Assembly: GCF_002210425.1 (NCBI RefSeq)
Contig: NZ_MWQK01000003.1
Coordinates: forward strand, 310,001-374,000
Source of the DNA: Fibrobacter sp. UWB2
GTDB taxonomy: Bacteria; Fibrobacterota; Fibrobacteria; Fibrobacterales; Fibrobacteraceae
Direction of reading: 5' to 3'
DNA: 64,000 bases
Positions 1 to 64,000 of the stretch are shown here, in pieces. The notes beneath the pieces are model-generated. The model searched no databases and was not told where the DNA came from. It saw nothing but the letters and a program-made list of their open reading frames with translations. The position numbers and the translations under genes are program-made. Positions within the stretch are counted from its first letter, which is position 1, and every line of letters starts with the position of its first letter.

Positions 1-265
1 AAACTTCAACACCTTCTTTCTCCAACTTACTTTTTTGTTCTTCAATTAGAGCAATCAACGGGAAAATTACTATTGCACAGCCTCCCAATTCCATTGCAGA
101 TTCCCAATAAACAGAGGATTTTCCGCCTCCTGTGGGCATTATGCAAAGTGTGCTCGTGCCCTCCACTACTTTTTTTATACACTTTTTTTGAATATCTGAG
201 AGGGAATATTTTTGATTAGGAAAATTCCTTGAAAAGTTTTCCTGAATTTGTTCATAAGAAATCAT
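1..265 (-). CDS. RecQ-like DEAD/DEAH helicase, N-terminal part (cut by window edge)
   Basis: The open frame starts at an ATG at 265 and runs off the left edge, so only about 88 N-terminal residues are seen. They contain a Q-motif-like LSDIQ segment near residue 25 and a Walker A motif PTGGGKS at residues 44-50, followed by IVIFPLIALIEEQ, which resembles motif Ia of RecQ-family superfamily 2 helicases. The start codon overlaps the stop of the 311-residue gene (ATGA overlap), so the two are probably translationally coupled and belong to the same operon as hsdM and hsdS. RecQ-like ATPases are common in defence loci. Whether this is a full RecQ, a shorter helicase or a translocase with extra domains cannot be told from this fragment. 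Confidence 0.8.
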   Translation of the reverse strand, partial: MISYEQIQENFSRNFPNQKYSLSDIQKKCIKKVVEGTSTLCIMPTGGGKSSVYWESAMELGGCAIVIFPLIALIEEQKSKLEKEGVEV

Positions 266-1197
266 ACATAATCCTCGCTCAATCTTGATTGCAACGTCGT
301 AATATCATATTCATTCCTTTTTGCAATATATTCAAAGAAAGAATCTACATAGGCATACCTGTATTTTTGATCTAGTTCTATTCCCAACGCATTGAAATTT
401 TCCTTTAGTATTTTGTATGTTACCAGTGCGTAATACGAGAAAAGAGAATATGGGTAAAAGTAATTTTGAGAAATCTGGTTCTCTTGAATGTTAACCATTA
501 TAAATTCTGAATCCATTCGGCATCCAAAAGAATCTTTATCGGTCAGAAAATAAAGGGCCCAAATCGCATTACGGCTCCTACTCGGGAACCACTGCGGGTT
601 ACGCATATAAGCGATTAGACTTTTTATTCCGCCTCCAATAACTCCGGACAATGAACAATCATCGGAATCAAGCCTGCCAAGACCAACATCTTCATAAGAA
701 GAAATGTTCAAATACTTACTTTCATTTTCTTCGCCTTTGTAATCAAAAGCAAAATTTACGATATTATTTACTTTCTCCCAAAGTTCTTTACAGTCAGCTT
801 CATTGAACTTTATCTTGAACTTTTTTAGCCCTTTTTGCTTTGACTGTAATGTTTGTCGTATAATAGGGCACTTGTTTTTCAATGTCGTTTTTTTGAAGGT
901 GTTTCGATCAAAAGATTCTTCTTCCATACGTTCTTTAGTAAAAATGTCATTGTATAATGGGGCTTCAGCCTCATAGACATTCTTAGCATTTTCTACTGTA
1001 TGGGACGCAATATCTCTAAGCGAAAATTTAACAGAATCTAACTTTTCTATCATTTCCTGCAAATTGCCTTTACAATATTCTTCAAAAGACTCGTTTATTC
1101 GCTTTACCAATTTATCTTGAACATTCTTTATATGGTCTTGTTCAAAACAACAAGGCTCAACATTCCAGATTTCAGATCCATTTTCTTGTCTATGCAT
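262..1197 (-). CDS. Unrecognised 311-residue protein in the type I R-M operon
   Basis: I do not recognise a family. The protein is soluble, has no signal peptide or membrane segment, is rich in Lys, Glu and aromatic residues, and has a cysteine pair near the N-terminus (EPCCF). The start is supported by a good ribosome-binding site, GGGAGAT, about 6 bases before the ATG. It begins 13 bases after the hsdS stop and ends in a 4-base overlap with the RecQ-like helicase gene, so it sits in one transcript between the specificity subunit and the helicase. Its base composition is clearly more AT-rich than hsdM, suggesting separate acquisition. By position it is probably a partner of the helicase or an accessory of the restriction system; that is inference only. 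Confidence 0.75.
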   Translation of the reverse strand: MHRQENGSEIWNVEPCCFEQDHIKNVQDKLVKRINESFEEYCKGNLQEMIEKLDSVKFSLRDIASHTVENAKNVYEAEAPLYNDIFTKERMEEESFDRNTFKKTTLKNKCPIIRQTLQSKQKGLKKFKIKFNEADCKELWEKVNNIVNFAFDYKGEENESKYLNISSYEDVGLGRLDSDDCSLSGVIGGGIKSLIAYMRNPQWFPSRSRNAIWALYFLTDKDSFGCRMDSEFIMVNIQENQISQNYFYPYSLFSYYALVTYKILKENFNALGIELDQKYRYAYVDSFFEYIAKRNEYDITTLQSRLSEDYV

Positions 1198-1210
1198 AAA
1201 GATATCTCCC

Positions 1211-2443
1211 TTATAAAAGTCTAATTTTTCCTGTTAATAATTGTTGCATCATGCCGGTTTTGAGGGTGCGGTATTTTGCGAGTTTGGTTTCGAGGGCCGA
1301 GATTTCGGCGTCCATGTCGCTGAGGACGTTTGCGATGGCGGTTTGTTCTTCTTTTGATGGCAATGCAATAAATAGATTTGCGAGAATCTTTAAATTCAAG
1401 CCTCCACGGCCACCATCGCCAGAAGACAATTCTCGTAATTCTTCATACCTACTATCAATATTATGATAAAGATATTCACTATTATGCGTTTTTGAAGGGA
1501 ACATTGCCGCAATGGATTGGTTTGTACACAATTCAACATAGTTAATAGCGGCTGTGCCTCTTGTTTTCCCTTGACCAGCTAAACCAACCAATACACAATT
1601 TGGAGGAATTAAATGTGTGCTAGAACTATTTAGACCAAGTTCAGTTATTCTACCTGACACGTCATAAATTCTTTTGTTATTTAGTTCTCCTGAATTCATC
1701 CACCTAATATTTCCACCCCAAAAATCATCACATAAGGTTGAAGGAGTTCCTCCTGCTTGTAGCTTTGTAAAATCACCTATTTTTTTCACTTCCCAATCGG
1801 TAGGAATTTGACCGATTTCGGTTTGTTTGTAGGTGGGTTTGGCGGGGGCGAATCCGGGGAGGCGTTTCTTGCCGGTGAGGAGTTGTTGCATTGCGCCTTG
1901 TTTGATGTTTTTCTTTTTGGCGATGAGTTTTTCTAAGTTCGCGATTAGGGTGTCAACGTCGGAGAGGGCGTTTGCAATGCGTTGTTGTTCTTCAATTGTG
2001 GGTGGAAGTGGAATTTTTGATTTTACAGCTTGTGGCGCTGTTAACTGCGGAACACCAGTACTTTCAAATACAAATGGAACCCTAAAATTAATTGTCTCTG
2101 ATACGAAATAACAATCAACATGTTGCTTTGGAGAAAGAACCAGCAATCTCACAATAGCGTCAAAAGCTTCTCGTCTATATTCCGCATGCCCAAGTGAACC
2201 GCGTCCCGTTATGGTGACACAATTGGCTCTATAACGCGGATTAGACGTATATCCATATAAGCCTTTATTTTCCAATGAATTTGAATATATCGGCCATTTT
2301 ATTGTTCCTGATGGGTATTCTGAAAAGCTTTCCTTTTGTAAATCTCCACCTGCAGAAAAGTCAAATAATTCCCCCAATGTTTTCACTTCCCAATCGCTCG
2401 GTATCATCCCGACTTCGGTCTGTTTGAATTTCGTTTCTTTCAT
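1211..2443 (-). CDS. hsdS: Type I restriction-modification specificity subunit HsdS
   Basis: HsdS recognises the two halves of the bipartite target of a type I system and joins two HsdM subunits. The 410 residues show the usual two-fold design. Two target-recognition domains each start with near-identical segments (QTEVGMIPSDWEVK near residue 8 and QTEIGQIPTDWEVK near residue 210). Each is followed by a helical spacer ending in MQQLLTGK-RL (near 185-195 and at the C-terminus). The conserved helices are GC-rich while both recognition domains are AT-rich, as expected for domains exchanged by recombination. It lies downstream of hsdM, separated by a 105-base gap that contains a palindromic repeat element. 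Length is normal for the family and there is no sign of disruption. Confidence 0.95.
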   Translation of the reverse strand: MKETKFKQTEVGMIPSDWEVKTLGELFDFSAGGDLQKESFSEYPSGTIKWPIYSNSLENKGLYGYTSNPRYRANCVTITGRGSLGHAEYRREAFDAIVRLLVLSPKQHVDCYFVSETINFRVPFVFESTGVPQLTAPQAVKSKIPLPPTIEEQQRIANALSDVDTLIANLEKLIAKKKNIKQGAMQQLLTGKKRLPGFAPAKPTYKQTEIGQIPTDWEVKKIGDFTKLQAGGTPSTLCDDFWGGNIRWMNSGELNNKRIYDVSGRITELGLNSSSTHLIPPNCVLVGLAGQGKTRGTAAINYVELCTNQSIAAMFPSKTHNSEYLYHNIDSRYEELRELSSGDGGRGGLNLKILANLFIALPSKEEQTAIANVLSDMDAEISALETKLAKYRTLKTGMMQQLLTGKIRLL

Positions 2444-2454
2444 AAATTAAGCCC

Positions 2455-2527
2455 TAGATCCTTCGACTCCGTTACGCTCCGCTCAGGATGACACGAGTGG
2501 ATCCTATCGCTTCGCTCCAGGATGACA
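2455..2527. repeat. Palindromic extragenic repeat inside the hsdM-hsdS gap
   Basis: Two adjacent imperfect hairpins of the form GATCCT...AGGATGACA fill most of the gap between hsdM and hsdS. They end in the same ATGACA as the other palindromes of this window but have a different stem. No T-run follows, so they are more likely a REP-like insertion transcribed within the operon than a terminator. Confidence 0.7.
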
Positions 2528-2548
2528 ATCTTTCGTCTCTTGTCTTGA

Positions 2549-5005
2549 TCATACCTCAAATCCCATTTCTTTGAGGTGGTTCTTGACCTTGGTTTCGTAG
2601 TCGGTGACGGTTGTTTCTAGGTCGGGGAGCGTGTTTTCGTAGCGGTCGGCGAGTTCGGTCACGCGGGTTGCAATTTTGTGGCTGGTGGTGTCGTAGAGGC
2701 TCTTGATTCCTTCAAAGATGTCAAAGCTCCACTTCTGTTTTACGAGCAGGTCCTTGATTTCTTTTTCGGTGAGTTCGGCATACTTGTTCTTGACGGATTC
2801 GTCCAGCGCCTTGTTCAGTTCCTTGACAATGCCTGTCTGATTTTTCGTGGTGGTGGCAAGTTCGGTATATTTGGCGAGCACTTCGTATTCTTCGCTCTTG
2901 TTGCTTGCCTTTTGCTTTTTCAGTTCCTTCAGCTTGGCGGCAATTTTCTTTGCGTCCAGGTCTTCGCTTTCTTCCTTGGCATAGTCGGCCAGCACGCTGC
3001 CTTCGCCGCTGTTTTCTTCCACGAATTCTTCGAGCCTGGATTCGCTTTCGGCGACAACTTGCTCGGCACGCTCGATTTCGGCCTGTTCCTTGGCAAAGTA
3101 AACGCGTTCGATGACGGTCTTGGGCAAGAGTTTGCCTTCCCAGCCGATTTCCTTGGGCTCGGCCTTTTTCTTGCCGTCGTCCTTCTTGGATTCTTTCTTG
3201 AAGAGTTTCACGATTTCGGCACCGGCCATGTAGCCGTCGTACTTGAGCACGAAAACGTCGTCGCTCATGGTCTCTTGCCAGTAGGCGAGCAGCACCTGGT
3301 AAACGTCGTAAAAGTCCACGAGTTCAATGTGGCGGAATTCGTCTATCAGCGATTCCGAGAGTTCTATGATAAACTTCTTCACATCTACCGAGCCGTCGAT
3401 GTTCATCAACTTCTTGGAAGACTTCTTGAGCCATGCGTCAAAGGCGTTGTCAATCTGTTCGGCGTAAGCCTTGAATTCTTCGTCGTTGAAGATTGCGCCA
3501 CGGATTTCGTCTTTTTCTACCTTGAGCTGGTAATAGCCCGCACGGAATTTCTTGAAGAGTTTGCTCTTGAGGCCCGGGAAAATATCCCAGTAGCGTTTTA
3601 AGGAATCCACGTCGCCTGCGGGGATGCCGCCATTCAGATGGGCGTCGATGGACTGCTCGTCTTCGGCGTCACCACTGTCGATGTAACGCGGGATGTTCAG
3701 GTTGTAGCCGTTCTTGACCTTGATTTCTTCCATCGGGACAAAGCGCGCGTACTTGGGGTCGTCTTCGATGCGGTTCACGAAAGTCTGCACAATCTTGTGG
3801 ATGTCGCGTTCGCGCAGGCGGTTCTTGGGGCCGTCTTTCACAAAGTCGTGGCTAGCATCAATCATGAATATGCCGCCGTTATTCCCTTGGCGTTCGGCTG
3901 CGTCTTCCTTATCCATCACGATGATGCAGGCGGGAATGCCCGTGCCATAGAAAAGGTTCGCAGGGAGCCCGATAATGCCCTTGATGTAGCCGCGATCGAT
4001 GATGTTCTTGCGGAGGGATTCTTCGGCGTTGCCACGGAAAAGCACGCCGTGGGGCAAAATCACTGCCGCCTTGCCGGTGGGCTTGAGCGACTTGAGGATG
4101 TGCAAAAGCCAAGCGTAGTCGCCGTTCTTTTCGGGCGGGCGATCGTCATAGCCGTCGAAGCGGCCAAATTCCTGCAAGCCGTCGGTCCAGTTCTTGAGAG
4201 AGAACGGAGGATTCGCGACCACAAAGTCGAAACGTTTCAACGCACCGTTATCCAAATATTGCGGGTTCGAGAACGTGTTGCCCGACTTGATTTCGCCACT
4301 TGCCTTGTTGTGGAGAACCAGGTTCATTTTTGCAAGGCCTGCCGTTGTCGTTTCTTTTTCCTGGCCGTAAATGGCGATATCGAAAGGAGCCTCGTCGGCA
4401 GCACGAATGAGGAGCGAACCCGAACCGCATGCAGGGTCGTAAATGGTTGTGTTGCGATTCTTGATGGCCCCAAGGCCGATGACTTTCGCCAAGATGCGGC
4501 TCACTTCTGCCGGGGTGTAGAACTGCCCCTTGCTCTTGCCGCTTTCGGTGGCGAAGTTGCGCATCAGGTATTCGTAGGCGTCGCCGAGGATGTCGTCGCC
4601 GCCGGCCTTGTTGTTGCTGAAATTGAATTCTGGGCGTTCAAAGATAGACACGAGGCCGGTCAAGGTATCGACCATGTCCTTGCCGTTGCCGAATTTAGAA
4701 TTGTCGAAGAACTTTGCGTTGTCGATGACGCCTGTCAAGTTGTTAGCTTCGGCGAGTTTCGCGATGGCCTTGTCCATCTTTTCGCCAATGTCCTTGTTGT
4801 TCTTGAGCGCGACGAGGTCGTCAAAACTACCGCCTGCCGGGACGTTGATATCGGCGTACTTCTGACCCTTGAACTTGTCGGTCACGTACTTCACAAAAAG
4901 GAGCGTCAGAATGTAGTCCTTGTACTGGCTTGCGTCCATGCCGCCGCGCAGTTTGTCACAAGATTCCCAGAGAGAAGAGTAGAGTTCATTCTTCTTGATA
5001 GCCAT
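2549..5005 (-). CDS. hsdM: Type I restriction-modification DNA methyltransferase subunit HsdM
   Basis: N6-adenine methyltransferase subunit of a type I system; with HsdS it protects host DNA. An HsdM N-terminal helical domain is followed by the SAM-binding motif DPACGSG (about residue 189) and the catalytic motif NPPF (about residue 265). The sequence TPAEVSRILA before the SAM motif is typical of HsdM. At 818 residues it is about 300 longer than the classical 500-residue HsdM. The extra C-terminal part is charged and predicted coiled coil (many Lys/Glu blocks from about residue 600 onward), a variant known in other bacteria. It begins 66 bases after the nuclease-domain gene and is followed by hsdS. 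Codon use is GC-rich, unlike the AT-rich genes on either side. Confidence 0.95.
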   Translation of the reverse strand: MAIKKNELYSSLWESCDKLRGGMDASQYKDYILTLLFVKYVTDKFKGQKYADINVPAGGSFDDLVALKNNKDIGEKMDKAIAKLAEANNLTGVIDNAKFFDNSKFGNGKDMVDTLTGLVSIFERPEFNFSNNKAGGDDILGDAYEYLMRNFATESGKSKGQFYTPAEVSRILAKVIGLGAIKNRNTTIYDPACGSGSLLIRAADEAPFDIAIYGQEKETTTAGLAKMNLVLHNKASGEIKSGNTFSNPQYLDNGALKRFDFVVANPPFSLKNWTDGLQEFGRFDGYDDRPPEKNGDYAWLLHILKSLKPTGKAAVILPHGVLFRGNAEESLRKNIIDRGYIKGIIGLPANLFYGTGIPACIIVMDKEDAAERQGNNGGIFMIDASHDFVKDGPKNRLRERDIHKIVQTFVNRIEDDPKYARFVPMEEIKVKNGYNLNIPRYIDSGDAEDEQSIDAHLNGGIPAGDVDSLKRYWDIFPGLKSKLFKKFRAGYYQLKVEKDEIRGAIFNDEEFKAYAEQIDNAFDAWLKKSSKKLMNIDGSVDVKKFIIELSESLIDEFRHIELVDFYDVYQVLLAYWQETMSDDVFVLKYDGYMAGAEIVKLFKKESKKDDGKKKAEPKEIGWEGKLLPKTVIERVYFAKEQAEIERAEQVVAESESRLEEFVEENSGEGSVLADYAKEESEDLDAKKIAAKLKELKKQKASNKSEEYEVLAKYTELATTTKNQTGIVKELNKALDESVKNKYAELTEKEIKDLLVKQKWSFDIFEGIKSLYDTTSHKIATRVTELADRYENTLPDLETTVTDYETKVKNHLKEMGFEV

Positions 5006-5071
5006 ATAAAAACGCTAGGTAGAGAGGAGGTTAGATTGTTTTGTAAATATAAAAATGAAGGCGAGGGAAAA

Positions 5072-6115
5072 TCACACTACACTCACCATCCAATGGAGCC
5101 CTAAAGCATTACCCAATCTAACCAACTTATCTTTTTTCGTATCATTATTCATATGACAGTTAACAAAATATCCATTACCAATAGGATGCGATTGACCAGG
5201 ATATTTTTTGTGACGGCCTTTTTTCAATAAGCATTCCCCATCGCAAATAATATTATTATCTCGCATAACTTCAAGCACATTACTGCTGCCATACAAATCT
5301 ACAGCATACCTAACAGCCTTGCATAACGTATCATTCGCTTTGGATTCTTGTATAATTTGTCCTTTGGAAAGAACAACTTTTAGACCCGTTGTTTGTCGAG
5401 GTGTGGGAGAATCATCGAAATCGAAGTCATTCGGAGGTGGAGGATTATCCGTCCCAGAATATTCTCTATAAGCCTGTTCAAAAAAAGAATTAGCACAACC
5501 AAATTTACGTACAAAATAGTCTCTGAGCAAATTTTTTATTAAATCCCCTGTGATTTCGGATTTTATTTTTTCAACAGTTTCTCTTTCTTTTTCCCTTCGT
5601 TTTTCAATATCTAATCTTTCCCTATGTTTTTCATTCACCCAATCAACAATTTTGTCCAAATCCATTTCTTGCTTTTGAAAGAAATGAACGAAAGCTAGAC
5701 CATTTTCGTTGTCTTCTTCAAAAGGAATTTCTACAAAAGCCTGTTCGCAATCATCTAATTTATAATCAAAGGCATAAACATACAGCTTATCACAAACAAG
5801 AATTCCCAACCTAATTTTTTTTAGTTGATTTAAATACGAGAACAATTGCGCCTGTCCACCATTATTTCTTGAATGGCTATGCTGTTTTAATTCTATAACA
5901 CAAAATTCTTCACCATTCTTTTTTAACATGACATCAATCTTTTTATCCGTCGAACCTATTCTAAGACGACGTTGCGAATCAATATCAGATTTATCAAAAC
6001 CCAAATATTTACGAAGAATCATTTTCTCCCAATCATTTTGGATAATTCTTTCATCTTTAGATTGGTTTTCATGAAACAAATCGACTATTTCATTCCAAAT
6101 ATCTGAGTCCACCAT
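5072..6115 (-). CDS. HSDR_N-type nuclease-domain protein leading the R-M operon
   Basis: A 347-residue protein whose N-terminal third looks like the nuclease domain found at the start of type I HsdR subunits and in some type IV enzymes. A PD-(D/E)xK-like core is visible as Asp61 (KKIDVML) followed by Glu75-Leu-Lys77 (VIELKQ), with a Gln-rich helix after it (GGQAQLFSYL). The middle is a charged coiled coil (about 160-200), then a Pro/Asp linker, and the C-terminal 100 residues are unassigned. There is no helicase or translocase domain, so it is not a complete HsdR. It is the first gene of the operon ending in the RecQ-like helicase. The nuclease assignment is good; its role in restriction is inferred. 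Confidence 0.75.
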   Translation of the reverse strand: MVDSDIWNEIVDLFHENQSKDERIIQNDWEKMILRKYLGFDKSDIDSQRRLRIGSTDKKIDVMLKKNGEEFCVIELKQHSHSRNNGGQAQLFSYLNQLKKIRLGILVCDKLYVYAFDYKLDDCEQAFVEIPFEEDNENGLAFVHFFQKQEMDLDKIVDWVNEKHRERLDIEKRREKERETVEKIKSEITGDLIKNLLRDYFVRKFGCANSFFEQAYREYSGTDNPPPPNDFDFDDSPTPRQTTGLKVVLSKGQIIQESKANDTLCKAVRYAVDLYGSSNVLEVMRDNNIICDGECLLKKGRHKKYPGQSHPIGNGYFVNCHMNNDTKKDKLVRLGNALGLHWMVSVV

Positions 6116-6207
6116 AATTTCTTCCTTTTTTCAAAAAATACATTAAAAAACATAGAGAACAAGCATCGTTTAAAAAACGTAACCATAGTTTCTGGTGAAA
6201 AATCAAC

Positions 6208-6243
6208 AAAAAAATTCTCCGGCTCCCTCCAAAGCCAGAGAAT
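6208..6243 (-). terminator. Intrinsic terminator after the VWA gene
   Basis: Read on the minus strand, an ATTCTC-GGCT stem with one mismatch closes an 8-base loop and is followed directly by a run of T (AATTTTTTTG). It lies about 100 bases past the stop at 6344 and just before the restriction-modification operon. Confidence 0.65.
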
Positions 6244-6343
6244 GAAATGTTGTACCTAGTGCCGGCGCATCTCGCGAGCAAACCCGGCGCGAATCTTGTT
6301 ACACTTTTTGCATACGAACCTCTCGCGGAATCTCGCCTATCAT

Positions 6344-8065
6344 TTACTCTACATATTTCTTAATCAGTCTTACCATCAAGTTAGCGAGTCGTTCCACCTT
6401 GTGGTCACCCACCGTCGCCTTGATGTGAGAATTTCCAATGCCGCTATCATCAGTGAGGAACACATACGTGCCGCCCGTTGCAAGGTCAAAGAATCTCAGC
6501 ATAAATTCAGTATCCTTGTCAACACCGCTTGCCGCCACAGGGATCAATTTGATGCCATTTAAGGCAAAAAGCGTGATGGACTTTTGGAGACTTTCAATAA
6601 CCTGATCTTCATGGTGCGCAGGCGCATCGAGAATGAGGAATGCAACGCGCGCACGGGCCGACTCATCCCAAGAAAGCTTCTTCAGCGCAGTTTCAAGCGC
6701 AGAGTGCACAGCTTCGGGGTAATCGCCGCCATCATCAGCATCCTGTTCAGCGACGTAATCCTGAATCACGGACACATTCTTGGAGAAGTCATGATGTCGA
6801 GTGAGGTAATCATCGCCCTTGTCGCGGTAGAACACGGCAGCCGTGCGCAACGGGATATTGCTTTCCGAGCTTGCATGGTCAATGATATAGCTGAGGTCCG
6901 ATTTGAGGAACTTAATCTCGTCTCTCATTGAACCTGTGGCATCTACGATAAACGCAACATCGGCACTGGCTTTGGGGCGCTTCACGTTCTTGTGCATAAC
7001 AACGTTCATGTTGAGTCGTTCATCGCCTTTAGACGTAACCTGAATTTGTTCCTTGATGAGCGAGCCATCGACAATCAACGTGAGATCCCTAGCCCTGACT
7101 TCATCGAACTCGCCATCCATCAGGCCAATCCAACAATAGGCACGCCCGGTATTATCTGTCTTTGTAACAAATTCAACCTTTTTGCCATTGAGGAGAATGA
7201 CGGAAACGTTTGCAGCGCCTTTGCCATTTTGGTCTACCACTTTGACAGCCACAAGTTTCTTCGGGAAGAACTGCCAGTAATCGGTTTTGTCGCTGAAGTT
7301 ATCGTCATTGATGATATCGTCCCAGAAATACCAATGTTCCAAATCGTTCCACTCGCCAGCGGTGAGGAGTCCCGACCTGCGTTCATTGGAATCGCCATAG
7401 CGTCTTCTAGATTTTCTAGAAGCGGGCTCGTAATCGCGCAACTCGCCACGGTCTTCGCTATCTGACATCAGATAAACTTCGCTACTCGAAGCCTTGGCAA
7501 GTTTAGAACTAGCCATCGATATAGACTTAGCCTTGACCGACGTTCTTCGAACAGAACTTCGTGAGTCCGAAAGCATTGAGGCGCTTCCACCCATCAGCCC
7601 GGCCAATGCATCACCGATTCCGCCAGAGCCTGCAACACCTTCGTTAAACCCAGCGGCGACTTTTCCGCGGCGGCCACCGAGAGTTGCTTTTCCGGTCGTG
7701 CGTATACCTTCTACCTTTTTAAGAACTTTATCTATATCCTTAGCGTACTTAGCATCCGTCGAATATGTCGAGGGCTTCGATGATGCAGCCAACAACTTCA
7801 GCGCACCGTCTGCAGGAGCTTTTCGCTCGGCCTTTACCATTGACTTTTCTCTGCGACTAGATTCAGACAATCTAGACCCGTCAACAACCATCGTAGTTGT
7901 CAAGGCAACTTCTGATTCACCAGCGCGAGAAAGTTCGTCGCCTTTGTCATCTTTTGACTTTTCGACTTTTGTTTTTTCTGTTTCTTCTGTTTTGTTTTCT
8001 TCGCCACAGTTCATGCAGAACAGGGCACTTGCTACTACTGCGATTAAAAGGAATTTGTTTTTCAT
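6344..8065 (-). CDS. Exported von Willebrand factor A domain protein
   Basis: A 573-residue exported protein. I chose the ATG at 8065 because a strong site, AAGGAGGACATC, precedes it and a hydrophobic signal sequence (MKNKFLLIAVVASALF) follows; a longer frame from 8161 would bury the signal. Cys17 and Cys20 end the signal, but neither is in a standard lipobox, so lipidation is uncertain. A low-complexity Ser/Arg/Lys region (about 40-240) is followed by a carboxypeptidase-regulatory-like beta domain (about 255-340) and a VWA domain starting near 368, with the metal-site motif DATGSM at Asp375. VWA domains bind ligands or partner proteins through a metal ion. The ligand here is unknown. The gene is monocistronic and divergent from the SGNH hydrolase. 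Confidence 0.85.
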   Translation of the reverse strand: MKNKFLLIAVVASALFCMNCGEENKTEETEKTKVEKSKDDKGDELSRAGESEVALTTTMVVDGSRLSESSRREKSMVKAERKAPADGALKLLAASSKPSTYSTDAKYAKDIDKVLKKVEGIRTTGKATLGGRRGKVAAGFNEGVAGSGGIGDALAGLMGGSASMLSDSRSSVRRTSVKAKSISMASSKLAKASSSEVYLMSDSEDRGELRDYEPASRKSRRRYGDSNERRSGLLTAGEWNDLEHWYFWDDIINDDNFSDKTDYWQFFPKKLVAVKVVDQNGKGAANVSVILLNGKKVEFVTKTDNTGRAYCWIGLMDGEFDEVRARDLTLIVDGSLIKEQIQVTSKGDERLNMNVVMHKNVKRPKASADVAFIVDATGSMRDEIKFLKSDLSYIIDHASSESNIPLRTAAVFYRDKGDDYLTRHHDFSKNVSVIQDYVAEQDADDGGDYPEAVHSALETALKKLSWDESARARVAFLILDAPAHHEDQVIESLQKSITLFALNGIKLIPVAASGVDKDTEFMLRFFDLATGGTYVFLTDDSGIGNSHIKATVGDHKVERLANLMVRLIKKYVE

Positions 8066-8216
8066 GATGTCCTCCTTGTTTTCTCTCAAACTAGCACATT
8101 CAATTTTGCGAGACCAACAAATCGGCTTCGAATCTGGATAAATGTTTTTTACGTTCTGCAACGAAAAAATTTTTTCATAAAACTATGATGCACTGCTATT
8201 TACTATAATTTGGAAT

Positions 8217-9407
8217 ATGCCAGAAAAATTTTCAAAATGGGTCGCATGCTGGGGCAACGCCACATCCATCACCGATCGCAAAGAAGCTACTTACGCTAAA
8301 GACTTGACACTCCGCTATCCGATTCGCGCCTGCTTTTCAGGGAGCAAGTTGCGTTTCCATTTTTCTAACCTCACGGGCACAAACTCCGTACAAATTAGCG
8401 AAGCATACGTCGCAAAGTCCGTGCAATCCCTAGACGCTGCGCAGTCTTCAGCTACATCCGCAAACACTCAAGCATATTCTCCACGCGCAATTACTTTCGG
8501 CGGGCAAACTTCTGCCACCATCCCCGCAGGCGAAGAAATTCTGAGTGACGAGATCCCATTTGACGTGACTGCAGGCGAATCATTCGATGTGAGCCTTTAC
8601 TTTGCAGATTTCACACAAATGAACGCCGGCACAGCTATCACGGGCCCGCTTTCTGGCGGCAAGTACAGCTACGGCAATTTTGCAAAGTCGGCCACACTCC
8701 CCGATGACCTCACGCGCAAAACAAACTGGATTTATTTTCTCAACACGATTGACATTTTCACTGAAGAAAAGAACTTCGCACTTGTCTGTTTTGGCGATTC
8801 CATCACGGCACAAGATTGGCCCGACTACCTCACGCTCCGTTGCGCACGAGAAGGTTTCAACAACGTTGCCATCATTCGTCGCGCTGTGAGCGGCACACGC
8901 ATTCTCCGCGAATACAGTTGCATCACCTACGCCGCTTACGGTCTCAAAGGCGCTACGCGCTTCCCGATTGAAATGAATGTCGCAGGTGCCCGCACGGTCA
9001 TCGTGCAACACGGCATCAACGATATCATCCACCCTGTCGGCGTCGAAGTCAACAAGTTCCGTCCGTGGAGCGATATGCCCACTGCAGACGATCTCATCAA
9101 CGGTGTACGCTCGCTCTACATCACGCACGCGCGCAAACTCGGTCTCAAGATTTATAGCGGCACGCTCCTCCCGATTTACGGTTGGCGCACCTACAACGAA
9201 AATCGCGATATAATCCGCACGGCATTCAATGAATGGCTCCGCACCGCACCGGATTTCGACGGTTGCGTAGACTTCGACAAGGCTGTACGCGGTCACGACG
9301 ATCCGAAAGCATTCGCAGCCGGATTCGACTCGGGCGATCACTTGCACCCGAGCGCCAAGGCGTACGAAGCGATGGCCGAATGCGTCCCCGAAGAATTGCT
9401 GAAATAA
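8217..9407 (+). CDS. SGNH/GDSL-family hydrolase, no visible signal peptide
   Basis: A 396-residue esterase-type hydrolase. The four SGNH blocks can be read: GDSIT with the nucleophile Ser (about residue 197), the Gly block SGTRIL, GINDI with the oxyanion Asn, and DHLHPS with the catalytic Asp-His pair near the C-terminus. The first 180 residues form a beta-rich domain like the jelly-roll found before some carbohydrate esterases. No export signal is seen at the chosen ATG, and no in-frame alternative adds one, so the protein may be cytoplasmic, unlike the two secreted SGNH enzymes further right. Likely substrates are acetylated sugars or other esters, which is an inference from the family. The next gene follows after 38 bases. 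Confidence 0.88.
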   Translation: MPEKFSKWVACWGNATSITDRKEATYAKDLTLRYPIRACFSGSKLRFHFSNLTGTNSVQISEAYVAKSVQSLDAAQSSATSANTQAYSPRAITFGGQTSATIPAGEEILSDEIPFDVTAGESFDVSLYFADFTQMNAGTAITGPLSGGKYSYGNFAKSATLPDDLTRKTNWIYFLNTIDIFTEEKNFALVCFGDSITAQDWPDYLTLRCAREGFNNVAIIRRAVSGTRILREYSCITYAAYGLKGATRFPIEMNVAGARTVIVQHGINDIIHPVGVEVNKFRPWSDMPTADDLINGVRSLYITHARKLGLKIYSGTLLPIYGWRTYNENRDIIRTAFNEWLRTAPDFDGCVDFDKAVRGHDDPKAFAAGFDSGDHLHPSAKAYEAMAECVPEELLK

Positions 9408-9445
9408 ATTTGACACCTGACACGTTAATTATTTATTTTAAAAGC

Positions 9446-10462
9446 ATGAGCTTAAAAAAATCCATTAAGCAACTTCAAAAACGGGAGCACATCACGCAAG
9501 ACGAACTTTTGCGCCGTCTTGGCTGTTCCCGCAGTAGCCTTATGGAACGCAATAGCGATGATGCACAAGCCGCATTCCAACTCGCTTTCGGGAGCGATTC
9601 CGGTCGCATCTCCGAAGCCCCGTCATTCAAGAACGAAGAAGAGCTAGAAAAAATTTTAATGTGGGTTCGCAAGTTCCCCATCCGCGCATTGCAAAAGATG
9701 GGCCACATTCCCGAGAACGTCAAGGACGCAGACCTCGTTCGCGCGGTGTTCAAGTTTATGCAAATCGGGAGCATTGCCGGATTCGAAAATTATTACTGCG
9801 CCACATTGCCATCTGCAAATCCGCAGACATATGCTGCCTGGATACGTCTCGGCGAGCTCCAGGTCAAGCGCTTGGCAACGGAATTCACGCCGGACCGCAA
9901 CGCCATTATTTCTAACCTGAAATTTTTGCGGACAAATACATTTTTCCACAACAAGGATATCCGCAACATCTCCCGCGAAGCGCTCCACGCTTGCGGTATC
10001 GAACTCATCGAAGTAGAACCGTTCCTCACGGCACCCACGCCCATTTGCGCTTTCTACTGGAGAGGCTCACGCCCCGTCATCCAATTCCCGACAACTAAGA
10101 TGGAAGATTCCAAATTTTTGGATGCTTTGTTCCATGCAGTCGGGCACTTGCTTTTGCACGCGAAGCACACCTCGTGCCTGCAACTCGGCGCACTCTCGCA
10201 ACAAGCAAAAATTTCTGAAATGCACGCGGCCCGTCCTGAAGAAATTCTCGAACTTGAAGCCGACCGTTTCGCGCAAGACATTCTCCTCTCCGAAGCCGAA
10301 GAATGCGAGCTCATCTGCTGCGGCCGTTTTAACGAACGCCGTTGCATCCAGCACTTTTCCGGCGTATTCCACGTGCGCCCAGGCATTCTTGTCGAACGCT
10401 TGCAGCAACAAGGCAAGCTCAACCGCCGCACGCTCCTGAACGATTTCAAAATCGCTGTATAA
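9446..10462 (+). CDS. HTH plus ImmA/IrrE-like domain protein with altered HExxH motif
   Basis: A 338-residue protein taken from the ATG at 9446; the frame is open further upstream but overlaps the preceding gene out of frame. The N-terminus has a short helix-turn-helix-like segment (about 12-30). The C-terminal half resembles the ImmA/IrrE (COG2856) metallopeptidase domain found next to XRE-type regulators and HigA-like antitoxins: FHAVGHLLLH around residues 229-238, then ELEADRFAQDILL, which would supply the third zinc ligand. The zinc motif reads H230-A-V-G-H234; the catalytic Glu of HExxH is Ala231. The protein would keep metal ligands but lose peptidase activity, so it is probably a regulator or sensor. 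No toxin or phage gene is adjacent. Confidence 0.8.
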   Translation: MSLKKSIKQLQKREHITQDELLRRLGCSRSSLMERNSDDAQAAFQLAFGSDSGRISEAPSFKNEEELEKILMWVRKFPIRALQKMGHIPENVKDADLVRAVFKFMQIGSIAGFENYYCATLPSANPQTYAAWIRLGELQVKRLATEFTPDRNAIISNLKFLRTNTFFHNKDIRNISREALHACGIELIEVEPFLTAPTPICAFYWRGSRPVIQFPTTKMEDSKFLDALFHAVGHLLLHAKHTSCLQLGALSQQAKISEMHAARPEEILELEADRFAQDILLSEAEECELICCGRFNERRCIQHFSGVFHVRPGILVERLQQQGKLNRRTLLNDFKIAV

Positions 10463-10553
10463 AGGAGAAGCCCGCTCGGAGGCGGGCTTGACAATTAAAA
10501 AAAATCGCGCGCATTTCGTATAAAAGAGAAGCCCGCCGGAGGCGGGCTTGACA
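10463..10553. repeat. Two copies of the CCCG..CGGG-TGACA palindrome
   Basis: Two close copies (10463-10493 and 10524-10553) of a hairpin with GCCCGC/GCGGGC arms ending in TTGACA. The first follows the stop of the ImmA-like gene at once and is followed by AATTAAAAAAA. Together they may also end transcription between two convergent genes. Confidence 0.8.
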
Positions 10554-10581
10554 TCATAAAATCGCGAGTATTCTTCGCAAA

Positions 10582-11151
10582 TTAGTAGTTCACAGCAAAG
10601 AAGAGGTTCCAGCTCTTGAAGCCCTTGGTAAAGTCAACCTTCGTAGCAAGGATGTTGAAACCAAAACCGGCTTCGAGCTGAACGGCAGAATTGTGGAAGA
10701 AGTTTAAACCGACTTCACCGCCCAAGCACATACCGAAAGCACCAATCCAGTCGTCAAAGAATGCGTCAACCTGGAAACCAAGACCAATACCGGCGCCGAC
10801 AAACGGACTTACGATTTCATCAAGCGGAGAAAAACGTCCACCGATAAGCATATTGCCTTCAAGTTCCCAGTCCGTGCCAAATTCGGCATGCCAGTTCGAA
10901 ATCGCCGTAATAGCGCCGTGGGTCGTCATTTCCCAAATGTGACCGTAGCGGATAAGCGGAAATGCCGTGACGTGATCCTTTTCAGGATTCTTCACGTCAT
11001 CCTTATAGTTACTCCAGAAAGAAAGGCCAAAACCAGCCGTCTGGAAACTATAAACCGGACGTTGGAGTTTTTTCTCCGGTTCAATAGTGTCGTAGTTCTG
11101 AGCAAATGCCGCAAGGGCGAGGAAAGTAAGGAGTAAAAGTATCTTTTTCAT
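10582..11151 (-). CDS. Predicted outer-membrane beta-barrel protein
   Basis: A 189-residue protein with a clear signal peptide (MKKILLLLTFLALAAFA, cleavage after AFAQ or AFA). The rest alternates short hydrophobic and polar strands rich in Gly and aromatic residues (for example FSPLDEIVSPFVGAGIGLGF) and ends in an aromatic-rich strand, FFAVNY, as in small outer-membrane barrels. No named family is recognised; similar small exported proteins are common in Fibrobacter. It is transcribed away from murJ, with only 29 bases between the two start codons. It converges with the ImmA-like gene, the two being separated by palindromic repeats. Confidence 0.75.
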   Translation of the reverse strand: MKKILLLLTFLALAAFAQNYDTIEPEKKLQRPVYSFQTAGFGLSFWSNYKDDVKNPEKDHVTAFPLIRYGHIWEMTTHGAITAISNWHAEFGTDWELEGNMLIGGRFSPLDEIVSPFVGAGIGLGFQVDAFFDDWIGAFGMCLGGEVGLNFFHNSAVQLEAGFGFNILATKVDFTKGFKSWNLFFAVNY

Positions 11152-11180
11152 GATAAGAAATATATAAATTTTCTGTCAAC

Positions 11181-12773
11181 ATGAATAAAGCCGCTATTAT
11201 TGTTGCCGTTTCGATGCTCCTGAGCCGCGTACTCGGGATTTTCCGTGAAATGCTCCTTGCCCACGCCGCCGGCGTGTCGCTCGAAAAAAACGCCCTTGAC
11301 CTCGCTTTCATGATTCCAGACATCCTGAATCACGTGGTCAGCACCGGATTTTTGTCCATTATATTTATTCCGATTTTCACGGGCTACAAAGTCGCAGGTG
11401 ACGAAAAAGCAGGCTGGAAGTTCTTCAGCAACGTGCTCAACACGTTTGGGCTTGCGCTTTTGATTCTCGTGATTCCGGCGTTCATCTGGATGAAGGAACT
11501 CATCTCGCTCTTGACCGTCGATGGCGTGACGCCCGAGCTTTTGGAACGCGCAACTTATTACGGACGCATTATCCTTCCGGGGCAGATTTTCATCTTTGTC
11601 GGCAGCATCCTTGTCGCGGTTCAGCACACTCGCAAGCAGTTCCTGATTCCCTCCCTCACTGGTCTTATTTACAACATCGCCATTGTGGGCGGCGGTGCCG
11701 CAGGCCTTGCCCTCACGAATTACACCGGCAACGATTACGGTCTCGCCGGATTTGCCTGGGGCGTTCCGGTCGGCGCATTCATCGGATTTTTCGCACTCCA
11801 GATTTTTGGCGCCAAACGTGGCGGCGTCCATTATGAATTTATCATTGAACCGAAGCACCCAGATATCGCGCGCTATTTCAAGATGATGCTCCCGATGTCT
11901 CTTGGCGTGGGTTCCATGTTCGGCCTTGAATTTATCATCCGTAGCTTCGGTGCAAACTTTGGCACAAGCGGCATTTCGAGCCTCAACTACGCTTACCGCG
12001 TCATGTACACGCTCGTTGCCGTCTTTGGATTCTCGGTCAGCGTCACAAGCTACCCCGACATGGCGCGTCTCGTCAAGGAAGGCGACTTCCCACAACTCAA
12101 CCGCAAAATCTGGAAAAGCCTCTCGCGCATGTTCTGCATTTTGATTCCGGCAGTTGTCGCCGTGTGGGCTTTGAGCTTCCCGGCCGTGCGCATCCTCTTT
12201 GAACGTGGCGCATTCCACCGCGAAACGACCGAAGCGATTTCTGAAATTCTCCGCTGGTACTTGCCCGTGAGCCTTGGGCTTTGCCTGCAGGCGGTTCTCG
12301 TCCGCAGCTTCTACGCTTGCGAACGCATGTGGGTCCCGACACTTTTGAACACCGGCATTTTTGCAGCGACCATCCCGGCCTACATTTTGCTTGGCGCCCC
12401 AGAAGTGGGGCTTGGCATCAAGAGCGTCCCGATTATTGGCGCTACAGGCGCCATCCTGCAAGTGATTTCGATGATTTTCATGTGGGCTAAAAAGAACGGC
12501 ACCGACGGCATGAAAGAAGCGCTTTTCAACATGGCACGCGCGCTTATCGCATTTGGCATCATGATTGCAGCCGCAGTCGGCCTTGATCACATTTCTGGAG
12601 ACTTTGTCCGCAATTCAGGATTTGTAACGCTCGTCGTTTACGCCTGCGCTGCAGGAATCGCGCTCTTTACGCTCACGCTCATCATCCAGCGTTACCTCGG
12701 CAGTAAAGACGCGAAGGACATCCTGAACGAGCTTTTAGGAAAGGTTCTCCGCAAGCTGCATTTGGCTCATTAA
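11181..12773 (+). CDS. murJ: Lipid II flippase MurJ (MviN family)
   Basis: A 530-residue inner-membrane protein of the MVF/MOP superfamily that moves lipid II across the membrane for peptidoglycan synthesis. The N-terminus has the family signature (SRVLGIFREMLLA, then DLAFMIPD), and about 14 hydrophobic segments span the whole length. Basic and Pro residues line the first helices as in known MurJ proteins. Length matches the family. The gene is alone on its strand; the nearest upstream gene is divergent with only 29 bases between starts, so its promoter must lie inside that gene or it has a very short leader. A palindromic repeat follows the stop. Confidence 0.95.
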   Translation: MNKAAIIVAVSMLLSRVLGIFREMLLAHAAGVSLEKNALDLAFMIPDILNHVVSTGFLSIIFIPIFTGYKVAGDEKAGWKFFSNVLNTFGLALLILVIPAFIWMKELISLLTVDGVTPELLERATYYGRIILPGQIFIFVGSILVAVQHTRKQFLIPSLTGLIYNIAIVGGGAAGLALTNYTGNDYGLAGFAWGVPVGAFIGFFALQIFGAKRGGVHYEFIIEPKHPDIARYFKMMLPMSLGVGSMFGLEFIIRSFGANFGTSGISSLNYAYRVMYTLVAVFGFSVSVTSYPDMARLVKEGDFPQLNRKIWKSLSRMFCILIPAVVAVWALSFPAVRILFERGAFHRETTEAISEILRWYLPVSLGLCLQAVLVRSFYACERMWVPTLLNTGIFAATIPAYILLGAPEVGLGIKSVPIIGATGAILQVISMIFMWAKKNGTDGMKEALFNMARALIAFGIMIAAAVGLDHISGDFVRNSGFVTLVVYACAAGIALFTLTLIIQRYLGSKDAKDILNELLGKVLRKLHLAH

Positions 12774-12800
12774 TTTTCTCCATCCTTGTACCACATAAAA

Positions 12801-12830
12801 AGGAGATTCCCGATTAAATCGGGAATGACA
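12801..12830. repeat. Palindromic repeat (GGAGATTCCCG..CGGGAATGACA)
   Basis: Single copy with arms ATTCCCGAT/ATCGGGAAT. It lies between murJ and the convergent lipoprotein gene, 27 bases after the murJ stop. No long T-run follows, so it is assigned to the dispersed repeat family and not to a terminator. Confidence 0.8.
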
Positions 12831-12835
12831 TCATA

Positions 12836-13216
12836 CTATAATCTACCGCCGTATTCATTATCTCTCTCCGGCGGTAAAATATCTTCTGGCAAGGGCTCTG
12901 CTCTTGCCATATTGTCATCTTGAAATCCGTTGAACATCCACTTGAAAAATCCAACGGTCCCGCCGAGAATAGCTCCAATGGCAAAACCTCCGGCTGCAGC
13001 CGCAAGGCCTGTCACGCCAAGCCTTTCAATATCTTTGTTGGAATGGTCTTCGTCATCTAATGAGCCCGCCACACACATTACAGCAAAGCCCGGCCCCGCT
13101 AACGTCGCCCCCGTATTCGCAGCATAGCGGATTATAGGGTTCGGGTTCCGGCTCACAGCGCAGCCCACAAGGCTAAGCGCAAGTAACATGCAAATGGTAA
13201 CTTTCAACAAACTCAT
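12836..13216 (-). CDS. Small Gly/Ala-rich lipoprotein
   Basis: A 126-residue predicted lipoprotein. The ATG at 13216 gives a textbook signal with lipobox (LLALSLVGC, Cys near residue 19); the frame is open to 13276, but the added residues would displace the signal. The mature part has a hydrophobic Gly/Ala stretch (GLAAAAGGFAIGAILGGTVGF, around residues 71-91) that could insert in a membrane as in glycine-zipper proteins. It then ends in a charged tail. Function unknown. It converges with murJ. Confidence 0.7.
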   Translation of the reverse strand: MSLLKVTICMLLALSLVGCAVSRNPNPIIRYAANTGATLAGPGFAVMCVAGSLDDEDHSNKDIERLGVTGLAAAAGGFAIGAILGGTVGFFKWMFNGFQDDNMARAEPLPEDILPPERDNEYGGRL

Positions 13217-13317
13217 GACCTTAATATAAAGCAAGCTTTTTAAAACGCCAATAACAACGTTCAAAATTTGCGACAATGTAGCAAAAAGTAAAGATAAAAT
13301 GCATTGCTACAAACAAC

Positions 13318-13345
13318 CGATGCCGGCTCAAAGGCCGGCATGACA
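13318..13345. repeat. Palindromic repeat (TGCCGGC..GCCGGCATGACA)
   Basis: A variant of the dispersed palindrome family with TGCCGG arms and the same terminal ATGACA. It lies just beyond the terminator of the first SGNH gene. Confidence 0.7.
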
Positions 13346-13349
13346 TCAC

Positions 13350-13378
13350 AAAAAAAAGCCCGGCAATTTCGCCGGACT
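13350..13378 (-). terminator. Intrinsic terminator after the first secreted SGNH gene
   Basis: On the minus strand the stem GTCCGGC/GCCGGGC is followed by eight T. It starts 8 bases after the stop at 13386. Confidence 0.85.
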
Positions 13379-13385
13379 CCCAAAT

Positions 13386-14807
13386 CTATCGTATCGAGAT
13401 TCGCGTCTTATACGAGGTCGTAGCGCCACGAATCTTAACGATGTAGTTACCCGCAGGGACTTCGCTCAGCAAGTTCGAGGACTCGAGCGAACCGTCCGCA
13501 GGGTTACCAATTCTACCCTTCCACACGATGTGTCCCGTCAGGTCCACGATGCTGATATTCACAGGCTCGTTCACTCGGGAAATCGAGATAGAACGGCCAT
13601 CCACCGTGACCTTCGGGAGCGCAATCTTCACATCGCGCATCTTCTTGAGGGCAATAGTACCCGCATTCGAGCCAATCACCGGTTCCGGCTTCTTGTTCAT
13701 GTAAAGCGGAGCCACGGCTTCGGCCCACAAGCGGTGCATGGCCGCACCACCCGCCGGGTTTGCCGGGTGCACACCGTCTTCAGAAATGAGTTCCGGATGC
13801 GCCAAGAAATAGTTGTAGAAGTCCGGTCCCGGAATCAAGTTGTTATCCCTGACCAGCTTATCGATCGCGTCCAGGAATTCCTGGGGGACCTGCCAGCCAG
13901 AGTACACCGGGTTTGTCGCAATCATACGGGCGATAATCGGGGTAATCCCATGAGCCTTTGCGGTATCGATAATCATCTGCATGTTCCTCGTGAACTGCTC
14001 GACGGTATAATCGTTACCCACCCAGGCGTCATTCGTACCCATTTCAATCGCCCAGTACTTTACGTTACCCGCATATTCCGCATAATACTTCAAAGCATCG
14101 GCAACGCCCTGGCTCGTGACGCAAGCGACACCGCCACGGATCATCGCCGGGTAATAGCTCGGGAAACGCGCATGGATCAACTGAGCAAAGTTCGAGTCCA
14201 CCGCATACTGCTTCATGCCCATCTGCGTGATACTCGTACCCATGAAGAACCATGTATCGTCTCCACCATTGCTTATATCGTATGCACTGACTTCTTCCAA
14301 ATAAATTGCCGGAGTCGACGCCAAAATACGGAACCAGGACATTCCTTCAAAATCAATGGCTATACCACGGGAGGCTGCACCGCTCTCGCCAATTTCGGCA
14401 GCGATTTGCCAGTCACCGTCCACACCGTTTGTGGAATTGGCAGACGTCATGATCTTGAAATTCTGCAACGTGGAACCAATCGCAAGGTTATGCAAGCAAC
14501 CCTGCGCATACACGTAATCCTGGCTAGCCCACGCTTCGTCACCACGCGTATCCCACGTGATGAACAGCTTGGACGGCCCCTGACCCACGTTCAACGCAAA
14601 ATCATTCACAATGGTAATTTGGTTAGAATCCAATTTACCATCTGTATAGACCAAAGGATTTAAATCATTGGCCACATCGCCCGCAACGTAGAGGGGCTTA
14701 CCTATGCTCACATTGGGATTTGCCATAATAGCAAATGCGCTACCACAGGCGACTGCACAACCAAGCGCAGCTCCCCAGAGCATCTGTGTAAATTTAGACA
14801 TCGACAT
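13386..14807 (-). CDS. Secreted SGNH-family hydrolase, copy A
   Basis: A 473-residue exported esterase-type protein, probably acting on plant polysaccharide esters. The ATG at 14807 follows GGGGTGTG and gives a signal peptide ending AFA. A beta-rich N-terminal domain (about 25-185) precedes the SGNH core. The core has a nucleophile block reading GTSIT instead of GDSIT, the Gly block RGGVACVTSQG, GTNDAW with the oxyanion Asn, and EDGVHP with the catalytic Asp/His. The C-terminal 70 residues form a small beta domain ending SYKTRISIR, like the C-terminal sorting or anchoring modules on many Fibrobacter secreted enzymes. The next gene to the right is a close paralogue in the same orientation, so this is a tandem duplication. 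Esterase substrate is inferred, not shown. Confidence 0.88.
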   Translation of the reverse strand: MSMSKFTQMLWGAALGCAVACGSAFAIMANPNVSIGKPLYVAGDVANDLNPLVYTDGKLDSNQITIVNDFALNVGQGPSKLFITWDTRGDEAWASQDYVYAQGCLHNLAIGSTLQNFKIMTSANSTNGVDGDWQIAAEIGESGAASRGIAIDFEGMSWFRILASTPAIYLEEVSAYDISNGGDDTWFFMGTSITQMGMKQYAVDSNFAQLIHARFPSYYPAMIRGGVACVTSQGVADALKYYAEYAGNVKYWAIEMGTNDAWVGNDYTVEQFTRNMQMIIDTAKAHGITPIIARMIATNPVYSGWQVPQEFLDAIDKLVRDNNLIPGPDFYNYFLAHPELISEDGVHPANPAGGAAMHRLWAEAVAPLYMNKKPEPVIGSNAGTIALKKMRDVKIALPKVTVDGRSISISRVNEPVNISIVDLTGHIVWKGRIGNPADGSLESSNLLSEVPAGNYIVKIRGATTSYKTRISIR

Positions 14808-14893
14808 ACCACACCCCATTGTTTTGGCCACCAATCATAAAAATAGGTTATTATGGGGTAAAGTTATAAAATGTATGAAATTTGACATATCAG

Positions 14894-14917
14894 AAAAGGT
14901 GACGCAAGTCACCTTTT
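14894..14917 (-). terminator. Perfect 10-bp hairpin between the SGNH paralogues
   Basis: AAAAGGTGAC and its exact complement enclose a 4-base loop. The hairpin is about 65 bases after the stop of copy B and 87 bases before the start of copy A, with T-rich ends on both strands. A weaker ACTCC/GGAGT hairpin lies at 14955-14969. Termination after copy B is the simplest reading. Confidence 0.6.
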
Positions 14918-14981
14918 GACATTAAAATCGACGAAATTCGGCACAAAATAGAATACTCCAAAAAGGAGTGTTTGCAATTTT

Positions 14982-16364
14982 TTACTTAACGGATATCTTT
15001 GTCGAGTAATTGCTATTTGCACCGCGAACATTCACGAAGTAATTTCCCGCGCGCATTTTTGGAATTCCCGTCGAGCCGTTCCATACGACGTGGCCCATCG
15101 CATCCATGATGGTCACGCGGTCATTTTCGCGCAACCCGGAAATTGAAATTTCACGACCACTCACGTTCACGCGCGGCATTGCAAAATTCACATTGTGCAT
15201 TTTCGGAAGCGAAGTTCCTCCACAGCCAACAACATCTGGCAAACCAGCGCAAGGATCGTACTTGTACAAAGGCGCCACCGTCTCCGCCCACAAACGGTGC
15301 ATCGACTGTCCGCCCTTAGGCTCTGCCGGGTGTACGCCATCGCTTGCAGAAAGTTCTTCGGGATGTTTCAAAAAGTAATTGTAGAAATCAGGGCCATTCG
15401 GAAGTTCGTTATCAAACGTGAGTTTGTCAATGGCATCGAGGTAATCCTGATGCACCTGCCACTTTGCAATTTCGGGATTCGTTGCAATCATGCGGGCGAT
15501 AATCGGAGTAATGCCATGGGCTTTCGCCGTATCGATAATCGTCTGCAAGTTCTTCGTGAACGTTTCAACATTCGTATTGCTACCGCCCCAGGCATCGTTT
15601 GTTCCCATTTCAATCGCCCAGAACTTAACGTTCCCTACGTATTCCGCGTAATACTTGAGCGCATCGACAACGCCCTGGCTTGTGACGCAACCAATGCCAC
15701 CGCGAAGCATCGCCGGGTAGTAATCCGCAAAACGCGCGTGAATCAACTGCGCAAAATTTGAATCGACGGTAAACTGTTTCATGCCCATCTGGCTGATGCT
15801 TGTGCCCATGAAGAACCACGTATCGTCCCCGCCATTGCTGATGTCGTACGCACCGACTTCTTCGAGATTTTTCACCGGAGATTCCGCCACGATGCGGAAC
15901 CAGGACTTGCCTGCAAAATCAATCGCAAGACCGCGGGATGTCACCCCGCTCTCGCCCACTTCGGCAACCGTCTCCCAGTCGCCATCTACGCCGTTCGTCG
16001 TGTTTGCCGACGTCATCACCTTGAAGTTCTTTAAAGTCGCACCTTCGGCAAAGGAATGTTGGCAACTCGCCGCATGCACAAACTCTTCGCTCGCCCATGC
16101 TTCGTCACCACGCGTTTCCCACGTAATGAACAGCTTTGTCGGACCCTCGCCCACGTTCAGCGCAAAATCCGACACCGACGCGACCTGGTTAAAGTCGAGC
16201 GTTCCATCGGTATAGACTTCAGGTTTCCAGTTGGAATTGACAGCACCCGCCACGTAGAGGTTCTTACCCAGACTCACGTTCGGATTCGCCGTAATGGCAA
16301 AAGCACTGCCGCAAGCGCAACCTAGCGCAACGCCCAACACTTGCAAAACTCTTGTGTTTTTCAT
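14982..16364 (-). CDS. Secreted SGNH-family hydrolase, copy B
   Basis: A 460-residue paralogue of the gene at 13386, with the same order of parts: signal peptide ending SAFA, beta-rich N-terminal domain, SGNH core and a C-terminal beta module ending YSTKISVK. The core again has GTSIS in place of GDS, then RGGIGCVTSQG, GTNDAW and DGVHP. I chose the ATG at 16364 because TGGGGTGTGAA lies just before it as a ribosome-binding site; an ATG 12 bases upstream is possible. The two copies match closely through the core and differ most in the linker before the C-terminal module, which here contains an extra Cys pair (DPCAGLPDVVGCGG). A secreted carbohydrate esterase is the likely role. Confidence 0.88.
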   Translation of the reverse strand: MKNTRVLQVLGVALGCACGSAFAITANPNVSLGKNLYVAGAVNSNWKPEVYTDGTLDFNQVASVSDFALNVGEGPTKLFITWETRGDEAWASEEFVHAASCQHSFAEGATLKNFKVMTSANTTNGVDGDWETVAEVGESGVTSRGLAIDFAGKSWFRIVAESPVKNLEEVGAYDISNGGDDTWFFMGTSISQMGMKQFTVDSNFAQLIHARFADYYPAMLRGGIGCVTSQGVVDALKYYAEYVGNVKFWAIEMGTNDAWGGSNTNVETFTKNLQTIIDTAKAHGITPIIARMIATNPEIAKWQVHQDYLDAIDKLTFDNELPNGPDFYNYFLKHPEELSASDGVHPAEPKGGQSMHRLWAETVAPLYKYDPCAGLPDVVGCGGTSLPKMHNVNFAMPRVNVSGREISISGLRENDRVTIMDAMGHVVWNGSTGIPKMRAGNYFVNVRGANSNYSTKISVK

Positions 16365-16487
16365 TTCACACCCCAAAAACTACATATCCTATTTATTAAG
16401 GATATGCTTTTCAGAAAATAAATTATTATGGGGCAAATATCTCAAAAAATTGATTCAGGTGTGGACATTTTTGTCGAGAGATGTTCC

Positions 16488-18251
16488 TTACCTTCCGTTA
16501 TCTCGCAGGCGATAGAGCACGCACGCAATATCAATCGGACGCGGGAGGCTCATTTCACGGCTCAAGCCTTGCGGCAAATTGCGAAAACCGACGTTCTTGA
16601 TTTTTTCGCAGAGCGCATTGATACGTTCCATAATCGTCGCCTTCGCAGATTCGCCATTCGCATCGTTGTTGCTTGCGGCATTTTGGCAGAGGTTCAGTAG
16701 CATAAATCCTGCACCGAATCGCTGTTGCTTATCCACAAGCGCACCCGCCTTGGACGTATCGGAGACGAGGAAACCGATTTGCAGCAATGTATCGCCCGAG
16801 ATTTTCACTTTCACCTGGCGTTCCACAGCAGATGCAGGGCGGAGTGACGGGAGCAATGGCTTCACGTATTCCGCAAAGTCGCGGCACTCAGGTTCCACAA
16901 ATGCGGGCAACCCCGGCACGACTTTCGCGCCATCACCGGCAGCCGAGCCAACAGCACTATCAGAGAGTCCGGCCGCTACATTCTTTCCATTGATTCTTGC
17001 GCATTCTGCCTTGTACGATGCCATCACGATGATGTTATCCGCCAAGTCCAAAAAGTCTCCGCAGGCGCCCGCCACTAGAATAAAGCTGCGCCCCTTGATT
17101 TCACAGATGCGGTCCGTCAAAGGAATAAGCGGTTCGCGGTCATCACCCAAGAGCTTACGCACACGCACATCGCGAATGAGGAAGTTTACCGCAGAAGAGT
17201 CTTCGTCAATCAAAAAGACATCGCTCCCCGCTTCCATCGCTTCCATCAAGTTCGCGGCCTCGCTCGTCGAGCCCGACGCACAAGCGGTCGTAAAGTTCTT
17301 TGTCGAGATTCCGCCCGGCAGGTCTCGCACAAACTGCGAAAGGTCCGTGCCACGCACGCTGCGGCCGTCTTCGACGCCCACGCGCACCGCCGATTCGCTC
17401 ACGACAATGCCTTCGCGGCCATCTCCCGGAATATGCGGGTAAACAGATTTCGTCAAGGCCTGCAAAAGCGTCGATTTTCCGTGGAACGCCCCGCCCGAAA
17501 TCACGGTAATTCCCTTCGGGATTCCCATGCCGCGAATTTCACGGCCATTAGCAACAAGCGTCACCGCCATTTCTTCGGGCGATACAAACGGGACAGCCCC
17601 TTCCATCGGGAGTTCGCTCAGTCCCGATGCACGCGGGAGCACGGCACCATCCGGCACAAACGCACAAAGTCCACGTTCCTCGAGCTGCGACAAGATTTCC
17701 TTGCGCTCGGCAAGCACGCGGTAATGTTCGACAAGTTCCGGCTCTACGCCATCCTTCTTCGATTCTCCCGAATTATAGAGAGCCGCCGAAACCAGGTCCG
17801 GCAAGACCATCGTCAAAATCTCGGCAGCGGCTTCCGCCTGAATCTTGCGGCCGTCGCCCGGCAAGCGCACCTGCAAGCAAGCACGCAGTTCGCCATTGTC
17901 AACCCAGAGCGCGTTTCGCACTAGCATTTCAGGTCCAGCAGTGTCAAAGACGACCGCCGCATCCCTGTCGGGGTACTTTTCACGCACAAGCGCAGAAAGC
18001 CTGCGGTAAAGGTAATCGCTCAATGCCAGGCGGCGTTCAAACGAGCCTCCCCATTCGCTCGGGAACCCAAGCATTAACAAACTCGCTTTTATCATCACGC
18101 GAGATGCCGGTGCGTACGGGTCTCCCTGCACATGCAGGAATTCCAGCACAAAGTCTCCAAAGTCCCACGAACGGTCCGCCAAGGACTTGTAAAGGCCGTA
18201 ATTTTTCCCTTGTAAACTGCGAATTTTCTGGTAAAGAGCTTTCATATACAT
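16488..18251 (-). CDS. Predicted ATPase of the ABC class (COG3044-like)
   Basis: A 587-residue soluble ATPase. The P-loop SGGAFHGKSTLLQAL lies near residues 252-266, a signature-like segment TACASGSTSEAANLMEAME follows, and Walker B reads VFLIDEDSSA. This arrangement matches the ABC_ATPase family (PF09818, COG3044), single-chain proteins without transporter domains whose function is not established. The C-terminal 150 residues contain another conserved-looking segment (KISGDTLLQIGFLV). No membrane partner gene is adjacent: the neighbours are an SGNH esterase and a divergent PEGA-domain gene. Two in-frame ATGs lie at the start (MYMKAL); the second may be used. Length is typical for the family. 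Confidence 0.85.
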   Translation of the reverse strand: MYMKALYQKIRSLQGKNYGLYKSLADRSWDFGDFVLEFLHVQGDPYAPASRVMIKASLLMLGFPSEWGGSFERRLALSDYLYRRLSALVREKYPDRDAAVVFDTAGPEMLVRNALWVDNGELRACLQVRLPGDGRKIQAEAAAEILTMVLPDLVSAALYNSGESKKDGVEPELVEHYRVLAERKEILSQLEERGLCAFVPDGAVLPRASGLSELPMEGAVPFVSPEEMAVTLVANGREIRGMGIPKGITVISGGAFHGKSTLLQALTKSVYPHIPGDGREGIVVSESAVRVGVEDGRSVRGTDLSQFVRDLPGGISTKNFTTACASGSTSEAANLMEAMEAGSDVFLIDEDSSAVNFLIRDVRVRKLLGDDREPLIPLTDRICEIKGRSFILVAGACGDFLDLADNIIVMASYKAECARINGKNVAAGLSDSAVGSAAGDGAKVVPGLPAFVEPECRDFAEYVKPLLPSLRPASAVERQVKVKISGDTLLQIGFLVSDTSKAGALVDKQQRFGAGFMLLNLCQNAASNNDANGESAKATIMERINALCEKIKNVGFRNLPQGLSREMSLPRPIDIACVLYRLRDNGR

Positions 18252-18388
18252 AAAAGTAGTTAAACTAGACCAATTTTACACCTATTATTTACGCACATTT
18301 TACGGCACTTTAACATTTGTCTTGTAAAAAAAGAATTAAATTCTAGAGGTGAACTAACTCTTTTACATGCTAATCAGGAGTACAACCC

Positions 18389-18934
18389 ATGAAAAAGCTT
18401 TTCTTTTTTGCCTTGATGATGGCATTCCTCTTCACGACCGCCGTCGCTGACGAAGAAGATCCACCTCCGCGTGGCAAGGCCGCAACCATCAATATCATCA
18501 CCGAACCGCCTAACAGTGACGTGTTCCTCGGCGGTGAACCTCTCGGCAAGAGCCCGATTAAGGACATGCAGGTCAAGTCTGGCCGCCAGACGCTCGTCGT
18601 CATCGACCAGGGCTTTGAACTTGTGAACAAGCGCGTGAACATCTGGCCGGGCAAGGACGAACGCAACAACTTCGACTTCAGCACCAAGATTCCGAAGGGC
18701 CACATCAAGGTTACGACGAATCCGCCGCGCTGCCTCATCTTCGTCGATGGCGAACAGGCTGACAAGACCGACGGTGCAGAACTCGTTGTCCACAACCTCG
18801 ATGCCGGTGACCACGTTGTGCGCGCCCAGTGCAGCAACCGCAAGAGCGCCGAAGCCCTCGTGAAGGTTGTCGGCGAAGAAACTGCTGAAGTTCATCTCGA
18901 CGCAACAACCGGTTCCAAGAAGAAAAAGCGCTAA
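18389..18934 (+). CDS. Exported protein with two PEGA domains
   Basis: A 181-residue exported protein. Signal peptide MKKLFFFALMMAFLFTTAVA is followed by two beta-rich PEGA-type repeats. The first (about 32-95) holds INIITEPPNSDVFLGGEPLG; the second (about 105-165) holds IKVTTNPPRCLIFVDGEQAD. PEGA domains bind partners on the cell surface or in the periplasm and often accompany secretion or cell-wall proteins. The C-terminus is a basic tail (SKKKKR). A ribosome-binding site CAGGAG lies about 8 bases before the ATG, and a strong terminator follows the stop. Function beyond the fold is unknown. Confidence 0.88.
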   Translation: MKKLFFFALMMAFLFTTAVADEEDPPPRGKAATINIITEPPNSDVFLGGEPLGKSPIKDMQVKSGRQTLVVIDQGFELVNKRVNIWPGKDERNNFDFSTKIPKGHIKVTTNPPRCLIFVDGEQADKTDGAELVVHNLDAGDHVVRAQCSNRKSAEALVKVVGEETAEVHLDATTGSKKKKR

Positions 18935-18962
18935 TAACGGTTTTTCACCAAAAATTTTAAAG

Positions 18963-18988
18963 AACTCCCCATTTGGGGAGTTTTTTTT
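18963..18988 (+). terminator. Intrinsic terminator after the PEGA gene
   Basis: AACTCCCC and GGGGAGTT arms with a short loop, followed by eight T. Confidence 0.9.
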
Positions 18989-19039
18989 ATGTTTTTTTTG
19001 TATGTTTATAACAAAATGTTTCTTATCTAGGAGAAAAAA

Positions 19040-19648
19040 ATGTCAAAACTTTGGATTTTCGCCCTTTGCGTAGGCTTTGCTCTCTTTACCGGCTGCGCAA
19101 GCGACGGCGGCAAAAAAGTCACCCGTCTCGATGCAAATACCGTTACCGACCTTTCTGGCAGCTGGAACGACACCGACTCCCGACTCGTCGCTGACGAAAT
19201 GATCAATGACTGCCTCGGCCGTCCGTGGTACAGCCAGTTCTCCGCACAGAAGGGCTCTGTGCCGACTATCGTGATTGGCAAGGTCCGCAACAAGAGCCAC
19301 GAACACATCCGCGTCGAAACCTTCATCAAGGATATCGAACGCGCCCTCATCAACTCTGGCAAGGCTGAATTTGTGGCCAACTCCAACGAACGCGCTGACC
19401 TCCGCGACGAACTCGCCGACCAGCAGGGCAACGTGACCGAAGAAACCCAGAAGGACGCCGGCATGGAAATTGGCGCAGACCTCATGCTCACCGGTACCAT
19501 CAACTCCATCATCGACCAGGAAGGTGGCGAACAGGTGGTCTACTACCAGATCGACATGGAACTCACCGACATCCAGAGCCACCGCAAGGTTTGGCTTGGC
19601 GATAAGAAGATTAAGAAGTACATGTCCAAGAGCAGCGTGAAGTTCTAG
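19040..19648 (+). CDS. LpoB/CsgG-like lipoprotein
   Basis: A 202-residue lipoprotein with lipobox ALFTGC (Cys near residue 18) and a strong ribosome-binding site TAGGAGAAAAAA. The mature part matches the LpoB-type fold (PF13036). The pattern PTIVIGKVRNKSHEHI is followed by an Arg-rich helix (FIKDIERALINSG), a segment rich in charged residues, GADLMLTGTINSI and a final strand with KVWLGDKKIKKY. In enterobacteria LpoB activates a penicillin-binding protein from the outer membrane; here no PBP is adjacent, so activation of cell-wall synthesis is only inferred. The adjacent COG3014 gene is often found next to such lipoproteins. Confidence 0.85.
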   Translation: MSKLWIFALCVGFALFTGCASDGGKKVTRLDANTVTDLSGSWNDTDSRLVADEMINDCLGRPWYSQFSAQKGSVPTIVIGKVRNKSHEHIRVETFIKDIERALINSGKAEFVANSNERADLRDELADQQGNVTEETQKDAGMEIGADLMLTGTINSIIDQEGGEQVVYYQIDMELTDIQSHRKVWLGDKKIKKYMSKSSVKF

Positions 19649-19659
19649 TTTGAATAGTT

Positions 19660-19765
19660 GGCAGAACTTAGACCGCTACGCTCTTAGAACTTAGTTGCAA
19701 AAGCTTACAGAAAAAGCAATATTCTAAGCACTAACATCTAAGATCTAAGCTCTAAGTTCTAATAA
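19660..19765. repeat. Degenerate CTAAG/TTAGAACTTAG short direct repeats
   Basis: About 100 bases in which CTAAG, TTAGAA and TCTAAG units recur at 8- to 12-base intervals. They fill the gap between the LpoB-like gene and the next terminator. The unit resembles the TAAC-rich repeats elsewhere in this window. No open frame or RNA fold is evident. Confidence 0.6.
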
Positions 19766-19771
19766 CTGTAA

Positions 19772-19797
19772 ACGCTCGCACCCGCGAGCATTTTTTA
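19772..19797 (+). terminator. Intrinsic terminator before the COG3014 gene
   Basis: GCTCGC and GCGAGC arms around a 4-base loop, followed by ATTTTTT; 16 bases before the next start codon. Confidence 0.7.
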
Positions 19798-19812
19798 TAT
19801 AAATTTACTTAT

Positions 19813-21210
19813 ATGAAACGACTTATTTTACTCCTTGCTACGACTTTATTTTTTATGGCTTGCGCAAACAAGTCCATGACTCGTTACGAGGCTCTCGCCC
19901 CCGTATTTGAGCATAACGGCTTCGAAGCCGCCATCAACGAAGTCAAGAAACAGCAAGAAGACCTCTACGGCGAAAAGACCGAGTTCCTCTATTACTTTGA
20001 CCTGGGCGTACTCTACCACTACAACGGAAACTACAAGGAAAGCGCCCAGAACTTCGACAAGGCCGAAAAGATTTACGACGACCTCTACACGCATTCTGTA
20101 ACAAACGAAGCCGCCGCCATCGTCACAAACGACAACATCCGCCCCTACCGTGCACGCCCCTTCGAAGTGCTCGTGCTCCACGAAATGCAAATCATGAACT
20201 ACCTTGCGCAAAGGGACATTGATGGTGCCATGGTCGAAGTGAGCCGCGCACAAAAAGCAATGACGGAACTCTACCAGAAAGACAACGACAAGACAAACGA
20301 CAACGGCTTTTTGCGCTACCTCACGGCAATCGTCTACGAAATGGCAGGCGAACCGGACGAAGCCGCAATCGCCTACTACAAGACGGTCAGGGCTTACGAC
20401 GAAAACATCCTGAACCTCCCGAAAGAAGCCCGCGAATTTGTCATTGAAAACTTAATACGCTCCGACCGCGAAGACGACCTCAAAAAGCTCAAGCTCGACA
20501 ACTCCATCGAAACGACAAAGGCCAAGGCCGCTTACGATCTCGGACAAGAAATCATCATCGTGGGTTACGCAGGTCACGGCCCCATCCTCACCGAACTCAA
20601 GATGTCGGGTACTTACGTGAACGGCGGCATGCTGAACCTCACCTACAAAGACAGCAAGACCGGCAAGATTACAAGTTCCAACATCGGCGCCCCACCTGTC
20701 GCGGGCGCAAGCAATGGCGAAACGTTCCACATCAGCTTTGCACTCCCCGAAGCGCACTCGTTCAAGAGCCTTGTCCAGCGCTTTAACGTCACTGTCGACA
20801 ACAAGTCCGGCCTCCGCACCGAAAAGGTGATGGCACTCGACAAAGAACTCGAAATGAACCTCAAGGACGACTTTGCAAACACCATGACCCGCACCGCCAT
20901 CCGCGTCGTGCTCCGCACTATCGCCGCACAGGCTGCCAAAAAGGCCATGAAGTCGGACAACGCCATCCTCAACCTGTTCACGAGCATCAGCACGGACATT
21001 GCGCAAGACCAGATGGAAAAGGCGGACCTCCGCATAGCGCTCTTCTTGCCGAACTCCATCCAGATGACACGTATCCCCGTCGAGCCGGGTTCACACGAAG
21101 TCTCCGTTGCTGCAGAAGGCGAAACTGGTACAGTCAAGGTATTCAATTTTGGCAGCGTGCCCGTGAAAAAGGGCGAAAAGAAGTTCATCTTTGTGCCTGC
21201 CGTGAAGTAA
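19813..21210 (+). CDS. COG3014-family lipoprotein with TPR-like repeats
   Basis: A 465-residue lipoprotein (lipobox LFFMAC). The N-terminal half has tetratricopeptide-like helices (for example FDLGVLYHYNGNYKESAQNF, then YDDLYTHSV). The second half is a beta-rich domain with repeated Gly-Val-Pro turns and ends in a strand-rich tail (FNFGSVPVKKGEKKFIFV). The order matches COG3014, an uncharacterised family usually encoded with a LpoB/CsgG-like lipoprotein, exactly as here with the gene at 19040. The pair probably forms an outer-membrane or periplasmic assembly. A terminator lies between the two genes, so they may be transcribed separately. Confidence 0.85.
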   Translation: MKRLILLLATTLFFMACANKSMTRYEALAPVFEHNGFEAAINEVKKQQEDLYGEKTEFLYYFDLGVLYHYNGNYKESAQNFDKAEKIYDDLYTHSVTNEAAAIVTNDNIRPYRARPFEVLVLHEMQIMNYLAQRDIDGAMVEVSRAQKAMTELYQKDNDKTNDNGFLRYLTAIVYEMAGEPDEAAIAYYKTVRAYDENILNLPKEAREFVIENLIRSDREDDLKKLKLDNSIETTKAKAAYDLGQEIIIVGYAGHGPILTELKMSGTYVNGGMLNLTYKDSKTGKITSSNIGAPPVAGASNGETFHISFALPEAHSFKSLVQRFNVTVDNKSGLRTEKVMALDKELEMNLKDDFANTMTRTAIRVVLRTIAAQAAKKAMKSDNAILNLFTSISTDIAQDQMEKADLRIALFLPNSIQMTRIPVEPGSHEVSVAAEGETGTVKVFNFGSVPVKKGEKKFIFVPAVK

Positions 21211-21265
21211 CTTTCACATAATTAGGCGAAAAAGCATCATTTTCTGAAATGTAAATACCACTTTG

Positions 21266-21281
21266 CTAAATAATTATTTAG
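21266..21281. promoter_or_regulatory. Perfect 16-bp AT-rich palindrome upstream of an outer-membrane protein gene
   Basis: CTAAATAATTATTTAG is a perfect inverted repeat with no spacer, 33 bases before the start at 21314. Its size and position fit a binding site for a dimeric regulator overlapping the promoter. Confidence 0.45.
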
Positions 21282-21313
21282 TTTGAAGTCAAAAACATTC
21301 CTAGGAGCAAAAA

Positions 21314-22078
21314 ATGAACTTCAAATTGATCTTTGCAGCAGCTGCATTGCTTGCTACTCAGTCATTCGCTATCGCCGGTATTGGCGCCCACTACACCCCA
21401 GCCGTCGGAACCACCCTCAAGGAAGCTCAGAGAGCCGATATCAAGGGAACTGACGGAAAAATCGGTTTCAGCCATGGTAGCTTCGACTACATCCAGGGTT
21501 TCGGTTTCAAGGCCTGGGTCGACATTCTCCCGTTCGTCGATATCGAAGCCACGTTCAACATCCAGTTCGCCTCTTACAACGCCGCTCTCTGGGTAGGTGA
21601 AGGCGAAGACGCTCGCAAGATTCCTCTCGAAATTGAACTCGGCGGTACCCCGTTTGCAAAGGCAACTCCGAAGTACATCGCCATGAACGCAGACCTCTCC
21701 GTCACGAAGCCGTTCTCCATCCCGCTTTTCCCGATCCGTCCGTATGTCGGTGGCGGTCTCACCATCCACTGGAACACGTTCGTCCTGAACAAGGCTTTTG
21801 TTGAAGGCGTGTTCGACAAGGCTTTTGCTGATGGCAGCTATCCTGCAGACGAAAACGAACTCGTAAACGCACTTAAGAGCAAGGTTGTCGACTACGCCAA
21901 GGATGAAGGCCTCAACAAGAGCATCGGCATCCACTTGCTCGCCGGTGTCCGCTTCAAGCTCCCGATTATCCCGATTGCAGCTTATGCAAACGTCAAGTGC
22001 TACCTCGGCGGTGACTACGATAGCGATATCGACGCCGGCAATTTTGCATTTGAAATCGGTGGCGGTTTTGCCCTTTAA
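21314..22078 (+). CDS. Predicted outer-membrane beta-barrel protein
   Basis: A 254-residue exported protein with signal peptide (MNFKLIFAAAALLATQSFA) and a strong ribosome-binding site CTAGGAGC. The mature part is strand-rich and Gly/aromatic-rich, with typical barrel strands (FGFKAWVDILPFVDIEATF, PIRPYVGGGLTIHW) and a final strand FAFEIGGGFAL ending in a hydrophobic residue. Repeated GG and YVGGG turns resemble small porin-like or OmpA-type barrels, but no named family is recognised. A perfect palindrome upstream suggests control by a dimeric regulator. It is followed 47 bases later by a two-component system, which could regulate it; that is inference from position. Confidence 0.75.
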   Translation: MNFKLIFAAAALLATQSFAIAGIGAHYTPAVGTTLKEAQRADIKGTDGKIGFSHGSFDYIQGFGFKAWVDILPFVDIEATFNIQFASYNAALWVGEGEDARKIPLEIELGGTPFAKATPKYIAMNADLSVTKPFSIPLFPIRPYVGGGLTIHWNTFVLNKAFVEGVFDKAFADGSYPADENELVNALKSKVVDYAKDEGLNKSIGIHLLAGVRFKLPIIPIAAYANVKCYLGGDYDSDIDAGNFAFEIGGGFAL

Positions 22079-22125
22079 TTTTGTAGATTAAAAAAAGTTG
22101 GTTAGAAGAGAGTAGGTATACAAGA

Positions 22126-22854
22126 ATGACTCAGAATACAAGCAGCACAAACATCCTCATCATCGAAGATGAAATTGCCATTGCCGAAGGCCTCGTGGAC
22201 CTCTGCGAGCTCAACGGTTACCGCGTCAAACACGTTGTTGACGGCGAAAGCGGCCTTGCCGAAGCACTCTCCGGACAGTACGGACTTGTACTGCTGGACC
22301 TCATGCTTCCGGGCATGGACGGCTTTACCGTTTGCGACAAGATTCGCGAAAAGGACAAGAGCCTCCCGATCATCATCCTTTCTGCAAAGAATTCCGATGA
22401 CGATATCATCAACGGTCTCAAGTTCGGTGCCGACGACTACATCCCGAAGCCGTTCTCCGTACCGATGCTCCTTGCACGTATCGAAGCAGTGCTCCGCCGT
22501 AGCCGCCAGACGATGGAAAATGAAGGCAAGCTTGTTGCCGGCAACCTCCGCGTGAACTTCCGTGAATACACGGGCGTGCGCGGTACAGAAGAGCTGGCAT
22601 TCACCCGCAAGGAAATTGAAATTCTTGAATACCTCTGGAACAACCGCGACCATGCCATTCCGCGTTCCGAGCTCCTCCGCAAGGTCTGGGGTTACGAAAA
22701 TGCAGAATCCGTGGATACCCGTACGGTCGACATCCACATCACCAAGCTCCGCAAGAAGATCGAAGACGATCCGGCTCATCCGAAGCTGCTCGTCACGTTC
22801 CGCGGTGAAGGTTACCAGATGCGCTCGGCTCCAGAATGCGAGAAATCAGTATAA
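22126..22854 (+). CDS. OmpR/PhoB-family response regulator
   Basis: A 242-residue DNA-binding response regulator. The receiver domain has the acidic pocket (IIEDE), the phospho-acceptor Asp in LVLLDLMLPGMDG (about residue 59), and the conserved Lys in YIPKPF. A winged-helix output domain follows, with FTRKEIEILEYLW and RTVDIHITKLRKKI as recognition elements and FRGEGYQM near the end. The stop overlaps the start of the histidine kinase gene by 19 bases, so the two are coupled. The outer-membrane protein gene lies just upstream on the same strand. Targets are unknown. Confidence 0.95.
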   Translation: MTQNTSSTNILIIEDEIAIAEGLVDLCELNGYRVKHVVDGESGLAEALSGQYGLVLLDLMLPGMDGFTVCDKIREKDKSLPIIILSAKNSDDDIINGLKFGADDYIPKPFSVPMLLARIEAVLRRSRQTMENEGKLVAGNLRVNFREYTGVRGTEELAFTRKEIEILEYLWNNRDHAIPRSELLRKVWGYENAESVDTRTVDIHITKLRKKIEDDPAHPKLLVTFRGEGYQMRSAPECEKSV

Positions 22855-24752
22855 ACAAACTCTCTACATACCTCTCTAGCAAGTACAAGGCTCTTCGGAG
22901 CCTTATTCTTGCCTCTAAAGATCGTCTCATTTTTGTGGCGATTTTTATCGTTATTGCGATTCCCGTAATAATGCTTTTAAGCCATTCCTACGCACAGTTG
23001 CAAACGTCGTCGCTCTTTGGCTACAAGGAACACGCGTTCTCTGTGCTCCAGAATTTGAACAAGAACATCACCGCAGACCTAGCGATTGAAGACAGGCGCT
23101 CTTACGCCGACTACAGATTCATCCGCTCCGTCCCGGTGTTCGGCGGTGAAGAAATCACGATGTCCGAACTTGCGGAATTCCCGCAGAGGAGCCATTACGT
23201 CGGGCTCGTCGGGCATTTCCAGCTGGACCCCGCCGGCAACTTGAGTACGCCTGTCCTCCCGGATGGAGTGCTCGAAAGAATCCCCATGGTCGACAGGGCA
23301 AAGCGCGTTGCCATCCGCAACAAGATTAGCCTCATCCTCAATACGTCAGGATTCGCGGCCATGTCTTCGCCTGCCATTATCACGACCTCGAGCAGCATGG
23401 AAAAGTCTGACTCGACGCACAAGAACGACAGCAGGCTCATCGACCAGATTTACAAGCAGGACATCGACATTGCAAGCACTCGCAAAAAGAAGAAGTCGAG
23501 CAAGCACCGTGTCGAACAAATTACAGAAACCGGCGACTTCGCCTTCGGCGTCGAATCGACAAAGCTCGATACGACCGGTCTTCTGGTCCGCCTGATCAAC
23601 ACCGAAACGACTCACTCCATGGAAGCCGAAATTGACTTCTTCCAGGCGATTGTCGATTCGAGCTACATCATTTTCCATCGCACGGTTAGACGCGGCACAG
23701 ACGTGTTTATCCAGGGCTTTATTGTCGATGCTCGCGCCTACCTCACGAACCTCGTAAAAAACGAAATCGAGAAGTACAAGGGCGTTACCAAGGGCAATCA
23801 GCAAGACCCGCTCGTGCTCGCATTCTTCCACAAGAACAAGTCTTTTGTCGCCTTCGGTGAACGCAACAACATTACGACGGAACTCCTCTCCGAATCGTTG
23901 CAGGCGCCTCTCTCGGATATCACTTTCAAGATGTACACCACACAGCGCGCCCCGGGCGGAGAATTCGTTTTCTTCATCGGGTTCCTGATGCTTGCGGTAC
24001 TTGGAATCGGCCTTATCTCGATTTACCATGTGACACAGAGCCGCGTGAAGCTCGCCGCAAAGCGCCAGGACTTTGTCTCCGCCATTACGCACGAACTTAA
24101 GACTCCGCTCACGGCCATCAAGATGTACGCCGAACTGTTGCAGAACTCCTGGGTCGCTAGCGAAGAAAAGAAGCAAAAGTATTACGGACAAATCGCGAGC
24201 GAAGCCGACCGCCTTTCGAGACTCATCCAGAACGTGCTGAACCTCTCGAAGCTCGATGGCAACCGCTGGAACGTGCAGCTCCGCATGGACAAGCCAAAGC
24301 AGGTCCTCGACGACTTCGTCTCGACTTACAGCAAGAACGTCGAAAAGCAGGGATTCGAACTCACGGTTTCTTCGGACACGGATGCAGACAACATCAGCCT
24401 CATGATCGACCGCGACGCCATCATGCAGATTCTGATGAACCTCGTCGACAACTCGCTCAAGTTCTCCAAGAACGCAGACTACAAGATGATCAACGTGGAA
24501 CTGCGCATCAAGGGCACCGACATGTACCTCGCCGTGCGCGACTACGGTCCGGGCATTCCGCCTTCCGAAATGAAGAAAGTCTTCCAGGAATTCTATAGAG
24601 TCGAAAATGAAATGACCCGACAGACGAGTGGCACAGGCATCGGACTTTCGATGGTAAAGAAATTGTGCACTTTATGTAATATGAACATAGAATTGGAAAA
24701 CGCTAACCCCGGTTTGCGCACAAAAATACACTTCCCAAGTCTGTCCATTTAA
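22836..24752 (+). CDS. Membrane sensor histidine kinase
   Basis: A 638-residue sensor kinase paired with the response regulator at 22126. The first transmembrane helix (about 29-50, FVAIFIVIAIPVIMLLS) and the second (about 375-395, FVFFIGFLMLAVLGIGLI) enclose a long periplasmic sensor region of about 320 residues that I cannot assign to a family. It has a very basic stretch (RKKKKSSKHR). The cytoplasmic part has the H-box AITHELKTPLTAIKMYAELL with His419, then the N-box DNSLKFS, the G1 box YGPGIPPSEM and the G2 box GTGIGLSMVKKL. All catalytic elements look intact. The large sensor domain points to an extracellular or envelope signal. The gene overlaps the regulator gene by 19 bases. Confidence 0.93.
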   Translation: MREISINKLSTYLSSKYKALRSLILASKDRLIFVAIFIVIAIPVIMLLSHSYAQLQTSSLFGYKEHAFSVLQNLNKNITADLAIEDRRSYADYRFIRSVPVFGGEEITMSELAEFPQRSHYVGLVGHFQLDPAGNLSTPVLPDGVLERIPMVDRAKRVAIRNKISLILNTSGFAAMSSPAIITTSSSMEKSDSTHKNDSRLIDQIYKQDIDIASTRKKKKSSKHRVEQITETGDFAFGVESTKLDTTGLLVRLINTETTHSMEAEIDFFQAIVDSSYIIFHRTVRRGTDVFIQGFIVDARAYLTNLVKNEIEKYKGVTKGNQQDPLVLAFFHKNKSFVAFGERNNITTELLSESLQAPLSDITFKMYTTQRAPGGEFVFFIGFLMLAVLGIGLISIYHVTQSRVKLAAKRQDFVSAITHELKTPLTAIKMYAELLQNSWVASEEKKQKYYGQIASEADRLSRLIQNVLNLSKLDGNRWNVQLRMDKPKQVLDDFVSTYSKNVEKQGFELTVSSDTDADNISLMIDRDAIMQILMNLVDNSLKFSKNADYKMINVELRIKGTDMYLAVRDYGPGIPPSEMKKVFQEFYRVENEMTRQTSGTGIGLSMVKKLCTLCNMNIELENANPGLRTKIHFPSLSI

Positions 24753-24821
24753 GTTTTCATTATGTATTTTTAGGGCGTTCCGTCAAGATGGCGGAAACCC
24801 CAAAAATCAAAGAGGCGCGGT

Positions 24822-26159
24822 ATGACTCAGGACGACATCATCAAGAATCCGTTGGATTATGATCTTTCCATTGAAACCGTTGGCAAGGGTACGCTTAAGT
24901 CCCCGATGAACGGCGTTCCTTTCGTTTCGGAAAACGACAAGGTCAGCCTAACCACTGACGTCAATCTCATCTCTGAATACTTGGCGAAGGGCATCCCGGT
25001 ACCCTCTCTCGAAGTGGCCGGCCCTCGACAGACAATTTTCCACGACCCCGCCTGGACACGTGCAGGTATCGTCACTTGCGGTGGCCTCTGCCCCGGTCTT
25101 AACAACGTGATCAAGGGCCTTGTACAAGTGCTCTGGTTCGACTACGGCGTGAGGAACATCTTCGGTATCCCGTACGGCTACCGCGGCCTGAACCCGAATT
25201 ACGGTTACTCCCCCATCGTGCTGGACCCGGATGTGGTCGACGCCATCCAGGAAGACGGCGGTACGATTCTCGGTAGCTCCCGTGGCATGCAGGACCCGGC
25301 CATCATGGTCGATACGCTCATGCGTTTGAACATCAACGTGTTGTTCTGCATCGGCGGTGATGGTACGCTCCGCGGCGCACATGCCATTGCCGAAGAAGTC
25401 AAGAAGCGCAAACAGCCCATCTCGATTATCGGCATCCCGAAGACAATCGATAACGACTTGAACTTGATCGACAGGACGTTCGGTTTTGAAACCGCCGTGC
25501 TCAGCGCCACAGACGTAATTACCAGCGCTCACATCGAAGCTAACGGCGCATTCAATGGTCTTGGCCTCGTGAAGCTCATGGGTCGCGACTCCGGCTTTAT
25601 CGCCGCGTATGCATCGCTTGCAACAACCGTCGTGAACATCTGCCTCGTTCCCGAAGTTCCCTTTACGCTTGACGGGCTCTTCAAGGCTCTCGAAAGCCGT
25701 TACGCCAGCGGCAAGACTCATGCCGTGATTGCCGTCGCCGAAGGCGCCGGACAGGAACTTTTCAAGAACCAGGAAGAACGCAGAGATGCAAGCGGTAACA
25801 TTCTGAAGAACGATATCGGAGAATTCCTGACCCACAAGATTAAGGAACATTTCGATAGCGTCGGCAAGGAAATCAACATCAAGTACTTTGACCCGAGCTA
25901 CACGGTGCGTAGCATCCCCGCCAAGGGCACAGACGCCATTTTCTGCTTCCAGCTCGCTGAAAACGCAGTACATGCAGGCATGGCAGGCAAGACGGACATG
26001 GTCGTTGGCAGCATGAACAACGTTTTCTCGCACGTGCCTATCGAATACGCCGTGAGCGAACGCAAGAAAATCAACCCCAACGGACCCCTTTGGCACGCCG
26101 TTCTCGGTATCACGCGCCAGCAGGACTATTTCTCCGGCAAGGGCAAACGCAGCAAGTAA
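24822..26159 (+). CDS. 6-phosphofructokinase (TP0108-like group)
   Basis: A 445-residue phosphofructokinase that phosphorylates fructose 6-phosphate in glycolysis. The phosphate-donor motif GGDGTLRGAHAI and the catalytic loop GIPKTIDNDL are intact, as is MGRDSGFIA for substrate binding. The protein has the N-terminal extension (about 90 residues) seen in the longer clade that includes the spirochaete TP0108 type. GGDGT is usual for ATP-dependent enzymes, whereas the Lys in PKTIDND is usual for pyrophosphate enzymes, so donor choice cannot be settled by motif; family knowledge favours ATP. The gene is followed by a 47-residue frame and a TPR protein gene on the same strand. Confidence 0.9.
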   Translation: MTQDDIIKNPLDYDLSIETVGKGTLKSPMNGVPFVSENDKVSLTTDVNLISEYLAKGIPVPSLEVAGPRQTIFHDPAWTRAGIVTCGGLCPGLNNVIKGLVQVLWFDYGVRNIFGIPYGYRGLNPNYGYSPIVLDPDVVDAIQEDGGTILGSSRGMQDPAIMVDTLMRLNINVLFCIGGDGTLRGAHAIAEEVKKRKQPISIIGIPKTIDNDLNLIDRTFGFETAVLSATDVITSAHIEANGAFNGLGLVKLMGRDSGFIAAYASLATTVVNICLVPEVPFTLDGLFKALESRYASGKTHAVIAVAEGAGQELFKNQEERRDASGNILKNDIGEFLTHKIKEHFDSVGKEINIKYFDPSYTVRSIPAKGTDAIFCFQLAENAVHAGMAGKTDMVVGSMNNVFSHVPIEYAVSERKKINPNGPLWHAVLGITRQQDYFSGKGKRSK

Positions 26160-26180
26160 CCCTTTAAATAAGTTATCACC

Positions 26181-26324
26181 ATGCTCAAAAAAGAAGAAAA
26201 AGTCATCATCCGTACCGCACTCATGGAATACCGCAATCTCTTGTTCAAGACATTCCATGGCACCGACGAAGAAAAGACTCGCATTGCCACGGTGAACAAG
26301 TTATTGCAGAACTGGAAAGTCTAA
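26181..26324 (+). CDS. 47-residue helical protein after phosphofructokinase
   Basis: A small frame from ATG 26181 to TAA 26324, placed 21 bases after the phosphofructokinase stop and ending 8 bases before the next gene. It is charged and helical (KKEEKVIIRTALMEYRNLLF, ending KLLQNWKV) with no cysteine and no signal. The tight spacing on both sides and good codon use suggest a real gene in the same transcript, but the ribosome-binding site is weak. Function unknown. Confidence 0.55.
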   Translation: MLKKEEKVIIRTALMEYRNLLFKTFHGTDEEKTRIATVNKLLQNWKV

Positions 26325-26332
26325 GCGTATTC

Positions 26333-27175
26333 ATGAGGATTACGCGGAACATTGTTTTTGCATTGCTGCTTGCAATTAGTTTTGCAAGCGCAAACGAAGA
26401 CTTGCACATAGCAGATTCCTGCTATGCGGCACGTGCTGTGCGCGCCAAGGGCGACAAGGCCGACGCAAAAAATGCAAAGATAATGAAGGAATCCTACAAG
26501 AAGGCGATGGAAGATTCCACCGTTTTGGAGGCCGCGACCGAAGGCTACGTGAAGACGCTGTACTTCTGCTTCAGATTCGTGCAGTTCGACGAGAAGAAGC
26601 GCCAGCTCCATTTGGACACGCTGATGGATGCTAGCAGAAGCGCCTACGAGAAGTTTCCACAGAACAAGGAGATTGCACACGTCTACGCCTCGACGCTCTC
26701 GATGTGGGGCTCGGAACGCAACGTACTTTCTTCGCTCAAGGAAGGCATTGCAGGCAAAGTACGCGATGTCGCGACTGCGGCAGAAGACTGGCAGATACTC
26801 GGGCGTGCACACTTTGTGCTGCCTTACGTGCCGTTTTTGCTTTCGTGGCCCGACGAAAAGCTTGCAGACAAATACCTGAACATGGCTCTCGAACAAAATC
26901 GCAAGGACATTTACAACTACTACTTCCTTGCTGACTTGCGCTATGACCAAGGCCGTTATGACGATGCGATGGAATTTATCGTACAAGGTCTCGATGCAGG
27001 CGTGCGCCCCGGATATATTCTTGAAGACAAACGCGCCCGCTGGCATTTGAAAGAGCTCTGGAAGAAAATCGATTACAAGCACAGGGACAAGCTCTCGCCA
27101 AAACACCAAGAAGACGGCGAGAACATCCGAAAATCGATTGAAGCGCTGAAAGCCGGAAATAAAAAGAAGAAATAA
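26333..27175 (+). CDS. Exported TPR-like protein
   Basis: A 280-residue exported protein. The N-terminus (MRITRNIVFALLLAISFASA) is a signal peptide ending near residue 20. The rest is helical, with repeats of about 34 residues resembling tetratricopeptides (for example YNYYFLADLRYDQGRYDDAM near 200). It ends in a Lys-rich tail. Function is unknown; TPR domains mediate protein contacts. It is the last gene of the group that begins with phosphofructokinase and ends just before a palindromic repeat and a bidirectional terminator. Confidence 0.75.
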   Translation: MRITRNIVFALLLAISFASANEDLHIADSCYAARAVRAKGDKADAKNAKIMKESYKKAMEDSTVLEAATEGYVKTLYFCFRFVQFDEKKRQLHLDTLMDASRSAYEKFPQNKEIAHVYASTLSMWGSERNVLSSLKEGIAGKVRDVATAAEDWQILGRAHFVLPYVPFLLSWPDEKLADKYLNMALEQNRKDIYNYYFLADLRYDQGRYDDAMEFIVQGLDAGVRPGYILEDKRARWHLKELWKKIDYKHRDKLSPKHQEDGENIRKSIEALKAGNKKKK

Positions 27176-27176
27176 T

Positions 27177-27204
27177 GGAGATTCCCGCGTTCGCGGGAAT
27201 GACA
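27177..27204. repeat. Palindromic repeat (GGAGATTCCCGCG..CGCGGGAATGACA)
   Basis: A copy of the dispersed family directly at the stop of the TPR gene. Further palindromes of other sequence follow at 27251-27269 (CCCCGGA/TCCGGGG) and 27283-27299 (GCGCGAG/CTCGCGC). Confidence 0.8.
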
Positions 27205-27211
27205 CATAAAC

Positions 27212-27241
27212 AAAAAGCGGACTTTGAAAGTCCGCTTTTTT
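27212..27241. terminator. Bidirectional intrinsic terminator
   Basis: AAAAAGCGGACTTT and AAAGTCCGCTTTTT arms give U-tracts on both strands. It serves the TPR gene on the plus strand and could serve pta on the minus strand. Confidence 0.85.
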
Positions 27242-27317
27242 GCGTACCGACCCCGGAACAAGTCCGGGGAGACAAATGCAGGGCGCGAGAGCCTCGCGCT
27301 TTCCCAATTGCTTATGC

Positions 27318-28721
27318 TTAAGCCTGAGCTTGCACAGCAGTCAAAGCAATCGTGTAAACGATGTCTTCGACGAGGGCGCCGCGGGAAAGGTCGTTCACCG
27401 GCTTGGCCAAGCCCTGGAGCATCGGGCCGATAGCGATTGTGCCGTGAGCAGAGCGCTGCACAGCCTTGTAACCGATGTTACCAGCAGAGAGGTCCGGGAA
27501 CACGAACACGGTTGCCTTGCCAGCGACCGGGCTGTTCGGGGCCTTGAGGGCACCAACGCTCGGGACTGTTGCGGCATCGTACTGGAGCGGGCCATCGATG
27601 AGCATTTCCGGGCGGGCAGCCTTTGCAGCGGCAGTAGCGGCCACGACGAGGTCTGCATCCGGACCCTTGCCCGAATTGATGGTGCTGTAAGAAAGCATAG
27701 CAACGCGGCTCGGGAGGCCGAAAGCCTTTGCCGTGTCATCGCACTGAAGAGCGATATCGGCGAGTTCTTCGGCAAGCGGGTTCAGGTTGATAGCGCAGTC
27801 ACCGTAGATGTAAGTCTTGTCCTTCATGCACATGAAGAACACAGAGCTCACAGACTTGACACCCGGAGCGGTACGGATAATCTGGAGAGCCGGGCGGAGC
27901 GTATCAGCCGTGGAGTGGATAGCGCCAGAAACGAGGCCATCGACTTCACCGAACTTGAGCATCATCGTAGCAAGCATTACGTTGTCTTTAAGAGCAGCGC
28001 GTGCAGATTCCGGAGTCATGCCCTTGGCCTTGCGGAGTTCCACGAGAGTCGGCACATACTTTTCAGCAAGTTCTGCGCTCGGTTCGATAATTTCGATGTT
28101 AGCCGGGAGCTTCACGCCAACAGACTTTGCGGTAGCTTCGATATCAGCCTTCTTGCCGATGAGGACCGGCACGGCGATGTTGCGTTCGACAGCGAGGCAG
28201 GCTGCCTGCACGGTACGCGGTTCAGAACCTTCCGGGAGCACGATGCGCTTCACGCACTTGGATGCCTTGGAAAGGAGGCTTGCGCGGAACATGGCCTGGC
28301 TTACGCGACGTTCAGCTGCCGGAGCGGCGAGGTCGCCAGCAACGCACTTTTCGCAGCGGAGCAAGCGCTTCGGGCAGAAGAGTTCGGCATCTTCGCCATC
28401 GGCAAAAATCTTTGCATCGAGGGCGGAAGCGAGGTCGTCGTTGAACTTGTGAGCAATGACATCGTTCATGCCCGTTGCACCAGCGACGACAACAGCGTCG
28501 ACATCGTCAAAATCCTGCTTGAGGAAATCGGCGCAAATCTTTTCCATGAGCACGGCAGACTTGCCGGCCTTGATTTCAGCAACGCTATCGGCAGCATTGA
28601 AAACTTCGAGCGGCTTATAGACTGTAGCAATGAGGCCCGCCTTGGTAACGGCGTCGACAAGTTCCTGGACTTTGGCTTCCATGTTGGAGGCAGCCGTGGC
28701 AACTAGGTAAACACGATTCAT
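27318..28721 (-). CDS. pta: Phosphate acetyltransferase
   Basis: A 467-residue phosphate acetyltransferase that interconverts acetyl-CoA and acetyl phosphate, the step before acetate kinase in acetate formation. The C-terminal PTA/PTB domain (about 145-465) shows [17 protein letters not shown], a Ser/Thr-rich substrate loop, [11 protein letters not shown] and [13 protein letters not shown], all typical. The N-terminal 140 residues are a shortened version of the regulatory region seen in 700-residue Pta proteins, so this is a mid-length form. The ATG at 28721 begins [12 protein letters not shown], matching the usual start; the open frame extends upstream through a palindromic repeat and should not be used. 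No acetate kinase gene is in the window. Confidence 0.93.
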
Positions 28722-28779
28722 TTTAATCTCCAATTTTGAATTTACGAGTGTAAAGGTAGGATTTTTTAGATCGATAGAC

Positions 28780-28810
28780 AGGAGGTGCCCGCTCGGAGGC
28801 GGGCATGACA
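28780..28810. repeat. Palindromic repeat (AGGTGCCCGC..GCGGGCATGACA)
   Basis: A copy of the dispersed family, here upstream of pta and not downstream of a gene; it would lie in the pta promoter region. Confidence 0.8.
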
Positions 28811-28833
28811 AGCTTCAAAAAACATTTCCACAC

Positions 28834-28877
28834 AACCAATGACTATTGACCAACAACTAATGACTAACAGCCAATAT
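28834..28877. repeat. TAAC/TGAC-rich short direct repeats
   Basis: Units such as CCAATGACTA, CAACTAATGACTAACAG recur at about 10-base steps. The 28722-29041 gap is 320 bases long and otherwise holds the palindrome at 28780 and a promoter candidate; no open frame was seen. Confidence 0.5.
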
Positions 28878-28952
28878 GTTTATTTTGGTTTACAATGCCA
28901 AAATCTTTCACAAATTAGCGCATTTTCCGATGTAATATTTCCATAAACTCTA

Positions 28953-28981
28953 TTGACAACATAATTTTATTGTTATCTTTG
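28953..28981 (+). promoter_or_regulatory. Promoter candidate for the first fibro-slime gene
   Basis: TTGACA lies at 28953-28958 and TATCTTTG at 28974-28981. The latter matches the Bacteroidetes-type TAnnTTTG element, with TTG 18 bases upstream. It would leave a leader of about 55 bases. Whether this phylum uses that promoter type is not known to me. Confidence 0.35.
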
Positions 28982-29041
28982 GCGTTGAAAGTGTATGGGA
29001 AAACACTGTGGGATAGGGGAATAAATACTTAGGAGTCACGG

Positions 29042-32000
29042 ATGAGGATCAGTGGGCTTTTATACAGGGTTTTGGTGTGTTTGGCGATTTTCAGTGCCTA
29101 CGCATTTGCGCAGACGGTTGCTGTCGCACACATCATTTACGAGGGCAACGTCTTGTACTATGCCGACAACGAAAGCAATTTCGTGTACAAGGCCGTTGAG
29201 AAAAATTCCGATGGCACTTTCACCATCGAATTCACTAACGAACGTCTTGCTAACGGCAAGAAAGATGTTCGTCGGCTACAGTTTGGAGTAGGCTGTAACG
29301 GCAACACATGCCATACGGACTTGAGTCCAAACAATAAGCCATTACTGGGCGAGCTTTTCCCGGGGTACAAGGAAAACGTCACAGACGCTGCAAATATCGA
29401 AAAGCAGGAAGTCTGGATTGTCATCAATGAAGACAAGACGTTGACGATTTCCGACACTAAACCGGTGGTCGCGGTCAAGCCTAAAAAGCATATCCGCTTT
29501 TTGACGCCGTGGACAAACACGAACGCCATCATGTTCTTGAACGACAGCGAGAACTACATGCACGCCGTGGGTTCCCCTTACTGCGGCTGGTTCGAGGCCG
29601 AGGTTTCAAAGCCTTCTACCGCAAACGTCTACTTCAAGCAGACAATCGGTTCGACATTTGTCGGGTCCGACGGCACGACCGAAGACGAAACAACTGTCAC
29701 GCCAATCAATCTGGATTCCGCCATTGCACTCAGCGATACCATCTGGGTAGTCGCTTACCAGTACGGCGCTCCCGAAGTTCATACAAACTATCCAGGCATC
29801 CTTGGCGAATGCCTCCCGAAGATTCTCCCGGTCATGATGTTTGACTGGTACGACGGATCCATGAACTCCGATGGTTCCAAGAACGGCCTCAGCTATGGCG
29901 ATGGCGGCGCAGGCCGCACAGGCTTTGATGTGCGCGGCGTCCCGATGTTCGGCATAGGCACAAGCGAAGACTTTGGCCCTGACGGCTGCAAGGGAACACC
30001 AATGACGGGAATGGTCGAAAAGCAACTCGGCCCGAACGGAGTTCCCGTGAGAGCAAAGAACTTCCCTGAATCCAGCTGCACGAACGCCACCCACCTTAAC
30101 AATTGGTTCCTCCCCGAAGTCCTTTACAACGACGGCGTAAATACATACACGAACGTCACGTGCCGCGACTTGGAACTCACGCTTACCGATGATGGTTTCT
30201 GGCTCGGTCAAAAAGATGACGAAAGCCCGGAAGGCGGTCTCTTCTTGCTCGACGACTTCCGCTGGCTCGACAGCGCACAGACCATAGAAAACCCGCACTA
30301 CGACTCCCTCAGCGGTGGCGACGATATCCCGGGTTACCACAACTACGGTTTCACCATGAAGATCCAGGCCGAGTTCGTCTACGTCAAGGGCCAGTATTTT
30401 GAATTCAATGGCGACGATGACGTCTGGGTATTCATCAACAACAAGCTCGTCGTTGATATCGGTGGCCAGCACAAGAAAGTCAGAAAGGCAGTCAACCTGG
30501 ATACGCTCAACCTCACGCCGGGCGAGACTTACCCGTTCCACATTTTCTATGCCGAACGCAAGCGCACGCAGTCGAACTTCATGATGAGAACTTCCATTGA
30601 CTTGAAGGTGGAATCAAGCATGTTCCTCACGGACCACTCGACCGATTCGACACTCATCAAGAAGGAAGTCTGGCAGAACATCCGCGAAAAGACGCTCGCC
30701 TGCGACTTCTCCTCGAATTCCGAAACCAAGCGCACGGAACGCGGACCTTCGAACTTCACGTTGTTCGGAAAGAGCCTCCCGATGACGGGCGTCGCCTTGA
30801 GCAAGCTCGATACCGCCTACTATAGCGGCATCACGATTACGAACGACTTCACGATGCTCACGATCAACACGACGAACATTTCCCGCATGCAGACACTCCC
30901 GCCGGGAACATACTACGTGCGTGTCTCGCTCAAGAACAACCCGAAGGAATACAAGGATGTGTACTTCACCATCCCGCCGACGGAACTTCCGAACATCGCC
31001 TTTGCAGACATCATCGACTCGAGCTACTGCTTCATTGCCGACATCATCAAGCAGGACACGCTCTGCCTCGACAAGTACTGGAAGCCGCTTGGAAACGAAA
31101 TCAGCCGCGACATCAGCAGCGACACGCTCCCCATCAACATGAACAGCGCCGAAAAGCTCTGGGCCGGCCGCATCTACCCCATCAACGTCTCGTTTGTTGA
31201 AGAATGGGCTCGCAGTTACAGCGGCATGGTCGTCCAGGTTTCCACAAACGATGCAAAACTCATCCCTTGCGATTCCCTCGGCAACCCCCTTCCGAATAAC
31301 GAGTTCGTGCTCATCGAAGGCAAGAACACATTCTTCGTGAAAGCGACAGGCGCCGTCAGCAACGGGACAATTACAATTTCTACGTCGGTTGCAAAGAACA
31401 AGAGCGTCAACTGGACAAACATCAACATCGCAGAACCGCCAGTCCCGCAAATCGAGACCGCATACATCTACGACAGAAATGGCGACGGCCGCGGTGATAG
31501 CGTCTGGGTGAGCTTCAACAAGCCGCTCGGCGGCAACAGCGTGCTCAATACCATCACGTTCACGTTCGGGTATACACACTATGAACTTGCAAACGTAGTT
31601 TATGCCGAAGGCGCCCGCGAACTTTCAATCGTCGCTGACGGCGATGGATTCAGCTCGTCTATCTCGACCGGTGGCGCAACGGAGCCCTACTCCGGAAAGA
31701 TTACCGCCCAGTACACCTACACGAACCCCGAAGACTTTACGGTTTCGAACTTCTCCGTGGACGGCCTCCTCGGTGACGCCATCGGCCCCATCATCATGGC
31801 CGCCGAAATCTCCTACACCGCCGACGGAAAGACCATGCTTACGCTCACGTTTAGCGAAGGCCTGAACACTCTGAACGCGAACTCCGACCTGTTCAGCTAC
31901 CGTAGCTACGGCAGCGGCTCGCTTTCGACCTTCGTGCAAGAAGCGGACTACCTCGCCACCGCACCGGCAAACCGCTGGAAGCTCATTTTCTCGAAGAAGA

Positions 32001-32941
32001 CCATCTCGGATATCATCCCCATCGTAGGTGACTCCATCCGCATCAAGCCGCCTTCCGAAGGCGGACTCGCACTCGACCTTGTCGGCATCCCGGCCCATGA
32101 CCTGAACCCGTGGGTACGCATCACGGGTGAACAGCGCATCACCGTGACAAGCCCTCCGGTCGTCACGATGGACAAGAACTCGCCGAACTTCGAATTGACC
32201 AAGGAAATCGTCCGTAGCGATTCTGCAACCGTCCCGATACTCGTCCAGAGCGATAACCCGCTCACGGCAACGCAGGTCGGCGAAATCTATGGCACCCAGG
32301 GCCACTACCTCGGCGACATGAACATGTCCGAACTCGTTGAAAACGAAATCAGCGAAATTGCAAAGGTTGTAAAGACAAGCACGGTCTACACAGACAAGGA
32401 TGCAGTCAAGAACGGAAGTCCCTCGACAACGGTCACGCTCGAGACGATCATCGGCATGATGGAACGAAATGAAATCTCGCCCAAGGACGCCCAGGAAAGG
32501 TTCGGTGTCAGCCAAGTCATCATCAATGCCTACAACAATGGACTTTTGACCAAGGAAAACCTGAACAACTACATGCACGGCACCGATGACGATATCAAGA
32601 CCATCGCCGAATCCATGGCCGACAAGACGGAACTCAGCTACAAGACGATTTACTTCTCCAGTCTCGGACAATTCGTGAACAGCGACGAAGGAAAAATCGC
32701 CTGCAACGACAACATTTTCAAGACGGACGGCTCCCAGAACTGCCTCGGGAACGAAGGCCACCTCTACCTCGCCTGGAACATGCGTTCCCATAAGGGCCGC
32801 CTCGCAGGTACCGGAGTCTACATCGCCCGCCTCGAAATCCGCCTCATCGTGAACGGCAAGCGAATCACCAAGCGCACGCAGGACTTCCTCTGGGGATTCC
32901 GCCACGGCAAGCTTGCAATCGCAGATTTCGGCCTGCAATAA
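29042..32941 (+). CDS. Fibro-slime domain surface protein, copy 1
   Basis: A 1,299-residue secreted protein. The signal peptide ends near residue 24 (FSAYAFA). A PA14-like fibro-slime domain (TIGR02148 type) spans about 265-525, from MMFDWYDGS through FNGDDDVWVFINNKLVVDIG to FHIFYAERKRTQSNFMMRTS. Ig-like or bacterial beta-sandwich domains follow, with a calcium-binding-like loop DRNGDGRGDS near 811. The C-terminal 80 residues (LYLAWNMRSHKGRLAGTG... TQDFLWGFRHGK) form a beta module shared with copy 2. Fibro-slime proteins of Fibrobacter are linked to growth on and adhesion to cellulose. It is preceded by AGGAG and followed by a terminator, so it is probably transcribed alone. Confidence 0.93.
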   Translation: MRISGLLYRVLVCLAIFSAYAFAQTVAVAHIIYEGNVLYYADNESNFVYKAVEKNSDGTFTIEFTNERLANGKKDVRRLQFGVGCNGNTCHTDLSPNNKPLLGELFPGYKENVTDAANIEKQEVWIVINEDKTLTISDTKPVVAVKPKKHIRFLTPWTNTNAIMFLNDSENYMHAVGSPYCGWFEAEVSKPSTANVYFKQTIGSTFVGSDGTTEDETTVTPINLDSAIALSDTIWVVAYQYGAPEVHTNYPGILGECLPKILPVMMFDWYDGSMNSDGSKNGLSYGDGGAGRTGFDVRGVPMFGIGTSEDFGPDGCKGTPMTGMVEKQLGPNGVPVRAKNFPESSCTNATHLNNWFLPEVLYNDGVNTYTNVTCRDLELTLTDDGFWLGQKDDESPEGGLFLLDDFRWLDSAQTIENPHYDSLSGGDDIPGYHNYGFTMKIQAEFVYVKGQYFEFNGDDDVWVFINNKLVVDIGGQHKKVRKAVNLDTLNLTPGETYPFHIFYAERKRTQSNFMMRTSIDLKVESSMFLTDHSTDSTLIKKEVWQNIREKTLACDFSSNSETKRTERGPSNFTLFGKSLPMTGVALSKLDTAYYSGITITNDFTMLTINTTNISRMQTLPPGTYYVRVSLKNNPKEYKDVYFTIPPTELPNIAFADIIDSSYCFIADIIKQDTLCLDKYWKPLGNEISRDISSDTLPINMNSAEKLWAGRIYPINVSFVEEWARSYSGMVVQVSTNDAKLIPCDSLGNPLPNNEFVLIEGKNTFFVKATGAVSNGTITISTSVAKNKSVNWTNINIAEPPVPQIETAYIYDRNGDGRGDSVWVSFNKPLGGNSVLNTITFTFGYTHYELANVVYAEGARELSIVADGDGFSSSISTGGATEPYSGKITAQYTYTNPEDFTVSNFSVDGLLGDAIGPIIMAAEISYTADGKTMLTLTFSEGLNTLNANSDLFSYRSYGSGSLSTFVQEADYLATAPANRWKLIFSKKTISDIIPIVGDSIRIKPPSEGGLALDLVGIPAHDLNPWVRITGEQRITVTSPPVVTMDKNSPNFELTKEIVRSDSATVPILVQSDNPLTATQVGEIYGTQGHYLGDMNMSELVENEISEIAKVVKTSTVYTDKDAVKNGSPSTTVTLETIIGMMERNEISPKDAQERFGVSQVIINAYNNGLLTKENLNNYMHGTDDDIKTIAESMADKTELSYKTIYFSSLGQFVNSDEGKIACNDNIFKTDGSQNCLGNEGHLYLAWNMRSHKGRLAGTGVYIARLEIRLIVNGKRITKRTQDFLWGFRHGKLAIADFGLQ

Positions 32942-32968
32942 CAGTCAAAAAGTCTACAAAAATATTCC

Positions 32969-32995
32969 AAAAGGCGCCTACGGGTGCCTTTTTTG
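32969..32995 (+). terminator. Intrinsic terminator after fibro-slime copy 1
   Basis: AAAAGGCGCC and GGTGCCTTTT arms with a TAC-G loop, followed by T-rich sequence. Confidence 0.85.
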
Positions 32996-33150
32996 TGTAA
33001 AAAACGGAACTTTTCACCCTAGATACAAAAACTACGGTCCTTTGTTGCAGTCTTCGCAATTTATTTTACAAACAGGCAAAAAAAATTTGATAAAAATCAC
33101 TAGATTGAGTGTATTTTCAGTATATGGGTAACATCTTCCGGGAGTCGTGG

Positions 33151-36100
33151 ATGCGGTGTAAAAATATTGTCTCAAGTTTAATTTTCGTACTCTTATGGGC
33201 AGCTATTCCGTCGATAGCGGCCGATTACAACATTACCGTCAAGGATGAAAGATACGGTTCGCCCGCAAGGCGCATCTACGTCGTTTTGGAAAAAACGGTA
33301 GACGGAGTCACCACATCCAGCAACTGCACACAGCTAACGAGCAAGGCCGACGGCACCTTCAGCGTCAAGGCAACATTGACCGCCGAAACAGAGCCGAAAC
33401 TGACCTTTTACACAGGCAGGACTTCCTCCGGCAAATGCAACTCTGACATAGGCAGCATTTCGCCTTTGGCTGGCGCAGAACCCGTGGAAAGCGAATTCAC
33501 CATTACCATTAGCAAAAACAAGGTCGTTACACAGGCAAACGGCACAAACACCACCGAGCCCTCAACCACTCCCGGCAACGATGGCCCCGGCACGCAAACA
33601 CCTGGCGACAATCCTGGCACTCAGACCCCCGGCAGACCGACCCAGCAGACTAAGCAAAAAGTGATCCGCTTCTTTGTCCCCTGGACAAATACGAACGCCA
33701 TTCTCTATGTTGCAGGCGGCAAGTCCGATACGATGTCCACCGTCAAGAATTACTGCGGATGGTTCGAATCTAAAGTTACCCCGCCCGATGGCTCGTTCCA
33801 GGTCTACTTCAAGCAGACCCTCGGCTACGAATACGTCACGGACATCCACAACTCCACCAAGATTCTCCCGATTGAACAGAGCACGTTGCTTTCTCTCGAT
33901 GCAGCCGCTGCCGAAGCCGATACCATCTGGGTCAAGGCCGGCAAGGAAATCGGAATCGCGACAACAGTTTACACTAAGTACCCGGGCGTCCTTGGCGATT
34001 GCCCCACCAAGACTCTCCCCGTGATGATGTTTGACTGGCTCCATGGCTCAAAGGGCGATGGTGACGGCAAAGGCAAGAACGGCGACCCCGCCAATGGCGT
34101 GAGCGCAGACTTCGGTTCTGGCGGATGCTCTGGAAGCAACAACTCCAAGGGCAACATGAACGGGATGGTCGAAGAATACCTCGGCCCGAACGGCGTCCCC
34201 GTACCGGCAGCAAACTTCCCTGAAAAGTGCAAGATTACAACCCACCTCGACAAATGGTTCCTCCCCGAAGTCATCACAACTAAGAATGGTGTTCAGTACA
34301 CCAACGCCACCTGCCGTTCTATCGAATTACAGCTCCAGAATGACGGTCTCTGGCTTGGCCAAAAAGACGATACCAGCCCAGAAGGCGGCCTCTTCTTGCT
34401 CGATGACTTCCAGTACCTCGATGCCGAACAGACTATCCTGAACCCCTACTTTGACAATCTCACTAGCGGCCGTAACAAGAGACACAATTACGGCTTTGCC
34501 ATGAAGATCCAGGCAACGTTCGAATACGTTCCGGGCCAGTACTTCGAATTCCTCGGTGACGATGACGTGTGGGTGTTCATTAACAACCGCCTTGTCGTGG
34601 ATATCGGTGGCCAGCATCAAAAGGTTTCTGGCGCAGTCGACCTCGACACGCTTGGCCTTCAGGAAGGCGTAAACTACCCGTTCCACATCTTCTATGCCGA
34701 ACGCCATACATCCCAGTCCAACTTCATGATGAGAACGTCCATCGACCTGAAGACCGAAACGAGCATTCTCGCCAAAGACCTCTCTGCAGCAGGATTTATT
34801 AATTACGAAATTTACCAGCGCGTGAGCAAGCAGGCACTCTCTTGCGACTTCTCCGGTGCCACGACGACGGATACAGTCGCCGCTCCTTCGAACTTCACCT
34901 TGATCGGTAACGGCGCCTATGCCGAAGGCGTTGCACTCGACAGCGTGGGCACCTGGTTTGGCGGCATCGTCATCAAGCCGGGCTACACAGGCTTTACTAT
35001 CAACACGGAACAGATTAGAAGCATGCGCACGCTCCCGCCGGGAACGTACCAGTTGCGCTTCGCCCTCCAAAGCGATGAAACCCAGTACGACGAAATTACG
35101 TTTGTCATCGACCAGTACGACTCGCCCGAAATCTTCTTCGCCCGCGTCGATAGCCAGAACAAATGGACCATCATCCCCAAAGGCACTGACGGCACCGTTG
35201 ACGGCTTGGTCGATACGCTCGGCAAGTGGGTCAATACGCGCTACCCCGTGAACGTGACTTTTGAAGAATGGGCCACATTCGATGACATGGTCTACATCGC
35301 CACGAACAACACGGCGGTCATCCCCTGCGACGAAAACGGCAACCCCATTACAGCCATTACGCTCAAGAACGGCAAGGCCACATTCTATGTGAAGGCGACT
35401 GCAGCAGTCAGCAACATCAAGCTTGTCGTCACGAGCTCCGATGAATCGCAGCAAGCCATCTGGAAAAACATCTCGTTCATGGAACCGCCTGTACCGCAAG
35501 TGGTATCCGCAAGCATTTTCGACAGAGATGGTGACGGTCGCGGCGACAGCGTTTATGCAAAGCTCTCGAAGCCGCTCGGCACTTTGAACCAGATGCTCGT
35601 CCGTATGGATTCCATCCAGCTGGAATTTGGCGAAACGTTCCCGACAATCATCAGCGGATTTGCAGCAAACGACTTTGACAGTTCTTTGGCCATTGTTGCC
35701 GATGGCGGCTTTGGAACCGTTCCGTTTACCGGCGGTGCAGAAAACATCTACAGCGGAAAGATTACGCCGTTCTGGATGTATGCCGAAGGTGGCGTTCCGA
35801 CAACGATTAGCCTCACAAGCGACGTGTCGGACTCGATTGGCCCTGTAATTACGTCCGCAGACATTGCCTATAGCGATGACGGTTCGACAATCCTCCAGCT
35901 CACATTCAGTGAAGGGCTTGATTGCGAAAACGAAATCGAAGCCTCTTACTTCACGTACTTCTTTAAACAGACCGGCGCCATAAGGGACGACATTGTTCCG
36001 GACATTCTTCTCAAGGAGAATAAGTCCAAATGGAAACTCGTCTTTAGAAGCACGACCAACGAAAAGGACAACATCCCGGTCATGGGCGATTCCATCAAGC

Positions 36101-36948
36101 TCGTCCCGAATGTCCACATGGACCTTCTCCACAGAAGCACAGACCCGAGAAATCCGTTTGTCCGAATTTCCGGTGAACAGAAGGTTGTCGTGACAAGCGC
36201 CCCAGTCGTGACCATCGGCGAATCCGATTCTTCTAGAGCCATCATCTCGAGCCCGACACCGACTGTCCCGAAGCTTGTACAAGACGACAAGCCGATGACA
36301 GCAAAGGAAGTCGCACAGAGCTATGGTTCCCAGGGCCACTACCTTGGCGATCTGAGCATCTCGAGCCTCGTAAAGGATGAAGTCACCGACCTCGGCGCGG
36401 CCATCAAGAATTTCAACGCAAAGAGCATTGAAACCGGCGGCCCGCATCTCGAAGAGGTCATTACGCTAGTCCAGACAGGACAAATGAGCATCGATCAGGC
36501 AAACAAGACGTATCACCTCGGTGATAACATCGTGAACGCCTACAAGAACGGCGTCATCACGGCAACTGACGTGACCGGCATCGCAAACGGTAACTCCTCG
36601 GTTATCGAAAAGGTGACCAGGGAACTTGCCGCCCAGACGACGCTCGAATACAAGACCCAATACTTTACAAGTCTTGGTATGTTCGTGAACAGCACCTCGG
36701 GGTCGTTCTCCTGCACAGACCAGTTCTACAACGGAAACTGCCTCGACACCCATAACGACGGCAAGATATTCCTCGCCTGGAACATGAAATCGAAAAACGG
36801 CCGACTGGTCGGAACGGGCGTCTATATTGCAAGATTGACGTACAAGATCAGGATCGGCAACAGAGTCATCGTCGACCGCACGCAAGACTTCCTCTGGGGT
36901 GTGCGTCACGGCAAGACCAAGGGATTCGAAATCGACCTGAATTACTAG
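33151..36948 (+). CDS. Fibro-slime domain surface protein, copy 2
   Basis: A 1,265-residue paralogue of the preceding gene. I chose the ATG at 33151 because GGGAGTCGTGG before it matches the leader of copy 1 and it gives a signal peptide (MRCKNIVSSLIFVLLWAA...ADYN). The N-terminal 130 residues differ from copy 1. They end in a Thr/Pro/Gly linker built from a repeated GTQTPG unit (about 145-165). The fibro-slime domain (about 292-535, with FLGDDDVWVFINNRLVVDIG), the calcium-loop-like DRDGDGRGDS near 791, the FlgD-like region and the C-terminal module TQDFLWGVRHGK are shared. The duplication probably gives related adhesins with different N-terminal binding parts. A terminator lies in each flank, so the two are separate transcripts. 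Confidence 0.93.
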   Translation: MRCKNIVSSLIFVLLWAAIPSIAADYNITVKDERYGSPARRIYVVLEKTVDGVTTSSNCTQLTSKADGTFSVKATLTAETEPKLTFYTGRTSSGKCNSDIGSISPLAGAEPVESEFTITISKNKVVTQANGTNTTEPSTTPGNDGPGTQTPGDNPGTQTPGRPTQQTKQKVIRFFVPWTNTNAILYVAGGKSDTMSTVKNYCGWFESKVTPPDGSFQVYFKQTLGYEYVTDIHNSTKILPIEQSTLLSLDAAAAEADTIWVKAGKEIGIATTVYTKYPGVLGDCPTKTLPVMMFDWLHGSKGDGDGKGKNGDPANGVSADFGSGGCSGSNNSKGNMNGMVEEYLGPNGVPVPAANFPEKCKITTHLDKWFLPEVITTKNGVQYTNATCRSIELQLQNDGLWLGQKDDTSPEGGLFLLDDFQYLDAEQTILNPYFDNLTSGRNKRHNYGFAMKIQATFEYVPGQYFEFLGDDDVWVFINNRLVVDIGGQHQKVSGAVDLDTLGLQEGVNYPFHIFYAERHTSQSNFMMRTSIDLKTETSILAKDLSAAGFINYEIYQRVSKQALSCDFSGATTTDTVAAPSNFTLIGNGAYAEGVALDSVGTWFGGIVIKPGYTGFTINTEQIRSMRTLPPGTYQLRFALQSDETQYDEITFVIDQYDSPEIFFARVDSQNKWTIIPKGTDGTVDGLVDTLGKWVNTRYPVNVTFEEWATFDDMVYIATNNTAVIPCDENGNPITAITLKNGKATFYVKATAAVSNIKLVVTSSDESQQAIWKNISFMEPPVPQVVSASIFDRDGDGRGDSVYAKLSKPLGTLNQMLVRMDSIQLEFGETFPTIISGFAANDFDSSLAIVADGGFGTVPFTGGAENIYSGKITPFWMYAEGGVPTTISLTSDVSDSIGPVITSADIAYSDDGSTILQLTFSEGLDCENEIEASYFTYFFKQTGAIRDDIVPDILLKENKSKWKLVFRSTTNEKDNIPVMGDSIKLVPNVHMDLLHRSTDPRNPFVRISGEQKVVVTSAPVVTIGESDSSRAIISSPTPTVPKLVQDDKPMTAKEVAQSYGSQGHYLGDLSISSLVKDEVTDLGAAIKNFNAKSIETGGPHLEEVITLVQTGQMSIDQANKTYHLGDNIVNAYKNGVITATDVTGIANGNSSVIEKVTRELAAQTTLEYKTQYFTSLGMFVNSTSGSFSCTDQFYNGNCLDTHNDGKIFLAWNMKSKNGRLVGTGVYIARLTYKIRIGNRVIVDRTQDFLWGVRHGKTKGFEIDLNY

Positions 36949-36966
36949 GACTTCCTCCTCTCTCTA

Positions 36967-36997
36967 AAGACGCCTGCGTGGCAGGCGTCTTTTTTTG
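36967..36997 (+). terminator. Intrinsic terminator after fibro-slime copy 2
   Basis: GACGCCTG and CAGGCGTC arms around a 5-base loop, followed by seven T. Confidence 0.92.
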
Positions 36998-37025
36998 TAT
37001 AAAATTTTAAGGATAAATGCTATAA

Positions 37026-37056
37026 AGGAGATTCCCGCTCGGAGGCGGGAATGACA
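37026..37056. repeat. Palindromic repeat (GGAGATTCCCGC..GCGGGAATGACA)
   Basis: The best-matching copy of the dispersed family (core shared with 28780 and 42960). A degenerate copy ending ATGACA lies at 37098-37132, right at the stop of the RNase G gene. Confidence 0.85.
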
Positions 37057-37060
37057 ATGC

Positions 37061-37093
37061 AAAAAAAATCCCGGCCAAGCCGGGACTTTTTGC
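37061..37093 (-). terminator. Hairpin terminator downstream of RNase G
   Basis: Arms TCCCGGC/GCCGGGA with A-rich and T-rich flanks, so it can act on both strands; the longer T-run is on the minus strand, after the stop at 37136. Confidence 0.75.
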
Positions 37094-37135
37094 GTTTAAC
37101 GCGGGAATGTCTGCGCGAGAATCGCGGATGACAAC

Positions 37136-38671
37136 TTATGCGAAGTTGTACAAATCCGTGATATCTTCGTTGTTCTTGTCGTACATCCAGAACTGGTTGA
37201 TGTGGGCATATTCATCTTCCACGAGGGAAATCTTGATGTTATGCTTGTATTCCAGATAGTTGAACATACGGTTCAAGTCCTTGCAAAGCACATCGATGAC
37301 CGGAGCGCTCACGACGAGAGTGACTTCGCGAAGACGGCCCTTGGTATGGGCGCGGGCGAGCCAGCGGTCGATCATGCCGAGCGTCGATTCGAGCGTTGCA
37401 ATGCGGCCACTGCCGTTGCAAACCGGGCAGCATTCGGTCTTTTCGGTCATCAGGTTCACGCGGACGCGCTTACGGGTGACTTCCATGAGGCCGAACTGGC
37501 TGATCGGGGCCGGGCTAATCGGGGCCTTGTCGCGGCGGATAGCCTTGCGGAATTCCTGATAGACGGCTTCGCGGTCTTCATCGGTTTCCATATCAATGAA
37601 GTCGATGATGATGAGGCCGCCCACATCGCGGAGGCGCAGCTGCTTTGCGATTTCGTGGCAAGCATCGAGGTTTGTCTCGAGGATGATCTTGCCCTGGTCC
37701 TTGCCATGAACCTTCGGACCCGTGTTCACGTCGATAGAGACGAGAGCTTCGGTCTGTTCGATGACGAGGTTGCCACCGCGCGGAAGCGGTACCTGACGCT
37801 GCAAGGAGCGAGCGTAGTCGTTTTCAATCTTAAAGTATTCGAACAAGCTTTCGCTAGAGCTCCAGAGCTTGACCTTATCAAGCTTATCCGGAGAGAGAAC
37901 CTTCAGGTAATCGCGGAGAGCAAAGTACTCGTCGCGGTTGTCGATATACACGTAGTCCGTGTTGTCGCCGAAGTATTCGCGAACCGTCTGTTCGATGGAA
38001 TCGGATTCTTCGTAGATGCAGGTCTCGGGCGGCATGGTTTCGAAGTTGTACTTCGTCTGTTCCCACTTGCTTTCGAGTTCGCGCATCTGCTTATTGATTT
38101 CGAATTCGGATTCGTTGAGGCCGTTGGTGCGGACGATGTAGCCCACGTCGCGGCCCTTGAGGCGGCGTACGACCTTCTTGAACTCGCGGCGCTTGACCGG
38201 ATCGCGTTCACGCTTCGAGACGCCGACGAAATTTGTACCCGGCATGCAGACCAGGAAGCGGCCAGCAAAGCTCAAGTGTGTCGTCAAACGAGCACCCTTG
38301 GTACTGATCGGTTCCTTGACCACCTGCACCATGATTTCTTGGCCTTCCTGGAGAATTTCGTCAATCGAAATTTCCTTAGAGGCATCGCCTTCATCATCAT
38401 CGTCACCATATTCGCGGCGCAACAGTTCGTTGCGGTCCATGGCGTCTTCCTGATGCAAAAAGCCAGCCTTCTCAAGACCAATGTCAATGAATGCCGCCTT
38501 GAGTGCGGGGAGCACCTTCTGAACGACACCCTTATAAATATTGCCCAGAACTCGATTAGAGGAAACACCTTCAACAACCAATTCCGCAAGTTCGCCATCT
38601 TCCATGATAGCGATGCGCTTTTCGTACGGTGTTTTGCTAATCAAGATTCCGCGCTTACACTTATTTGCCAT
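37136..38671 (-). CDS. rng: Ribonuclease G (RNase E/G family)
   Basis: A 511-residue endoribonuclease of the RNase E/G family, which cuts single-stranded A/U-rich RNA in mRNA decay and rRNA maturation. The S1-like N-terminal domain (NIYKGVVQKVLPALKAAFID) is followed by the catalytic domain with the metal-binding Asp residues in VSIDVNTG (about 309) and LIIIDFID (about 353). The zinc-link CPVCNGSG lies near 412. The C-terminus stops soon after, without the long RNase E scaffold, so RNase G fits. The ATG at 38671 has AGGAG 8 bases upstream. The 5-prime leader is long and foldable (see 38707-38801), suggesting autoregulation like that of enterobacterial rne. Confidence 0.94.
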   Translation of the reverse strand: MANKCKRGILISKTPYEKRIAIMEDGELAELVVEGVSSNRVLGNIYKGVVQKVLPALKAAFIDIGLEKAGFLHQEDAMDRNELLRREYGDDDDEGDASKEISIDEILQEGQEIMVQVVKEPISTKGARLTTHLSFAGRFLVCMPGTNFVGVSKRERDPVKRREFKKVVRRLKGRDVGYIVRTNGLNESEFEINKQMRELESKWEQTKYNFETMPPETCIYEESDSIEQTVREYFGDNTDYVYIDNRDEYFALRDYLKVLSPDKLDKVKLWSSSESLFEYFKIENDYARSLQRQVPLPRGGNLVIEQTEALVSIDVNTGPKVHGKDQGKIILETNLDACHEIAKQLRLRDVGGLIIIDFIDMETDEDREAVYQEFRKAIRRDKAPISPAPISQFGLMEVTRKRVRVNLMTEKTECCPVCNGSGRIATLESTLGMIDRWLARAHTKGRLREVTLVVSAPVIDVLCKDLNRMFNYLEYKHNIKISLVEDEYAHINQFWMYDKNNEDITDLYNFA

Positions 38672-38706
38672 TAAAACTCCTAAAGGGTAAAGCAAAACTT
38701 GATAGA

Positions 38707-38801
38707 AATCCCCAAGACCAGTCCAAAAGTATGGACCGTGTCCGAGCTCCCGATGTTTCTTGACGGAAAGTACCGCCCGCCTGCAAAGCAGAGCCTGGGG
38801 A
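38707..38801 (-). ncRNA. Possible structured leader or small RNA upstream of rng
   Basis: The gap between rng and the divergent gene holds a nested fold. ATCCCCA and TGGGGA form an outer stem around three hairpins: GTCC...GGAC at 38721-38737, CGG...CCG at 38764-38775 and CTGC-AAA-GCAG at 38781-38791. Read on the minus strand it would be the RNase G mRNA leader. No Rfam family was recognised by eye, and the fold has not been tested for conservation. Confidence 0.35.
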
Positions 38802-38816
38802 CCTTAAATATAATAA

Positions 38817-38856
38817 GTGGTTGGTGGTTAGTGGTTAATGGCTAGTGGAAATACGG
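38817..38856. repeat. TGGTTAGTGGTTAATGG short direct repeats
   Basis: GGTTGGTGGTTAGTGGTTAATGGCTAGTGG-type units of about 7 to 10 bases in tandem. A related degenerate run (CCAATAGCTAC...CAACTAACGGC) lies at 39582-39615. Confidence 0.55.
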
Positions 38857-38894
38857 GGAGAAATAGCAAATGAAAGAAATTATATTTATTCGCA

Positions 38895-39581
38895 ATGGGA
38901 AATTGCACCGAAAATCAAGCTGAAGAATCTCTAGAAGCGTTCAAGAAACGCATTCACAAACTTTCGTACGATGAGCTTTATGACGAGCTCGACGCCGCCG
39001 AAAAAGCAGAATCCGAAGAACGCATTGCAATCGTCGAAAAACGGATTGACGAACTTGAGCCTATTGAAAAAAAGAAAAAGGAGCTCCAAGAAGAAGAGGA
39101 AAAACTCAAAAGAGCCATTGGATTGTGGCCGCTATTCACTGTTTTTGGAGGCGCTTATGTGGCAAAACAAATTGCTTTTTTCTTGCAAAACAAGCAGTTT
39201 GGTTCATCAGAAGCTCTCAAAACAATCAGCAACCTCGAAGTCTTGCCATACGTTCCTTACGCAAGCGCAGTCGTCGGCATTATTATAGCTTACTCATGGA
39301 GCTATCTGCGCCAAAAGAAAAGAACTTTAGACTTGGGCATCACCGGATTTTGTTTATCTAAAGCATCAGCGGGCTTGTTCTTTGGGAGCTATCCTGGATT
39401 TTTCGTAACGCCGGGAGCCACTCTTTCTCGAGTTATCGCGGGTATCGTCATGACGCTTTCGCTGGTATTTATGTACAACATATTCACCAGAAAACACACT
39501 GGGCGTTTTTTCGATAACGCATGGCCATTGCTGTTGATAACTACCGCCGTTGAACAAATCGGCTGGTTGGAATATTTATAA
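38895..39581 (+). CDS. Predicted membrane protein with N-terminal coiled coil
   Basis: A 228-residue protein of unknown family. Residues 1-75 are highly charged and heptad-like (EKRIDELEPIEKKKKELQEE), predicted coiled coil. From about 78 there are roughly five hydrophobic segments (for example LWPLFTVFGGAYVAKQIAFF, then VPYASAVVGIIIAYSWSYL and LFFGSYPGFFVTPGATL), so it is probably an inner-membrane protein with a cytoplasmic N-terminus. No signal peptide is visible. It is transcribed divergently from rng and converges with the M23 peptidase gene. Function unknown. Confidence 0.7.
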   Translation: MGNCTENQAEESLEAFKKRIHKLSYDELYDELDAAEKAESEERIAIVEKRIDELEPIEKKKKELQEEEEKLKRAIGLWPLFTVFGGAYVAKQIAFFLQNKQFGSSEALKTISNLEVLPYVPYASAVVGIIIAYSWSYLRQKKRTLDLGITGFCLSKASAGLFFGSYPGFFVTPGATLSRVIAGIVMTLSLVFMYNIFTRKHTGRFFDNAWPLLLITTAVEQIGWLEYL

Positions 39582-39609
39582 CCAATAGCTACAGACCATC
39601 AACTAACGG

Positions 39610-40428
39610 CTATTTTGTAATAAAGTAATCTTCCGGGTTGACAGGGGTACCGTTCACGCGGATTTCGTAATGCAGGCCGAGACTCGACTGGAGCCCGCTC
39701 TTGCCAATAAGCGCAATCGGATCGCCACGACGAACTTTAGCGCCTTGTTTCACAAGCGTTTCACCGAGATGCGCATAGAACGTCTTCACATGTTCCATAT
39801 GCTCAATCTTCATCGAAAGTCCAAAGCCACGATGCTTGCGGACTTCGACAACAGTACCGGCACCTGGCGCATAGACCGTATCGCCTTCGGCAGCCAAGAA
39901 GTCCACACCTCTGTGCGGGAGCTCCTGATCCGTGAACGCATCGAAAACCATTTCAAAACGGCTCTTGATATCGTGATGGTTCTTGAGCGGATGTAAAACA
40001 GGAACGTGCGCCGCGAGCGCGGAATCCGCTTCAAGCTTGTTGAGTGTCTTACGGAACGTCGACCTCATCGCATGCAAATTCTTTTTCGGAGCTTCGTCGT
40101 CGGCGACGTTTTCGAGCGTAAAGCCGAGACCGCCCAATTTGAGGGTACTGTCGCGGACAATGCGCGTCTCTTCAATCTTTAAAATCGTCGTATCGACCAC
40201 CGTGCGGATTTTCTTGATTTCGTTCTTGATGACCGAATTCTGGTGATAGACATCCATCAGGTTGCCGTTCGACAAGTTCTCCACAATTTGCACCGGCGAG
40301 AACATAATAAATCCAAGAATGGCGCAGACAGTTAAAACAAAGTAAATAATTACTTTCCGTACAGAGAAAGTAACGGTTTTCCCGCGCGATTCCTTGTTAG
40401 GATAAATGTGGACCTCAAGCTTTTTCAC
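39610..40428 (-). CDS. M23-family peptidase (LytM-type), membrane anchored
   Basis: A 272-residue protein with one N-terminal membrane helix (about 26-48) and a C-terminal M23 domain. The metal and catalytic residues are present: HRGVD, YAHLG and LHYEIRVNG. Such zinc peptidases cut peptidoglycan cross-bridges or activate amidases; the coiled-coil-like stretch between helix and domain resembles that of EnvC/NlpD-type cell-division factors. It overlaps by 14 bases the stop of the 93-residue gene upstream, so the two are translationally coupled. The order on the minus strand is 93-residue gene, then peptidase. Confidence 0.9.
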   Translation of the reverse strand: MKKLEVHIYPNKESRGKTVTFSVRKVIIYFVLTVCAILGFIMFSPVQIVENLSNGNLMDVYHQNSVIKNEIKKIRTVVDTTILKIEETRIVRDSTLKLGGLGFTLENVADDEAPKKNLHAMRSTFRKTLNKLEADSALAAHVPVLHPLKNHHDIKSRFEMVFDAFTDQELPHRGVDFLAAEGDTVYAPGAGTVVEVRKHRGFGLSMKIEHMEHVKTFYAHLGETLVKQGAKVRRGDPIALIGKSGLQSSLGLHYEIRVNGTPVNPEDYFITK

Positions 40429-40696
40429 TTGGACCTTCAGCCTTGTTCAATTTCTGTTCGAGCTCGGCAACCTGTTTCTTGATTTCGAAGATGGCGCCCA
40501 CGGTCTCGACAGCGGACGGGTCGTCCTTGATTTCGTCCAGACGGCCTTCCTGAATCGCTTCGTAGACCTTTTGTCCGAGCAGTTGGAACTTGTTTTTGAG
40601 CTTGCACTCTACCATCGACAATTCAACACGGGAAAGCACGTTTGCCGCGCAGTCCTTAGCCGTATTTTTCAGCTTATTTAGAGTATTTTCGTTCAT
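40415..40696 (-). CDS. 93-residue coiled-coil protein coupled to the M23 peptidase
   Basis: A small charged helical protein (FEIKKQVAELEQKLNKAEG near the C-terminus) without signal or membrane segment. Its stop overlaps the peptidase start by 14 bases. Coupling and coiled coil suggest a partner of the peptidase or a small adaptor, but no family is recognised. The start at 40696 begins MNENTLNKLKNTAKDCAANV. Confidence 0.65.
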   Translation of the reverse strand: MNENTLNKLKNTAKDCAANVLSRVELSMVECKLKNKFQLLGQKVYEAIQEGRLDEIKDDPSAVETVGAIFEIKKQVAELEQKLNKAEGPSEKA

Positions 40697-40759
40697 AATA
40701 TCTACCGACTAGCCTTTAAAATAGTAGATTTTTCGTTATAAAACAATGGAGAATTTTCT

Positions 40760-40909
40760 ATGAGTCGCAGCGATCGCAGAAGAGCAAAGCAAAACGTCAA
40801 AAATTTCGTTCCAAAAAAGTCAAATGCGCTGGATAAACGAGTCATCGTGCTCCTCGCAATCATCGTCGTTGTATTTTTCGTAGGAACAATGATCATCCAG
40901 AGAGGCTAA
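40760..40909 (+). CDS. 49-residue single-span membrane protein just before dnaN
   Basis: The frame runs from ATG 40760 to TAA 40907-40909, ending 3 bases before dnaN starts. A basic N-terminus (MSRSDRRRAKQNVKNFVPKK) is followed by one hydrophobic helix (about 28-45) and ends QRG. An ATGGAGA-type site precedes it. Its tight coupling to dnaN argues for a real gene. Function unknown. Confidence 0.65.
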   Translation: MSRSDRRRAKQNVKNFVPKKSNALDKRVIVLLAIIVVVFFVGTMIIQRG

Positions 40910-40912
40910 TTC

Positions 40913-42034
40913 ATGAAGTTTACGATTCAAAAGAATGTGTTGCAGGACGCTCTGCAGGCAGCGATTAGCGCCGTCCCGAACAAGTCCACCATCCAGATTC
41001 TCAACAACTTTTCGCTCCGCCTCGAAGGAAACTTCCTCGAAGTGAGTGCCACCGACCTCGACCTCGGTATCAGGGTCAAGGTGGAAGTGCAGGGCGAACG
41101 TGATGGCGCAGTCGTCATCAACGCACGTAAGCTGTTCGATCAGGTGAAGAGCCTCGTGGACCCGAGCATCACGAACATCACTTTTGACGCACAGGATTAC
41201 CTGGTCAAAATCCAGTGGAGCGAACGCGGTAAGGCAAGCATCATCGGCTTTGACGCAAACGACTTTCCGCCGTTCCCGGAAATCGAAAATGGCGAAACAT
41301 TGAACATCGCCGCAAGCGAACTTGCATTCCTCGCCGAAAAGACATTGTTCGCCACTTCTACCGACTCCACGCGCTTGAGCTTGAACGGCGTGTTCCTCGA
41401 AGCAAAGGACGGCAAGATTTCCATGGTCGCAACAGACGGTCACCGTTTGGGCCGCGCAGCAATCGACCAGGAAGGCGCAGAACTTTCGAACGGCGTCATC
41501 ATCCCGCACAAGGCTTTGCAGCACATCTTGCACATGGCTAAGGGCGATTCCACGGTTGAAGTCCGTACCTCTGCAACGCACATCCTCTTCAACACGGGTT
41601 CCATCCAGGTCATCTCGAAGCTTTACGAAGGACCGTATCCGAGCTACCGCTCTGTGATCCCGCAGCAGTTCGAACGTACCGCACAGGCCAACACCACGGA
41701 ATTCCAGAACAAGATTCGCAGCGTGATTTCTATGGCTAACGCACGTACCCGCAAGATCCGCTTGCAGTTCGACGGCAACATCCTCGAACTCAGCGCCACG
41801 GACCCGGATGTCGGCGGCGATTCTCGCGAAGCACTCGCCATCACGCACAACGGCGAAGGCAGCTTCTGCATTGGCTTCAACGGCCAGTTCCTCGCAGAAA
41901 TCCTTGGCATGTGCAAGAGCGAAGAAGTCATCATGAAAATGAACAACCCGCTTGGCGCTTGCATCATCGAACCGGTTGGCGAAAACATGAACTTCTCGTT
42001 CCTGTTGATGCCGACGCACCTCACCGACAACTAG
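40913..42034 (+). CDS. dnaN: DNA polymerase III sliding clamp DnaN
   Basis: A 373-residue beta clamp that tethers DNA polymerase III to DNA. Three repeated domains of about 120 residues are visible, and the N-terminus (KFTIQKNVLQDALQAAISAV) and the end (MPTHLTDN, with hydrophobic clamp-binding pocket residues nearby) fit the family. Usually dnaN sits in the dnaA-dnaN-recF cluster near the origin; none of those genes is adjacent here. It is followed by a strong terminator. Confidence 0.97.
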   Translation: MKFTIQKNVLQDALQAAISAVPNKSTIQILNNFSLRLEGNFLEVSATDLDLGIRVKVEVQGERDGAVVINARKLFDQVKSLVDPSITNITFDAQDYLVKIQWSERGKASIIGFDANDFPPFPEIENGETLNIAASELAFLAEKTLFATSTDSTRLSLNGVFLEAKDGKISMVATDGHRLGRAAIDQEGAELSNGVIIPHKALQHILHMAKGDSTVEVRTSATHILFNTGSIQVISKLYEGPYPSYRSVIPQQFERTAQANTTEFQNKIRSVISMANARTRKIRLQFDGNILELSATDPDVGGDSREALAITHNGEGSFCIGFNGQFLAEILGMCKSEEVIMKMNNPLGACIIEPVGENMNFSFLLMPTHLTDN

Positions 42035-42053
42035 TCGCGGTCGTGAAAAATTT

Positions 42054-42080
42054 AAAGGCTCTCGAGAGAGAGCCTTTTTT
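42054..42080 (+). terminator. Intrinsic terminator after dnaN
   Basis: AAAGGCTCTC and GAGAGCCTTT arms around a GAGA loop, ending in TTTTTT. Confidence 0.92.
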
Positions 42081-42175
42081 GTTGAAATGTATCTGCTATG
42101 GAACTGCGCCAAGTTTAATCGTGAACTGCCGCGAGAATTAATCAGGAACCGCCGCACACTTTGGATAAAGTAATT

Positions 42176-42898
42176 ATGTCGAGTCAAATTCGCAAGAGAG
42201 TCAATAAGAAAATCACGAAAGCCATTCACGACTTCAATTTGATTGAAGACGGAGACCGCGTGCTCATCGCCACAAGCGGCGGCAAGGATTCTAGCGTGCT
42301 GTTGATGGAACTCGCCGCACGACTCGGCAAATTCGGGCCAAAATGCGAACTTGCCGCCATCCACATCCAAAGCGATTTTGCAGACAAGGCTCCCCGCGAA
42401 TTTTTGCAACGAATGGCAGAAGAATACCCGCAAGTGCCGTTCTACTTTAAAGACGTCGCCGTAGAAGCACGTCTCAAGGAAGGTCGCAAGCTCAATTGCT
42501 ACTGGTGCAGCACGCAGCGCCGCACGGAACTCATCAAGTTCGCAAGCGAAAACAACTTCAACAAGATCGCACTCGGCCACCACATGGACGACATCGTCGA
42601 AACGCTTTTGATGAACATGCTGTACAAAGGCGAGTTTAGCGGGATGCCGCCAATGGTGCCGTACGAAAAGTATCCGTGCAGCATTATCCGTCCGCTCTGC
42701 TACTGCGAAGAAAGCGAAATCATCGCTTACGCCGAAGACGCAGACATTCGCAAGTTCACCTGTACCTGCGAATTCTCGAAAGCAAGCCACCGCAAGACCA
42801 TCCGCGAAGAAATCAAGAGCTTGACAAAAGGAAGCTCCACGCTCAAGGCAAACTTGTTCGAAAGCATGCGAAATATTAGAATGGATTATTTATTGTAA
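42176..42898 (+). CDS. ttcA: tRNA 2-thiocytidine biosynthesis protein TtcA-like
   Basis: A 240-residue PP-loop ATPase that thiolates cytidine 32 of tRNA. The P-loop ATSGGKDSS (34-40) and the two cysteine motifs (NCYWCS near 108 and TCTCEF near 200) that bind the iron-sulfur cluster are present, with the catalytic motif GHHMDDIVETLLMNM. I chose the ATG at 42176; an in-frame TTG 15 bases upstream is possible. Neither has a strong ribosome-binding site. The gene stands alone after dnaN. Confidence 0.92.
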   Translation: MSSQIRKRVNKKITKAIHDFNLIEDGDRVLIATSGGKDSSVLLMELAARLGKFGPKCELAAIHIQSDFADKAPREFLQRMAEEYPQVPFYFKDVAVEARLKEGRKLNCYWCSTQRRTELIKFASENNFNKIALGHHMDDIVETLLMNMLYKGEFSGMPPMVPYEKYPCSIIRPLCYCEESEIIAYAEDADIRKFTCTCEFSKASHRKTIREEIKSLTKGSSTLKANLFESMRNIRMDYLL

Positions 42899-42959
42899 GA
42901 CCGCTTTATTGCAAGGGGAACTGCGCATGGAAAGCAAAAAGAACCGCGCGCGCCCGACA

Positions 42960-42991
42960 TTGTCATGCCCGCCTCCGAGCGGGCACCTCCT
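42960..42991. repeat. Palindromic repeat, reverse orientation
   Basis: Reverse complement of the 28780-type copy (TGTCATGCCCGC..GCGGGCACCTCC). It abuts the stop of the FISUMP lipoprotein gene, so relative to that gene it is oriented like the others. Confidence 0.8.
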
Positions 42992-43630
42992 TTATGGCAT
43001 TACACATCTTACGGATCGATAGTCAGCCTTCGCGAACGAATTTAAACTCGCCGCATCACTGCTGAACGACAAGAATAAATAGAATGCATTCGATTCTGGA
43101 TTTTCAGAATCTTCGGTCGCGCTCCAGAAATACGCGTAACCGCCGATGCCATCGAACTTGCCGCCAGAAATTGTGCCGTCATCTGCTTTCGAGATTGCGC
43201 CGCGATAGCCCGCCGGGAGAGCATTGAATCCGAATTCATCCGTGCCGTTACCTTTTTTGAACCAGCCATCGCGAGATTTTAATTTTGCGCCAGTTTCATT
43301 CGAGACAACGCCGGGTTCGCCATCATGAGACTGCGCGAGGATTTGCGCAAAATCTTCATTCGTCGGGAGGCGCCAGCCATCAGGGCAAACTGTTTTCGCC
43401 TCCGCCCATGTATAAAGCCGCCCCAACCGTTTGCAATTGCGAGAATCACCATCCGGACAAGCACTCCCCTCTGTTGCATAATTCAAATTCTCCGCCATCC
43501 ATGTCTGCTCGCCAATTTTCACGACACCATAAGACTGCCCGTCACGCGAATCCGTGAAAGACTCGGAACAAGCGGAGAAGAGAAAAGCAAACGCAGCAAT
43601 AGCGAAAGAGGAATGGAGAGTGAAACGCAT
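42992..43630 (-). CDS. FISUMP-domain lipoprotein (Fibrobacter major paralogous domain)
   Basis: A 212-residue lipoprotein (lipobox LFSAC, Cys21). The mature part has the Fibrobacter succinogenes major paralogous domain (TIGR02145): DGQSYGVVKIGEQTWMAEN, then CPDGDSRNC, a WAEAKTVCPDGWRLPTNEDF segment, YFWSATEDSENPESNAF and a final SVRCVMP. Such domains are very numerous in Fibrobacter and resemble Pfam DUF-type lectin or formylglycine-like folds; function is not settled. It is the last ordinary gene before the defence island. Confidence 0.92.
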   Translation of the reverse strand: MRFTLHSSFAIAAFAFLFSACSESFTDSRDGQSYGVVKIGEQTWMAENLNYATEGSACPDGDSRNCKRLGRLYTWAEAKTVCPDGWRLPTNEDFAQILAQSHDGEPGVVSNETGAKLKSRDGWFKKGNGTDEFGFNALPAGYRGAISKADDGTISGGKFDGIGGYAYFWSATEDSENPESNAFYLFLSFSSDAASLNSFAKADYRSVRCVMP

Positions 43631-43745
43631 AGGGAGAATTTAAAAAAAATCATTGCGAGTTAGATATTTTTGCTTTTATCACTACGATGAACCATTTCAA
43701 ATACATTGACAAACACTTTTGTAAGCGGTCCCATAATGCTATTTA

Positions 43746-44765
43746 TCAAACAACCCGCTTAACAGTGTATGCCAAATTCAACAGATTCACGCCCACAACG
43801 CGCTCGTGCAAACTCTCATCCATTTCATTAAAACCGCGGTCTATGAATTCTTTTCGCCATTTCTGCAGACCATTGTACCATGATGGACGACAACACGAAT
43901 TTTGCGATTTTTGAAGACAAAACAAAACCGCAATATCTAGAAGCCGCTTATTCTTATATCTTTTTACGCTTTCAATAAATTTTTGAACATTGGTATCGTT
44001 GTCCGCTGTATAAGTCAGAGCCCAAAAGCTTTTGTTATTGGCATCTATTCCCAAAGTCAATCCTATTAATGGAGCTATACTTTTCATATCTTCTTGAAAC
44101 AGCACTATCTTTTTATCAATAGTATATGCAGGAACCCAACCTCCAGTACACATCACAGGAGCCATTACATCAAAGCTAAAAACAATAGCCTTGACATCTT
44201 TATTTGCGTTTTTCGTAGAAAACGCTTTCTCGCACACACTTATTTCTTTTTTCAAGTCGTTTAAGGCTATGACATCTCTTTCTTTCGTCGTCTCCACCAT
44301 ATCATATAAAAGATTTTTGTCAGCACCATCACTAGAAAGAATTTTCTCTAAAAATTCGATGGATGTCTTTTTATGAAAATATTCATAGCTCATCGCCCTA
44401 TAATGCAACTGAAGAACCACTTCATCGTCAAAAATTGTTATCGGTTTATCGATTCTATTAAAAAGTTGCGTATCGTGGTGATTACAAAAGCCTTCAAACG
44501 TAGAAGCTTTTTTAATTGTCCATGGTTCAAAAGATGTTTTTACAGAGCCTTCACTTTCATCCATTAAATGAAAGCATTTAGAAATACTACCATTCCAAAC
44601 ACAGACTTTGTCACTTTCAGCTATAAGCTTTAACTGTTCCGACCTTGCAATAGAATGCGATGAAATTGGACCACCCGAACAATTTGCTGCATCAAAACTA
44701 TGCGCAATACAGGTCTGGTTCGCCTTAATTTTCTGATCTAATTCTTCAAGTTCTTTTCTTGTCAC
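43746..44765 (-). CDS. Unrecognised 339-residue Cys/His-rich protein after BREX
   Basis: An AT-rich gene of 339 residues. The N-terminus contains spaced Cys and His residues resembling a zinc-bound treble-clef or HNH-like fold (CIAHSF at residue 19, SSHSIARSEQLKLI near 35, VCVWNG, then FCNHHDTQLF near 93). The C-terminal half is helical and ends with Cys-rich segments (FCLQKSQNSCC). It begins 33 bases after the 176-residue gene and ends the minus-strand island. A nuclease role is possible from the motif spacing but unproved. No toxin-antitoxin or BREX-core family fits. Confidence 0.6.
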   Translation of the reverse strand: MTRKELEELDQKIKANQTCIAHSFDAANCSGGPISSHSIARSEQLKLIAESDKVCVWNGSISKCFHLMDESEGSVKTSFEPWTIKKASTFEGFCNHHDTQLFNRIDKPITIFDDEVVLQLHYRAMSYEYFHKKTSIEFLEKILSSDGADKNLLYDMVETTKERDVIALNDLKKEISVCEKAFSTKNANKDVKAIVFSFDVMAPVMCTGGWVPAYTIDKKIVLFQEDMKSIAPLIGLTLGIDANNKSFWALTYTADNDTNVQKFIESVKRYKNKRLLDIAVLFCLQKSQNSCCRPSWYNGLQKWRKEFIDRGFNEMDESLHERVVGVNLLNLAYTVKRVV

Positions 44766-44798
44766 TTTCTTTCCTTAAAATTCAACACAACTTTTTAA

Positions 44799-45329
44799 TC
44801 ATTTGGAAAAAAATCCCTCTTTAAACACAAGCGCAAATGAATATCCCAATCCAAAACCATATTTTTTATCTTCAATAAATTGAGGCCCAATCGAACAGCC
44901 TGTACCTAATTGCATTGTTGAATAACCATAAGGAACAGCCTCCATCCACCCCAGTCTCTTATAAACATCAAAAGCTAACACACTCAACGGATTCAGAACT
45001 ATATATACGCATTGGTTTGGTTTTGGGTCTGAAGGGAAAGCCAATCCCGTAACCTCTTCAAATAGCATAACTAATTGCGCTCTAGTCGGACGCGTATCAA
45101 ACAATGCGTCCCACAAACATTTAATCGCATCATCATGCTCTTTTAATACGGCATAAATTATTTCATCCAATTTTTCCTGTTTTTTTTCAGCATCCGCCGC
45201 AATTGCTGCGGATACGAACGGCACATAAGAACCAATTGCGTTACATATAAAATGAAGCGTAGTAACACTTTTTGCAGAAGTAAACGCATTTACAATTTGG
45301 TTTAATTTATCCGCTGTTTCATCGGCCAT
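44799..45329 (-). CDS. Unrecognised 176-residue AT-rich protein after brxL
   Basis: A 176-residue protein; the ATG at 45329 has AGGAAAAA upstream and starts MADETADKLNQI, while the frame is open for 16 more residues upstream without a better site. A hydrophobic stretch near the middle (FICNAIGSYVPFVSAAIAA, about 29-47) may insert in a membrane. The C-terminal part ends in a Phe/Gly-rich tail (YGFGLGYSFALVFKEGFF). No family recognised. It follows brxL on the same strand, separated by 104 bases with a palindrome and a promoter candidate, and precedes the 339-residue gene by 33 bases. Confidence 0.65.
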   Translation of the reverse strand: MADETADKLNQIVNAFTSAKSVTTLHFICNAIGSYVPFVSAAIAADAEKKQEKLDEIIYAVLKEHDDAIKCLWDALFDTRPTRAQLVMLFEEVTGLAFPSDPKPNQCVYIVLNPLSVLAFDVYKRLGWMEAVPYGYSTMQLGTGCSIGPQFIEDKKYGFGLGYSFALVFKEGFFSK

Positions 45330-45343
45330 ATTTTTCCTCATTT

Positions 45344-45371
45344 TGTATAAAATCACAATTCTCGTATTCAA
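45344..45371 (-). promoter_or_regulatory. Promoter candidate for the two genes after brxL
   Basis: On the minus strand TTGAAT (45371-45366) and TATACA (45349-45344) are spaced by 16 bases. It would give a leader of only about 8 bases for the gene starting at 45329. Similarity to sigma-70 elements is fair only. Confidence 0.4.
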
Positions 45372-45376
45372 TAACA

Positions 45377-45401
45377 CAGGTAAAATAACTTATTTTACCT
45401 G
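45377..45401. promoter_or_regulatory. Perfect 10-bp inverted repeat between brxL and the accessory genes
   Basis: CAGGTAAAAT and ATTTTACCTG enclose AACTT, immediately upstream of the promoter candidate. No T-run follows, so an operator or activator site fits better than a terminator; a brxL terminator without U-tract cannot be excluded. Confidence 0.45.
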
Positions 45402-45433
45402 CATTTGCTACAAAGTAAGAAAAGAATAACTTT

Positions 45434-47488
45434 TTACTCCACGCCCAGAGCCTTAAACACGGCATCTTCGGCGGAGTTATAGAAAATGAGGTTGAAACTT
45501 CCGATGAGTTCAGACGGCACGCTTCCCAAGTCGGGTGCAGATGTAATTGGCAGCAGCACTTTTTTCGCTCCGCTGTCAAGGCATACCTGCAAGGCGTTCG
45601 CCAAGTTTTCAACTTTCATCAATGTACCGCTCATGCTGATGTCGCCAAGTACAGCGAGCAACCCCAGAGTCGGCTTATCCAAGGCAATGGAGCAGAGCGC
45701 AACCAATGACGGCAAAGCCAAAGTTGCCGTCATGCCGATACCCTGCAAATCTTGATAGTTGATAATGTAGTCCTTGGTCGTCGTGCTGATGGAACCGCTT
45801 ATGCGATTTCCGTTAGCCTTCAAGAAATTGAAAGCCGCAGCCGACGATTCCTTGGCATCGCGATCGTTTCCAAGTCCTGTGCGGTCGAATTTTCCATTGC
45901 CGGGAAGCATCTGGCTTTCCAGGCGGAATACGCCAATCATTCCGGACTTTCCCGGGCTTATGGTATAGACCTGCCCTGGGCTGCATACGCCATCGGGAAT
46001 GAGCTTGCCTCCGCCCTGTTCCGGGACTGAGACGTAATGCTCTTCAAATGTTTCGTTGTCGATGTACGAGAAATTCACGTCATAGAATTCCATGCCGCCC
46101 AATTTCTTGAGTTGTTCCTTGACGCGCCTACGCATTTCCAACGCGAACCTGAGAATTTCTTCGACATCGCTCTTTTCAAATTCGCCGTTCGGATAAACTA
46201 GCTTTATCAAGCCATCAACGGTTCTGCGGACAGCGATAGTATCGCGCTGGTTCAGATTTTTGCCTAGATGGAAATAACGGTCCAATGCATCGCCGTATTG
46301 TTCCTTGCGCAATTCACGCACAAATGCGGCGAGATAATCGGTAATAAAGCCGTAATCGCCAGTAAAATGCTCTGGACGGAACTTCGGAATTTCCCAGCCA
46401 GGAATATAACAGTGTATTCTGTCGAGGAATGCCGTATCTGTTCCCATTTCAGGTGGGAACGGATCGAACAGGCTCGATGTTTTCAGCAACACATCGACGC
46501 TTTGGTTGATGTTTCCCACAAACACCATGGACGCACTCGCAGCCTTTTCTTCCTTGCCGCGAGCGAAAGAACCCGATGCCATGTAGTCTTTCATTATCTG
46601 GACGCCGTCTTTATCCTTGAAGTTGATTCCGGCAACTTCATCAAAGGCGACGCAATCCCACAAGCCGACAAGCCCTACCGTCTTTCGGCCCATGTTGTAG
46701 AACAAATTTGCGACAGTCGTCTGGCCGCCAGAAACAAGAATACTGTTCGGCGAAATTTCTTTGTAGATATGGCTCTTGCCTGTGCTTCGCGGGCCCAATT
46801 CGCAAAGGTTGTAGTTGTTTTCGACAAGCGGAATCATTCGCGCCATCAGGAGCCACTTTTCACGCGGTTTCAATGAATCGGGTTCCATTCCGGTAGAACG
46901 GAGCATTACGTCTATCCACTCTTCCTTGGTAAACGCCTTGCGGCCGTTCTTGAGTTCGCCTATATCGACGCTCGGCATCTGGATAGGAGTCAGTTTACGG
47001 ACATGAATGGGCGATTCTCCACGTTCTTCTTCAATAAATTCGTATTCAAGCTGGACAATGCACCAGATACCTCCGCAAAGCAGGCGGTCGTACTTTTGCG
47101 GATATTCGTCCGGCATTATGATGTCGCGCAATCCGAGGTTCGAAAATTCGGAATGGTAGCGGTCATCACGAGTATTCAACGCGACAGAAATCTTGTCGAT
47201 GACGGTGTAGGACCCCTTTGTACGGAGAAGGGAAAGAATCTTCTGCGATTCGTCGGGACGAACAAAATTATCGGAGAGGATTTTCTTGACCTGCTGCACG
47301 CCCTGTTCAATCACCGATTCGTCATCGGAACTGCAGTACTGGCCCAGAAGAAATTCCAGCACGTAAACCGGAACGTTCGCACCTTCCTTTATTTTTTTTG
47401 TCAGGTCCTTGCGGACAATCTTCCCTGCGAAATTCTCGCGGAGTTTCGCCTTTATGGTTTCACGTTCGTCATTCATTTCGTTTTCCAT
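45434..47488 (-). CDS. brxL: BREX AAA+ protein BrxL (Lon-related)
   Basis: The 684-residue BrxL is a AAA+ ATPase with a Lon-like C-terminal domain, the effector that closes BREX type 1 operons. The Walker A motif is GPRSTGKS (232-239) and Walker B is CVAFDE (279-284), followed by the NINQS segment and an arginine-rich region around 340-380. The Lon-like region has DISMSGTLMKVENLANALQ near the end (about 610-630). I do not see a clear Ser of a Ser-Lys pair in GIGMTATLALP, in line with reports that BrxL acts as a DNA-binding AAA+ machine without protease activity. The start is 11 bases after the pglZ stop. Confidence 0.95.
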   Translation of the reverse strand: MENEMNDERETIKAKLRENFAGKIVRKDLTKKIKEGANVPVYVLEFLLGQYCSSDDESVIEQGVQQVKKILSDNFVRPDESQKILSLLRTKGSYTVIDKISVALNTRDDRYHSEFSNLGLRDIIMPDEYPQKYDRLLCGGIWCIVQLEYEFIEEERGESPIHVRKLTPIQMPSVDIGELKNGRKAFTKEEWIDVMLRSTGMEPDSLKPREKWLLMARMIPLVENNYNLCELGPRSTGKSHIYKEISPNSILVSGGQTTVANLFYNMGRKTVGLVGLWDCVAFDEVAGINFKDKDGVQIMKDYMASGSFARGKEEKAASASMVFVGNINQSVDVLLKTSSLFDPFPPEMGTDTAFLDRIHCYIPGWEIPKFRPEHFTGDYGFITDYLAAFVRELRKEQYGDALDRYFHLGKNLNQRDTIAVRRTVDGLIKLVYPNGEFEKSDVEEILRFALEMRRRVKEQLKKLGGMEFYDVNFSYIDNETFEEHYVSVPEQGGGKLIPDGVCSPGQVYTISPGKSGMIGVFRLESQMLPGNGKFDRTGLGNDRDAKESSAAAFNFLKANGNRISGSISTTTKDYIINYQDLQGIGMTATLALPSLVALCSIALDKPTLGLLAVLGDISMSGTLMKVENLANALQVCLDSGAKKVLLPITSAPDLGSVPSELIGSFNLIFYNSAEDAVFKALGVE

Positions 47489-47499
47489 ACATCAGCCCG

Positions 47500-50091
47500 C
47501 TATGCAAAAAAGTTGAAGTCGTCCGTTGCAAAAGGAATGTCTATCTGGAATGAAATTTTATTGATTTCCAGTCCGCTATCGTCAGCAATGACCAAGTAAT
47601 AAACATCCGTATTGCTGTATTTCCCCTGCTTCAGGTTGAACCTAATCTTGAACGGTTTCTGCTTGTCTTCTTCGGTCTTCTTGTCTGCAATAATGCGTCT
47701 CGGCTCACAAATCTTGTTGCCGATTTCATCGGTAAAATACACTTGGTATTCGGCCTTCTCGCGATTATCCGAAACAAGCGTTTCCTGGAAGAAGTCCAGA
47801 TTGAAAATAAGGTTGCTCACCTTGCGGCCCGTGGAAAGCAATCCTATTGTCACGGGCTTTGTTTCGTACTTGGAGCGGTTCTGCAAGAGTTCCTTGTTGT
47901 CGCCACGGAGGAAATAGCATTCCACCACCGGCACGACCATTTCTTGCAGGCTTATGCCGCCATGGACAAAATTCCCGTCGTTGCCACGCATCTTGATTCG
48001 TGTATTTTCGCGCGGAGCAAACGCATCCATTTCATCGTTGTAAAGGAATTTCACCGGCATCAGGTATTCCGGCGTGGAACCCTTCTGCATAATGGCATAG
48101 CGGCGGCCATATTCAATATCTTGGGAACTGTCGGTGGTCTTGTCCACCTTTTCGTCTTCTGTCAGAGCGTCCCTTGTATAAAGGAAGCCGTGGTCCGCCG
48201 TGACATACACATTGGGCGCACGAAACATGTTAATTACACGCTTCATCAAGTCCATGATTTCGCGGACCGCAGTATCACAAGCCGTAAAGACATCGCCCTT
48301 ATGCCCCGCTTCGTCTATGGTATCGTGATAGATATACACGACATCCATGCCATTTAATCTCGGAGTCAATTCTTCGCGCTTTAGGCTCTTGAATTCACTA
48401 GCCTTGATAGCTACGCTCTTCGGGTTCGTCGCCTTCAAGACGGCTTCCCTGTTCCCGGCATCTGTCGCCATGCCGTCGGCAAGCACGACCAACCGCTCGG
48501 TCTTGTCGTTTCCCTTGAGTTCTACAGAAAGCTTTTTATGCGGGAGCAATGCCGCCATACCGAACTTGGTAATGGTCGGGAATACCGCCTGCATACTGTG
48601 CAATTTCACTTGGCACAGCGCCTCCTTTTTCAAGGATTCTTCGAGAGAAGTCGCAACACCGTAACGGAGCGCATCAGAAACAATCACAAACACGCGATTC
48701 TTTGCCGGGGCGACATAGCGGTCGTAAAAATCGCTCTGCCTTTCGATACCGTCAATGTAGCCAAGCTTTTGCAGCTGTTCCGCCGCAGAATTGCTCCAGT
48801 TAGTCCCCAGCTCACCCAGGAACCAGTTCTTGTACAAGTTTTCGACAAGTGTCGCGACACGCTTGAACAAGTCATCCAATTCAGCGTTATAGGAATATTT
48901 CGCATAACTCGCCATGAATTGGCGGTAACACGCATCCATCTTATAGTATTCACTGGTATAGGCCTCCCAGATGGCCTTGGGCTCTACGACATGGAAACCG
49001 TCCGAACAGTGCGCCATGTAAAAGTCCTGCATATTCGCCACCTGGAACAGAGCTTCGTACATCGGTTCCCACTCGTCAAACCAGGTCAGTGTCCGCCTGG
49101 CTTCTACCGTGCGCCGAATAAGTTCAGAATCAATGTTGCTGTCAGCAATATCAGCCATCAGCTTGCCGAGGACAACCTCGTTTACGCATGGGAGGCACTC
49201 GACACGTTGCAAATCATTTATATCGAGTTTTCGGAGAACTTCGGTAAGTTGGACATCTTTTTCTATCTCGAAAGCGATATCCTTTAATGAATCGACATCG
49301 TCCGAATGCATCCATTCCGTCACAATCTCGTGGCAGAGCTGCTGGTGCGCCTCCGAAATATACTGCTCCAGCCCGGCCATATTTTCGGCCCTCAAAACGT
49401 GGCTTGCCGCAGTGAGCAACAGTTGCGTTGCCAGATGGCGTAAATCCATGTCCGTTTCGCCGTAGCCCGCACCATTTGCAATCCGCGCAAAGTCAGCTTC
49501 GGCACCAAACTTGACCAAATCCGCATAGAACGAATTGTTCTTGGTGTCAAGGCCCGCAATCAGGACCTTTCGGAAGATATTCTTGGCATTGCAGGAATCC
49601 ATATTGCCTAAAGCGGCTATAATGGCAAGGATAATCTGCCCCGGAGAATTGAGCTTGACCTTGAGCCTAGACACTCGCTCGCGGCGTTCCTTGGCGGCAA
49701 AGAACTTGCGGTAACGCTTGACGATTTCGCGCAAGTTCGGCGAATCTTCGATATGCAGCTCTTCCATCCATATCGAAACCATGTCCGCACGGAATTCTTC
49801 GCTATAAAGCTCCACATCCATGAGCCAGTTGTCATCCGGGCGTTCATATGCAATCGGATTGTACAGCAGGATATCGCCTTCCGTATCATCGACGGCAATA
49901 ATCTTCTTGACCTCGAAGTTGTTGCTGCCGGTAAGCTTGATTACGCGAACAGCATCCAGCGACAAGCCGTCAACATCATTTTCGAATTCACGGTCGGCAT
50001 CGTACCACACGACAATACGGCGGCGGTAAAATTCCGGCAGAGGCTGGGCGAACTTCTTCTTCAGTTCCTGTACAATCTGTTCAATATCCAT
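47500..50091 (-). CDS. pglZ: BREX protein PglZ (alkaline phosphatase superfamily)
   Basis: The 863-residue PglZ is a core BREX component with an alkaline-phosphatase-like fold. Characteristic blocks are VIVSDALRYGVATSLEE (about residue 480) and YIYHDTIDEAGHKGD, then VYVTADHGFLYTRDAL (about 640) with the metal-binding Asp-His. Length is typical for the type 1 form. PglZ is needed for both modification and restriction in studied systems, in complex with BrxB and others. Upstream on the same strand is the COG2865 gene with a 185-base gap, the only large gap in the operon; brxL follows. Confidence 0.94.
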   Translation of the reverse strand: MDIEQIVQELKKKFAQPLPEFYRRRIVVWYDADREFENDVDGLSLDAVRVIKLTGSNNFEVKKIIAVDDTEGDILLYNPIAYERPDDNWLMDVELYSEEFRADMVSIWMEELHIEDSPNLREIVKRYRKFFAAKERRERVSRLKVKLNSPGQIILAIIAALGNMDSCNAKNIFRKVLIAGLDTKNNSFYADLVKFGAEADFARIANGAGYGETDMDLRHLATQLLLTAASHVLRAENMAGLEQYISEAHQQLCHEIVTEWMHSDDVDSLKDIAFEIEKDVQLTEVLRKLDINDLQRVECLPCVNEVVLGKLMADIADSNIDSELIRRTVEARRTLTWFDEWEPMYEALFQVANMQDFYMAHCSDGFHVVEPKAIWEAYTSEYYKMDACYRQFMASYAKYSYNAELDDLFKRVATLVENLYKNWFLGELGTNWSNSAAEQLQKLGYIDGIERQSDFYDRYVAPAKNRVFVIVSDALRYGVATSLEESLKKEALCQVKLHSMQAVFPTITKFGMAALLPHKKLSVELKGNDKTERLVVLADGMATDAGNREAVLKATNPKSVAIKASEFKSLKREELTPRLNGMDVVYIYHDTIDEAGHKGDVFTACDTAVREIMDLMKRVINMFRAPNVYVTADHGFLYTRDALTEDEKVDKTTDSSQDIEYGRRYAIMQKGSTPEYLMPVKFLYNDEMDAFAPRENTRIKMRGNDGNFVHGGISLQEMVVPVVECYFLRGDNKELLQNRSKYETKPVTIGLLSTGRKVSNLIFNLDFFQETLVSDNREKAEYQVYFTDEIGNKICEPRRIIADKKTEEDKQKPFKIRFNLKQGKYSNTDVYYLVIADDSGLEINKISFQIDIPFATDDFNFFA

Positions 50092-50103
50092 ATTTAAACT
50101 CTA

Positions 50104-50275
50104 AATTTAACTTGGGACAAAACTTGGGACAAATCGGTCGAATTTAGCCTTCTATCAAATAACCATCAAATAAAAAAGTGCCGTTTTTATGCAAATTTCG
50201 CCGTTTTTCCATTTTCTTGAGCCTTTTTATCAAATAACCGTCAAATAAGATTAACTTGGGACACGACTTGGGACA
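50104..50275. repeat. Paired short repeats in the COG2865-pglZ gap
   Basis: Four TTGGGACA units lie in two tandem pairs of 12-base period (50110-50132 and 50253-50275). Two near-identical TATCAAATAACC-TCAAATAA runs lie at 50153-50172 and 50229-50247. The central part repeats GCCGTTTTT. Directly after the stop of the COG2865 gene, the frame continues as LSQVVSQVNLI before a second stop. Confidence 0.7.
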
Positions 50276-50276
50276 G

Positions 50277-51878
50277 CTACTTATCAACCTTTTCAAAGCG
50301 AGCCAGCAATTCATAAGTTGAGTCCTTCACTTTGTACTGTTGATATCGGCTATTCGGCTTATCAGGAATAGTCATTTCAATCAAGCCCAAAGAGAGTAGC
50401 GGAGAAAGCAGTTTTTTTCTAAAACGGCTTCTGTTGGATTCGTGAGCGGCATGCATCAAATTTGATATCGGCTGAGGCCCTTCCATGGCATAAATCACAT
50501 CAACCATACCAGCAATATCTTCTATGGAACCTTTATCACTCAAAATGTAATTTTTCAAGCACGTCTGCAAACGCTCGCGGGTAAAGCGATTCTTATCCAA
50601 CAGATAGGCCTTATAAAACTCCGGATGACACGGAATGTCTATCAAGAAATAGGAACGTTCCTCATCCGTTTCTATTTTGGCTTTTGCCGAACCATTAACA
50701 GACAAAACCTTCTGTATCGTAGGAATTCCCGTGGCACGCCCTTCTGTCAAATCCAGTTCCTTGAGGAATTCACCGAGTCTTCGATTTCGATACCTTCTGG
50801 ACCGGAGAACTTTGGCCTCAAGAATCGCTTCTTTTGAAATAGACCTATCCGGTCCAGAATGACTCAAAATACTGATTTTATCCGGCTCTATCGTAATTTC
50901 GACAGGTTCACGCTCTTGATAGTCTCGATGATAAAGAGCATTAACCACAGCTTCTTCCAAAGCCTGATAAGGATAATTAAAATACCGGAGAGAAAGTTCG
51001 CTATCTTTTTGTTTGACTACAGCCTCCTTGACCACATTTGTTTTGAGATAAGTCAAGGAGTCCTGAATCATCTTGGGTACAGGACCTTCAATCGGAGGGA
51101 GTTCAATGATAGTGTCGGGATCCTCTTCGCGACCATTAGGGAAAATCACTATTTCAACTCTTGAAACAGGGAAAAATTTCTGGGGGTTTTCACAAAACAT
51201 CATGGCCGCAACATTTTTGATGGTTCGATTTTCTACAGGGCCATCAAAAAGGTTCATCTGTTCCAGAACCTCATTCATTTTGGCAGATTCGAAAGTAGCA
51301 CCAAGTTTACTATTCACTTTGCGAAGATAGTCATATACAAGAACTGGCGAAATATCGGAAACAGTTATATTTGCATTACCCCGTTCGTCAAAGGGAATGC
51401 GACTGGCCATATCCCTTAGTTCTACTAGGACTTCACCTTTAGCCTCAATAGAACTTGTTCCTGTTCGAACATAAAATGCCTTTGGGCACCCTTTACTTAC
51501 AGTTACATTCGTAGGAATTTCATACGGCCTATTTGCTCCCGATGGCACCCATATTGCAAGAACATATTTATCATCAACTTCTTCAACAGAAATGCGAGGC
51601 AAATAATAGGGATTAAATTTATTATTATAACCAACCATTTCCTTTTGAATAGAGTCCAATCTATCCCCGGAAATGCCCAATACAGGTCTCTTTGCAACGC
51701 CATTTTCCTCTTCAACGCCGACCAATATATATCCACCGCCAAGATTATCCAAATCATTGGCAAAGGCGCAAATAGAATGATAAATTGTATCAGGATTCCA
51801 ACCCGCCTTAAATTCTACACGGGGGCCCTCAATTTTCCGACGGTTCAACAAATCTTCTACATCTATTGGTAATGCCAT
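50277..51878 (-). CDS. AlbA_2/COG2865-type regulator or ATPase inside BREX
   Basis: A 533-residue protein inserted between pglX and pglZ. The N-terminal AlbA_2 (Schlafen-like) domain shows the VEFKAGWN motif near residue 21 and GGGYILVGVEE. A GHKL ATPase-like block ALEEAVVNALYHRDYQ lies near 310 with the Asn of the N-box. The C-terminus is winged-helix-like (MEGPQPISNLMHAAHESNRS). Proteins of this kind (COG2865) are predicted transcriptional regulators and occur widely near defence genes. It begins 9 bases after the pglX stop, so it belongs to the operon. Its stop is followed in frame by LSQVVSQV, a repeat typical of the C-terminal tails of this family, which hints at a shortened tail. Confidence 0.9.
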   Translation of the reverse strand: MALPIDVEDLLNRRKIEGPRVEFKAGWNPDTIYHSICAFANDLDNLGGGYILVGVEEENGVAKRPVLGISGDRLDSIQKEMVGYNNKFNPYYLPRISVEEVDDKYVLAIWVPSGANRPYEIPTNVTVSKGCPKAFYVRTGTSSIEAKGEVLVELRDMASRIPFDERGNANITVSDISPVLVYDYLRKVNSKLGATFESAKMNEVLEQMNLFDGPVENRTIKNVAAMMFCENPQKFFPVSRVEIVIFPNGREEDPDTIIELPPIEGPVPKMIQDSLTYLKTNVVKEAVVKQKDSELSLRYFNYPYQALEEAVVNALYHRDYQEREPVEITIEPDKISILSHSGPDRSISKEAILEAKVLRSRRYRNRRLGEFLKELDLTEGRATGIPTIQKVLSVNGSAKAKIETDEERSYFLIDIPCHPEFYKAYLLDKNRFTRERLQTCLKNYILSDKGSIEDIAGMVDVIYAMEGPQPISNLMHAAHESNRSRFRKKLLSPLLSLGLIEMTIPDKPNSRYQQYKVKDSTYELLARFEKVDK

Positions 51879-51887
51879 ACAACAAAC

Positions 51888-54800
51888 CTACTTAATTTTG
51901 GCCAGAACGTCCTTGAACTTGGCGTAGTTTACCTTTACTCCGTCATCGAGGTCGATGGGTATCATCTGGTCGGCGAGGTGGTGGATTTTTTCTTCGTAGG
52001 TGTGGAGTTCTTCTTTTTGGCCTGTCAGCTTGGCAAGTTGCTTTTTGAGGCGCACCTGTTCGTTAGAACTGATGACCTCGTTCAGGCGGGAATTGATACC
52101 GTCGATAGCGGTATCGTAGCGGCTCTGCTGTTCGTGAACATAGTCGGTGCGGATACGGGCGATGGTATCGGGCCTGTAGCGGTGCATATACACAAGACAC
52201 TTGAAGCCGTTCTTTTTGCCGCTGTCGAACAGCCAGTAGATGGGGCGCTTGCCCGAACCCGTAACCTGGTAGGTGTTGCAGTGGTCCTTGAAAAAGTCGT
52301 CCAAAAAGTACTTGCGGATGATTTCACGGGAAGAACCCTTGCCGCCCAGAGCGTTCGCGATGAACTGCAAGTTGTCTTCTAGGGTAGATTCGCCATAGAC
52401 GACCTTGACGAATTCAATGAAACGACCGACGATATCGTCTTCGAAGTATTCGTCGTCGCAAATCGGGATGATGTTGTCTGCATCAGCCTCGAAGGTCTTG
52501 TACTTGGAGGCGTCCCAGTCGCCGCCGGCGTAGGCAAGGCCAGGAACGTCGAGGCTGTAGCGGCCGAACATGCAACCCACGGCATAGCTGATAAGGCTCT
52601 TGATGTCGCGTTCAAGGTCCGCCTTGCGGACGGTCACGTCCTTGTCTTCGACATCGGGGGTAAGCTCGTCTTGCAAGCCGTAGATGTCGATAAAGATGCG
52701 GTTGAGTTCTTCTTCGTTGGCCTTGAGCGTGTTGAAACGAGTTTCGCATTCCTGCGCCCAGCGGTCATAACAATCCGCAATTAAAGCAGAAGGTGTTGAA
52801 GGTAACAGCGGATGCTTCGCGAAGTCCCAAGAGGTTTCAAAGGAGTCCCAGTCTGTTTTACATATTTGTATATTATTTTCAACCAAATTATCAACATTCT
52901 CTTTCTCATTCTTGTTCAATATCATCGGGACCCGAGACATTGGGCCCTCATGATAATCTAGTGTTGGCGAAAGAATCAACAACATACAGTCAATAACTTT
53001 AGTATTCGTCAAACCAAGTAAATATTTCAGATTGTTCGGATCCTTTAAAAAGCAGACTGACCCCTTACTTTCAAATAAAAAACCTTGCGGACTATACCGC
53101 ATTGATAATGCTTGGCCACCAAGAGATGACCAAGTAATGCCTTCTTTAAAATAAAATTGTGGATTACGAATGACAGAGCCATTAAAACTTTTCATTTCAA
53201 GTCCGTCATTTGCCCAATTTGCCAAGTAGTTATTGTTTCCATACCATCGACGAAAACCACCTCCTTTATTGCAAGGAATCCACTTTGCCTTATCAGGATT
53301 TGGCTGATCTAACGAACTTTTCAATGAAATTTTTTTCCAATCAGGTTCAAACCATAGCCGCAAGAATCTTGGATTATTGCCTGTAGCAAAACCTTGTTTT
53401 GGATAACCATAATCACCTATTAGCAAATTATTAAAAGCCGATATAACTTTTTCAGAAGCCCAATATGCATATGGACTCCCTGGAATACGTGTGAAATTTT
53501 CTTGCTGAGCAACATACCGGCATTGACCAGACAAAAATAAATCTTCTTTACTCTGTTGCGAATTTGCATTTGTCAATCTCAAAAACAGAGCATTATAATT
53601 AGAACTTACACTTTTCTTCAAAACAAATGAAGTCGTTTGGACTACTTCACCACCAATTTCCTCAAAAGCTCGGACACCCAAATGAGCCATGTTTATAACA
53701 TTACAATTCGATAACAGTAATTCTCTTAATTTCTTGAAACTTCCCAAAAACATCCATTGGTGTTGCGTTATCATCGCTTGCAAACCATCTTTTTTCAATA
53801 AATGTCCGCATTGTTCAATGAATACAGAAAATAAATCCGTTTTACTATTAGGGAAATTTTGAATAACATAATCAACAAGTTTTCCGCAGCAATCGCTAAC
53901 GGCTCTATATGGCGGATTGGTCACAACCACATCGTATTTCTGCGCCATGGTCTGTGCAATCTGCACAAAGGGCAAAAGCGTGTTGATGGCAGGCAACTGG
54001 TAGATGCTCGCATCCGTTCTGATTTCTTCGAATCGGGCATAGAGAGCCTCAAAATCCACGTTGGTCACATTCAATATGGAACCGTATTCCTTGGCATCGT
54101 GCAACTCGCTTACCAAACGGTCCATCGCCTTCGTCAATTTTTCGTCGCCGTTCTCGAAATACTCCACCAGGTTACGGTCAAACCCGTTGCTCTCCATGAT
54201 AGAATAGATATGGGGCTGGATTCCGCGATTCAGGAACCGGCTATCGTATTGCCTTGCCTTCATCATCACGGCAAAGTAGGCCAGCTGTGCCGCACGGTCA
54301 TCGATATCCAAACCGTATAGGTTGTTCTTCACGATGCTTGCCACCGCATCGGTCGCCGTGTAGCCATACGCCATGTAAATCTGCACCAGCACATCGAACA
54401 TATAAACGACAATGTGGCCGCTTCCCTCGCAAGGGTCAATGCAGCGTAAATCCTGCGGCTTTATCTTCGCGTATTCTACGCGTATTTTTGCAAGTTCCTC
54501 CTTTACGGAATCTTCCTGTTCGGCCTCGTCCAGGTAATACTTCCACTTGGGCTTGAGCAAGTCCGCATGCTGGGGGTGACCTTCGAGCCACAGGCGGCCA
54601 AGGCTGTTTTCCACCATGTATCGAACAATCCAGTCCGGAGTAAACAGCTGCGTTGCCGCAGGTATTTTTTCCTTGGTAATCTTGATGTTGTCGTCAAGGT
54701 CCTTGAAAACTTTCGCCTTGGGTTCCGTGTTGTAATACTGGTAAAGCCAACCAATAATCTGCACGGCGTCTTTCCAGTCCTCTTCGGGAATATCGTTCAC

Positions 54801-55361
54801 GAGCCTGCCCACGGCACTGTTTGGCTCCAGCAGGTAATCCGGGAAAAGCAGTTCCGTGTAGTCCGCAATCCTCTGGAACATGCCCGGCAACAGCTTGTTC
54901 AGTGCGTTGCACTGCGTTATCACCAGGTACTTGAAGAGTTCGCCGTCCTGGTCGTTTTCCTTGAACGCATAGACCTTTTGCATGTCGAGCCCATCCATCT
55001 CCAAGTTGATGGCCTCGGCCATAATCTGCGGCTTGAAGGCCCCGGCATCGTCGCTGAACACGCGAACATGGCTCGGCAGATAGTCGTTCACCTCCATAAA
55101 GCGGAGCGCACAAAAGCGGTTGAACCAGGTGTAGGCCACTTCTTCTATCACCTGCTCAAAACTCTCGCTGCGGATTTTCTGAATCAAGGCAGAACGCTGC
55201 TGTTTTTCGACATTCGTAAGCACGCGCCCATTCACCGTACTCGCGTTCGGGTCGCCCACGGAACCTTTCTCGATGCCATACTGCAAAGCCTTCTGGCTCA
55301 CGCGTGCAATCAGTTCGTTACGAGCCCAAATAGCGTAATTCTTAATAGCGTTCTTGTCCAT
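51888..55361 (-). CDS. pglX: BREX type 1 adenine methyltransferase PglX
   Basis: The 1,157-residue PglX methylates host DNA at a non-palindromic site and so marks self in BREX type 1. The SAM motif is DPCEGSGH (about residue 310) and the catalytic motif is NPPY (about residue 480) within VVVTNPPYRAVSDCC. The region from about 490 to 850 is encoded by markedly AT-rich DNA compared with the flanking parts, and probably holds the target-recognition domain; the C-terminal helical part is again GC-rich. It starts 14 bases after the brxC stop. The protein looks complete. The target site cannot be read from the sequence. Confidence 0.95.
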   Translation of the reverse strand: MDKNAIKNYAIWARNELIARVSQKALQYGIEKGSVGDPNASTVNGRVLTNVEKQQRSALIQKIRSESFEQVIEEVAYTWFNRFCALRFMEVNDYLPSHVRVFSDDAGAFKPQIMAEAINLEMDGLDMQKVYAFKENDQDGELFKYLVITQCNALNKLLPGMFQRIADYTELLFPDYLLEPNSAVGRLVNDIPEEDWKDAVQIIGWLYQYYNTEPKAKVFKDLDDNIKITKEKIPAATQLFTPDWIVRYMVENSLGRLWLEGHPQHADLLKPKWKYYLDEAEQEDSVKEELAKIRVEYAKIKPQDLRCIDPCEGSGHIVVYMFDVLVQIYMAYGYTATDAVASIVKNNLYGLDIDDRAAQLAYFAVMMKARQYDSRFLNRGIQPHIYSIMESNGFDRNLVEYFENGDEKLTKAMDRLVSELHDAKEYGSILNVTNVDFEALYARFEEIRTDASIYQLPAINTLLPFVQIAQTMAQKYDVVVTNPPYRAVSDCCGKLVDYVIQNFPNSKTDLFSVFIEQCGHLLKKDGLQAMITQHQWMFLGSFKKLRELLLSNCNVINMAHLGVRAFEEIGGEVVQTTSFVLKKSVSSNYNALFLRLTNANSQQSKEDLFLSGQCRYVAQQENFTRIPGSPYAYWASEKVISAFNNLLIGDYGYPKQGFATGNNPRFLRLWFEPDWKKISLKSSLDQPNPDKAKWIPCNKGGGFRRWYGNNNYLANWANDGLEMKSFNGSVIRNPQFYFKEGITWSSLGGQALSMRYSPQGFLFESKGSVCFLKDPNNLKYLLGLTNTKVIDCMLLILSPTLDYHEGPMSRVPMILNKNEKENVDNLVENNIQICKTDWDSFETSWDFAKHPLLPSTPSALIADCYDRWAQECETRFNTLKANEEELNRIFIDIYGLQDELTPDVEDKDVTVRKADLERDIKSLISYAVGCMFGRYSLDVPGLAYAGGDWDASKYKTFEADADNIIPICDDEYFEDDIVGRFIEFVKVVYGESTLEDNLQFIANALGGKGSSREIIRKYFLDDFFKDHCNTYQVTGSGKRPIYWLFDSGKKNGFKCLVYMHRYRPDTIARIRTDYVHEQQSRYDTAIDGINSRLNEVISSNEQVRLKKQLAKLTGQKEELHTYEEKIHHLADQMIPIDLDDGVKVNYAKFKDVLAKIK

Positions 55362-55375
55362 AGTACAATCAAATC

Positions 55376-58300
55376 CTAGTTCAGTTCAATTCCGTCGTTA
55401 CCTTTCAGCAAATCGAGCATCTGCTTGCGGATTTCGGCCACGTAGGCATCGATTTCGCTTTCGCTTTCGAGTCGCTTGGGGCGGAACACCTGCTGGCGAG
55501 ACACGCGCACATATTTTTTTTCGGTTTTCGGCGGTTCGCCACCTTCCGTCGTGGGGGCTGCAGCGGGTTTCAAAGCCTCTTCAATCCGCAAACGATAATC
55601 ATCCACACGAGACGTAATCTGGGGAATCAGGGAGTCAATCAAGGCGAGATTCTTGAGGGTTTCCACCTTTTGCTTGCGAGCATCCAGGAATATTTTCGCC
55701 TCGCTTACAAGGTGTGCCACCTTGCTATTGCCCTGGGCAGCGTCTTCAATCAGTTTCGCATTTTCGGCAATGGTGTTGAGCACGGCCATACGTTTTTCCT
55801 TGAGCATTTCGCTATGGGCCGTCTTTATGCGAGATATCAGTTCGTTCAGTTCGGGAATGCGCCCGTATGCATAGGGGCCGCTTGCCGGAATTTCAATAAT
55901 AGACTTGAGTTCTTCCATGGCGTGGCGGGCATCCGCATTTTCGGCGATGTAGTCCGCATCGTCTTTCAGGTCATCTGCAACCTTGACCGCGGAATCGAAC
56001 ACCGACACCTGACTATTGAAGAAGTTGACGACCTTCTCCATGTTTTCGCGGGAGTCCAGCAACTCTTCCTGTTTTTTCAGGAGACAATCTACCAGCGCGA
56101 TGTTGTCGGACTTTTGCGAAAGGATATCTTCCATCAAATCGCAAGCCTTGCTCACAACGCCCCGATCGGGGTAATTATGGCCGATGTAACGGTCTTTATA
56201 GCGGTCGTACAAATTTTTCTTGAGGTCGATATTGTCGATGATGAACTTCACGAGCCCATCTTCGTCGTTCGGGACCGACATGGCATGCATATAGTCGCGC
56301 AAGAACGCAACGGCATTCTTTATTTTCACGCCCGATACTGAAATGCGCTTGCTTACAACAGTCTTGCCTACTTCGCTCTTGCGGTGAAGCAGGTCCAGCT
56401 TTTGGGCAAGTTCGTCGGGCTGCACCGTGTTGCCCGCATATTTGATTGTCACCTTCTGCGCAGACACCAAAGTCGCAACAATCGCCGCGATGTCTATTTC
56501 GCGCCAACCGTAAGGCTTATCGCCATATTGACGCAAAATATCTGCCATGGAGACCGTCATCTTCTGGCGGTCCTTCATTTCGAGGAATTCCTCGACCTTC
56601 GCCACAGCCGCCGCGTTAGGGCAAGAACCTTCGAATGTCGGGTTTTCAAGAATAGAAAGCAAGTCCAAGTCGGAATCGTAATTGTGCTCAATCAGCCCAA
56701 GATGCCTATAGACATGGCCGACCAATACATCGAGCGCCTGGTTCAGTTTTTTCTTGGCATCTCCGGTGCATTCTATACGGTTGCCATCGACAAAGAAAAC
56801 GGCCTTTTCAATCGCTTCCGAAATATACTCCATCGCCTCCTGCTCAAGGCTTGCGGCAATGTCGCTCTGGCTGCGGATAATATCCTGCATGGATTTTGGC
56901 AGCTGGGTCACGTTGCGCTGCTTTATGTACTTGCGGATTTTAATCGCATTTTCAAGGCGGTTGTAGTAGTCGATATCGGCAAGCACTACCACTGCCCTGC
57001 CGCTAGACGAGCTCATCAAAATGTTGTCACGCTTCTCAAGCACATCTGTTGCAGCCGTCAGAATCTGCAACACCATGCCGCCGGACCCGTTCGAAATCGC
57101 CTGGTTATCGACAAAGCGGTCGAAATCGAAATCGTATTTGCCATTACCGTAGCGGAACTTGCGGATGTCGTATATCTGGTCGAAAATAATGGAACCGATT
57201 TTGCCTACGACATCAGAAGTATCCACGGGTGTCATCTTGATTTCTCGCTGGATATCCTGTTCCTCGTTCGTGAGGAAGTTGTAGGTCTCGCCCGTGCGAC
57301 CAATGTAGTTCTGCGAAAGCAGACGGTCAAGGCTCTTCTGCACCTCGTCACGCTTGGTAATTTTATCAAGCTGTATATTGTCCGCCATCAAGATGATGAT
57401 GTTATCGAGGTTCGCCTTCACGTCATCTACATAACGGATAAGGTATAGCAACTTAAGAACGTCAACATCTTGCGCCTCAATTCCATTGCCTTTTTCGGAT
57501 GCTTCCTGGCAACGTTCTATCACGCGACGGATATCGCTATTCAAGAAACTGCTAACCGTATCGTAGAACAGGTAGAACGGCGCAAGTGCAAATTCGTTTT
57601 CGTTCTGAATACGTTGAGCCGCCTCCTGGAACCCCGAAAGCATCGAACGTTCGCCACCCGCCAAGTGGGTGCCAGAATTTCCGTGCTTGCGAATTTCACC
57701 GAAGACCTTCTGCAAAAGCCTGAACTGGTATGGAACAAACGGGAAATTTCTTGCAAAATCTTCTGCCCCGGTGAATCCCTTGATATCAAGCACGCAATCC
57801 TTGAACGAGAACAGGTTTCGCAAAACAGAATCGTTCGTCTCGTAAATAGAGCGCAACGCTTCGGCTGCCTCGGGAGTCTTTTTCAGGATACGTTCCTGAA
57901 TGACTTCGTCTGCCGCACTGGACGACAGTGAAAGACGGGTCTTGAAACGCGCCTGGATTCGGGAGAATTCGTTTTCGCGAGCCTTGATGATTTCGTCAAT
58001 CGCCTCTTGCCCGGTGCATACCACCCAAACCTTGCCCTGACACTTGCTCCCGATTTCTTCGACAAGCGATTGCAAGTTCAAAAGCAAATCGGTATCCGCG
58101 CCCACATACTGGCCGACTTCATCGACCATAAAGAGCAGGCGGTAATCCTTGGGCTTTTGAGAAACATATTCCTGAATTTCTTTAACAAGTGCAGCGATGC
58201 TGAGCTCCGTTTCCGTCTTGTCGGTCACCCATTTTGACGCTTCGTCTTCGGACATGCCAAGAACCTGAGACATCGTTTGCACAACTGCCTTACGCTTGAA

Positions 58301-58906
58301 CGCAAGAGCCGACTTACGTGCAGAAACCCAATCCTTGCCTGCAATCTTTTCAAATGCGTCCCGGAACTGCTGCGTCTTGCCTTCGGATTCTATGTATTGT
58401 TCCAAGCGGGCAACTTTCAAGTCTTCGCCATAAAAGCCCAAGAAACTGTAGAACATCTTGGCAAAAACGCGCAAGACGGCAGTCCTGTCCTTGTTCGTAA
58501 AGCCTTCGACATCGATGTTGAAAAGAATCGCGTCGGTAGGGGCCTTTGATGCCCTGTCCATATCCATGAACGACGCCGGATCTTCCCACTTGCTACGGAA
58601 AACATCTACAGCCTTCTTGCCGCCAAACTCGACATTCGAAAGAATGAACGAAAGTATTTTCAAGAAATGAGATTTACCGGAACCGAAAAAGCCCGATATC
58701 CAGACGCCGATATTATCGGTCGGTTCGTTAAACGCATCGGCATAGGCCCCAAAGAACTTGGCAAAATGCTTGCGGAGTTCGCGGGTCACGACGTATTCTT
58801 CCAGTTCTTGGGCAAGAACTGCATCCGTCTTTTCGCCAACCTTGACAACACCACCAATGATTCGGTTGATATTGTCCCTGAACATGTCCCTGATAATCAT
58901 CGCCAT
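55376..58906 (-). CDS. brxC: BREX AAA+ ATPase BrxC
   Basis: A 1,176-residue AAA+ ATPase taken from the ATG at 58906 (MAMIIRDMF, 13 bases after the brxB stop); the frame is open for 18 more residues that overlap brxB. The N-terminal P-loop is GFFGSGKSHFLK (72-83). Walker B-like LLFMVDEVGQYVGAD lies near 265, and a large helical C-terminal region follows with coiled-coil stretches. BrxC (formerly PglY-like, DUF6079 class) is a core BREX component whose ATPase activity is needed for defence. The order brxA-brxB-brxC-pglX is standard for type 1. No interruption is visible. Confidence 0.95.
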   Translation of the reverse strand: MAMIIRDMFRDNINRIIGGVVKVGEKTDAVLAQELEEYVVTRELRKHFAKFFGAYADAFNEPTDNIGVWISGFFGSGKSHFLKILSFILSNVEFGGKKAVDVFRSKWEDPASFMDMDRASKAPTDAILFNIDVEGFTNKDRTAVLRVFAKMFYSFLGFYGEDLKVARLEQYIESEGKTQQFRDAFEKIAGKDWVSARKSALAFKRKAVVQTMSQVLGMSEDEASKWVTDKTETELSIAALVKEIQEYVSQKPKDYRLLFMVDEVGQYVGADTDLLLNLQSLVEEIGSKCQGKVWVVCTGQEAIDEIIKARENEFSRIQARFKTRLSLSSSAADEVIQERILKKTPEAAEALRSIYETNDSVLRNLFSFKDCVLDIKGFTGAEDFARNFPFVPYQFRLLQKVFGEIRKHGNSGTHLAGGERSMLSGFQEAAQRIQNENEFALAPFYLFYDTVSSFLNSDIRRVIERCQEASEKGNGIEAQDVDVLKLLYLIRYVDDVKANLDNIIILMADNIQLDKITKRDEVQKSLDRLLSQNYIGRTGETYNFLTNEEQDIQREIKMTPVDTSDVVGKIGSIIFDQIYDIRKFRYGNGKYDFDFDRFVDNQAISNGSGGMVLQILTAATDVLEKRDNILMSSSSGRAVVVLADIDYYNRLENAIKIRKYIKQRNVTQLPKSMQDIIRSQSDIAASLEQEAMEYISEAIEKAVFFVDGNRIECTGDAKKKLNQALDVLVGHVYRHLGLIEHNYDSDLDLLSILENPTFEGSCPNAAAVAKVEEFLEMKDRQKMTVSMADILRQYGDKPYGWREIDIAAIVATLVSAQKVTIKYAGNTVQPDELAQKLDLLHRKSEVGKTVVSKRISVSGVKIKNAVAFLRDYMHAMSVPNDEDGLVKFIIDNIDLKKNLYDRYKDRYIGHNYPDRGVVSKACDLMEDILSQKSDNIALVDCLLKKQEELLDSRENMEKVVNFFNSQVSVFDSAVKVADDLKDDADYIAENADARHAMEELKSIIEIPASGPYAYGRIPELNELISRIKTAHSEMLKEKRMAVLNTIAENAKLIEDAAQGNSKVAHLVSEAKIFLDARKQKVETLKNLALIDSLIPQITSRVDDYRLRIEEALKPAAAPTTEGGEPPKTEKKYVRVSRQQVFRPKRLESESEIDAYVAEIRKQMLDLLKGNDGIELN

Positions 58907-58919
58907 AAATTTTTCCCAA

Positions 58920-59477
58920 CTAAATGATATTGAACGCGCGGTAGTAGGAATTCGGTTCAAAACGGTTGAAAAGTTTCAAGTTGCGTCCGTCGAATTTTCC
59001 CGGATACATCACCACAACAGGAATGTCCGAAAATTTCGGCTGAATCGCTTCCAAAAGCGCATGCACCCGCATGAACGGATAAACTTCGCCTATACCCGTC
59101 AAGAGCAATACATCGCCTATCTTGTGATTATCGTATTGCATCTTTTGAACGAACATCTTGTTGTCAGCAGTACGTTGCAAGTTCTCGAGCATGTAATCGC
59201 GGCCATCTTCGGCTTCAATGCCTGCAATCTCATCCATAATTCCTTCGTCTTCACAAATAGAAAGGAATATGCGGTACAAGTTGCGTTCAATCAAGTTGCA
59301 TTTTACCGATGAGTCGGCAACCGTCTGAGCAACAAAGTGGCGAACTACCATTTCGTCTTCGGGTTCGTAACAGAAAATACTGATATTCACTTCGTTGCCA
59401 AGACCGCGCCCATGCAGGAAATCGTCATCTTGCAATTTAGTGCGTAGCCGGTCAAGCCTTTGCAAAATATCGTTCAT
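58920..59477 (-). CDS. brxB: BREX protein BrxB (DUF1788)
   Basis: The 185-residue BrxB is a small core protein with a P-loop-like fold without a Walker motif. The recognised family pattern is present: FCYEPEDEMVVRHFV near the N-terminus, a conserved VLLLTGIGEVYPFMRVHALL near residue 125, and a VVMYPGKFDG motif followed by RAFNII at the C-terminus. In other systems it binds PglZ. It starts 8 bases after brxA and ends 13 bases before brxC, in the usual order. Confidence 0.95.
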   Translation of the reverse strand: MNDILQRLDRLRTKLQDDDFLHGRGLGNEVNISIFCYEPEDEMVVRHFVAQTVADSSVKCNLIERNLYRIFLSICEDEGIMDEIAGIEAEDGRDYMLENLQRTADNKMFVQKMQYDNHKIGDVLLLTGIGEVYPFMRVHALLEAIQPKFSDIPVVVMYPGKFDGRNLKLFNRFEPNSYYRAFNII

Positions 59478-59485
59478 CTAATCAC

Positions 59486-60088
59486 CTACGAAAAACAGTT
59501 GAATGCAGGAAGAATATTCTTTTCGTCATTTGCACGAATTACATTTTCCAAATTCGGATACAAATAAACCGGTTCGAGTTTGCCTGCCCGTGGATTTTTC
59601 AAATAGCCATTTTCGACCAAGAGCCCAACCAGTACTCCTCGGATTTTTTTTGTCGAGGAATCGCTCCAAGACGCCACCGATTCATTCTGTTCTTTAAGAC
59701 GCATCAAATAATTCGCCGCAACTTTTGTATTCCACGAGAAATCCAAAGTCCTGAATTTTTCGCCAACAACAGTAACCATAAAATCCAGCACCAGCCGATG
59801 TTCCTTCATCAAAGCATACAGGCAAACCTGCTTAGCCTCTTCCACAGGGCCATGCGCCAATACTGAAACAAGATTAGAAGTTCCCAGACCGCCAGCACGG
59901 GCAACACAGGCCCGAGCCATACGCCGGACCGACTTTTCAGTCGGGTACTGGAACAAGTTCTTTTTTACGACAGAATCAACAACAGCAGTCTTTTCCATAC
60001 CCTTCTCCAAGAGACGGCACACCGTGCGCATCTCGTAGAAAAGAAAGGGTTCCCTGGTCAAGGAAGCTTTGTAAAGAACTGGGGCCAT
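59486..60088 (-). CDS. brxA: BREX protein BrxA (DUF1819)
   Basis: BrxA is a small DNA-binding helical protein, first in the BREX type 1 core. I use the ATG at 60088 (MAPVLYKASLTREPFLFYEM), giving 200 residues as in known BrxA; a longer frame starting at a TTG near 60181 overlaps the upstream gene and has no support. Family features include FLFYEMRTVCRLLEKG at the N-terminus, the conserved ALMKEHRLVLDFMV block and a C-terminal segment GKLEPVYLYPNLEN. An 82-base gap separates it from the DUF2971 gene upstream, so a BREX promoter may lie there. Confidence 0.9.
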   Translation of the reverse strand: MAPVLYKASLTREPFLFYEMRTVCRLLEKGMEKTAVVDSVVKKNLFQYPTEKSVRRMARACVARAGGLGTSNLVSVLAHGPVEEAKQVCLYALMKEHRLVLDFMVTVVGEKFRTLDFSWNTKVAANYLMRLKEQNESVASWSDSSTKKIRGVLVGLLVENGYLKNPRAGKLEPVYLYPNLENVIRANDEKNILPAFNCFS

Positions 60089-60170
60089 AGGGTATCGTTT
60101 AAATTTCAAAAGAACTGTTTCCAAATCTATAAATATTCCATAGAGAATATAAGTTTTATACAACTGAGCA

Positions 60171-61109
60171 TCAATAAACAATCGAAATCGAAGACTCTTT
60201 TACTTTTAAATCCTTTTTAATATCATTTTTTTCGCAAAATTTTTCCCATAACATTTTAACAGCCTTTTCCCTCAAGGCAAAATTTGACGATTTTGGAAGA
60301 CAAATATTTTTTATGCATCTAATAGCATGATCTTTGAAAATGGGGACTTTTACAAAAGGGATAAGTCCATTGGCAGTTTCTTTAAAATCAAGAAAATCTG
60401 CATCAGGATTAAGAAAAATCATTCGCCACTCTTTTTCTTCTTTCCAACATTTCTCTTTTATAAAAAGCGATAAAATCAAAATGCCTACAAGAAAGTATCT
60501 TTTCATAATTTTTTCTATTTCCCCTTTTTGTTTAGGAAATCTTTTATACATTTCTTCAATCATTTCGTAATACCGCACTAAATACATCAGCATCATTTTC
60601 TTTTGCTCGTCCTCATCATAAATCACTTTACCTATAAAAGGTAATCCAAAATTATTTTCATCTGTTTTTAAATTAGCTACATCATAACCAACAACAACCG
60701 AATTATATTCATTACCATATCCACGCCATAAACTTAACTTGTCTTTTTCTTCAGAAAAACACAGCACATAAACATCTATGTTAAACGAAATATCATTATT
60801 TAACTTGGATACATATTTCTCCAAAACACTAAAATAATCAGCATTAGATGTAAACCTCTCTATCTGTTTTATCCTTGAAAAAACGATATGCGCAATTTCA
60901 ATTCCCCTTTTTAGTTCTTTAGCATCATTCAGATACGCCCAATGCGTTGCCCACAGATTGTTACCTTCAACAACACCTTTAAATGCAGAGATCGAAGAAT
61001 ATCGGTAAAAAGTTCTTGGTCGCTTACACTTTATCAAAAAGATTCTTAACGCCCAACAAAAGCACTCGACACATTCTTTAGCAGCCACATTCTTATAATC
61101 GTCCATCAT
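60171..61109 (-). CDS. DUF2971-family protein upstream of BREX
   Basis: A 312-residue AT-rich gene. It contains the DUF2971 signature: FYRYSS near the N-terminus, ATHWAYLNDAKEL near 53, then CFSEEKDKLSLWRGYG (about 117-132), and KEWRMIF near 225. DUF2971 proteins occur often as cargo in defence islands, and their activity is unknown. A hydrophobic segment (YFLVGILILSLFI) lies near 208. The gene is on the same strand as brxA, 82 bases upstream, so it may be co-transcribed or carry the BREX promoter in its 3-prime part. Confidence 0.85.
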   Translation of the reverse strand: MMDDYKNVAAKECVECFCWALRIFLIKCKRPRTFYRYSSISAFKGVVEGNNLWATHWAYLNDAKELKRGIEIAHIVFSRIKQIERFTSNADYFSVLEKYVSKLNNDISFNIDVYVLCFSEEKDKLSLWRGYGNEYNSVVVGYDVANLKTDENNFGLPFIGKVIYDEDEQKKMMLMYLVRYYEMIEEMYKRFPKQKGEIEKIMKRYFLVGILILSLFIKEKCWKEEKEWRMIFLNPDADFLDFKETANGLIPFVKVPIFKDHAIRCIKNICLPKSSNFALREKAVKMLWEKFCEKNDIKKDLKVKESSISIVY

Positions 61110-61182
61110 TTCCTAGACACCATTTATTAGAATAACAAGTTATCGTTTTTTATTTCAATGAACGCAAATTTTGGTTCCCAAG

Positions 61183-61214
61183 CAAAAACGGGCATCATTC
61201 CACTCAGAATGCCC
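61183..61214 (-). terminator. Intrinsic terminator after the LysR gene
   Basis: On the minus strand a GGGCATTC...GAATGATGCCC hairpin with a two-base bulge is followed by GTTTTTGC. It begins 4 bases past the LysR stop. Confidence 0.7.
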
Positions 61215-61217
61215 CCC

Positions 61218-62123
61218 CTACCGACAATGTTTCTTTAGCGCTGCGATGTACGCTTCGGCATAGCGTGATTTGGTGACGCCTTTGCGCATCACGTAACCGA
61301 CGGTCATCTTGTCGTGGACATCAAGGCGCTTTGCAATGATGTTCTTGCCGTTGAGTTTGTGGCTAATGACACCAGAGCAAATCGTGTAGCCGTCAAGGCC
61401 GATGAGCAAGTTGAAAAGTGTAGCGCGATCGCGGACTTTGATGTTTCGCGGGCAATCGAAATCGATAGCGGTGAGCGGTTCTTCGGCAAAGTAGAACGAG
61501 TTGAAATCGCCCTGTTCGTAGGTCAAGTACGGAAACGGTTTGAGATCCGCAAGTGTGATTTTTTCTTTTTTCGCAAGCGGATTCTTCGATGACATGAACA
61601 CGTGAAGCGGTGTTGCAAAAAGCGGTTCAAACACAAGATTGTTCTTTTGAATGAGCTTGGTGATGACCTTTTCGTTTTTGTCACTGAGGTAAAGCACGCC
61701 CATTTCGCTTTTCATTTTGGCGACATCGTCAATGATTTCGTTAGTTTGCGTTTCGCGAAGCGTAAAATCGTAGCTCGGGCCGCCAAACTTGCGGATAACA
61801 TCGACAAACGCATTCACGGCAAAAGAATAGTGCTGGCAACTGACGGAGAAAATCATATTGCCGCCCTTGCTGCCTTTATAGCGGTCTTCCAAGAGCGTCG
61901 CCTGTTCCAAAACCTGCCTTGCATACGAGAGGAATTCATCGCCTTCGTTTGTGATGGTCACGCCTTTGTTGGAGCGGTTGAAAATCGTGACACCCATTTC
62001 TTCTTCAAGTTCGTGGATAGCAGCGGTAAGGCTTGGCTGCGAAATAAACACTCGCTTAGACGCTTCGGTGATGTTTCGCGTGTCCGCAATAGCAATGGCG
62101 TATTTAAGTTGTTGTAGAGTCAT
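61218..62123 (-). CDS. LysR-family regulator divergent from metE
   Basis: A 301-residue LysR-type regulator with the N-terminal winged helix (TLQQLKYAIAIADTRNITEA, then SQPSLTAAIHELEEEMGV) and a periplasmic-binding-like ligand domain (about 90-295). It is transcribed away from metE across 142 bases that contain a 23-base palindrome. This divergent layout is that of MetR and metE in enterobacteria, but the protein need not be a MetR orthologue; the effector may be a methionine- or cysteine-related metabolite. It probably controls metE and its own gene. Confidence 0.9.
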   Translation of the reverse strand: MTLQQLKYAIAIADTRNITEASKRVFISQPSLTAAIHELEEEMGVTIFNRSNKGVTITNEGDEFLSYARQVLEQATLLEDRYKGSKGGNMIFSVSCQHYSFAVNAFVDVIRKFGGPSYDFTLRETQTNEIIDDVAKMKSEMGVLYLSDKNEKVITKLIQKNNLVFEPLFATPLHVFMSSKNPLAKKEKITLADLKPFPYLTYEQGDFNSFYFAEEPLTAIDFDCPRNIKVRDRATLFNLLIGLDGYTICSGVISHKLNGKNIIAKRLDVHDKMTVGYVMRKGVTKSRYAEAYIAALKKHCR

Positions 62124-62150
62124 AAGTTTTCCTTATCGCTAGTTATAAAT

Positions 62151-62173
62151 CACCATAGGAAAAATCTATGGTG
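62151..62173. promoter_or_regulatory. LysR operator candidate (T-N11-A palindrome)
   Basis: CACCATAG and CTATGGTG flank GAAAAAT, a perfect 8-bp inverted repeat containing TAGGAAAAATCTA, which fits the LysR T-N11-A rule exactly. It lies 27 bases before the LysR gene start and 92 bases before metE. Confidence 0.75.
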
Positions 62174-62265
62174 AACGCATAAAAAATAGTATTTTACCAA
62201 TGATAAAAAGTGAGGTATATTTGGAGCGTTCAAAAAAAACAAAGTAAAAAGGTAGGTAAAACACT

Positions 62266-64000
62266 ATGAGCATTAAAACATCTGTAATTGGTTTCCCGCG
62301 TATCGGTAAGAATCGTGAACTCAAGTTCGCTAGCGAAAAGTTCTTCAAGGGCGATATCTCCGAAGCTGAACTCCAGAAGGTCGCCGCAGAAATCCGCCAG
62401 TACGGTTGGCAGAAGCAGAAGGCCGCAGGCATCGACTTCATTCCGTCCAACGACTTCTCGTTCTACGATAACGTTCTCGACACTGCATTTTTGCTGAACG
62501 TCATTCCGGAACGCTACAGCAGCCTCGAATTGAGCACGCTCGAAAAGTATTTCGCCGCCGCCCACGGCTATCAGGGCGCAAAGGGCGATGTGAAGGCCCT
62601 CCCGATGAAGAAGTGGTTCAATACGAACTATCATTACATTGTTCCGGAAATCGATGACGCTACCGATCTCAAGCTCGTCGGCAAGAAGCCGGTTGAAGAA
62701 TTCAACGAAGCCAAATCGGCCGGAATTGAATCCATTCCGACGCTTATCGGCGCATACACATTCCTCCGCCTCGCCCGCTACAACGGCAACAAGAAGGCCA
62801 AGGACTTCGCCGCAGCAGCTGTCAACGCTTACGCAGAACTCGCTGAAAAGCTCGCCGCCGCAGGCGCCAAGTGGATTTCTTTCGCAGAACCGGCTCTCGT
62901 CTTCGACGTGACTGCAGAAGAACGCGAACTCTTCAAGACGATTTACGCAGAACTCTTGAGAAAGATTGGCGAAAAGAAGAACCTCAAGATTGCATTGCAG
63001 ACTTACTTCGGCGACATCCGCGATGTTTATCAGGATGTGGCCGCACTCGGCTTTGACGCTATCGGTTTGGATTTCGTCGAAGGGCTTAAGTCTCTTGAAC
63101 TTTTGAAGACGGGTTTCCCAAAGAACACGCTCCTCTTAGCAGGCGTTGTAAACGGCAAGAACATCTGGCGCGCCGATTACGCACAGAAGAATGCAATTCT
63201 CGACGAAATCAAGAAGTATGTCGCTGCAGAAAACGTTGTTGTTGGCACTTCTTGCTCTCTCCTGCATGTGCCCTACACGGTTGCTGCAGAACAGAAGCTT
63301 TCAGCCGACATTCTCAAGCACTTCGCATTCGCCGAAGAAAAGCTCGTGGAACTTGCAGAACTCGCAAGCGCTGACGCAGATGCACTCGCCAAGAACAAGG
63401 CTTTGTTCGCAACCGCTCGCGTTCAAGCAAACGCAAAGGTTCAGGCAGAACTCGCAGCACTCACCGCTGCTGATTTCGAACGCAAGCCGAGCCGCCTCGA
63501 TCGTCGCGAAGTGCAGAAGGCAGAATTCAAGTTGCCGGCATTCCCGACAACGACAATCGGTTCCTTCCCGCAGACTGCCGAAGTTCGCGCCAACCGTGCC
63601 GCATTCCGCAAGGGCGAAATTTCCAAGGAACAGTATGTGGAATTCAACCAGAAGAAGATTGCCGAATGCATCAAGTTGCAGGAAGAAATTGGCCTCGACG
63701 TGATTGTCCACGGTGAATTTGAACGTAATGACATGGTGGAATATTTCGGTTCCAAGATTGACGGCTTTGTGTTCACGCAGAACGCCTGGGTGCAGAGCTA
63801 CGGTACCCGTTGCGTGAAGCCGCCTGTCGTTTGGGGTGACGTGAGCCGCAGCGCTCCGATTACGGTTGAATGGTCCGTTTTCGCACAAAGTTGCACCAAG
63901 AAGCCGGTGAAGGGCATGCTTACAGGCCCCGTCACAATTCTCAACTGGTCCTTCCCGCGCGAAGACATTTCGCTCAAGACGCAGGCTCAAGAAATCGGCC
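62266..64000 (+). CDS. metE: Cobalamin-independent methionine synthase MetE (cut by window edge)
   Basis: The frame starts at the ATG at 62266 (MSIKTSVIGFPRIGKNRELK) and runs to the window end, about 578 residues of the usual 750. MetE transfers the methyl group of methyltetrahydrofolate-triglutamate to homocysteine. The N-terminal barrel is present (GFPRIGKNRELKFA, then WISFAEPAL, VVGTSCSLLHVPYT), and the C-terminal barrel begins at FPTTTIGSFPQT (about residue 426). The zinc-binding residues at the end of the C-terminal barrel lie outside the window. A GGTAGG site precedes the start weakly. Control by the divergent LysR regulator through the palindrome at 62151 is likely. Confidence 0.95.
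   Translation, partial: MSIKTSVIGFPRIGKNRELKFASEKFFKGDISEAELQKVAAEIRQYGWQKQKAAGIDFIPSNDFSFYDNVLDTAFLLNVIPERYSSLELSTLEKYFAAAHGYQGAKGDVKALPMKKWFNTNYHYIVPEIDDATDLKLVGKKPVEEFNEAKSAGIESIPTLIGAYTFLRLARYNGNKKAKDFAAAAVNAYAELAEKLAAAGAKWISFAEPALVFDVTAEERELFKTIYAELLRKIGEKKNLKIALQTYFGDIRDVYQDVAALGFDAIGLDFVEGLKSLELLKTGFPKNTLLLAGVVNGKNIWRADYAQKNAILDEIKKYVAAENVVVGTSCSLLHVPYTVAAEQKLSADILKHFAFAEEKLVELAELASADADALAKNKALFATARVQANAKVQAELAALTAADFERKPSRLDRREVQKAEFKLPAFPTTTIGSFPQTAEVRANRAAFRKGEISKEQYVEFNQKKIAECIKLQEEIGLDVIVHGEFERNDMVEYFGSKIDGFVFTQNAWVQSYGTRCVKPPVVWGDVSRSAPITVEWSVFAQSCTKKPVKGMLTGPVTILNWSFPREDISLKTQAQEIG

What the first reader, a model, noticed from the sequence alone, without database searches (positions are those of the whole stretch)
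10120..10160. ImmA/IrrE-like protein with HAVGH in place of HExxH
The zinc-ligand histidines are kept but the catalytic Glu is Ala231 (GCA, one base from GAA). The third-ligand region ELEADRFA is also kept. This suggests a metal-binding but inactive pseudo-protease, perhaps a sensor.
Basis: seen in the sequence. Interest (0 to 1): 0.5.

Follow-up and report, generated by a model that had tools for sequence, protein, structure and literature searches.

The report
Disarmed antitoxin-protease, likely gene regulator
A protein in rumen Fibrobacter bacteria descends from a toxin-antitoxin protease but has lost both its cutting residue and its toxin partner, and has kept a metal-type site and gained a set of fixed cysteines, so it probably now works as a sensor that controls genes rather than as an enzyme.

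Summary
Window 9446-10462 (+) encodes 338 residues with HAVGH where relatives have HExxH. Of 80 Fibrobacter genomes searched, 28 carry a clear orthologue and 0 of 28 has Glu231 (A 23, V 2, T, M, Q). All 33 HExxH homologues that I aligned have it, 26 of them from the same genus. The family is one clade (100/100) under purifying selection (dN/dS 0.17; 0.05 in the C-terminus). Its HExxH relatives are HTH-M78 fusions; the one tested in PADLOC matches PD-lambda-2B. A HigB-like gene lies directly upstream of 25 of 33 of them, against 0 of 28 here. Likely history: Glu and partner lost before the genus diversified, then a solo gene, usually near murJ, with a patchy distribution. Metal ligands H230/H234 plus E or C at 269 persist in 24 of 28; both lineages that lost H230 lost position 269 too. 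C287, C291 and C300 are invariant, C244 and C292 nearly so. A conserved promoter box hints at self-regulation. Most likely it is a non-proteolytic HTH regulator sensing metal or thiol state, in parallel with PrpR. Catalytic inactivity is well supported; metal binding, sensing and targets are inferred.

The parts
9446..10462 (+). Pseudo-protease gene, 338 aa: HTH + M78-like domain without catalytic Glu + Cys-containing C-terminus
   Evidence: orthologues; model pLDDT 87.5
9452..9544 (+). N-terminal helix-turn-helix (residues 3-33)
   Evidence: HTH_11 E 6e-4, below Pfam's cut-off; helices 3-14, 18-25, 29-33
10133..10147 (+). HAVGH (H230-H234), degenerate HExxH; A231 at 10136-10138
10250..10252 (+). 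E269, presumed third metal-ligand position (E 17, C 7, D 2, A 1, G 1 of 28)
10175..10177 (+). C244 (27 of 28; also C in 11 of 33 HExxH homologues)
10304..10345 (+). Cysteine cluster C287-X3-C291-C292-X7-C300 (28, 28, 26, 28 of 28)
10286..10459 (+). C-terminal helical region, residues 281-338, the most constrained part (dN/dS 0.05)
9410..9439 (+). Promoter/operator-like box TTGACA-N18-TATTTT ending 6 nt before the ATG; the ACGTTAATTA...TATTTT part is the conserved part
8217..9407 (+). GDSL hydrolase, frequent upstream neighbour
   Evidence: Pfam; synteny
10582..11151 (-). Small outer-membrane-like protein, convergent neighbour (no Pfam hit in the window copy; the name is my reading of the sequence)
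11181..12773 (+). murJ, frequent downstream neighbour
   Evidence: TIGR01695 E 1.4e-64, 218.6 bits, below its cut-off of 235.55

Best explanation
The gene descends from the second gene of a HigB / HTH-M78-peptidase pair (PD-lambda-2A/B type). Before the genus Fibrobacter diversified, the lineage lost the HigB-like partner and the catalytic Glu, which turned the peptidase into a non-cutting domain; in most genomes that have it, it sits near murJ. The protein now most likely acts as an HTH transcription factor whose pseudo-M78 core and cysteine-bearing C-terminus sense a signal by a non-proteolytic route: metal at H230/H234/E269, or metal, Fe-S or thiol chemistry at C244/C287/C291/C292/C300. It probably controls at least its own promoter. 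Shown: the missing Glu, one clade, sequence constraint, absence of the partner gene, the conserved promoter box. Inferred: metal binding, sensing, DNA binding, self-regulation and the order of the losses.
For: 0 of 28 orthologues with Glu231 against 33 of 33 aligned HExxH homologues with it; one clade, 100/100; dN/dS 0.171 overall and 0.050 in the C-terminus, over the 10 pairs of 5 close sequences. HigB-like ORF directly upstream of 25 of 33 HExxH homologues and 0 of 28 family members; PF05015 passes in 2 of 4 such ORFs tested. The family profile matches the profile of 19 HExxH homologues over 327 columns, prob 100, E 1.4e-40. PADLOC PD-Lambda-2_B: E 5.2e-5 for the window protein, 3e-34 for its HExxH relative L052. 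In print, PD-lambda-2B alone is toxic and A rescues (PMC9519451, passages), so a partnerless copy might be tolerated only if disarmed (my inference). IrrE E83Q, the same motif position, is inactive (PMC5552922, passages). PrpR is IrrE-like in structure, lacks HEXXH and uses four Cys for [4Fe4S] (PMC6765138, passages). The 7 best VIA rows are CapP, IrrE/PprI and PrpR chains (codes 6D2S, 6CYJ, 6CZ6 are PrpR). Promoter: mean agreement 13.8 of 16 over 31 positions against 10.4 of 16 at 54 fourfold sites; the 30-nt box occurs once in the genome at up to 3 mismatches.
Against: No DNA-binding, metal or expression data. The HTH match is below Pfam's cut-off. Fold matches are modest (best Z 7.5, rmsd 5.0, 155 aligned; 0 Foldseek rows at E<=0.001). 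H230 and the E/C at 269 are gone in 4 of 28, so the old metal site is not needed by every member; 2 events cannot show covariation (sign test p 0.5). C244 is Cys in 11 of 33 HExxH homologues, and 26 of 33 of these have no aligned residue at 291 and 300, so the other cysteines are compared with only 7 relatives. One member (L016) lacks C244, two lack C292. The gene is absent from many Fibrobacter genomes (9 changes on the murJ tree of 42), so it is dispensable. The -35-like hexamer is exact in only 5 of 16, and a conserved promoter does not prove self-regulation.
Confidence: 0.6

Rival explanations
1. Solo antitoxin: the protein still neutralises a HigB-like toxin encoded elsewhere (an anti-addiction or decoy role).
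For: Homology to HigA-type fusions (TIGR02607 passes in its HExxH relative L052); antitoxin-type HTH.
Against: No PF05015 match in the window's own genome (control rings in 4 of 14 genomes) and no match there to one Fibrobacter HigB-like protein (which has no positive control); the HTH is less constrained (dN/dS 0.20) than the C-terminus (0.05).
Confidence: 0.12
2. Partner of active M78 proteases: it regulates or inhibits a catalytically active paralogue, as pseudoenzymes often do.
For: HExxH paralogues exist in other genomes of the genus (26 of the 33 aligned homologues are same-genus).
Against: The window's genome has no PF06114 match (control rings in 7 of 14) and only one match to the family profile, the gene itself, so the gene persists there without a detected active paralogue.
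Confidence: 0.08
3. Decaying relic with no function.
For: Decay of the zinc site (H230 lost in 4 of 28) and patchy presence.
Against: 28 of 28 frames open, dN/dS 0.17 and 0.05 in the C-terminus, conserved promoter box.
Confidence: 0.05
4. Still a hydrolase with an unusual catalytic base (another acidic residue, or the metal alone).
For: H234 is invariant (28 of 28), and H230 plus E or C at 269 remain in 24 of 28.
Against: Position 231 is not fixed to one residue (A, V, T, M, Q), and the Glu83 mutant of IrrE is inactive in print (PMC5552922, passages).
Confidence: 0.08

Closest known systems
PD-lambda-2B (HigA-HTH / peptidase fusion of the PD-lambda-2 defence system)
   Same: Same architecture, and homology through HExxH relatives; PADLOC E 5.2e-5 for the window protein, 3e-34 for relative L052.
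   Different: No catalytic Glu (0 of 28), no upstream HigB-like gene (0 of 28), fixed C-terminal cysteines, usually a chromosomal place near murJ.
PrpR (IrrE-like transcription factor of M. tuberculosis)
   Different: PrpR binds [4Fe4S] by C363 and C447-X2-C450-X4-C455 and CoA between DIII and a GAF-like domain; here the spacing is C-X3-C-C-X7-C and only 58 residues follow the core. Sequence searches of the PDB gave no PrpR chain.
IrrE/PprI and CapP (M78 proteases)
   Same: M78-type core: CapP Z 7.5, 3dte Z 6.0.
   Different: IrrE has an active HEXXH and cleaves a separate repressor, DdrO; here HTH and core are one protein and Glu is gone.
Rir of Streptococcus thermophilus (as described in PMC7907104, passages)
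   Same: Said to act on its repressor without cleaving it.
   Different: Rir keeps a predicted HEXXH site and acts on a separate repressor, Crh.

Membership tests
M78 / COG2856 (IrrE N-terminal-like) peptidase | HExxH with catalytic Glu | tested here: not met
   0 of 28
M78 / COG2856 (IrrE N-terminal-like) peptidase | Sequence homology to M78 members | tested here: met
   hhalign prob 100, E 1.4e-40, to a profile of 19 HExxH homologues; two of these genes, read from L052 and L055, pass PF06114. The window protein alone gives no PF06114 hit
M78 / COG2856 (IrrE N-terminal-like) peptidase | M78 fold | tested here: inconclusive
   CapP, IrrE/PprI and PrpR are the 7 best VIA rows, Z 5.3-7.5, rmsd 5.0-6.2, 137-156 aligned; all under Z 8
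M78 / COG2856 (IrrE N-terminal-like) peptidase | Zn binding by His, His, Glu | not testable with these tools
   Residues H230, H234 and E269 are present in the window protein; binding not measured
PD-lambda-2B / HigA-M78 fusion | HTH fused to a C-terminal M78-like domain | tested here: met
   HTH by Pfam only below cut-off
PD-lambda-2B / HigA-M78 fusion | HigB-like gene directly upstream | tested here: not met
   0 of 28, against 25 of 33 HExxH homologues
PD-lambda-2B / HigA-M78 fusion | Peptidase motif HExxH | tested here: not met
PrpR-type regulator | HTH + IrrE-like domain lacking HEXXH | tested here: met
   PrpR's property
PrpR-type regulator | C-X2-C-X4-C plus one distant Cys for [4Fe4S] | tested here: not met
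   Spacing here C-X3-C-C-X7-C plus C244
PrpR-type regulator | CoA or acyl-CoA binding | not testable with these tools
   no binding data

The most novel reading that the evidence does not exclude
A defence-type HigB/peptidase pair was disarmed in Fibrobacter by loss of the partner and the catalytic Glu. The orphan then evolved a new cysteine-ligated metal or Fe-S centre (C244, C287, C291/C292, C300), which makes it a housekeeping redox or iron sensor: a second, independent conversion of the M78 protease fold into a Cys-cluster transcription factor after PrpR.
Probability: 0.27. Interest if true: 0.72.

Novelty: new variant of a known kind. Interest (0 to 1): 0.5.

Why it matters
It offers a natural series within one genus: active HExxH pairs with a HigB-like partner, a partnerless form without Glu that keeps its metal ligands, and forms without the old metal site. 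It makes testable the idea that a partnerless PD-lambda-2B-like protein persists only when its peptidase is dead, and that the M78 fold has more than once been turned from a protease into a cysteine-based sensor.

Tried and rejected
Read error: rejected, 28 of 28 orthologues lack Glu. Pseudogene: rejected by dN/dS and open frames. Regulation of an active M78 paralogue, or of a HigB toxin, in the same genome: none detected in G000, though an empty search is not proof. A regulon sharing the promoter box: only the gene's own site at up to 3 mismatches; a 13-nt core at up to 1 mismatch gave 2 forward and 0 reverse hits against 1 and 1 for the reversed-pattern control, so no regulon is claimed. Homology of the C-terminal cysteines to PrpR's: not supported by spacing, and the family profiles found no PrpR chain in the PDB by sequence. 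E269/H230 joint loss: complete over 28 rows (Fisher p 5e-5, which ignores kinship) but only 2 independent events (sign test p 0.5), so suggestive only. A first AlphaFold model on 22 sequences (pLDDT 79.4, weak C-terminus) was replaced by one on 54 (pLDDT 87.5); both gave the same kinds of PDB match.

Papers: the searches listed no paper on this Fibrobacter family. The lists are capped (6 to 20 rows), the word-start search for IrrE mostly caught words such as 'irreversible' by my reading and says little, and most subscription papers are not held. A review of inactive metallopeptidases (PMC11266112) has no mention of M78, IrrE or ImmA (word search of its text).

Rows left out before counts: the 33 HExxH homologues omit second copies of the same genes (L055, L056, L057, L064, L082, L083, L133), L087, L098 and L103 (all HE..H) and L089 (truncated, no motif seen); several weaker places listed were never fetched. 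In one search the 8 of 33 without a HigB-like hit are L029, L059 (only 210 bases upstream), L090, L093, L095, L099, L100, L102; the test wanted an ORF of 70-200 aa ending near the start and BLAST E<=1e-3, so some may be missed. dN/dS uses 5 of 28 sequences. The murJ tree uses 20 of 28 gene-bearing genomes and 22 of the other 52.

Full report
What is there. The gene is window 9446-10462 (+), 338 aa. H230-A231-V-G-H234 lies at 10133-10147. The start codon lies 6 nt after a TTGACA-18-TATTTT promoter-like box. Pfam sees only a weak HTH below its cut-off, NCBIfam gives no match at E<=0.001 (two weak ones at up to 10); PADLOC finds PD-Lambda-2_B at E 5.2e-5 and RmrA at 0.003-0.009. AlphaFold2 on 54 sequences gives pLDDT 87.5 and pTM 0.88: an N-terminal HTH, a helical part, an alpha/beta M78-like core at about 150-280 and a helical C-terminus at 281-338. 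The 7 best VIA rows are CapP (Z 7.5, rmsd 5.0, 155 aligned), IrrE/PprI and PrpR (Z 5.3-6.0). These Z values are below 8, so the fold match supports but does not decide; the profile comparison with HExxH homologues (prob 100, E 1.4e-40, 327 columns) is the stronger link.

Family and distribution. In one search, 49 of 80 genomes of the genus matched the family profile at E<=0.001. 28 of them have a match at E<=1e-125, and these form the family; of the weaker matches, those whose sequences I read are HExxH paralogues, bar one truncated piece. In the phylum search 30 of 167 genomes matched at E<=1e-20: the same 28, and two outside the genus whose proteins have HExxH (L132 and the gene of L023). 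The genus is Fibrobacter: 16 of 17 named records that hold the gene are so titled, 1 of 17 is Fibrobacterales. The commonest setting is a GDSL hydrolase upstream, a small outer-membrane-like gene beside it and murJ downstream; in some genomes (for example G032 and G033) gene and murJ lie apart. G004 lacks the gene between the same neighbours although its MurJ is 97% identical. On the murJ tree, presence (20) and absence (22) need 9 changes (shuffled mean 14.3), and both sides of its midpoint root hold gene-bearing genomes. This fits an old gene lost repeatedly; transfer is not excluded.

The missing glutamate. 0 of 28 orthologues have Glu231: A 23, V 2, T 1, M 1, Q 1. H234 is invariant, H230 is kept in 24. 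All 33 aligned HExxH homologues have H, E, H. The 28 form one side of a branch against the 33 (100/100). The simplest reading is one loss before the genus split. In IrrE the E83Q change in the same motif is inactive (PMC5552922, passages).

What is kept instead. Position 269, presumed third ligand, is E in 17 and C in 7; in the four members that lost H230 it is D, D, A, G. Agreement over 28 rows is complete, but on the tree it is two events. It fits a metal site kept without catalysis in most members and dropped as a unit in two lineages. C287, C291 and C300 are in 28 of 28, C244 in 27, C292 in 26; 25 members keep all five and 3 keep four. No HExxH homologue has Cys at 287, 291, 292 or 300, but 26 of 33 have no residue aligned at 291 and 300; C244 is Cys in 11 of 33. 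Residues 281-338 are the most constrained region (dN/dS 0.05, against 0.17 overall and 0.21 for residues 151-248).

Origin. 25 of 33 HExxH homologues have a HigB-like ORF directly upstream, 0 of 28 family members do; two of four such ORFs tested pass PF05015. One HExxH relative (L052) passes TIGR02607 HigA and hits PD-Lambda-2_B at 3e-34. PD-lambda-2 is a HigB-like A, an Xre-peptidase B and a third protein; B alone is toxic and A rescues it (PMC9519451, passages). Fusions of Xre and COG2856 domains next to RelE-type toxins were noted in 2009 (PMC2701414, passages). Loss of partner and loss of Glu together are what one would expect if a partnerless active copy is harmful. This is inference, and the order of the two losses is unknown.

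Likely mechanism. Upstream of the ATG, 31 positions agree in 16 close orthologues at a mean of 13.8 of 16, against 10.4 of 16 at 54 fourfold-degenerate sites in the gene. TATTTT stands at the same distance from the ATG in 15 of 16, whereas TTGACA is exact in 5 of 16. The 30-nt box occurs once in the genome at up to 3 mismatches. HigA-type proteins commonly repress their own operon (recalled). I propose an HTH regulator acting on its own promoter, switched by metal, Fe-S or thiol state rather than by proteolysis. PrpR is the precedent: an HTH protein with IrrE-like structure, no HEXXH, and a [4Fe4S] cluster on C363, C447, C450 and C455 (PMC6765138, passages). Cysteine spacing and domain make-up differ, so membership in that group is not claimed.

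Limits. No bench data; cysteine distances could not be measured; the neighbours' roles are untested; MurJ scores below its curated cut-off.

Noticed in passing
window 10466-10551: Two near-identical GC-rich hairpins (GAAGCCCGC...GCGGGCTT) between the gene and the convergent outer-membrane-like gene; the same kind of element is seen downstream of several orthologues (for example L002, L006, L068, L070), perhaps a dispersed terminator-like repeat of Fibrobacter.
   Followed up: partly
window 9434-9448: The -10-like hexamer ends 6 nt before the ATG, and 15 of 16 close orthologues have TATTTT at that distance: the transcript may be leaderless.
   Followed up: partly
L013, L015, L017, L019, L020, L073, L081, residue 269 (window numbering): The presumed third metal-ligand Glu is Cys in 7 of 28 orthologues, with at least 3 changes of this label on the tree.
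   Followed up: yes
G024:C1:621184-621816: A second, partial murJ-like frame (MurJ residues 315-528) lies about 15 kb from the full murJ in one Fibrobacter genome.
   Followed up: no
L053:7460-8212: An ORF next to a HigB-like/HExxH pair resembles a REP-associated or IS200-type transposase (my reading, not searched).
   Followed up: no

Follow-up and report, generated by a model that had tools for sequence, protein, structure and literature searches.

Auxiliary and backup nuclease effectors have been described beside BREX loci (PMC12839542), and P2-like phages and P4-like satellites carry anti-phage hotspots (PMC9122126). Because both are on record, the general kind of arrangement that we report here is already known. 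The locus lies in a 64,000-nucleotide stretch of the genome of Fibrobacter sp. UWB2 (the window; its genome is G000 in our comparisons), where two genes encoding proteins of 339 and 176 amino acids come after brxL, with which the core genes of a type 1 BREX operon end. Like the auxiliary nucleases of PMC12839542, the 339-aa gene is an extra gene near a BREX operon, but its family is not tied to BREX. A term search of that paper returned no mention of SEC-C or DUF3800. With the hotspots of PMC9122126 the family shares the character of a solo cargo gene, which is found in islands and at a variable position in P2-like prophages. The P2 hotspot adjoins the cos site, however, whereas the family gene lies between D and ogr, and SEC-C is not mentioned in the main text of that paper. 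Exactly the same slot behind brxL is occupied in a related genome, G056, by PDC-S51 (DUF3800), a library candidate of PADLOC whose sequence is unrelated to the cargo of the window.

On plasmids and P2-like prophages, proteins that carry the annotation 'SEC-C domain-containing' (PF02810) or 'YecA family' belong to the same family as the 339-aa protein, matching it over 80–90% of the length at 20–25% identity. They also share its invariant residues (C, C, H, GFC-x2-HD, R and N). The annotation, however, covers only a 19-residue motif, which the window copy does not have, and is silent on the remainder of the protein.

Results

The 176-aa gene is read on the minus strand from an ATG at 45329 to a stop at 44799; with the GTG at 45377 as the start, its product would have 192 aa. 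After a gap of 33 bases the 339-aa gene follows on the same strand, from a GTG at 44765, preceded by AAGGAAAG, to a stop at 43746. GC content is 0.35–0.38 over both genes and about 0.50 on either flank. Positions and GC profile agree with the original prediction, which had described two closely spaced genes of low GC. The 339-aa gene is a true coding gene under purifying selection, because its dN/dS against an 86% identical copy in genome G095 is 0.07 (dN 0.075, dS 1.02). Searches of Pfam, PADLOC, PHROG and NCBIfam gave no match of any weight for either protein, and the PADLOC 2.0 models gave none at E<0.01. Weak library matches to DUF7913, Annexin_2, a pilin-like entry and VgrG were judged to be chance. 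The earlier statement that the two proteins match no family holds for curated libraries but not in general, as relatives of the 339-aa protein are widespread.

We compared the region behind brxL (45434–47488, minus strand), which encodes a BrxL with a Lon_C domain, in related genomes. The locus of G056 is 96.4% identical to the window from pglZ through the brxL stop codon and an entire palindrome that follows it. Identity stops at window position 45362, 15 bases past the palindrome, and the cargo beyond is unrelated, consisting of the DUF3800 gene (PDC-S51, E=7e-98) and an ExoX-C gene. A third BREX locus, that of G068, is 73% identical to the window and has DUF4365 and CoiA_N-like genes in the slot. 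The 339-aa gene is absent from the post-brxL slots of both G056 and G068. Given these different contents in three related genomes, the position behind brxL is a cargo slot, and its contents vary even between near-identical BREX loci. The first cargo genes are AT-rich in all three (GC about 0.35–0.37), and low GC is limited to the cargo. We found brxL in 9 of 151 genomes and in none of the three other carriers of the 339-aa family (G043, G095 and G116). Two further genes were noted in and next to the operon: a Schlafen/AlbA_2 gene (PF04326, with a Fic-like C-terminal domain) at 50277–51878, between pglX and pglZ, and a DUF2971 gene (PF11185; weak PADLOC PDC-S31 matches) at 60171–61109, ahead of brxA at the start of the operon.

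BREX and its cargo form a defence island at 43672–61212, between ttcA with a FISUMP gene on one side and LysR/metE on the other. Its edges are drawn by homology to relatives, which ends at 43672 for G074 and at about 61212 for several others; the 339-aa gene lies 74 bases inside the left edge. In genomes with both flanks on one contig, the gap between them measures 0.85 kb in G050, an empty site holding the FISUMP gene only, and then 4.6 (G037), 9.2 (G052), 11.1 (G074), 12.9 (G001), 14.1 (G072), 16.9 (G046), 18.3 (window), 20.8 (G076), 21.2 (G044) and 23.0 kb (G004). The island proteins that we scanned include several type I methylases and specificity subunits, AbiLi-like proteins, and ATPases of the KAP, AAA_21 and NACHT-like kinds. 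Type I restriction genes are present in the islands of many relatives. This setting, a defence hotspot, speaks for the idea that both genes are defence cargo. The FISUMP-domain (PF09603) gene, lipoprotein-like and located at 42992–43630, anchors the left edge in almost every relative that we examined, the empty site among them. Separately, very low-GC genes (0.27–0.35), some of them without a Pfam match, occur inside or behind type I restriction operons of the hotspot (L098 4846–5787 and 7097–10362; L099 5852–10880; L101 6393–12974; L103; L105 4025–5767). An element of 40–42 bases at window positions 2453–2494 recurs twice near hsdS in L075 (15716–15757 and 16213–16254; 95–98% identical) and once in L072 (14656–14695), a dispersed repeat near restriction genes.

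The perfect inverted repeat that had been noticed upstream of the two genes is present at 45377–45401. It reads CAGGTAAAATAA-N-TTATTTTACCTG, with perfect 12-base arms separated by one base, and folds as a 15-pair RNA hairpin on the minus strand. None of 300 first-order simulations of the region with the same composition contained an equally good palindrome, and the whole 3.5-Mb genome holds no second copy, even with 3 mismatches allowed. An Rfam search returned a chance match only. Since the palindrome is shared with the G056 BREX locus, where other cargo follows, it belongs to the 3' end of brxL and the BREX transcription unit, and it is most simply read as an element at which the BREX transcript ends or is processed. 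It had been taken as the pair's own, but in G056 it lies ahead of unrelated genes, which also rules it out as an operator of the pair. As a classical terminator it is incomplete, the T-run behind the stem being absent. The proposed promoter, a TTGAAT-16-TATACA pair at 45344–45371 on the minus strand, does exist, yet it has 8 of 12 consensus bases and is unproven, and the region holds 2 promoter-like sites, whereas its shuffles average 5.9. In G068, another short inverted repeat, ACTATATCG...CGATATAGT, lies just after brxL (L091, about 4510–4620), hinting at a hairpin behind brxL as a recurring BREX feature.

The original prediction saw in the two genes the best local candidate for an undescribed two-gene defence module and had proposed a search for their co-occurrence. 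Among 201 genomes, the 339-aa gene was found in four, namely the window genome, G095 (86% identity), G043 (53%) and G116 (24%), and the 176-aa gene in three, the window genome, G006 (53%) and G047 (31%). The sole overlap is the window genome, and the pair thus occurs together in no other genome of the set, the very outcome that the original prediction had named as refuting the module. In G095, the relative lies behind type I hsdM and hsdS and two other genes, with neither BREX nor the 176-aa gene. The relative in G043 (L073 2236–3290) is split over two overlapping frames and looks broken or frameshifted.

Beyond these genomes, tblastn matched the 339-aa family to 28 plasmids, the majority of them from Pseudomonadota and Lactococcus, as well as to two Listeria phage records that are nearly identical to each other; a scan of viral contigs gave 50 loci. 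The family spans Pseudomonadota, Bacillota and Fibrobacterota. Matches occur in 92 of 5426 complete E. coli genomes (about 1.7%); in the commensal strain SCU-105 (WP_097365112.1) a P2-like prophage carries the gene between D and ogr, and a further strain has it in an island. In the Listeria record its neighbours are an OLD-type ATPase (OLD-TOPRIM) and a SMODS nucleotidyltransferase. Grouping of the members at 60% identity gave 28 clusters. A phage tyrosine integrase, a neighbour in six of them, was the sole one shared by more than three clusters, and no consistent partner was found. The family is a solo gene, often near attachment sites, and occupies variable spots of prophages, plasmids and islands with no obligate partner, as prophage or island cargo does. 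No BREX annotation was seen in the neighbourhoods of relatives that we inspected. Many members carry an extra N-terminal SEC-C motif (PF02810), through which alone the relatives match PADLOC 2.0; the window copy and several relatives (L017, L018, L024, L034) are without it. A literature search, with subscription journals and preprints mostly outside its scope, found nothing on SEC-C with anti-phage terms or on the family itself, and no phage-resistance phenotype for any member.

In an alignment of 37 members, C19, H37, F90, G92, F93, C94, H97, D98, F102, R123 and N289 are invariant, C29 is present in 36, and position 106 is always E or D. The window protein shares C19, H37, the conserved GFC-x2-HD motif, F102, R123 and N289 with the SEC-C-annotated zinc-site family over the shared full length. 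The Cys/His spacing had been thought to suggest a zinc-bound HNH-like fold. The metal-site part of this idea is supported by the conservation of C19, C29, H37, C94, H97 and D98. The three motifs named (CIAHSF, SSHSI and FCNHHD) contain the real site, but H22, the His of 'CIAHSF', is not conserved and not part of it. The HNH part is backed by neither profile nor fold comparison. An AlphaFold2 model (pLDDT 85, pTM 0.88) combines a metal-site domain with two long helices and, at the C-terminus, an alpha/beta part. In this predicted structure, which we examined for the beta-beta-alpha metal fold of HNH endonucleases, a strand with His37 is followed by a hairpin, C94xxH97 and a helix. The order of the putative metal residues resembles that of HNH endonucleases (PF01844, PF14279), with a Cys pair, a His after a strand, and Cys-x2-His at a helix start. 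However, the Cys spacing differs, the conserved DH...N motif is missing, and there is no Pfam match, structural match or profile-profile signal above shuffled controls. The hhalign comparison of the metal-site domain with HNH domains scored 7.4 at a probability of 0.07%; the 200 column-shuffled controls averaged 9.8, and 175 of them reached at least the same score. Pfam, NCBIfam and PHROGs gave no HNH match, and profile searches of the PDB returned only the SEC-C of SecA and YchJ, or chance. The structure search that the original prediction had also suggested started from a confident model and, with Foldseek against the PDB and a viral library, gave no match below E=0.001, so that neither a housekeeping fold nor HNH is indicated. 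Judged by its conserved residues, the 339-aa protein is a putative zinc-site protein and belongs, as a short form without SEC-C, to a mobile family that is widely distributed and uncharacterised.

The 176-aa family was found only in the genus Fibrobacter, in 3 of 168 genomes of the phylum, and has no relatives in the viral contigs, plasmids or phages searched. In all three genomes it lies behind a restriction or BREX system; in G006 and G047 the neighbourhood mixes defence genes, among them a type IIG-like restriction gene upstream of it. The G006 island is at the same site as that of the window, next to LysR/metE, and there the gene is directly behind a trypsin-like protease gene, whose Pfam trypsin match is weak (E=0.15). 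No protease gene was recognised beside the G047 relative. The protein has a borderline hydrophobic segment at residues 27–45, with a hydrophobic peak at the same place in all three relatives (Kyte-Doolittle 1.56–1.61). A single-sequence structure prediction was unusable (pLDDT 47). Because of the shared peak and the one trypsin-like neighbour, our best guess, a weak one, is that the 176-aa protein may be a small effector with a membrane-leaning segment.

Discussion

With moderate confidence, we read the locus as two independently acquired cargo genes in a variable slot behind brxL, at the edge of a defence island, the 339-aa one probably encoding a solo anti-phage or exclusion protein. What we observe is slot variation, a palindrome that is part of brxL, two genes that do not travel together, and a 339-aa family that is mobile and has no consistent partner. 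From this we infer that the 339-aa protein may fold around one zinc ion bound by C19, C29, C94 and H97; the remaining invariant polar residues, H37, D98, D/E106, R123 and N289, would then form an active site. Working alone inside the cell, it would counter phage or mobile DNA on entry, and a nuclease-like or abortive effector is its most likely nature. As a counterpoint, genes carried by prophages can have other uses as well, in phage biology, counter-defence or lysogenic conversion. A fuller proposal, which we consider possible rather than probable, is that the protein stands for a family of single-gene anti-phage systems that has so far gone undescribed. Its fold would as yet be absent from the PDB, and its zinc/catalytic signature would read C-C-H-C-H-D. 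The family would occur in at least three phyla, on prophages, plasmids and defence islands, in SEC-C-bearing and SEC-C-less forms, and serve as an interchangeable cassette behind BREX and restriction operons.

Other explanations can be set against these data. A genuine two-gene defence module, equipped with a promoter and an operator palindrome of its own, would fit the common strand, the 33-base gap, the shared low GC and the position of both genes within a defence island. It is already largely refuted, and we regard it as extremely improbable, since the pair is never together outside this genome, the palindrome recurs in a BREX locus with other cargo, and the 28 clusters of the 339-aa family reveal no consistent partner. 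The 339-aa protein might also be an auxiliary or backup effector that works with BREX, like the nucleases of PMC12839542. Its gene is among the cargo immediately after the BREX core genes, and PMC12839542 documents auxiliary nucleases, HNH enzymes among them, next to BREX. However, its nearest relatives lie behind type I restriction genes or alone, the inspected neighbourhoods of relatives showed no BREX annotation, and the two related BREX loci of G056 and G068 do without the gene, all of which makes such a partnership improbable.

It is also conceivable that the family is a prophage counter-defence or regulatory protein that aids its carrier, for example by blocking host restriction or tuning late gene expression. 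Its location in prophages, where one strain has it flanked by D and by ogr, the late activator gene, would be in keeping with this, as would the fact that regulators can be zinc-site proteins. We find it unlikely, because the family is not confined to prophages but is also found on plasmids and, in other phyla, in defence neighbourhoods, and its copies are not bound to one phage type. For the 176-aa gene, the adjacency of a trypsin-like gene in G006, the Lon_C domain of the Lon-like BrxL ahead of it here and the common hydrophobic peak could mean that it is the orphaned part of a protease-activated effector. This is very unlikely, given the weak trypsin match, the G047 relative with no recognised protease gene beside it, and the near-identical BrxL of G056 that has no 176-aa gene behind it. 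Independent cargo in a variable slot, with a probably solo 339-aa protein, thus remains the explanation that we prefer.

For Fibrobacter, the comparison defines a hotspot between ttcA and metE, a place to look for further unknown low-GC genes. The comparison also reveals a slot behind brxL whose contents are swapped, with the core operon and the hairpin at its end left intact. If the role that we infer for the 339-aa protein is true, a family now filed as 'SEC-C domain-containing' or 'YecA family' would be a candidate for a new stand-alone defence or exclusion gene.
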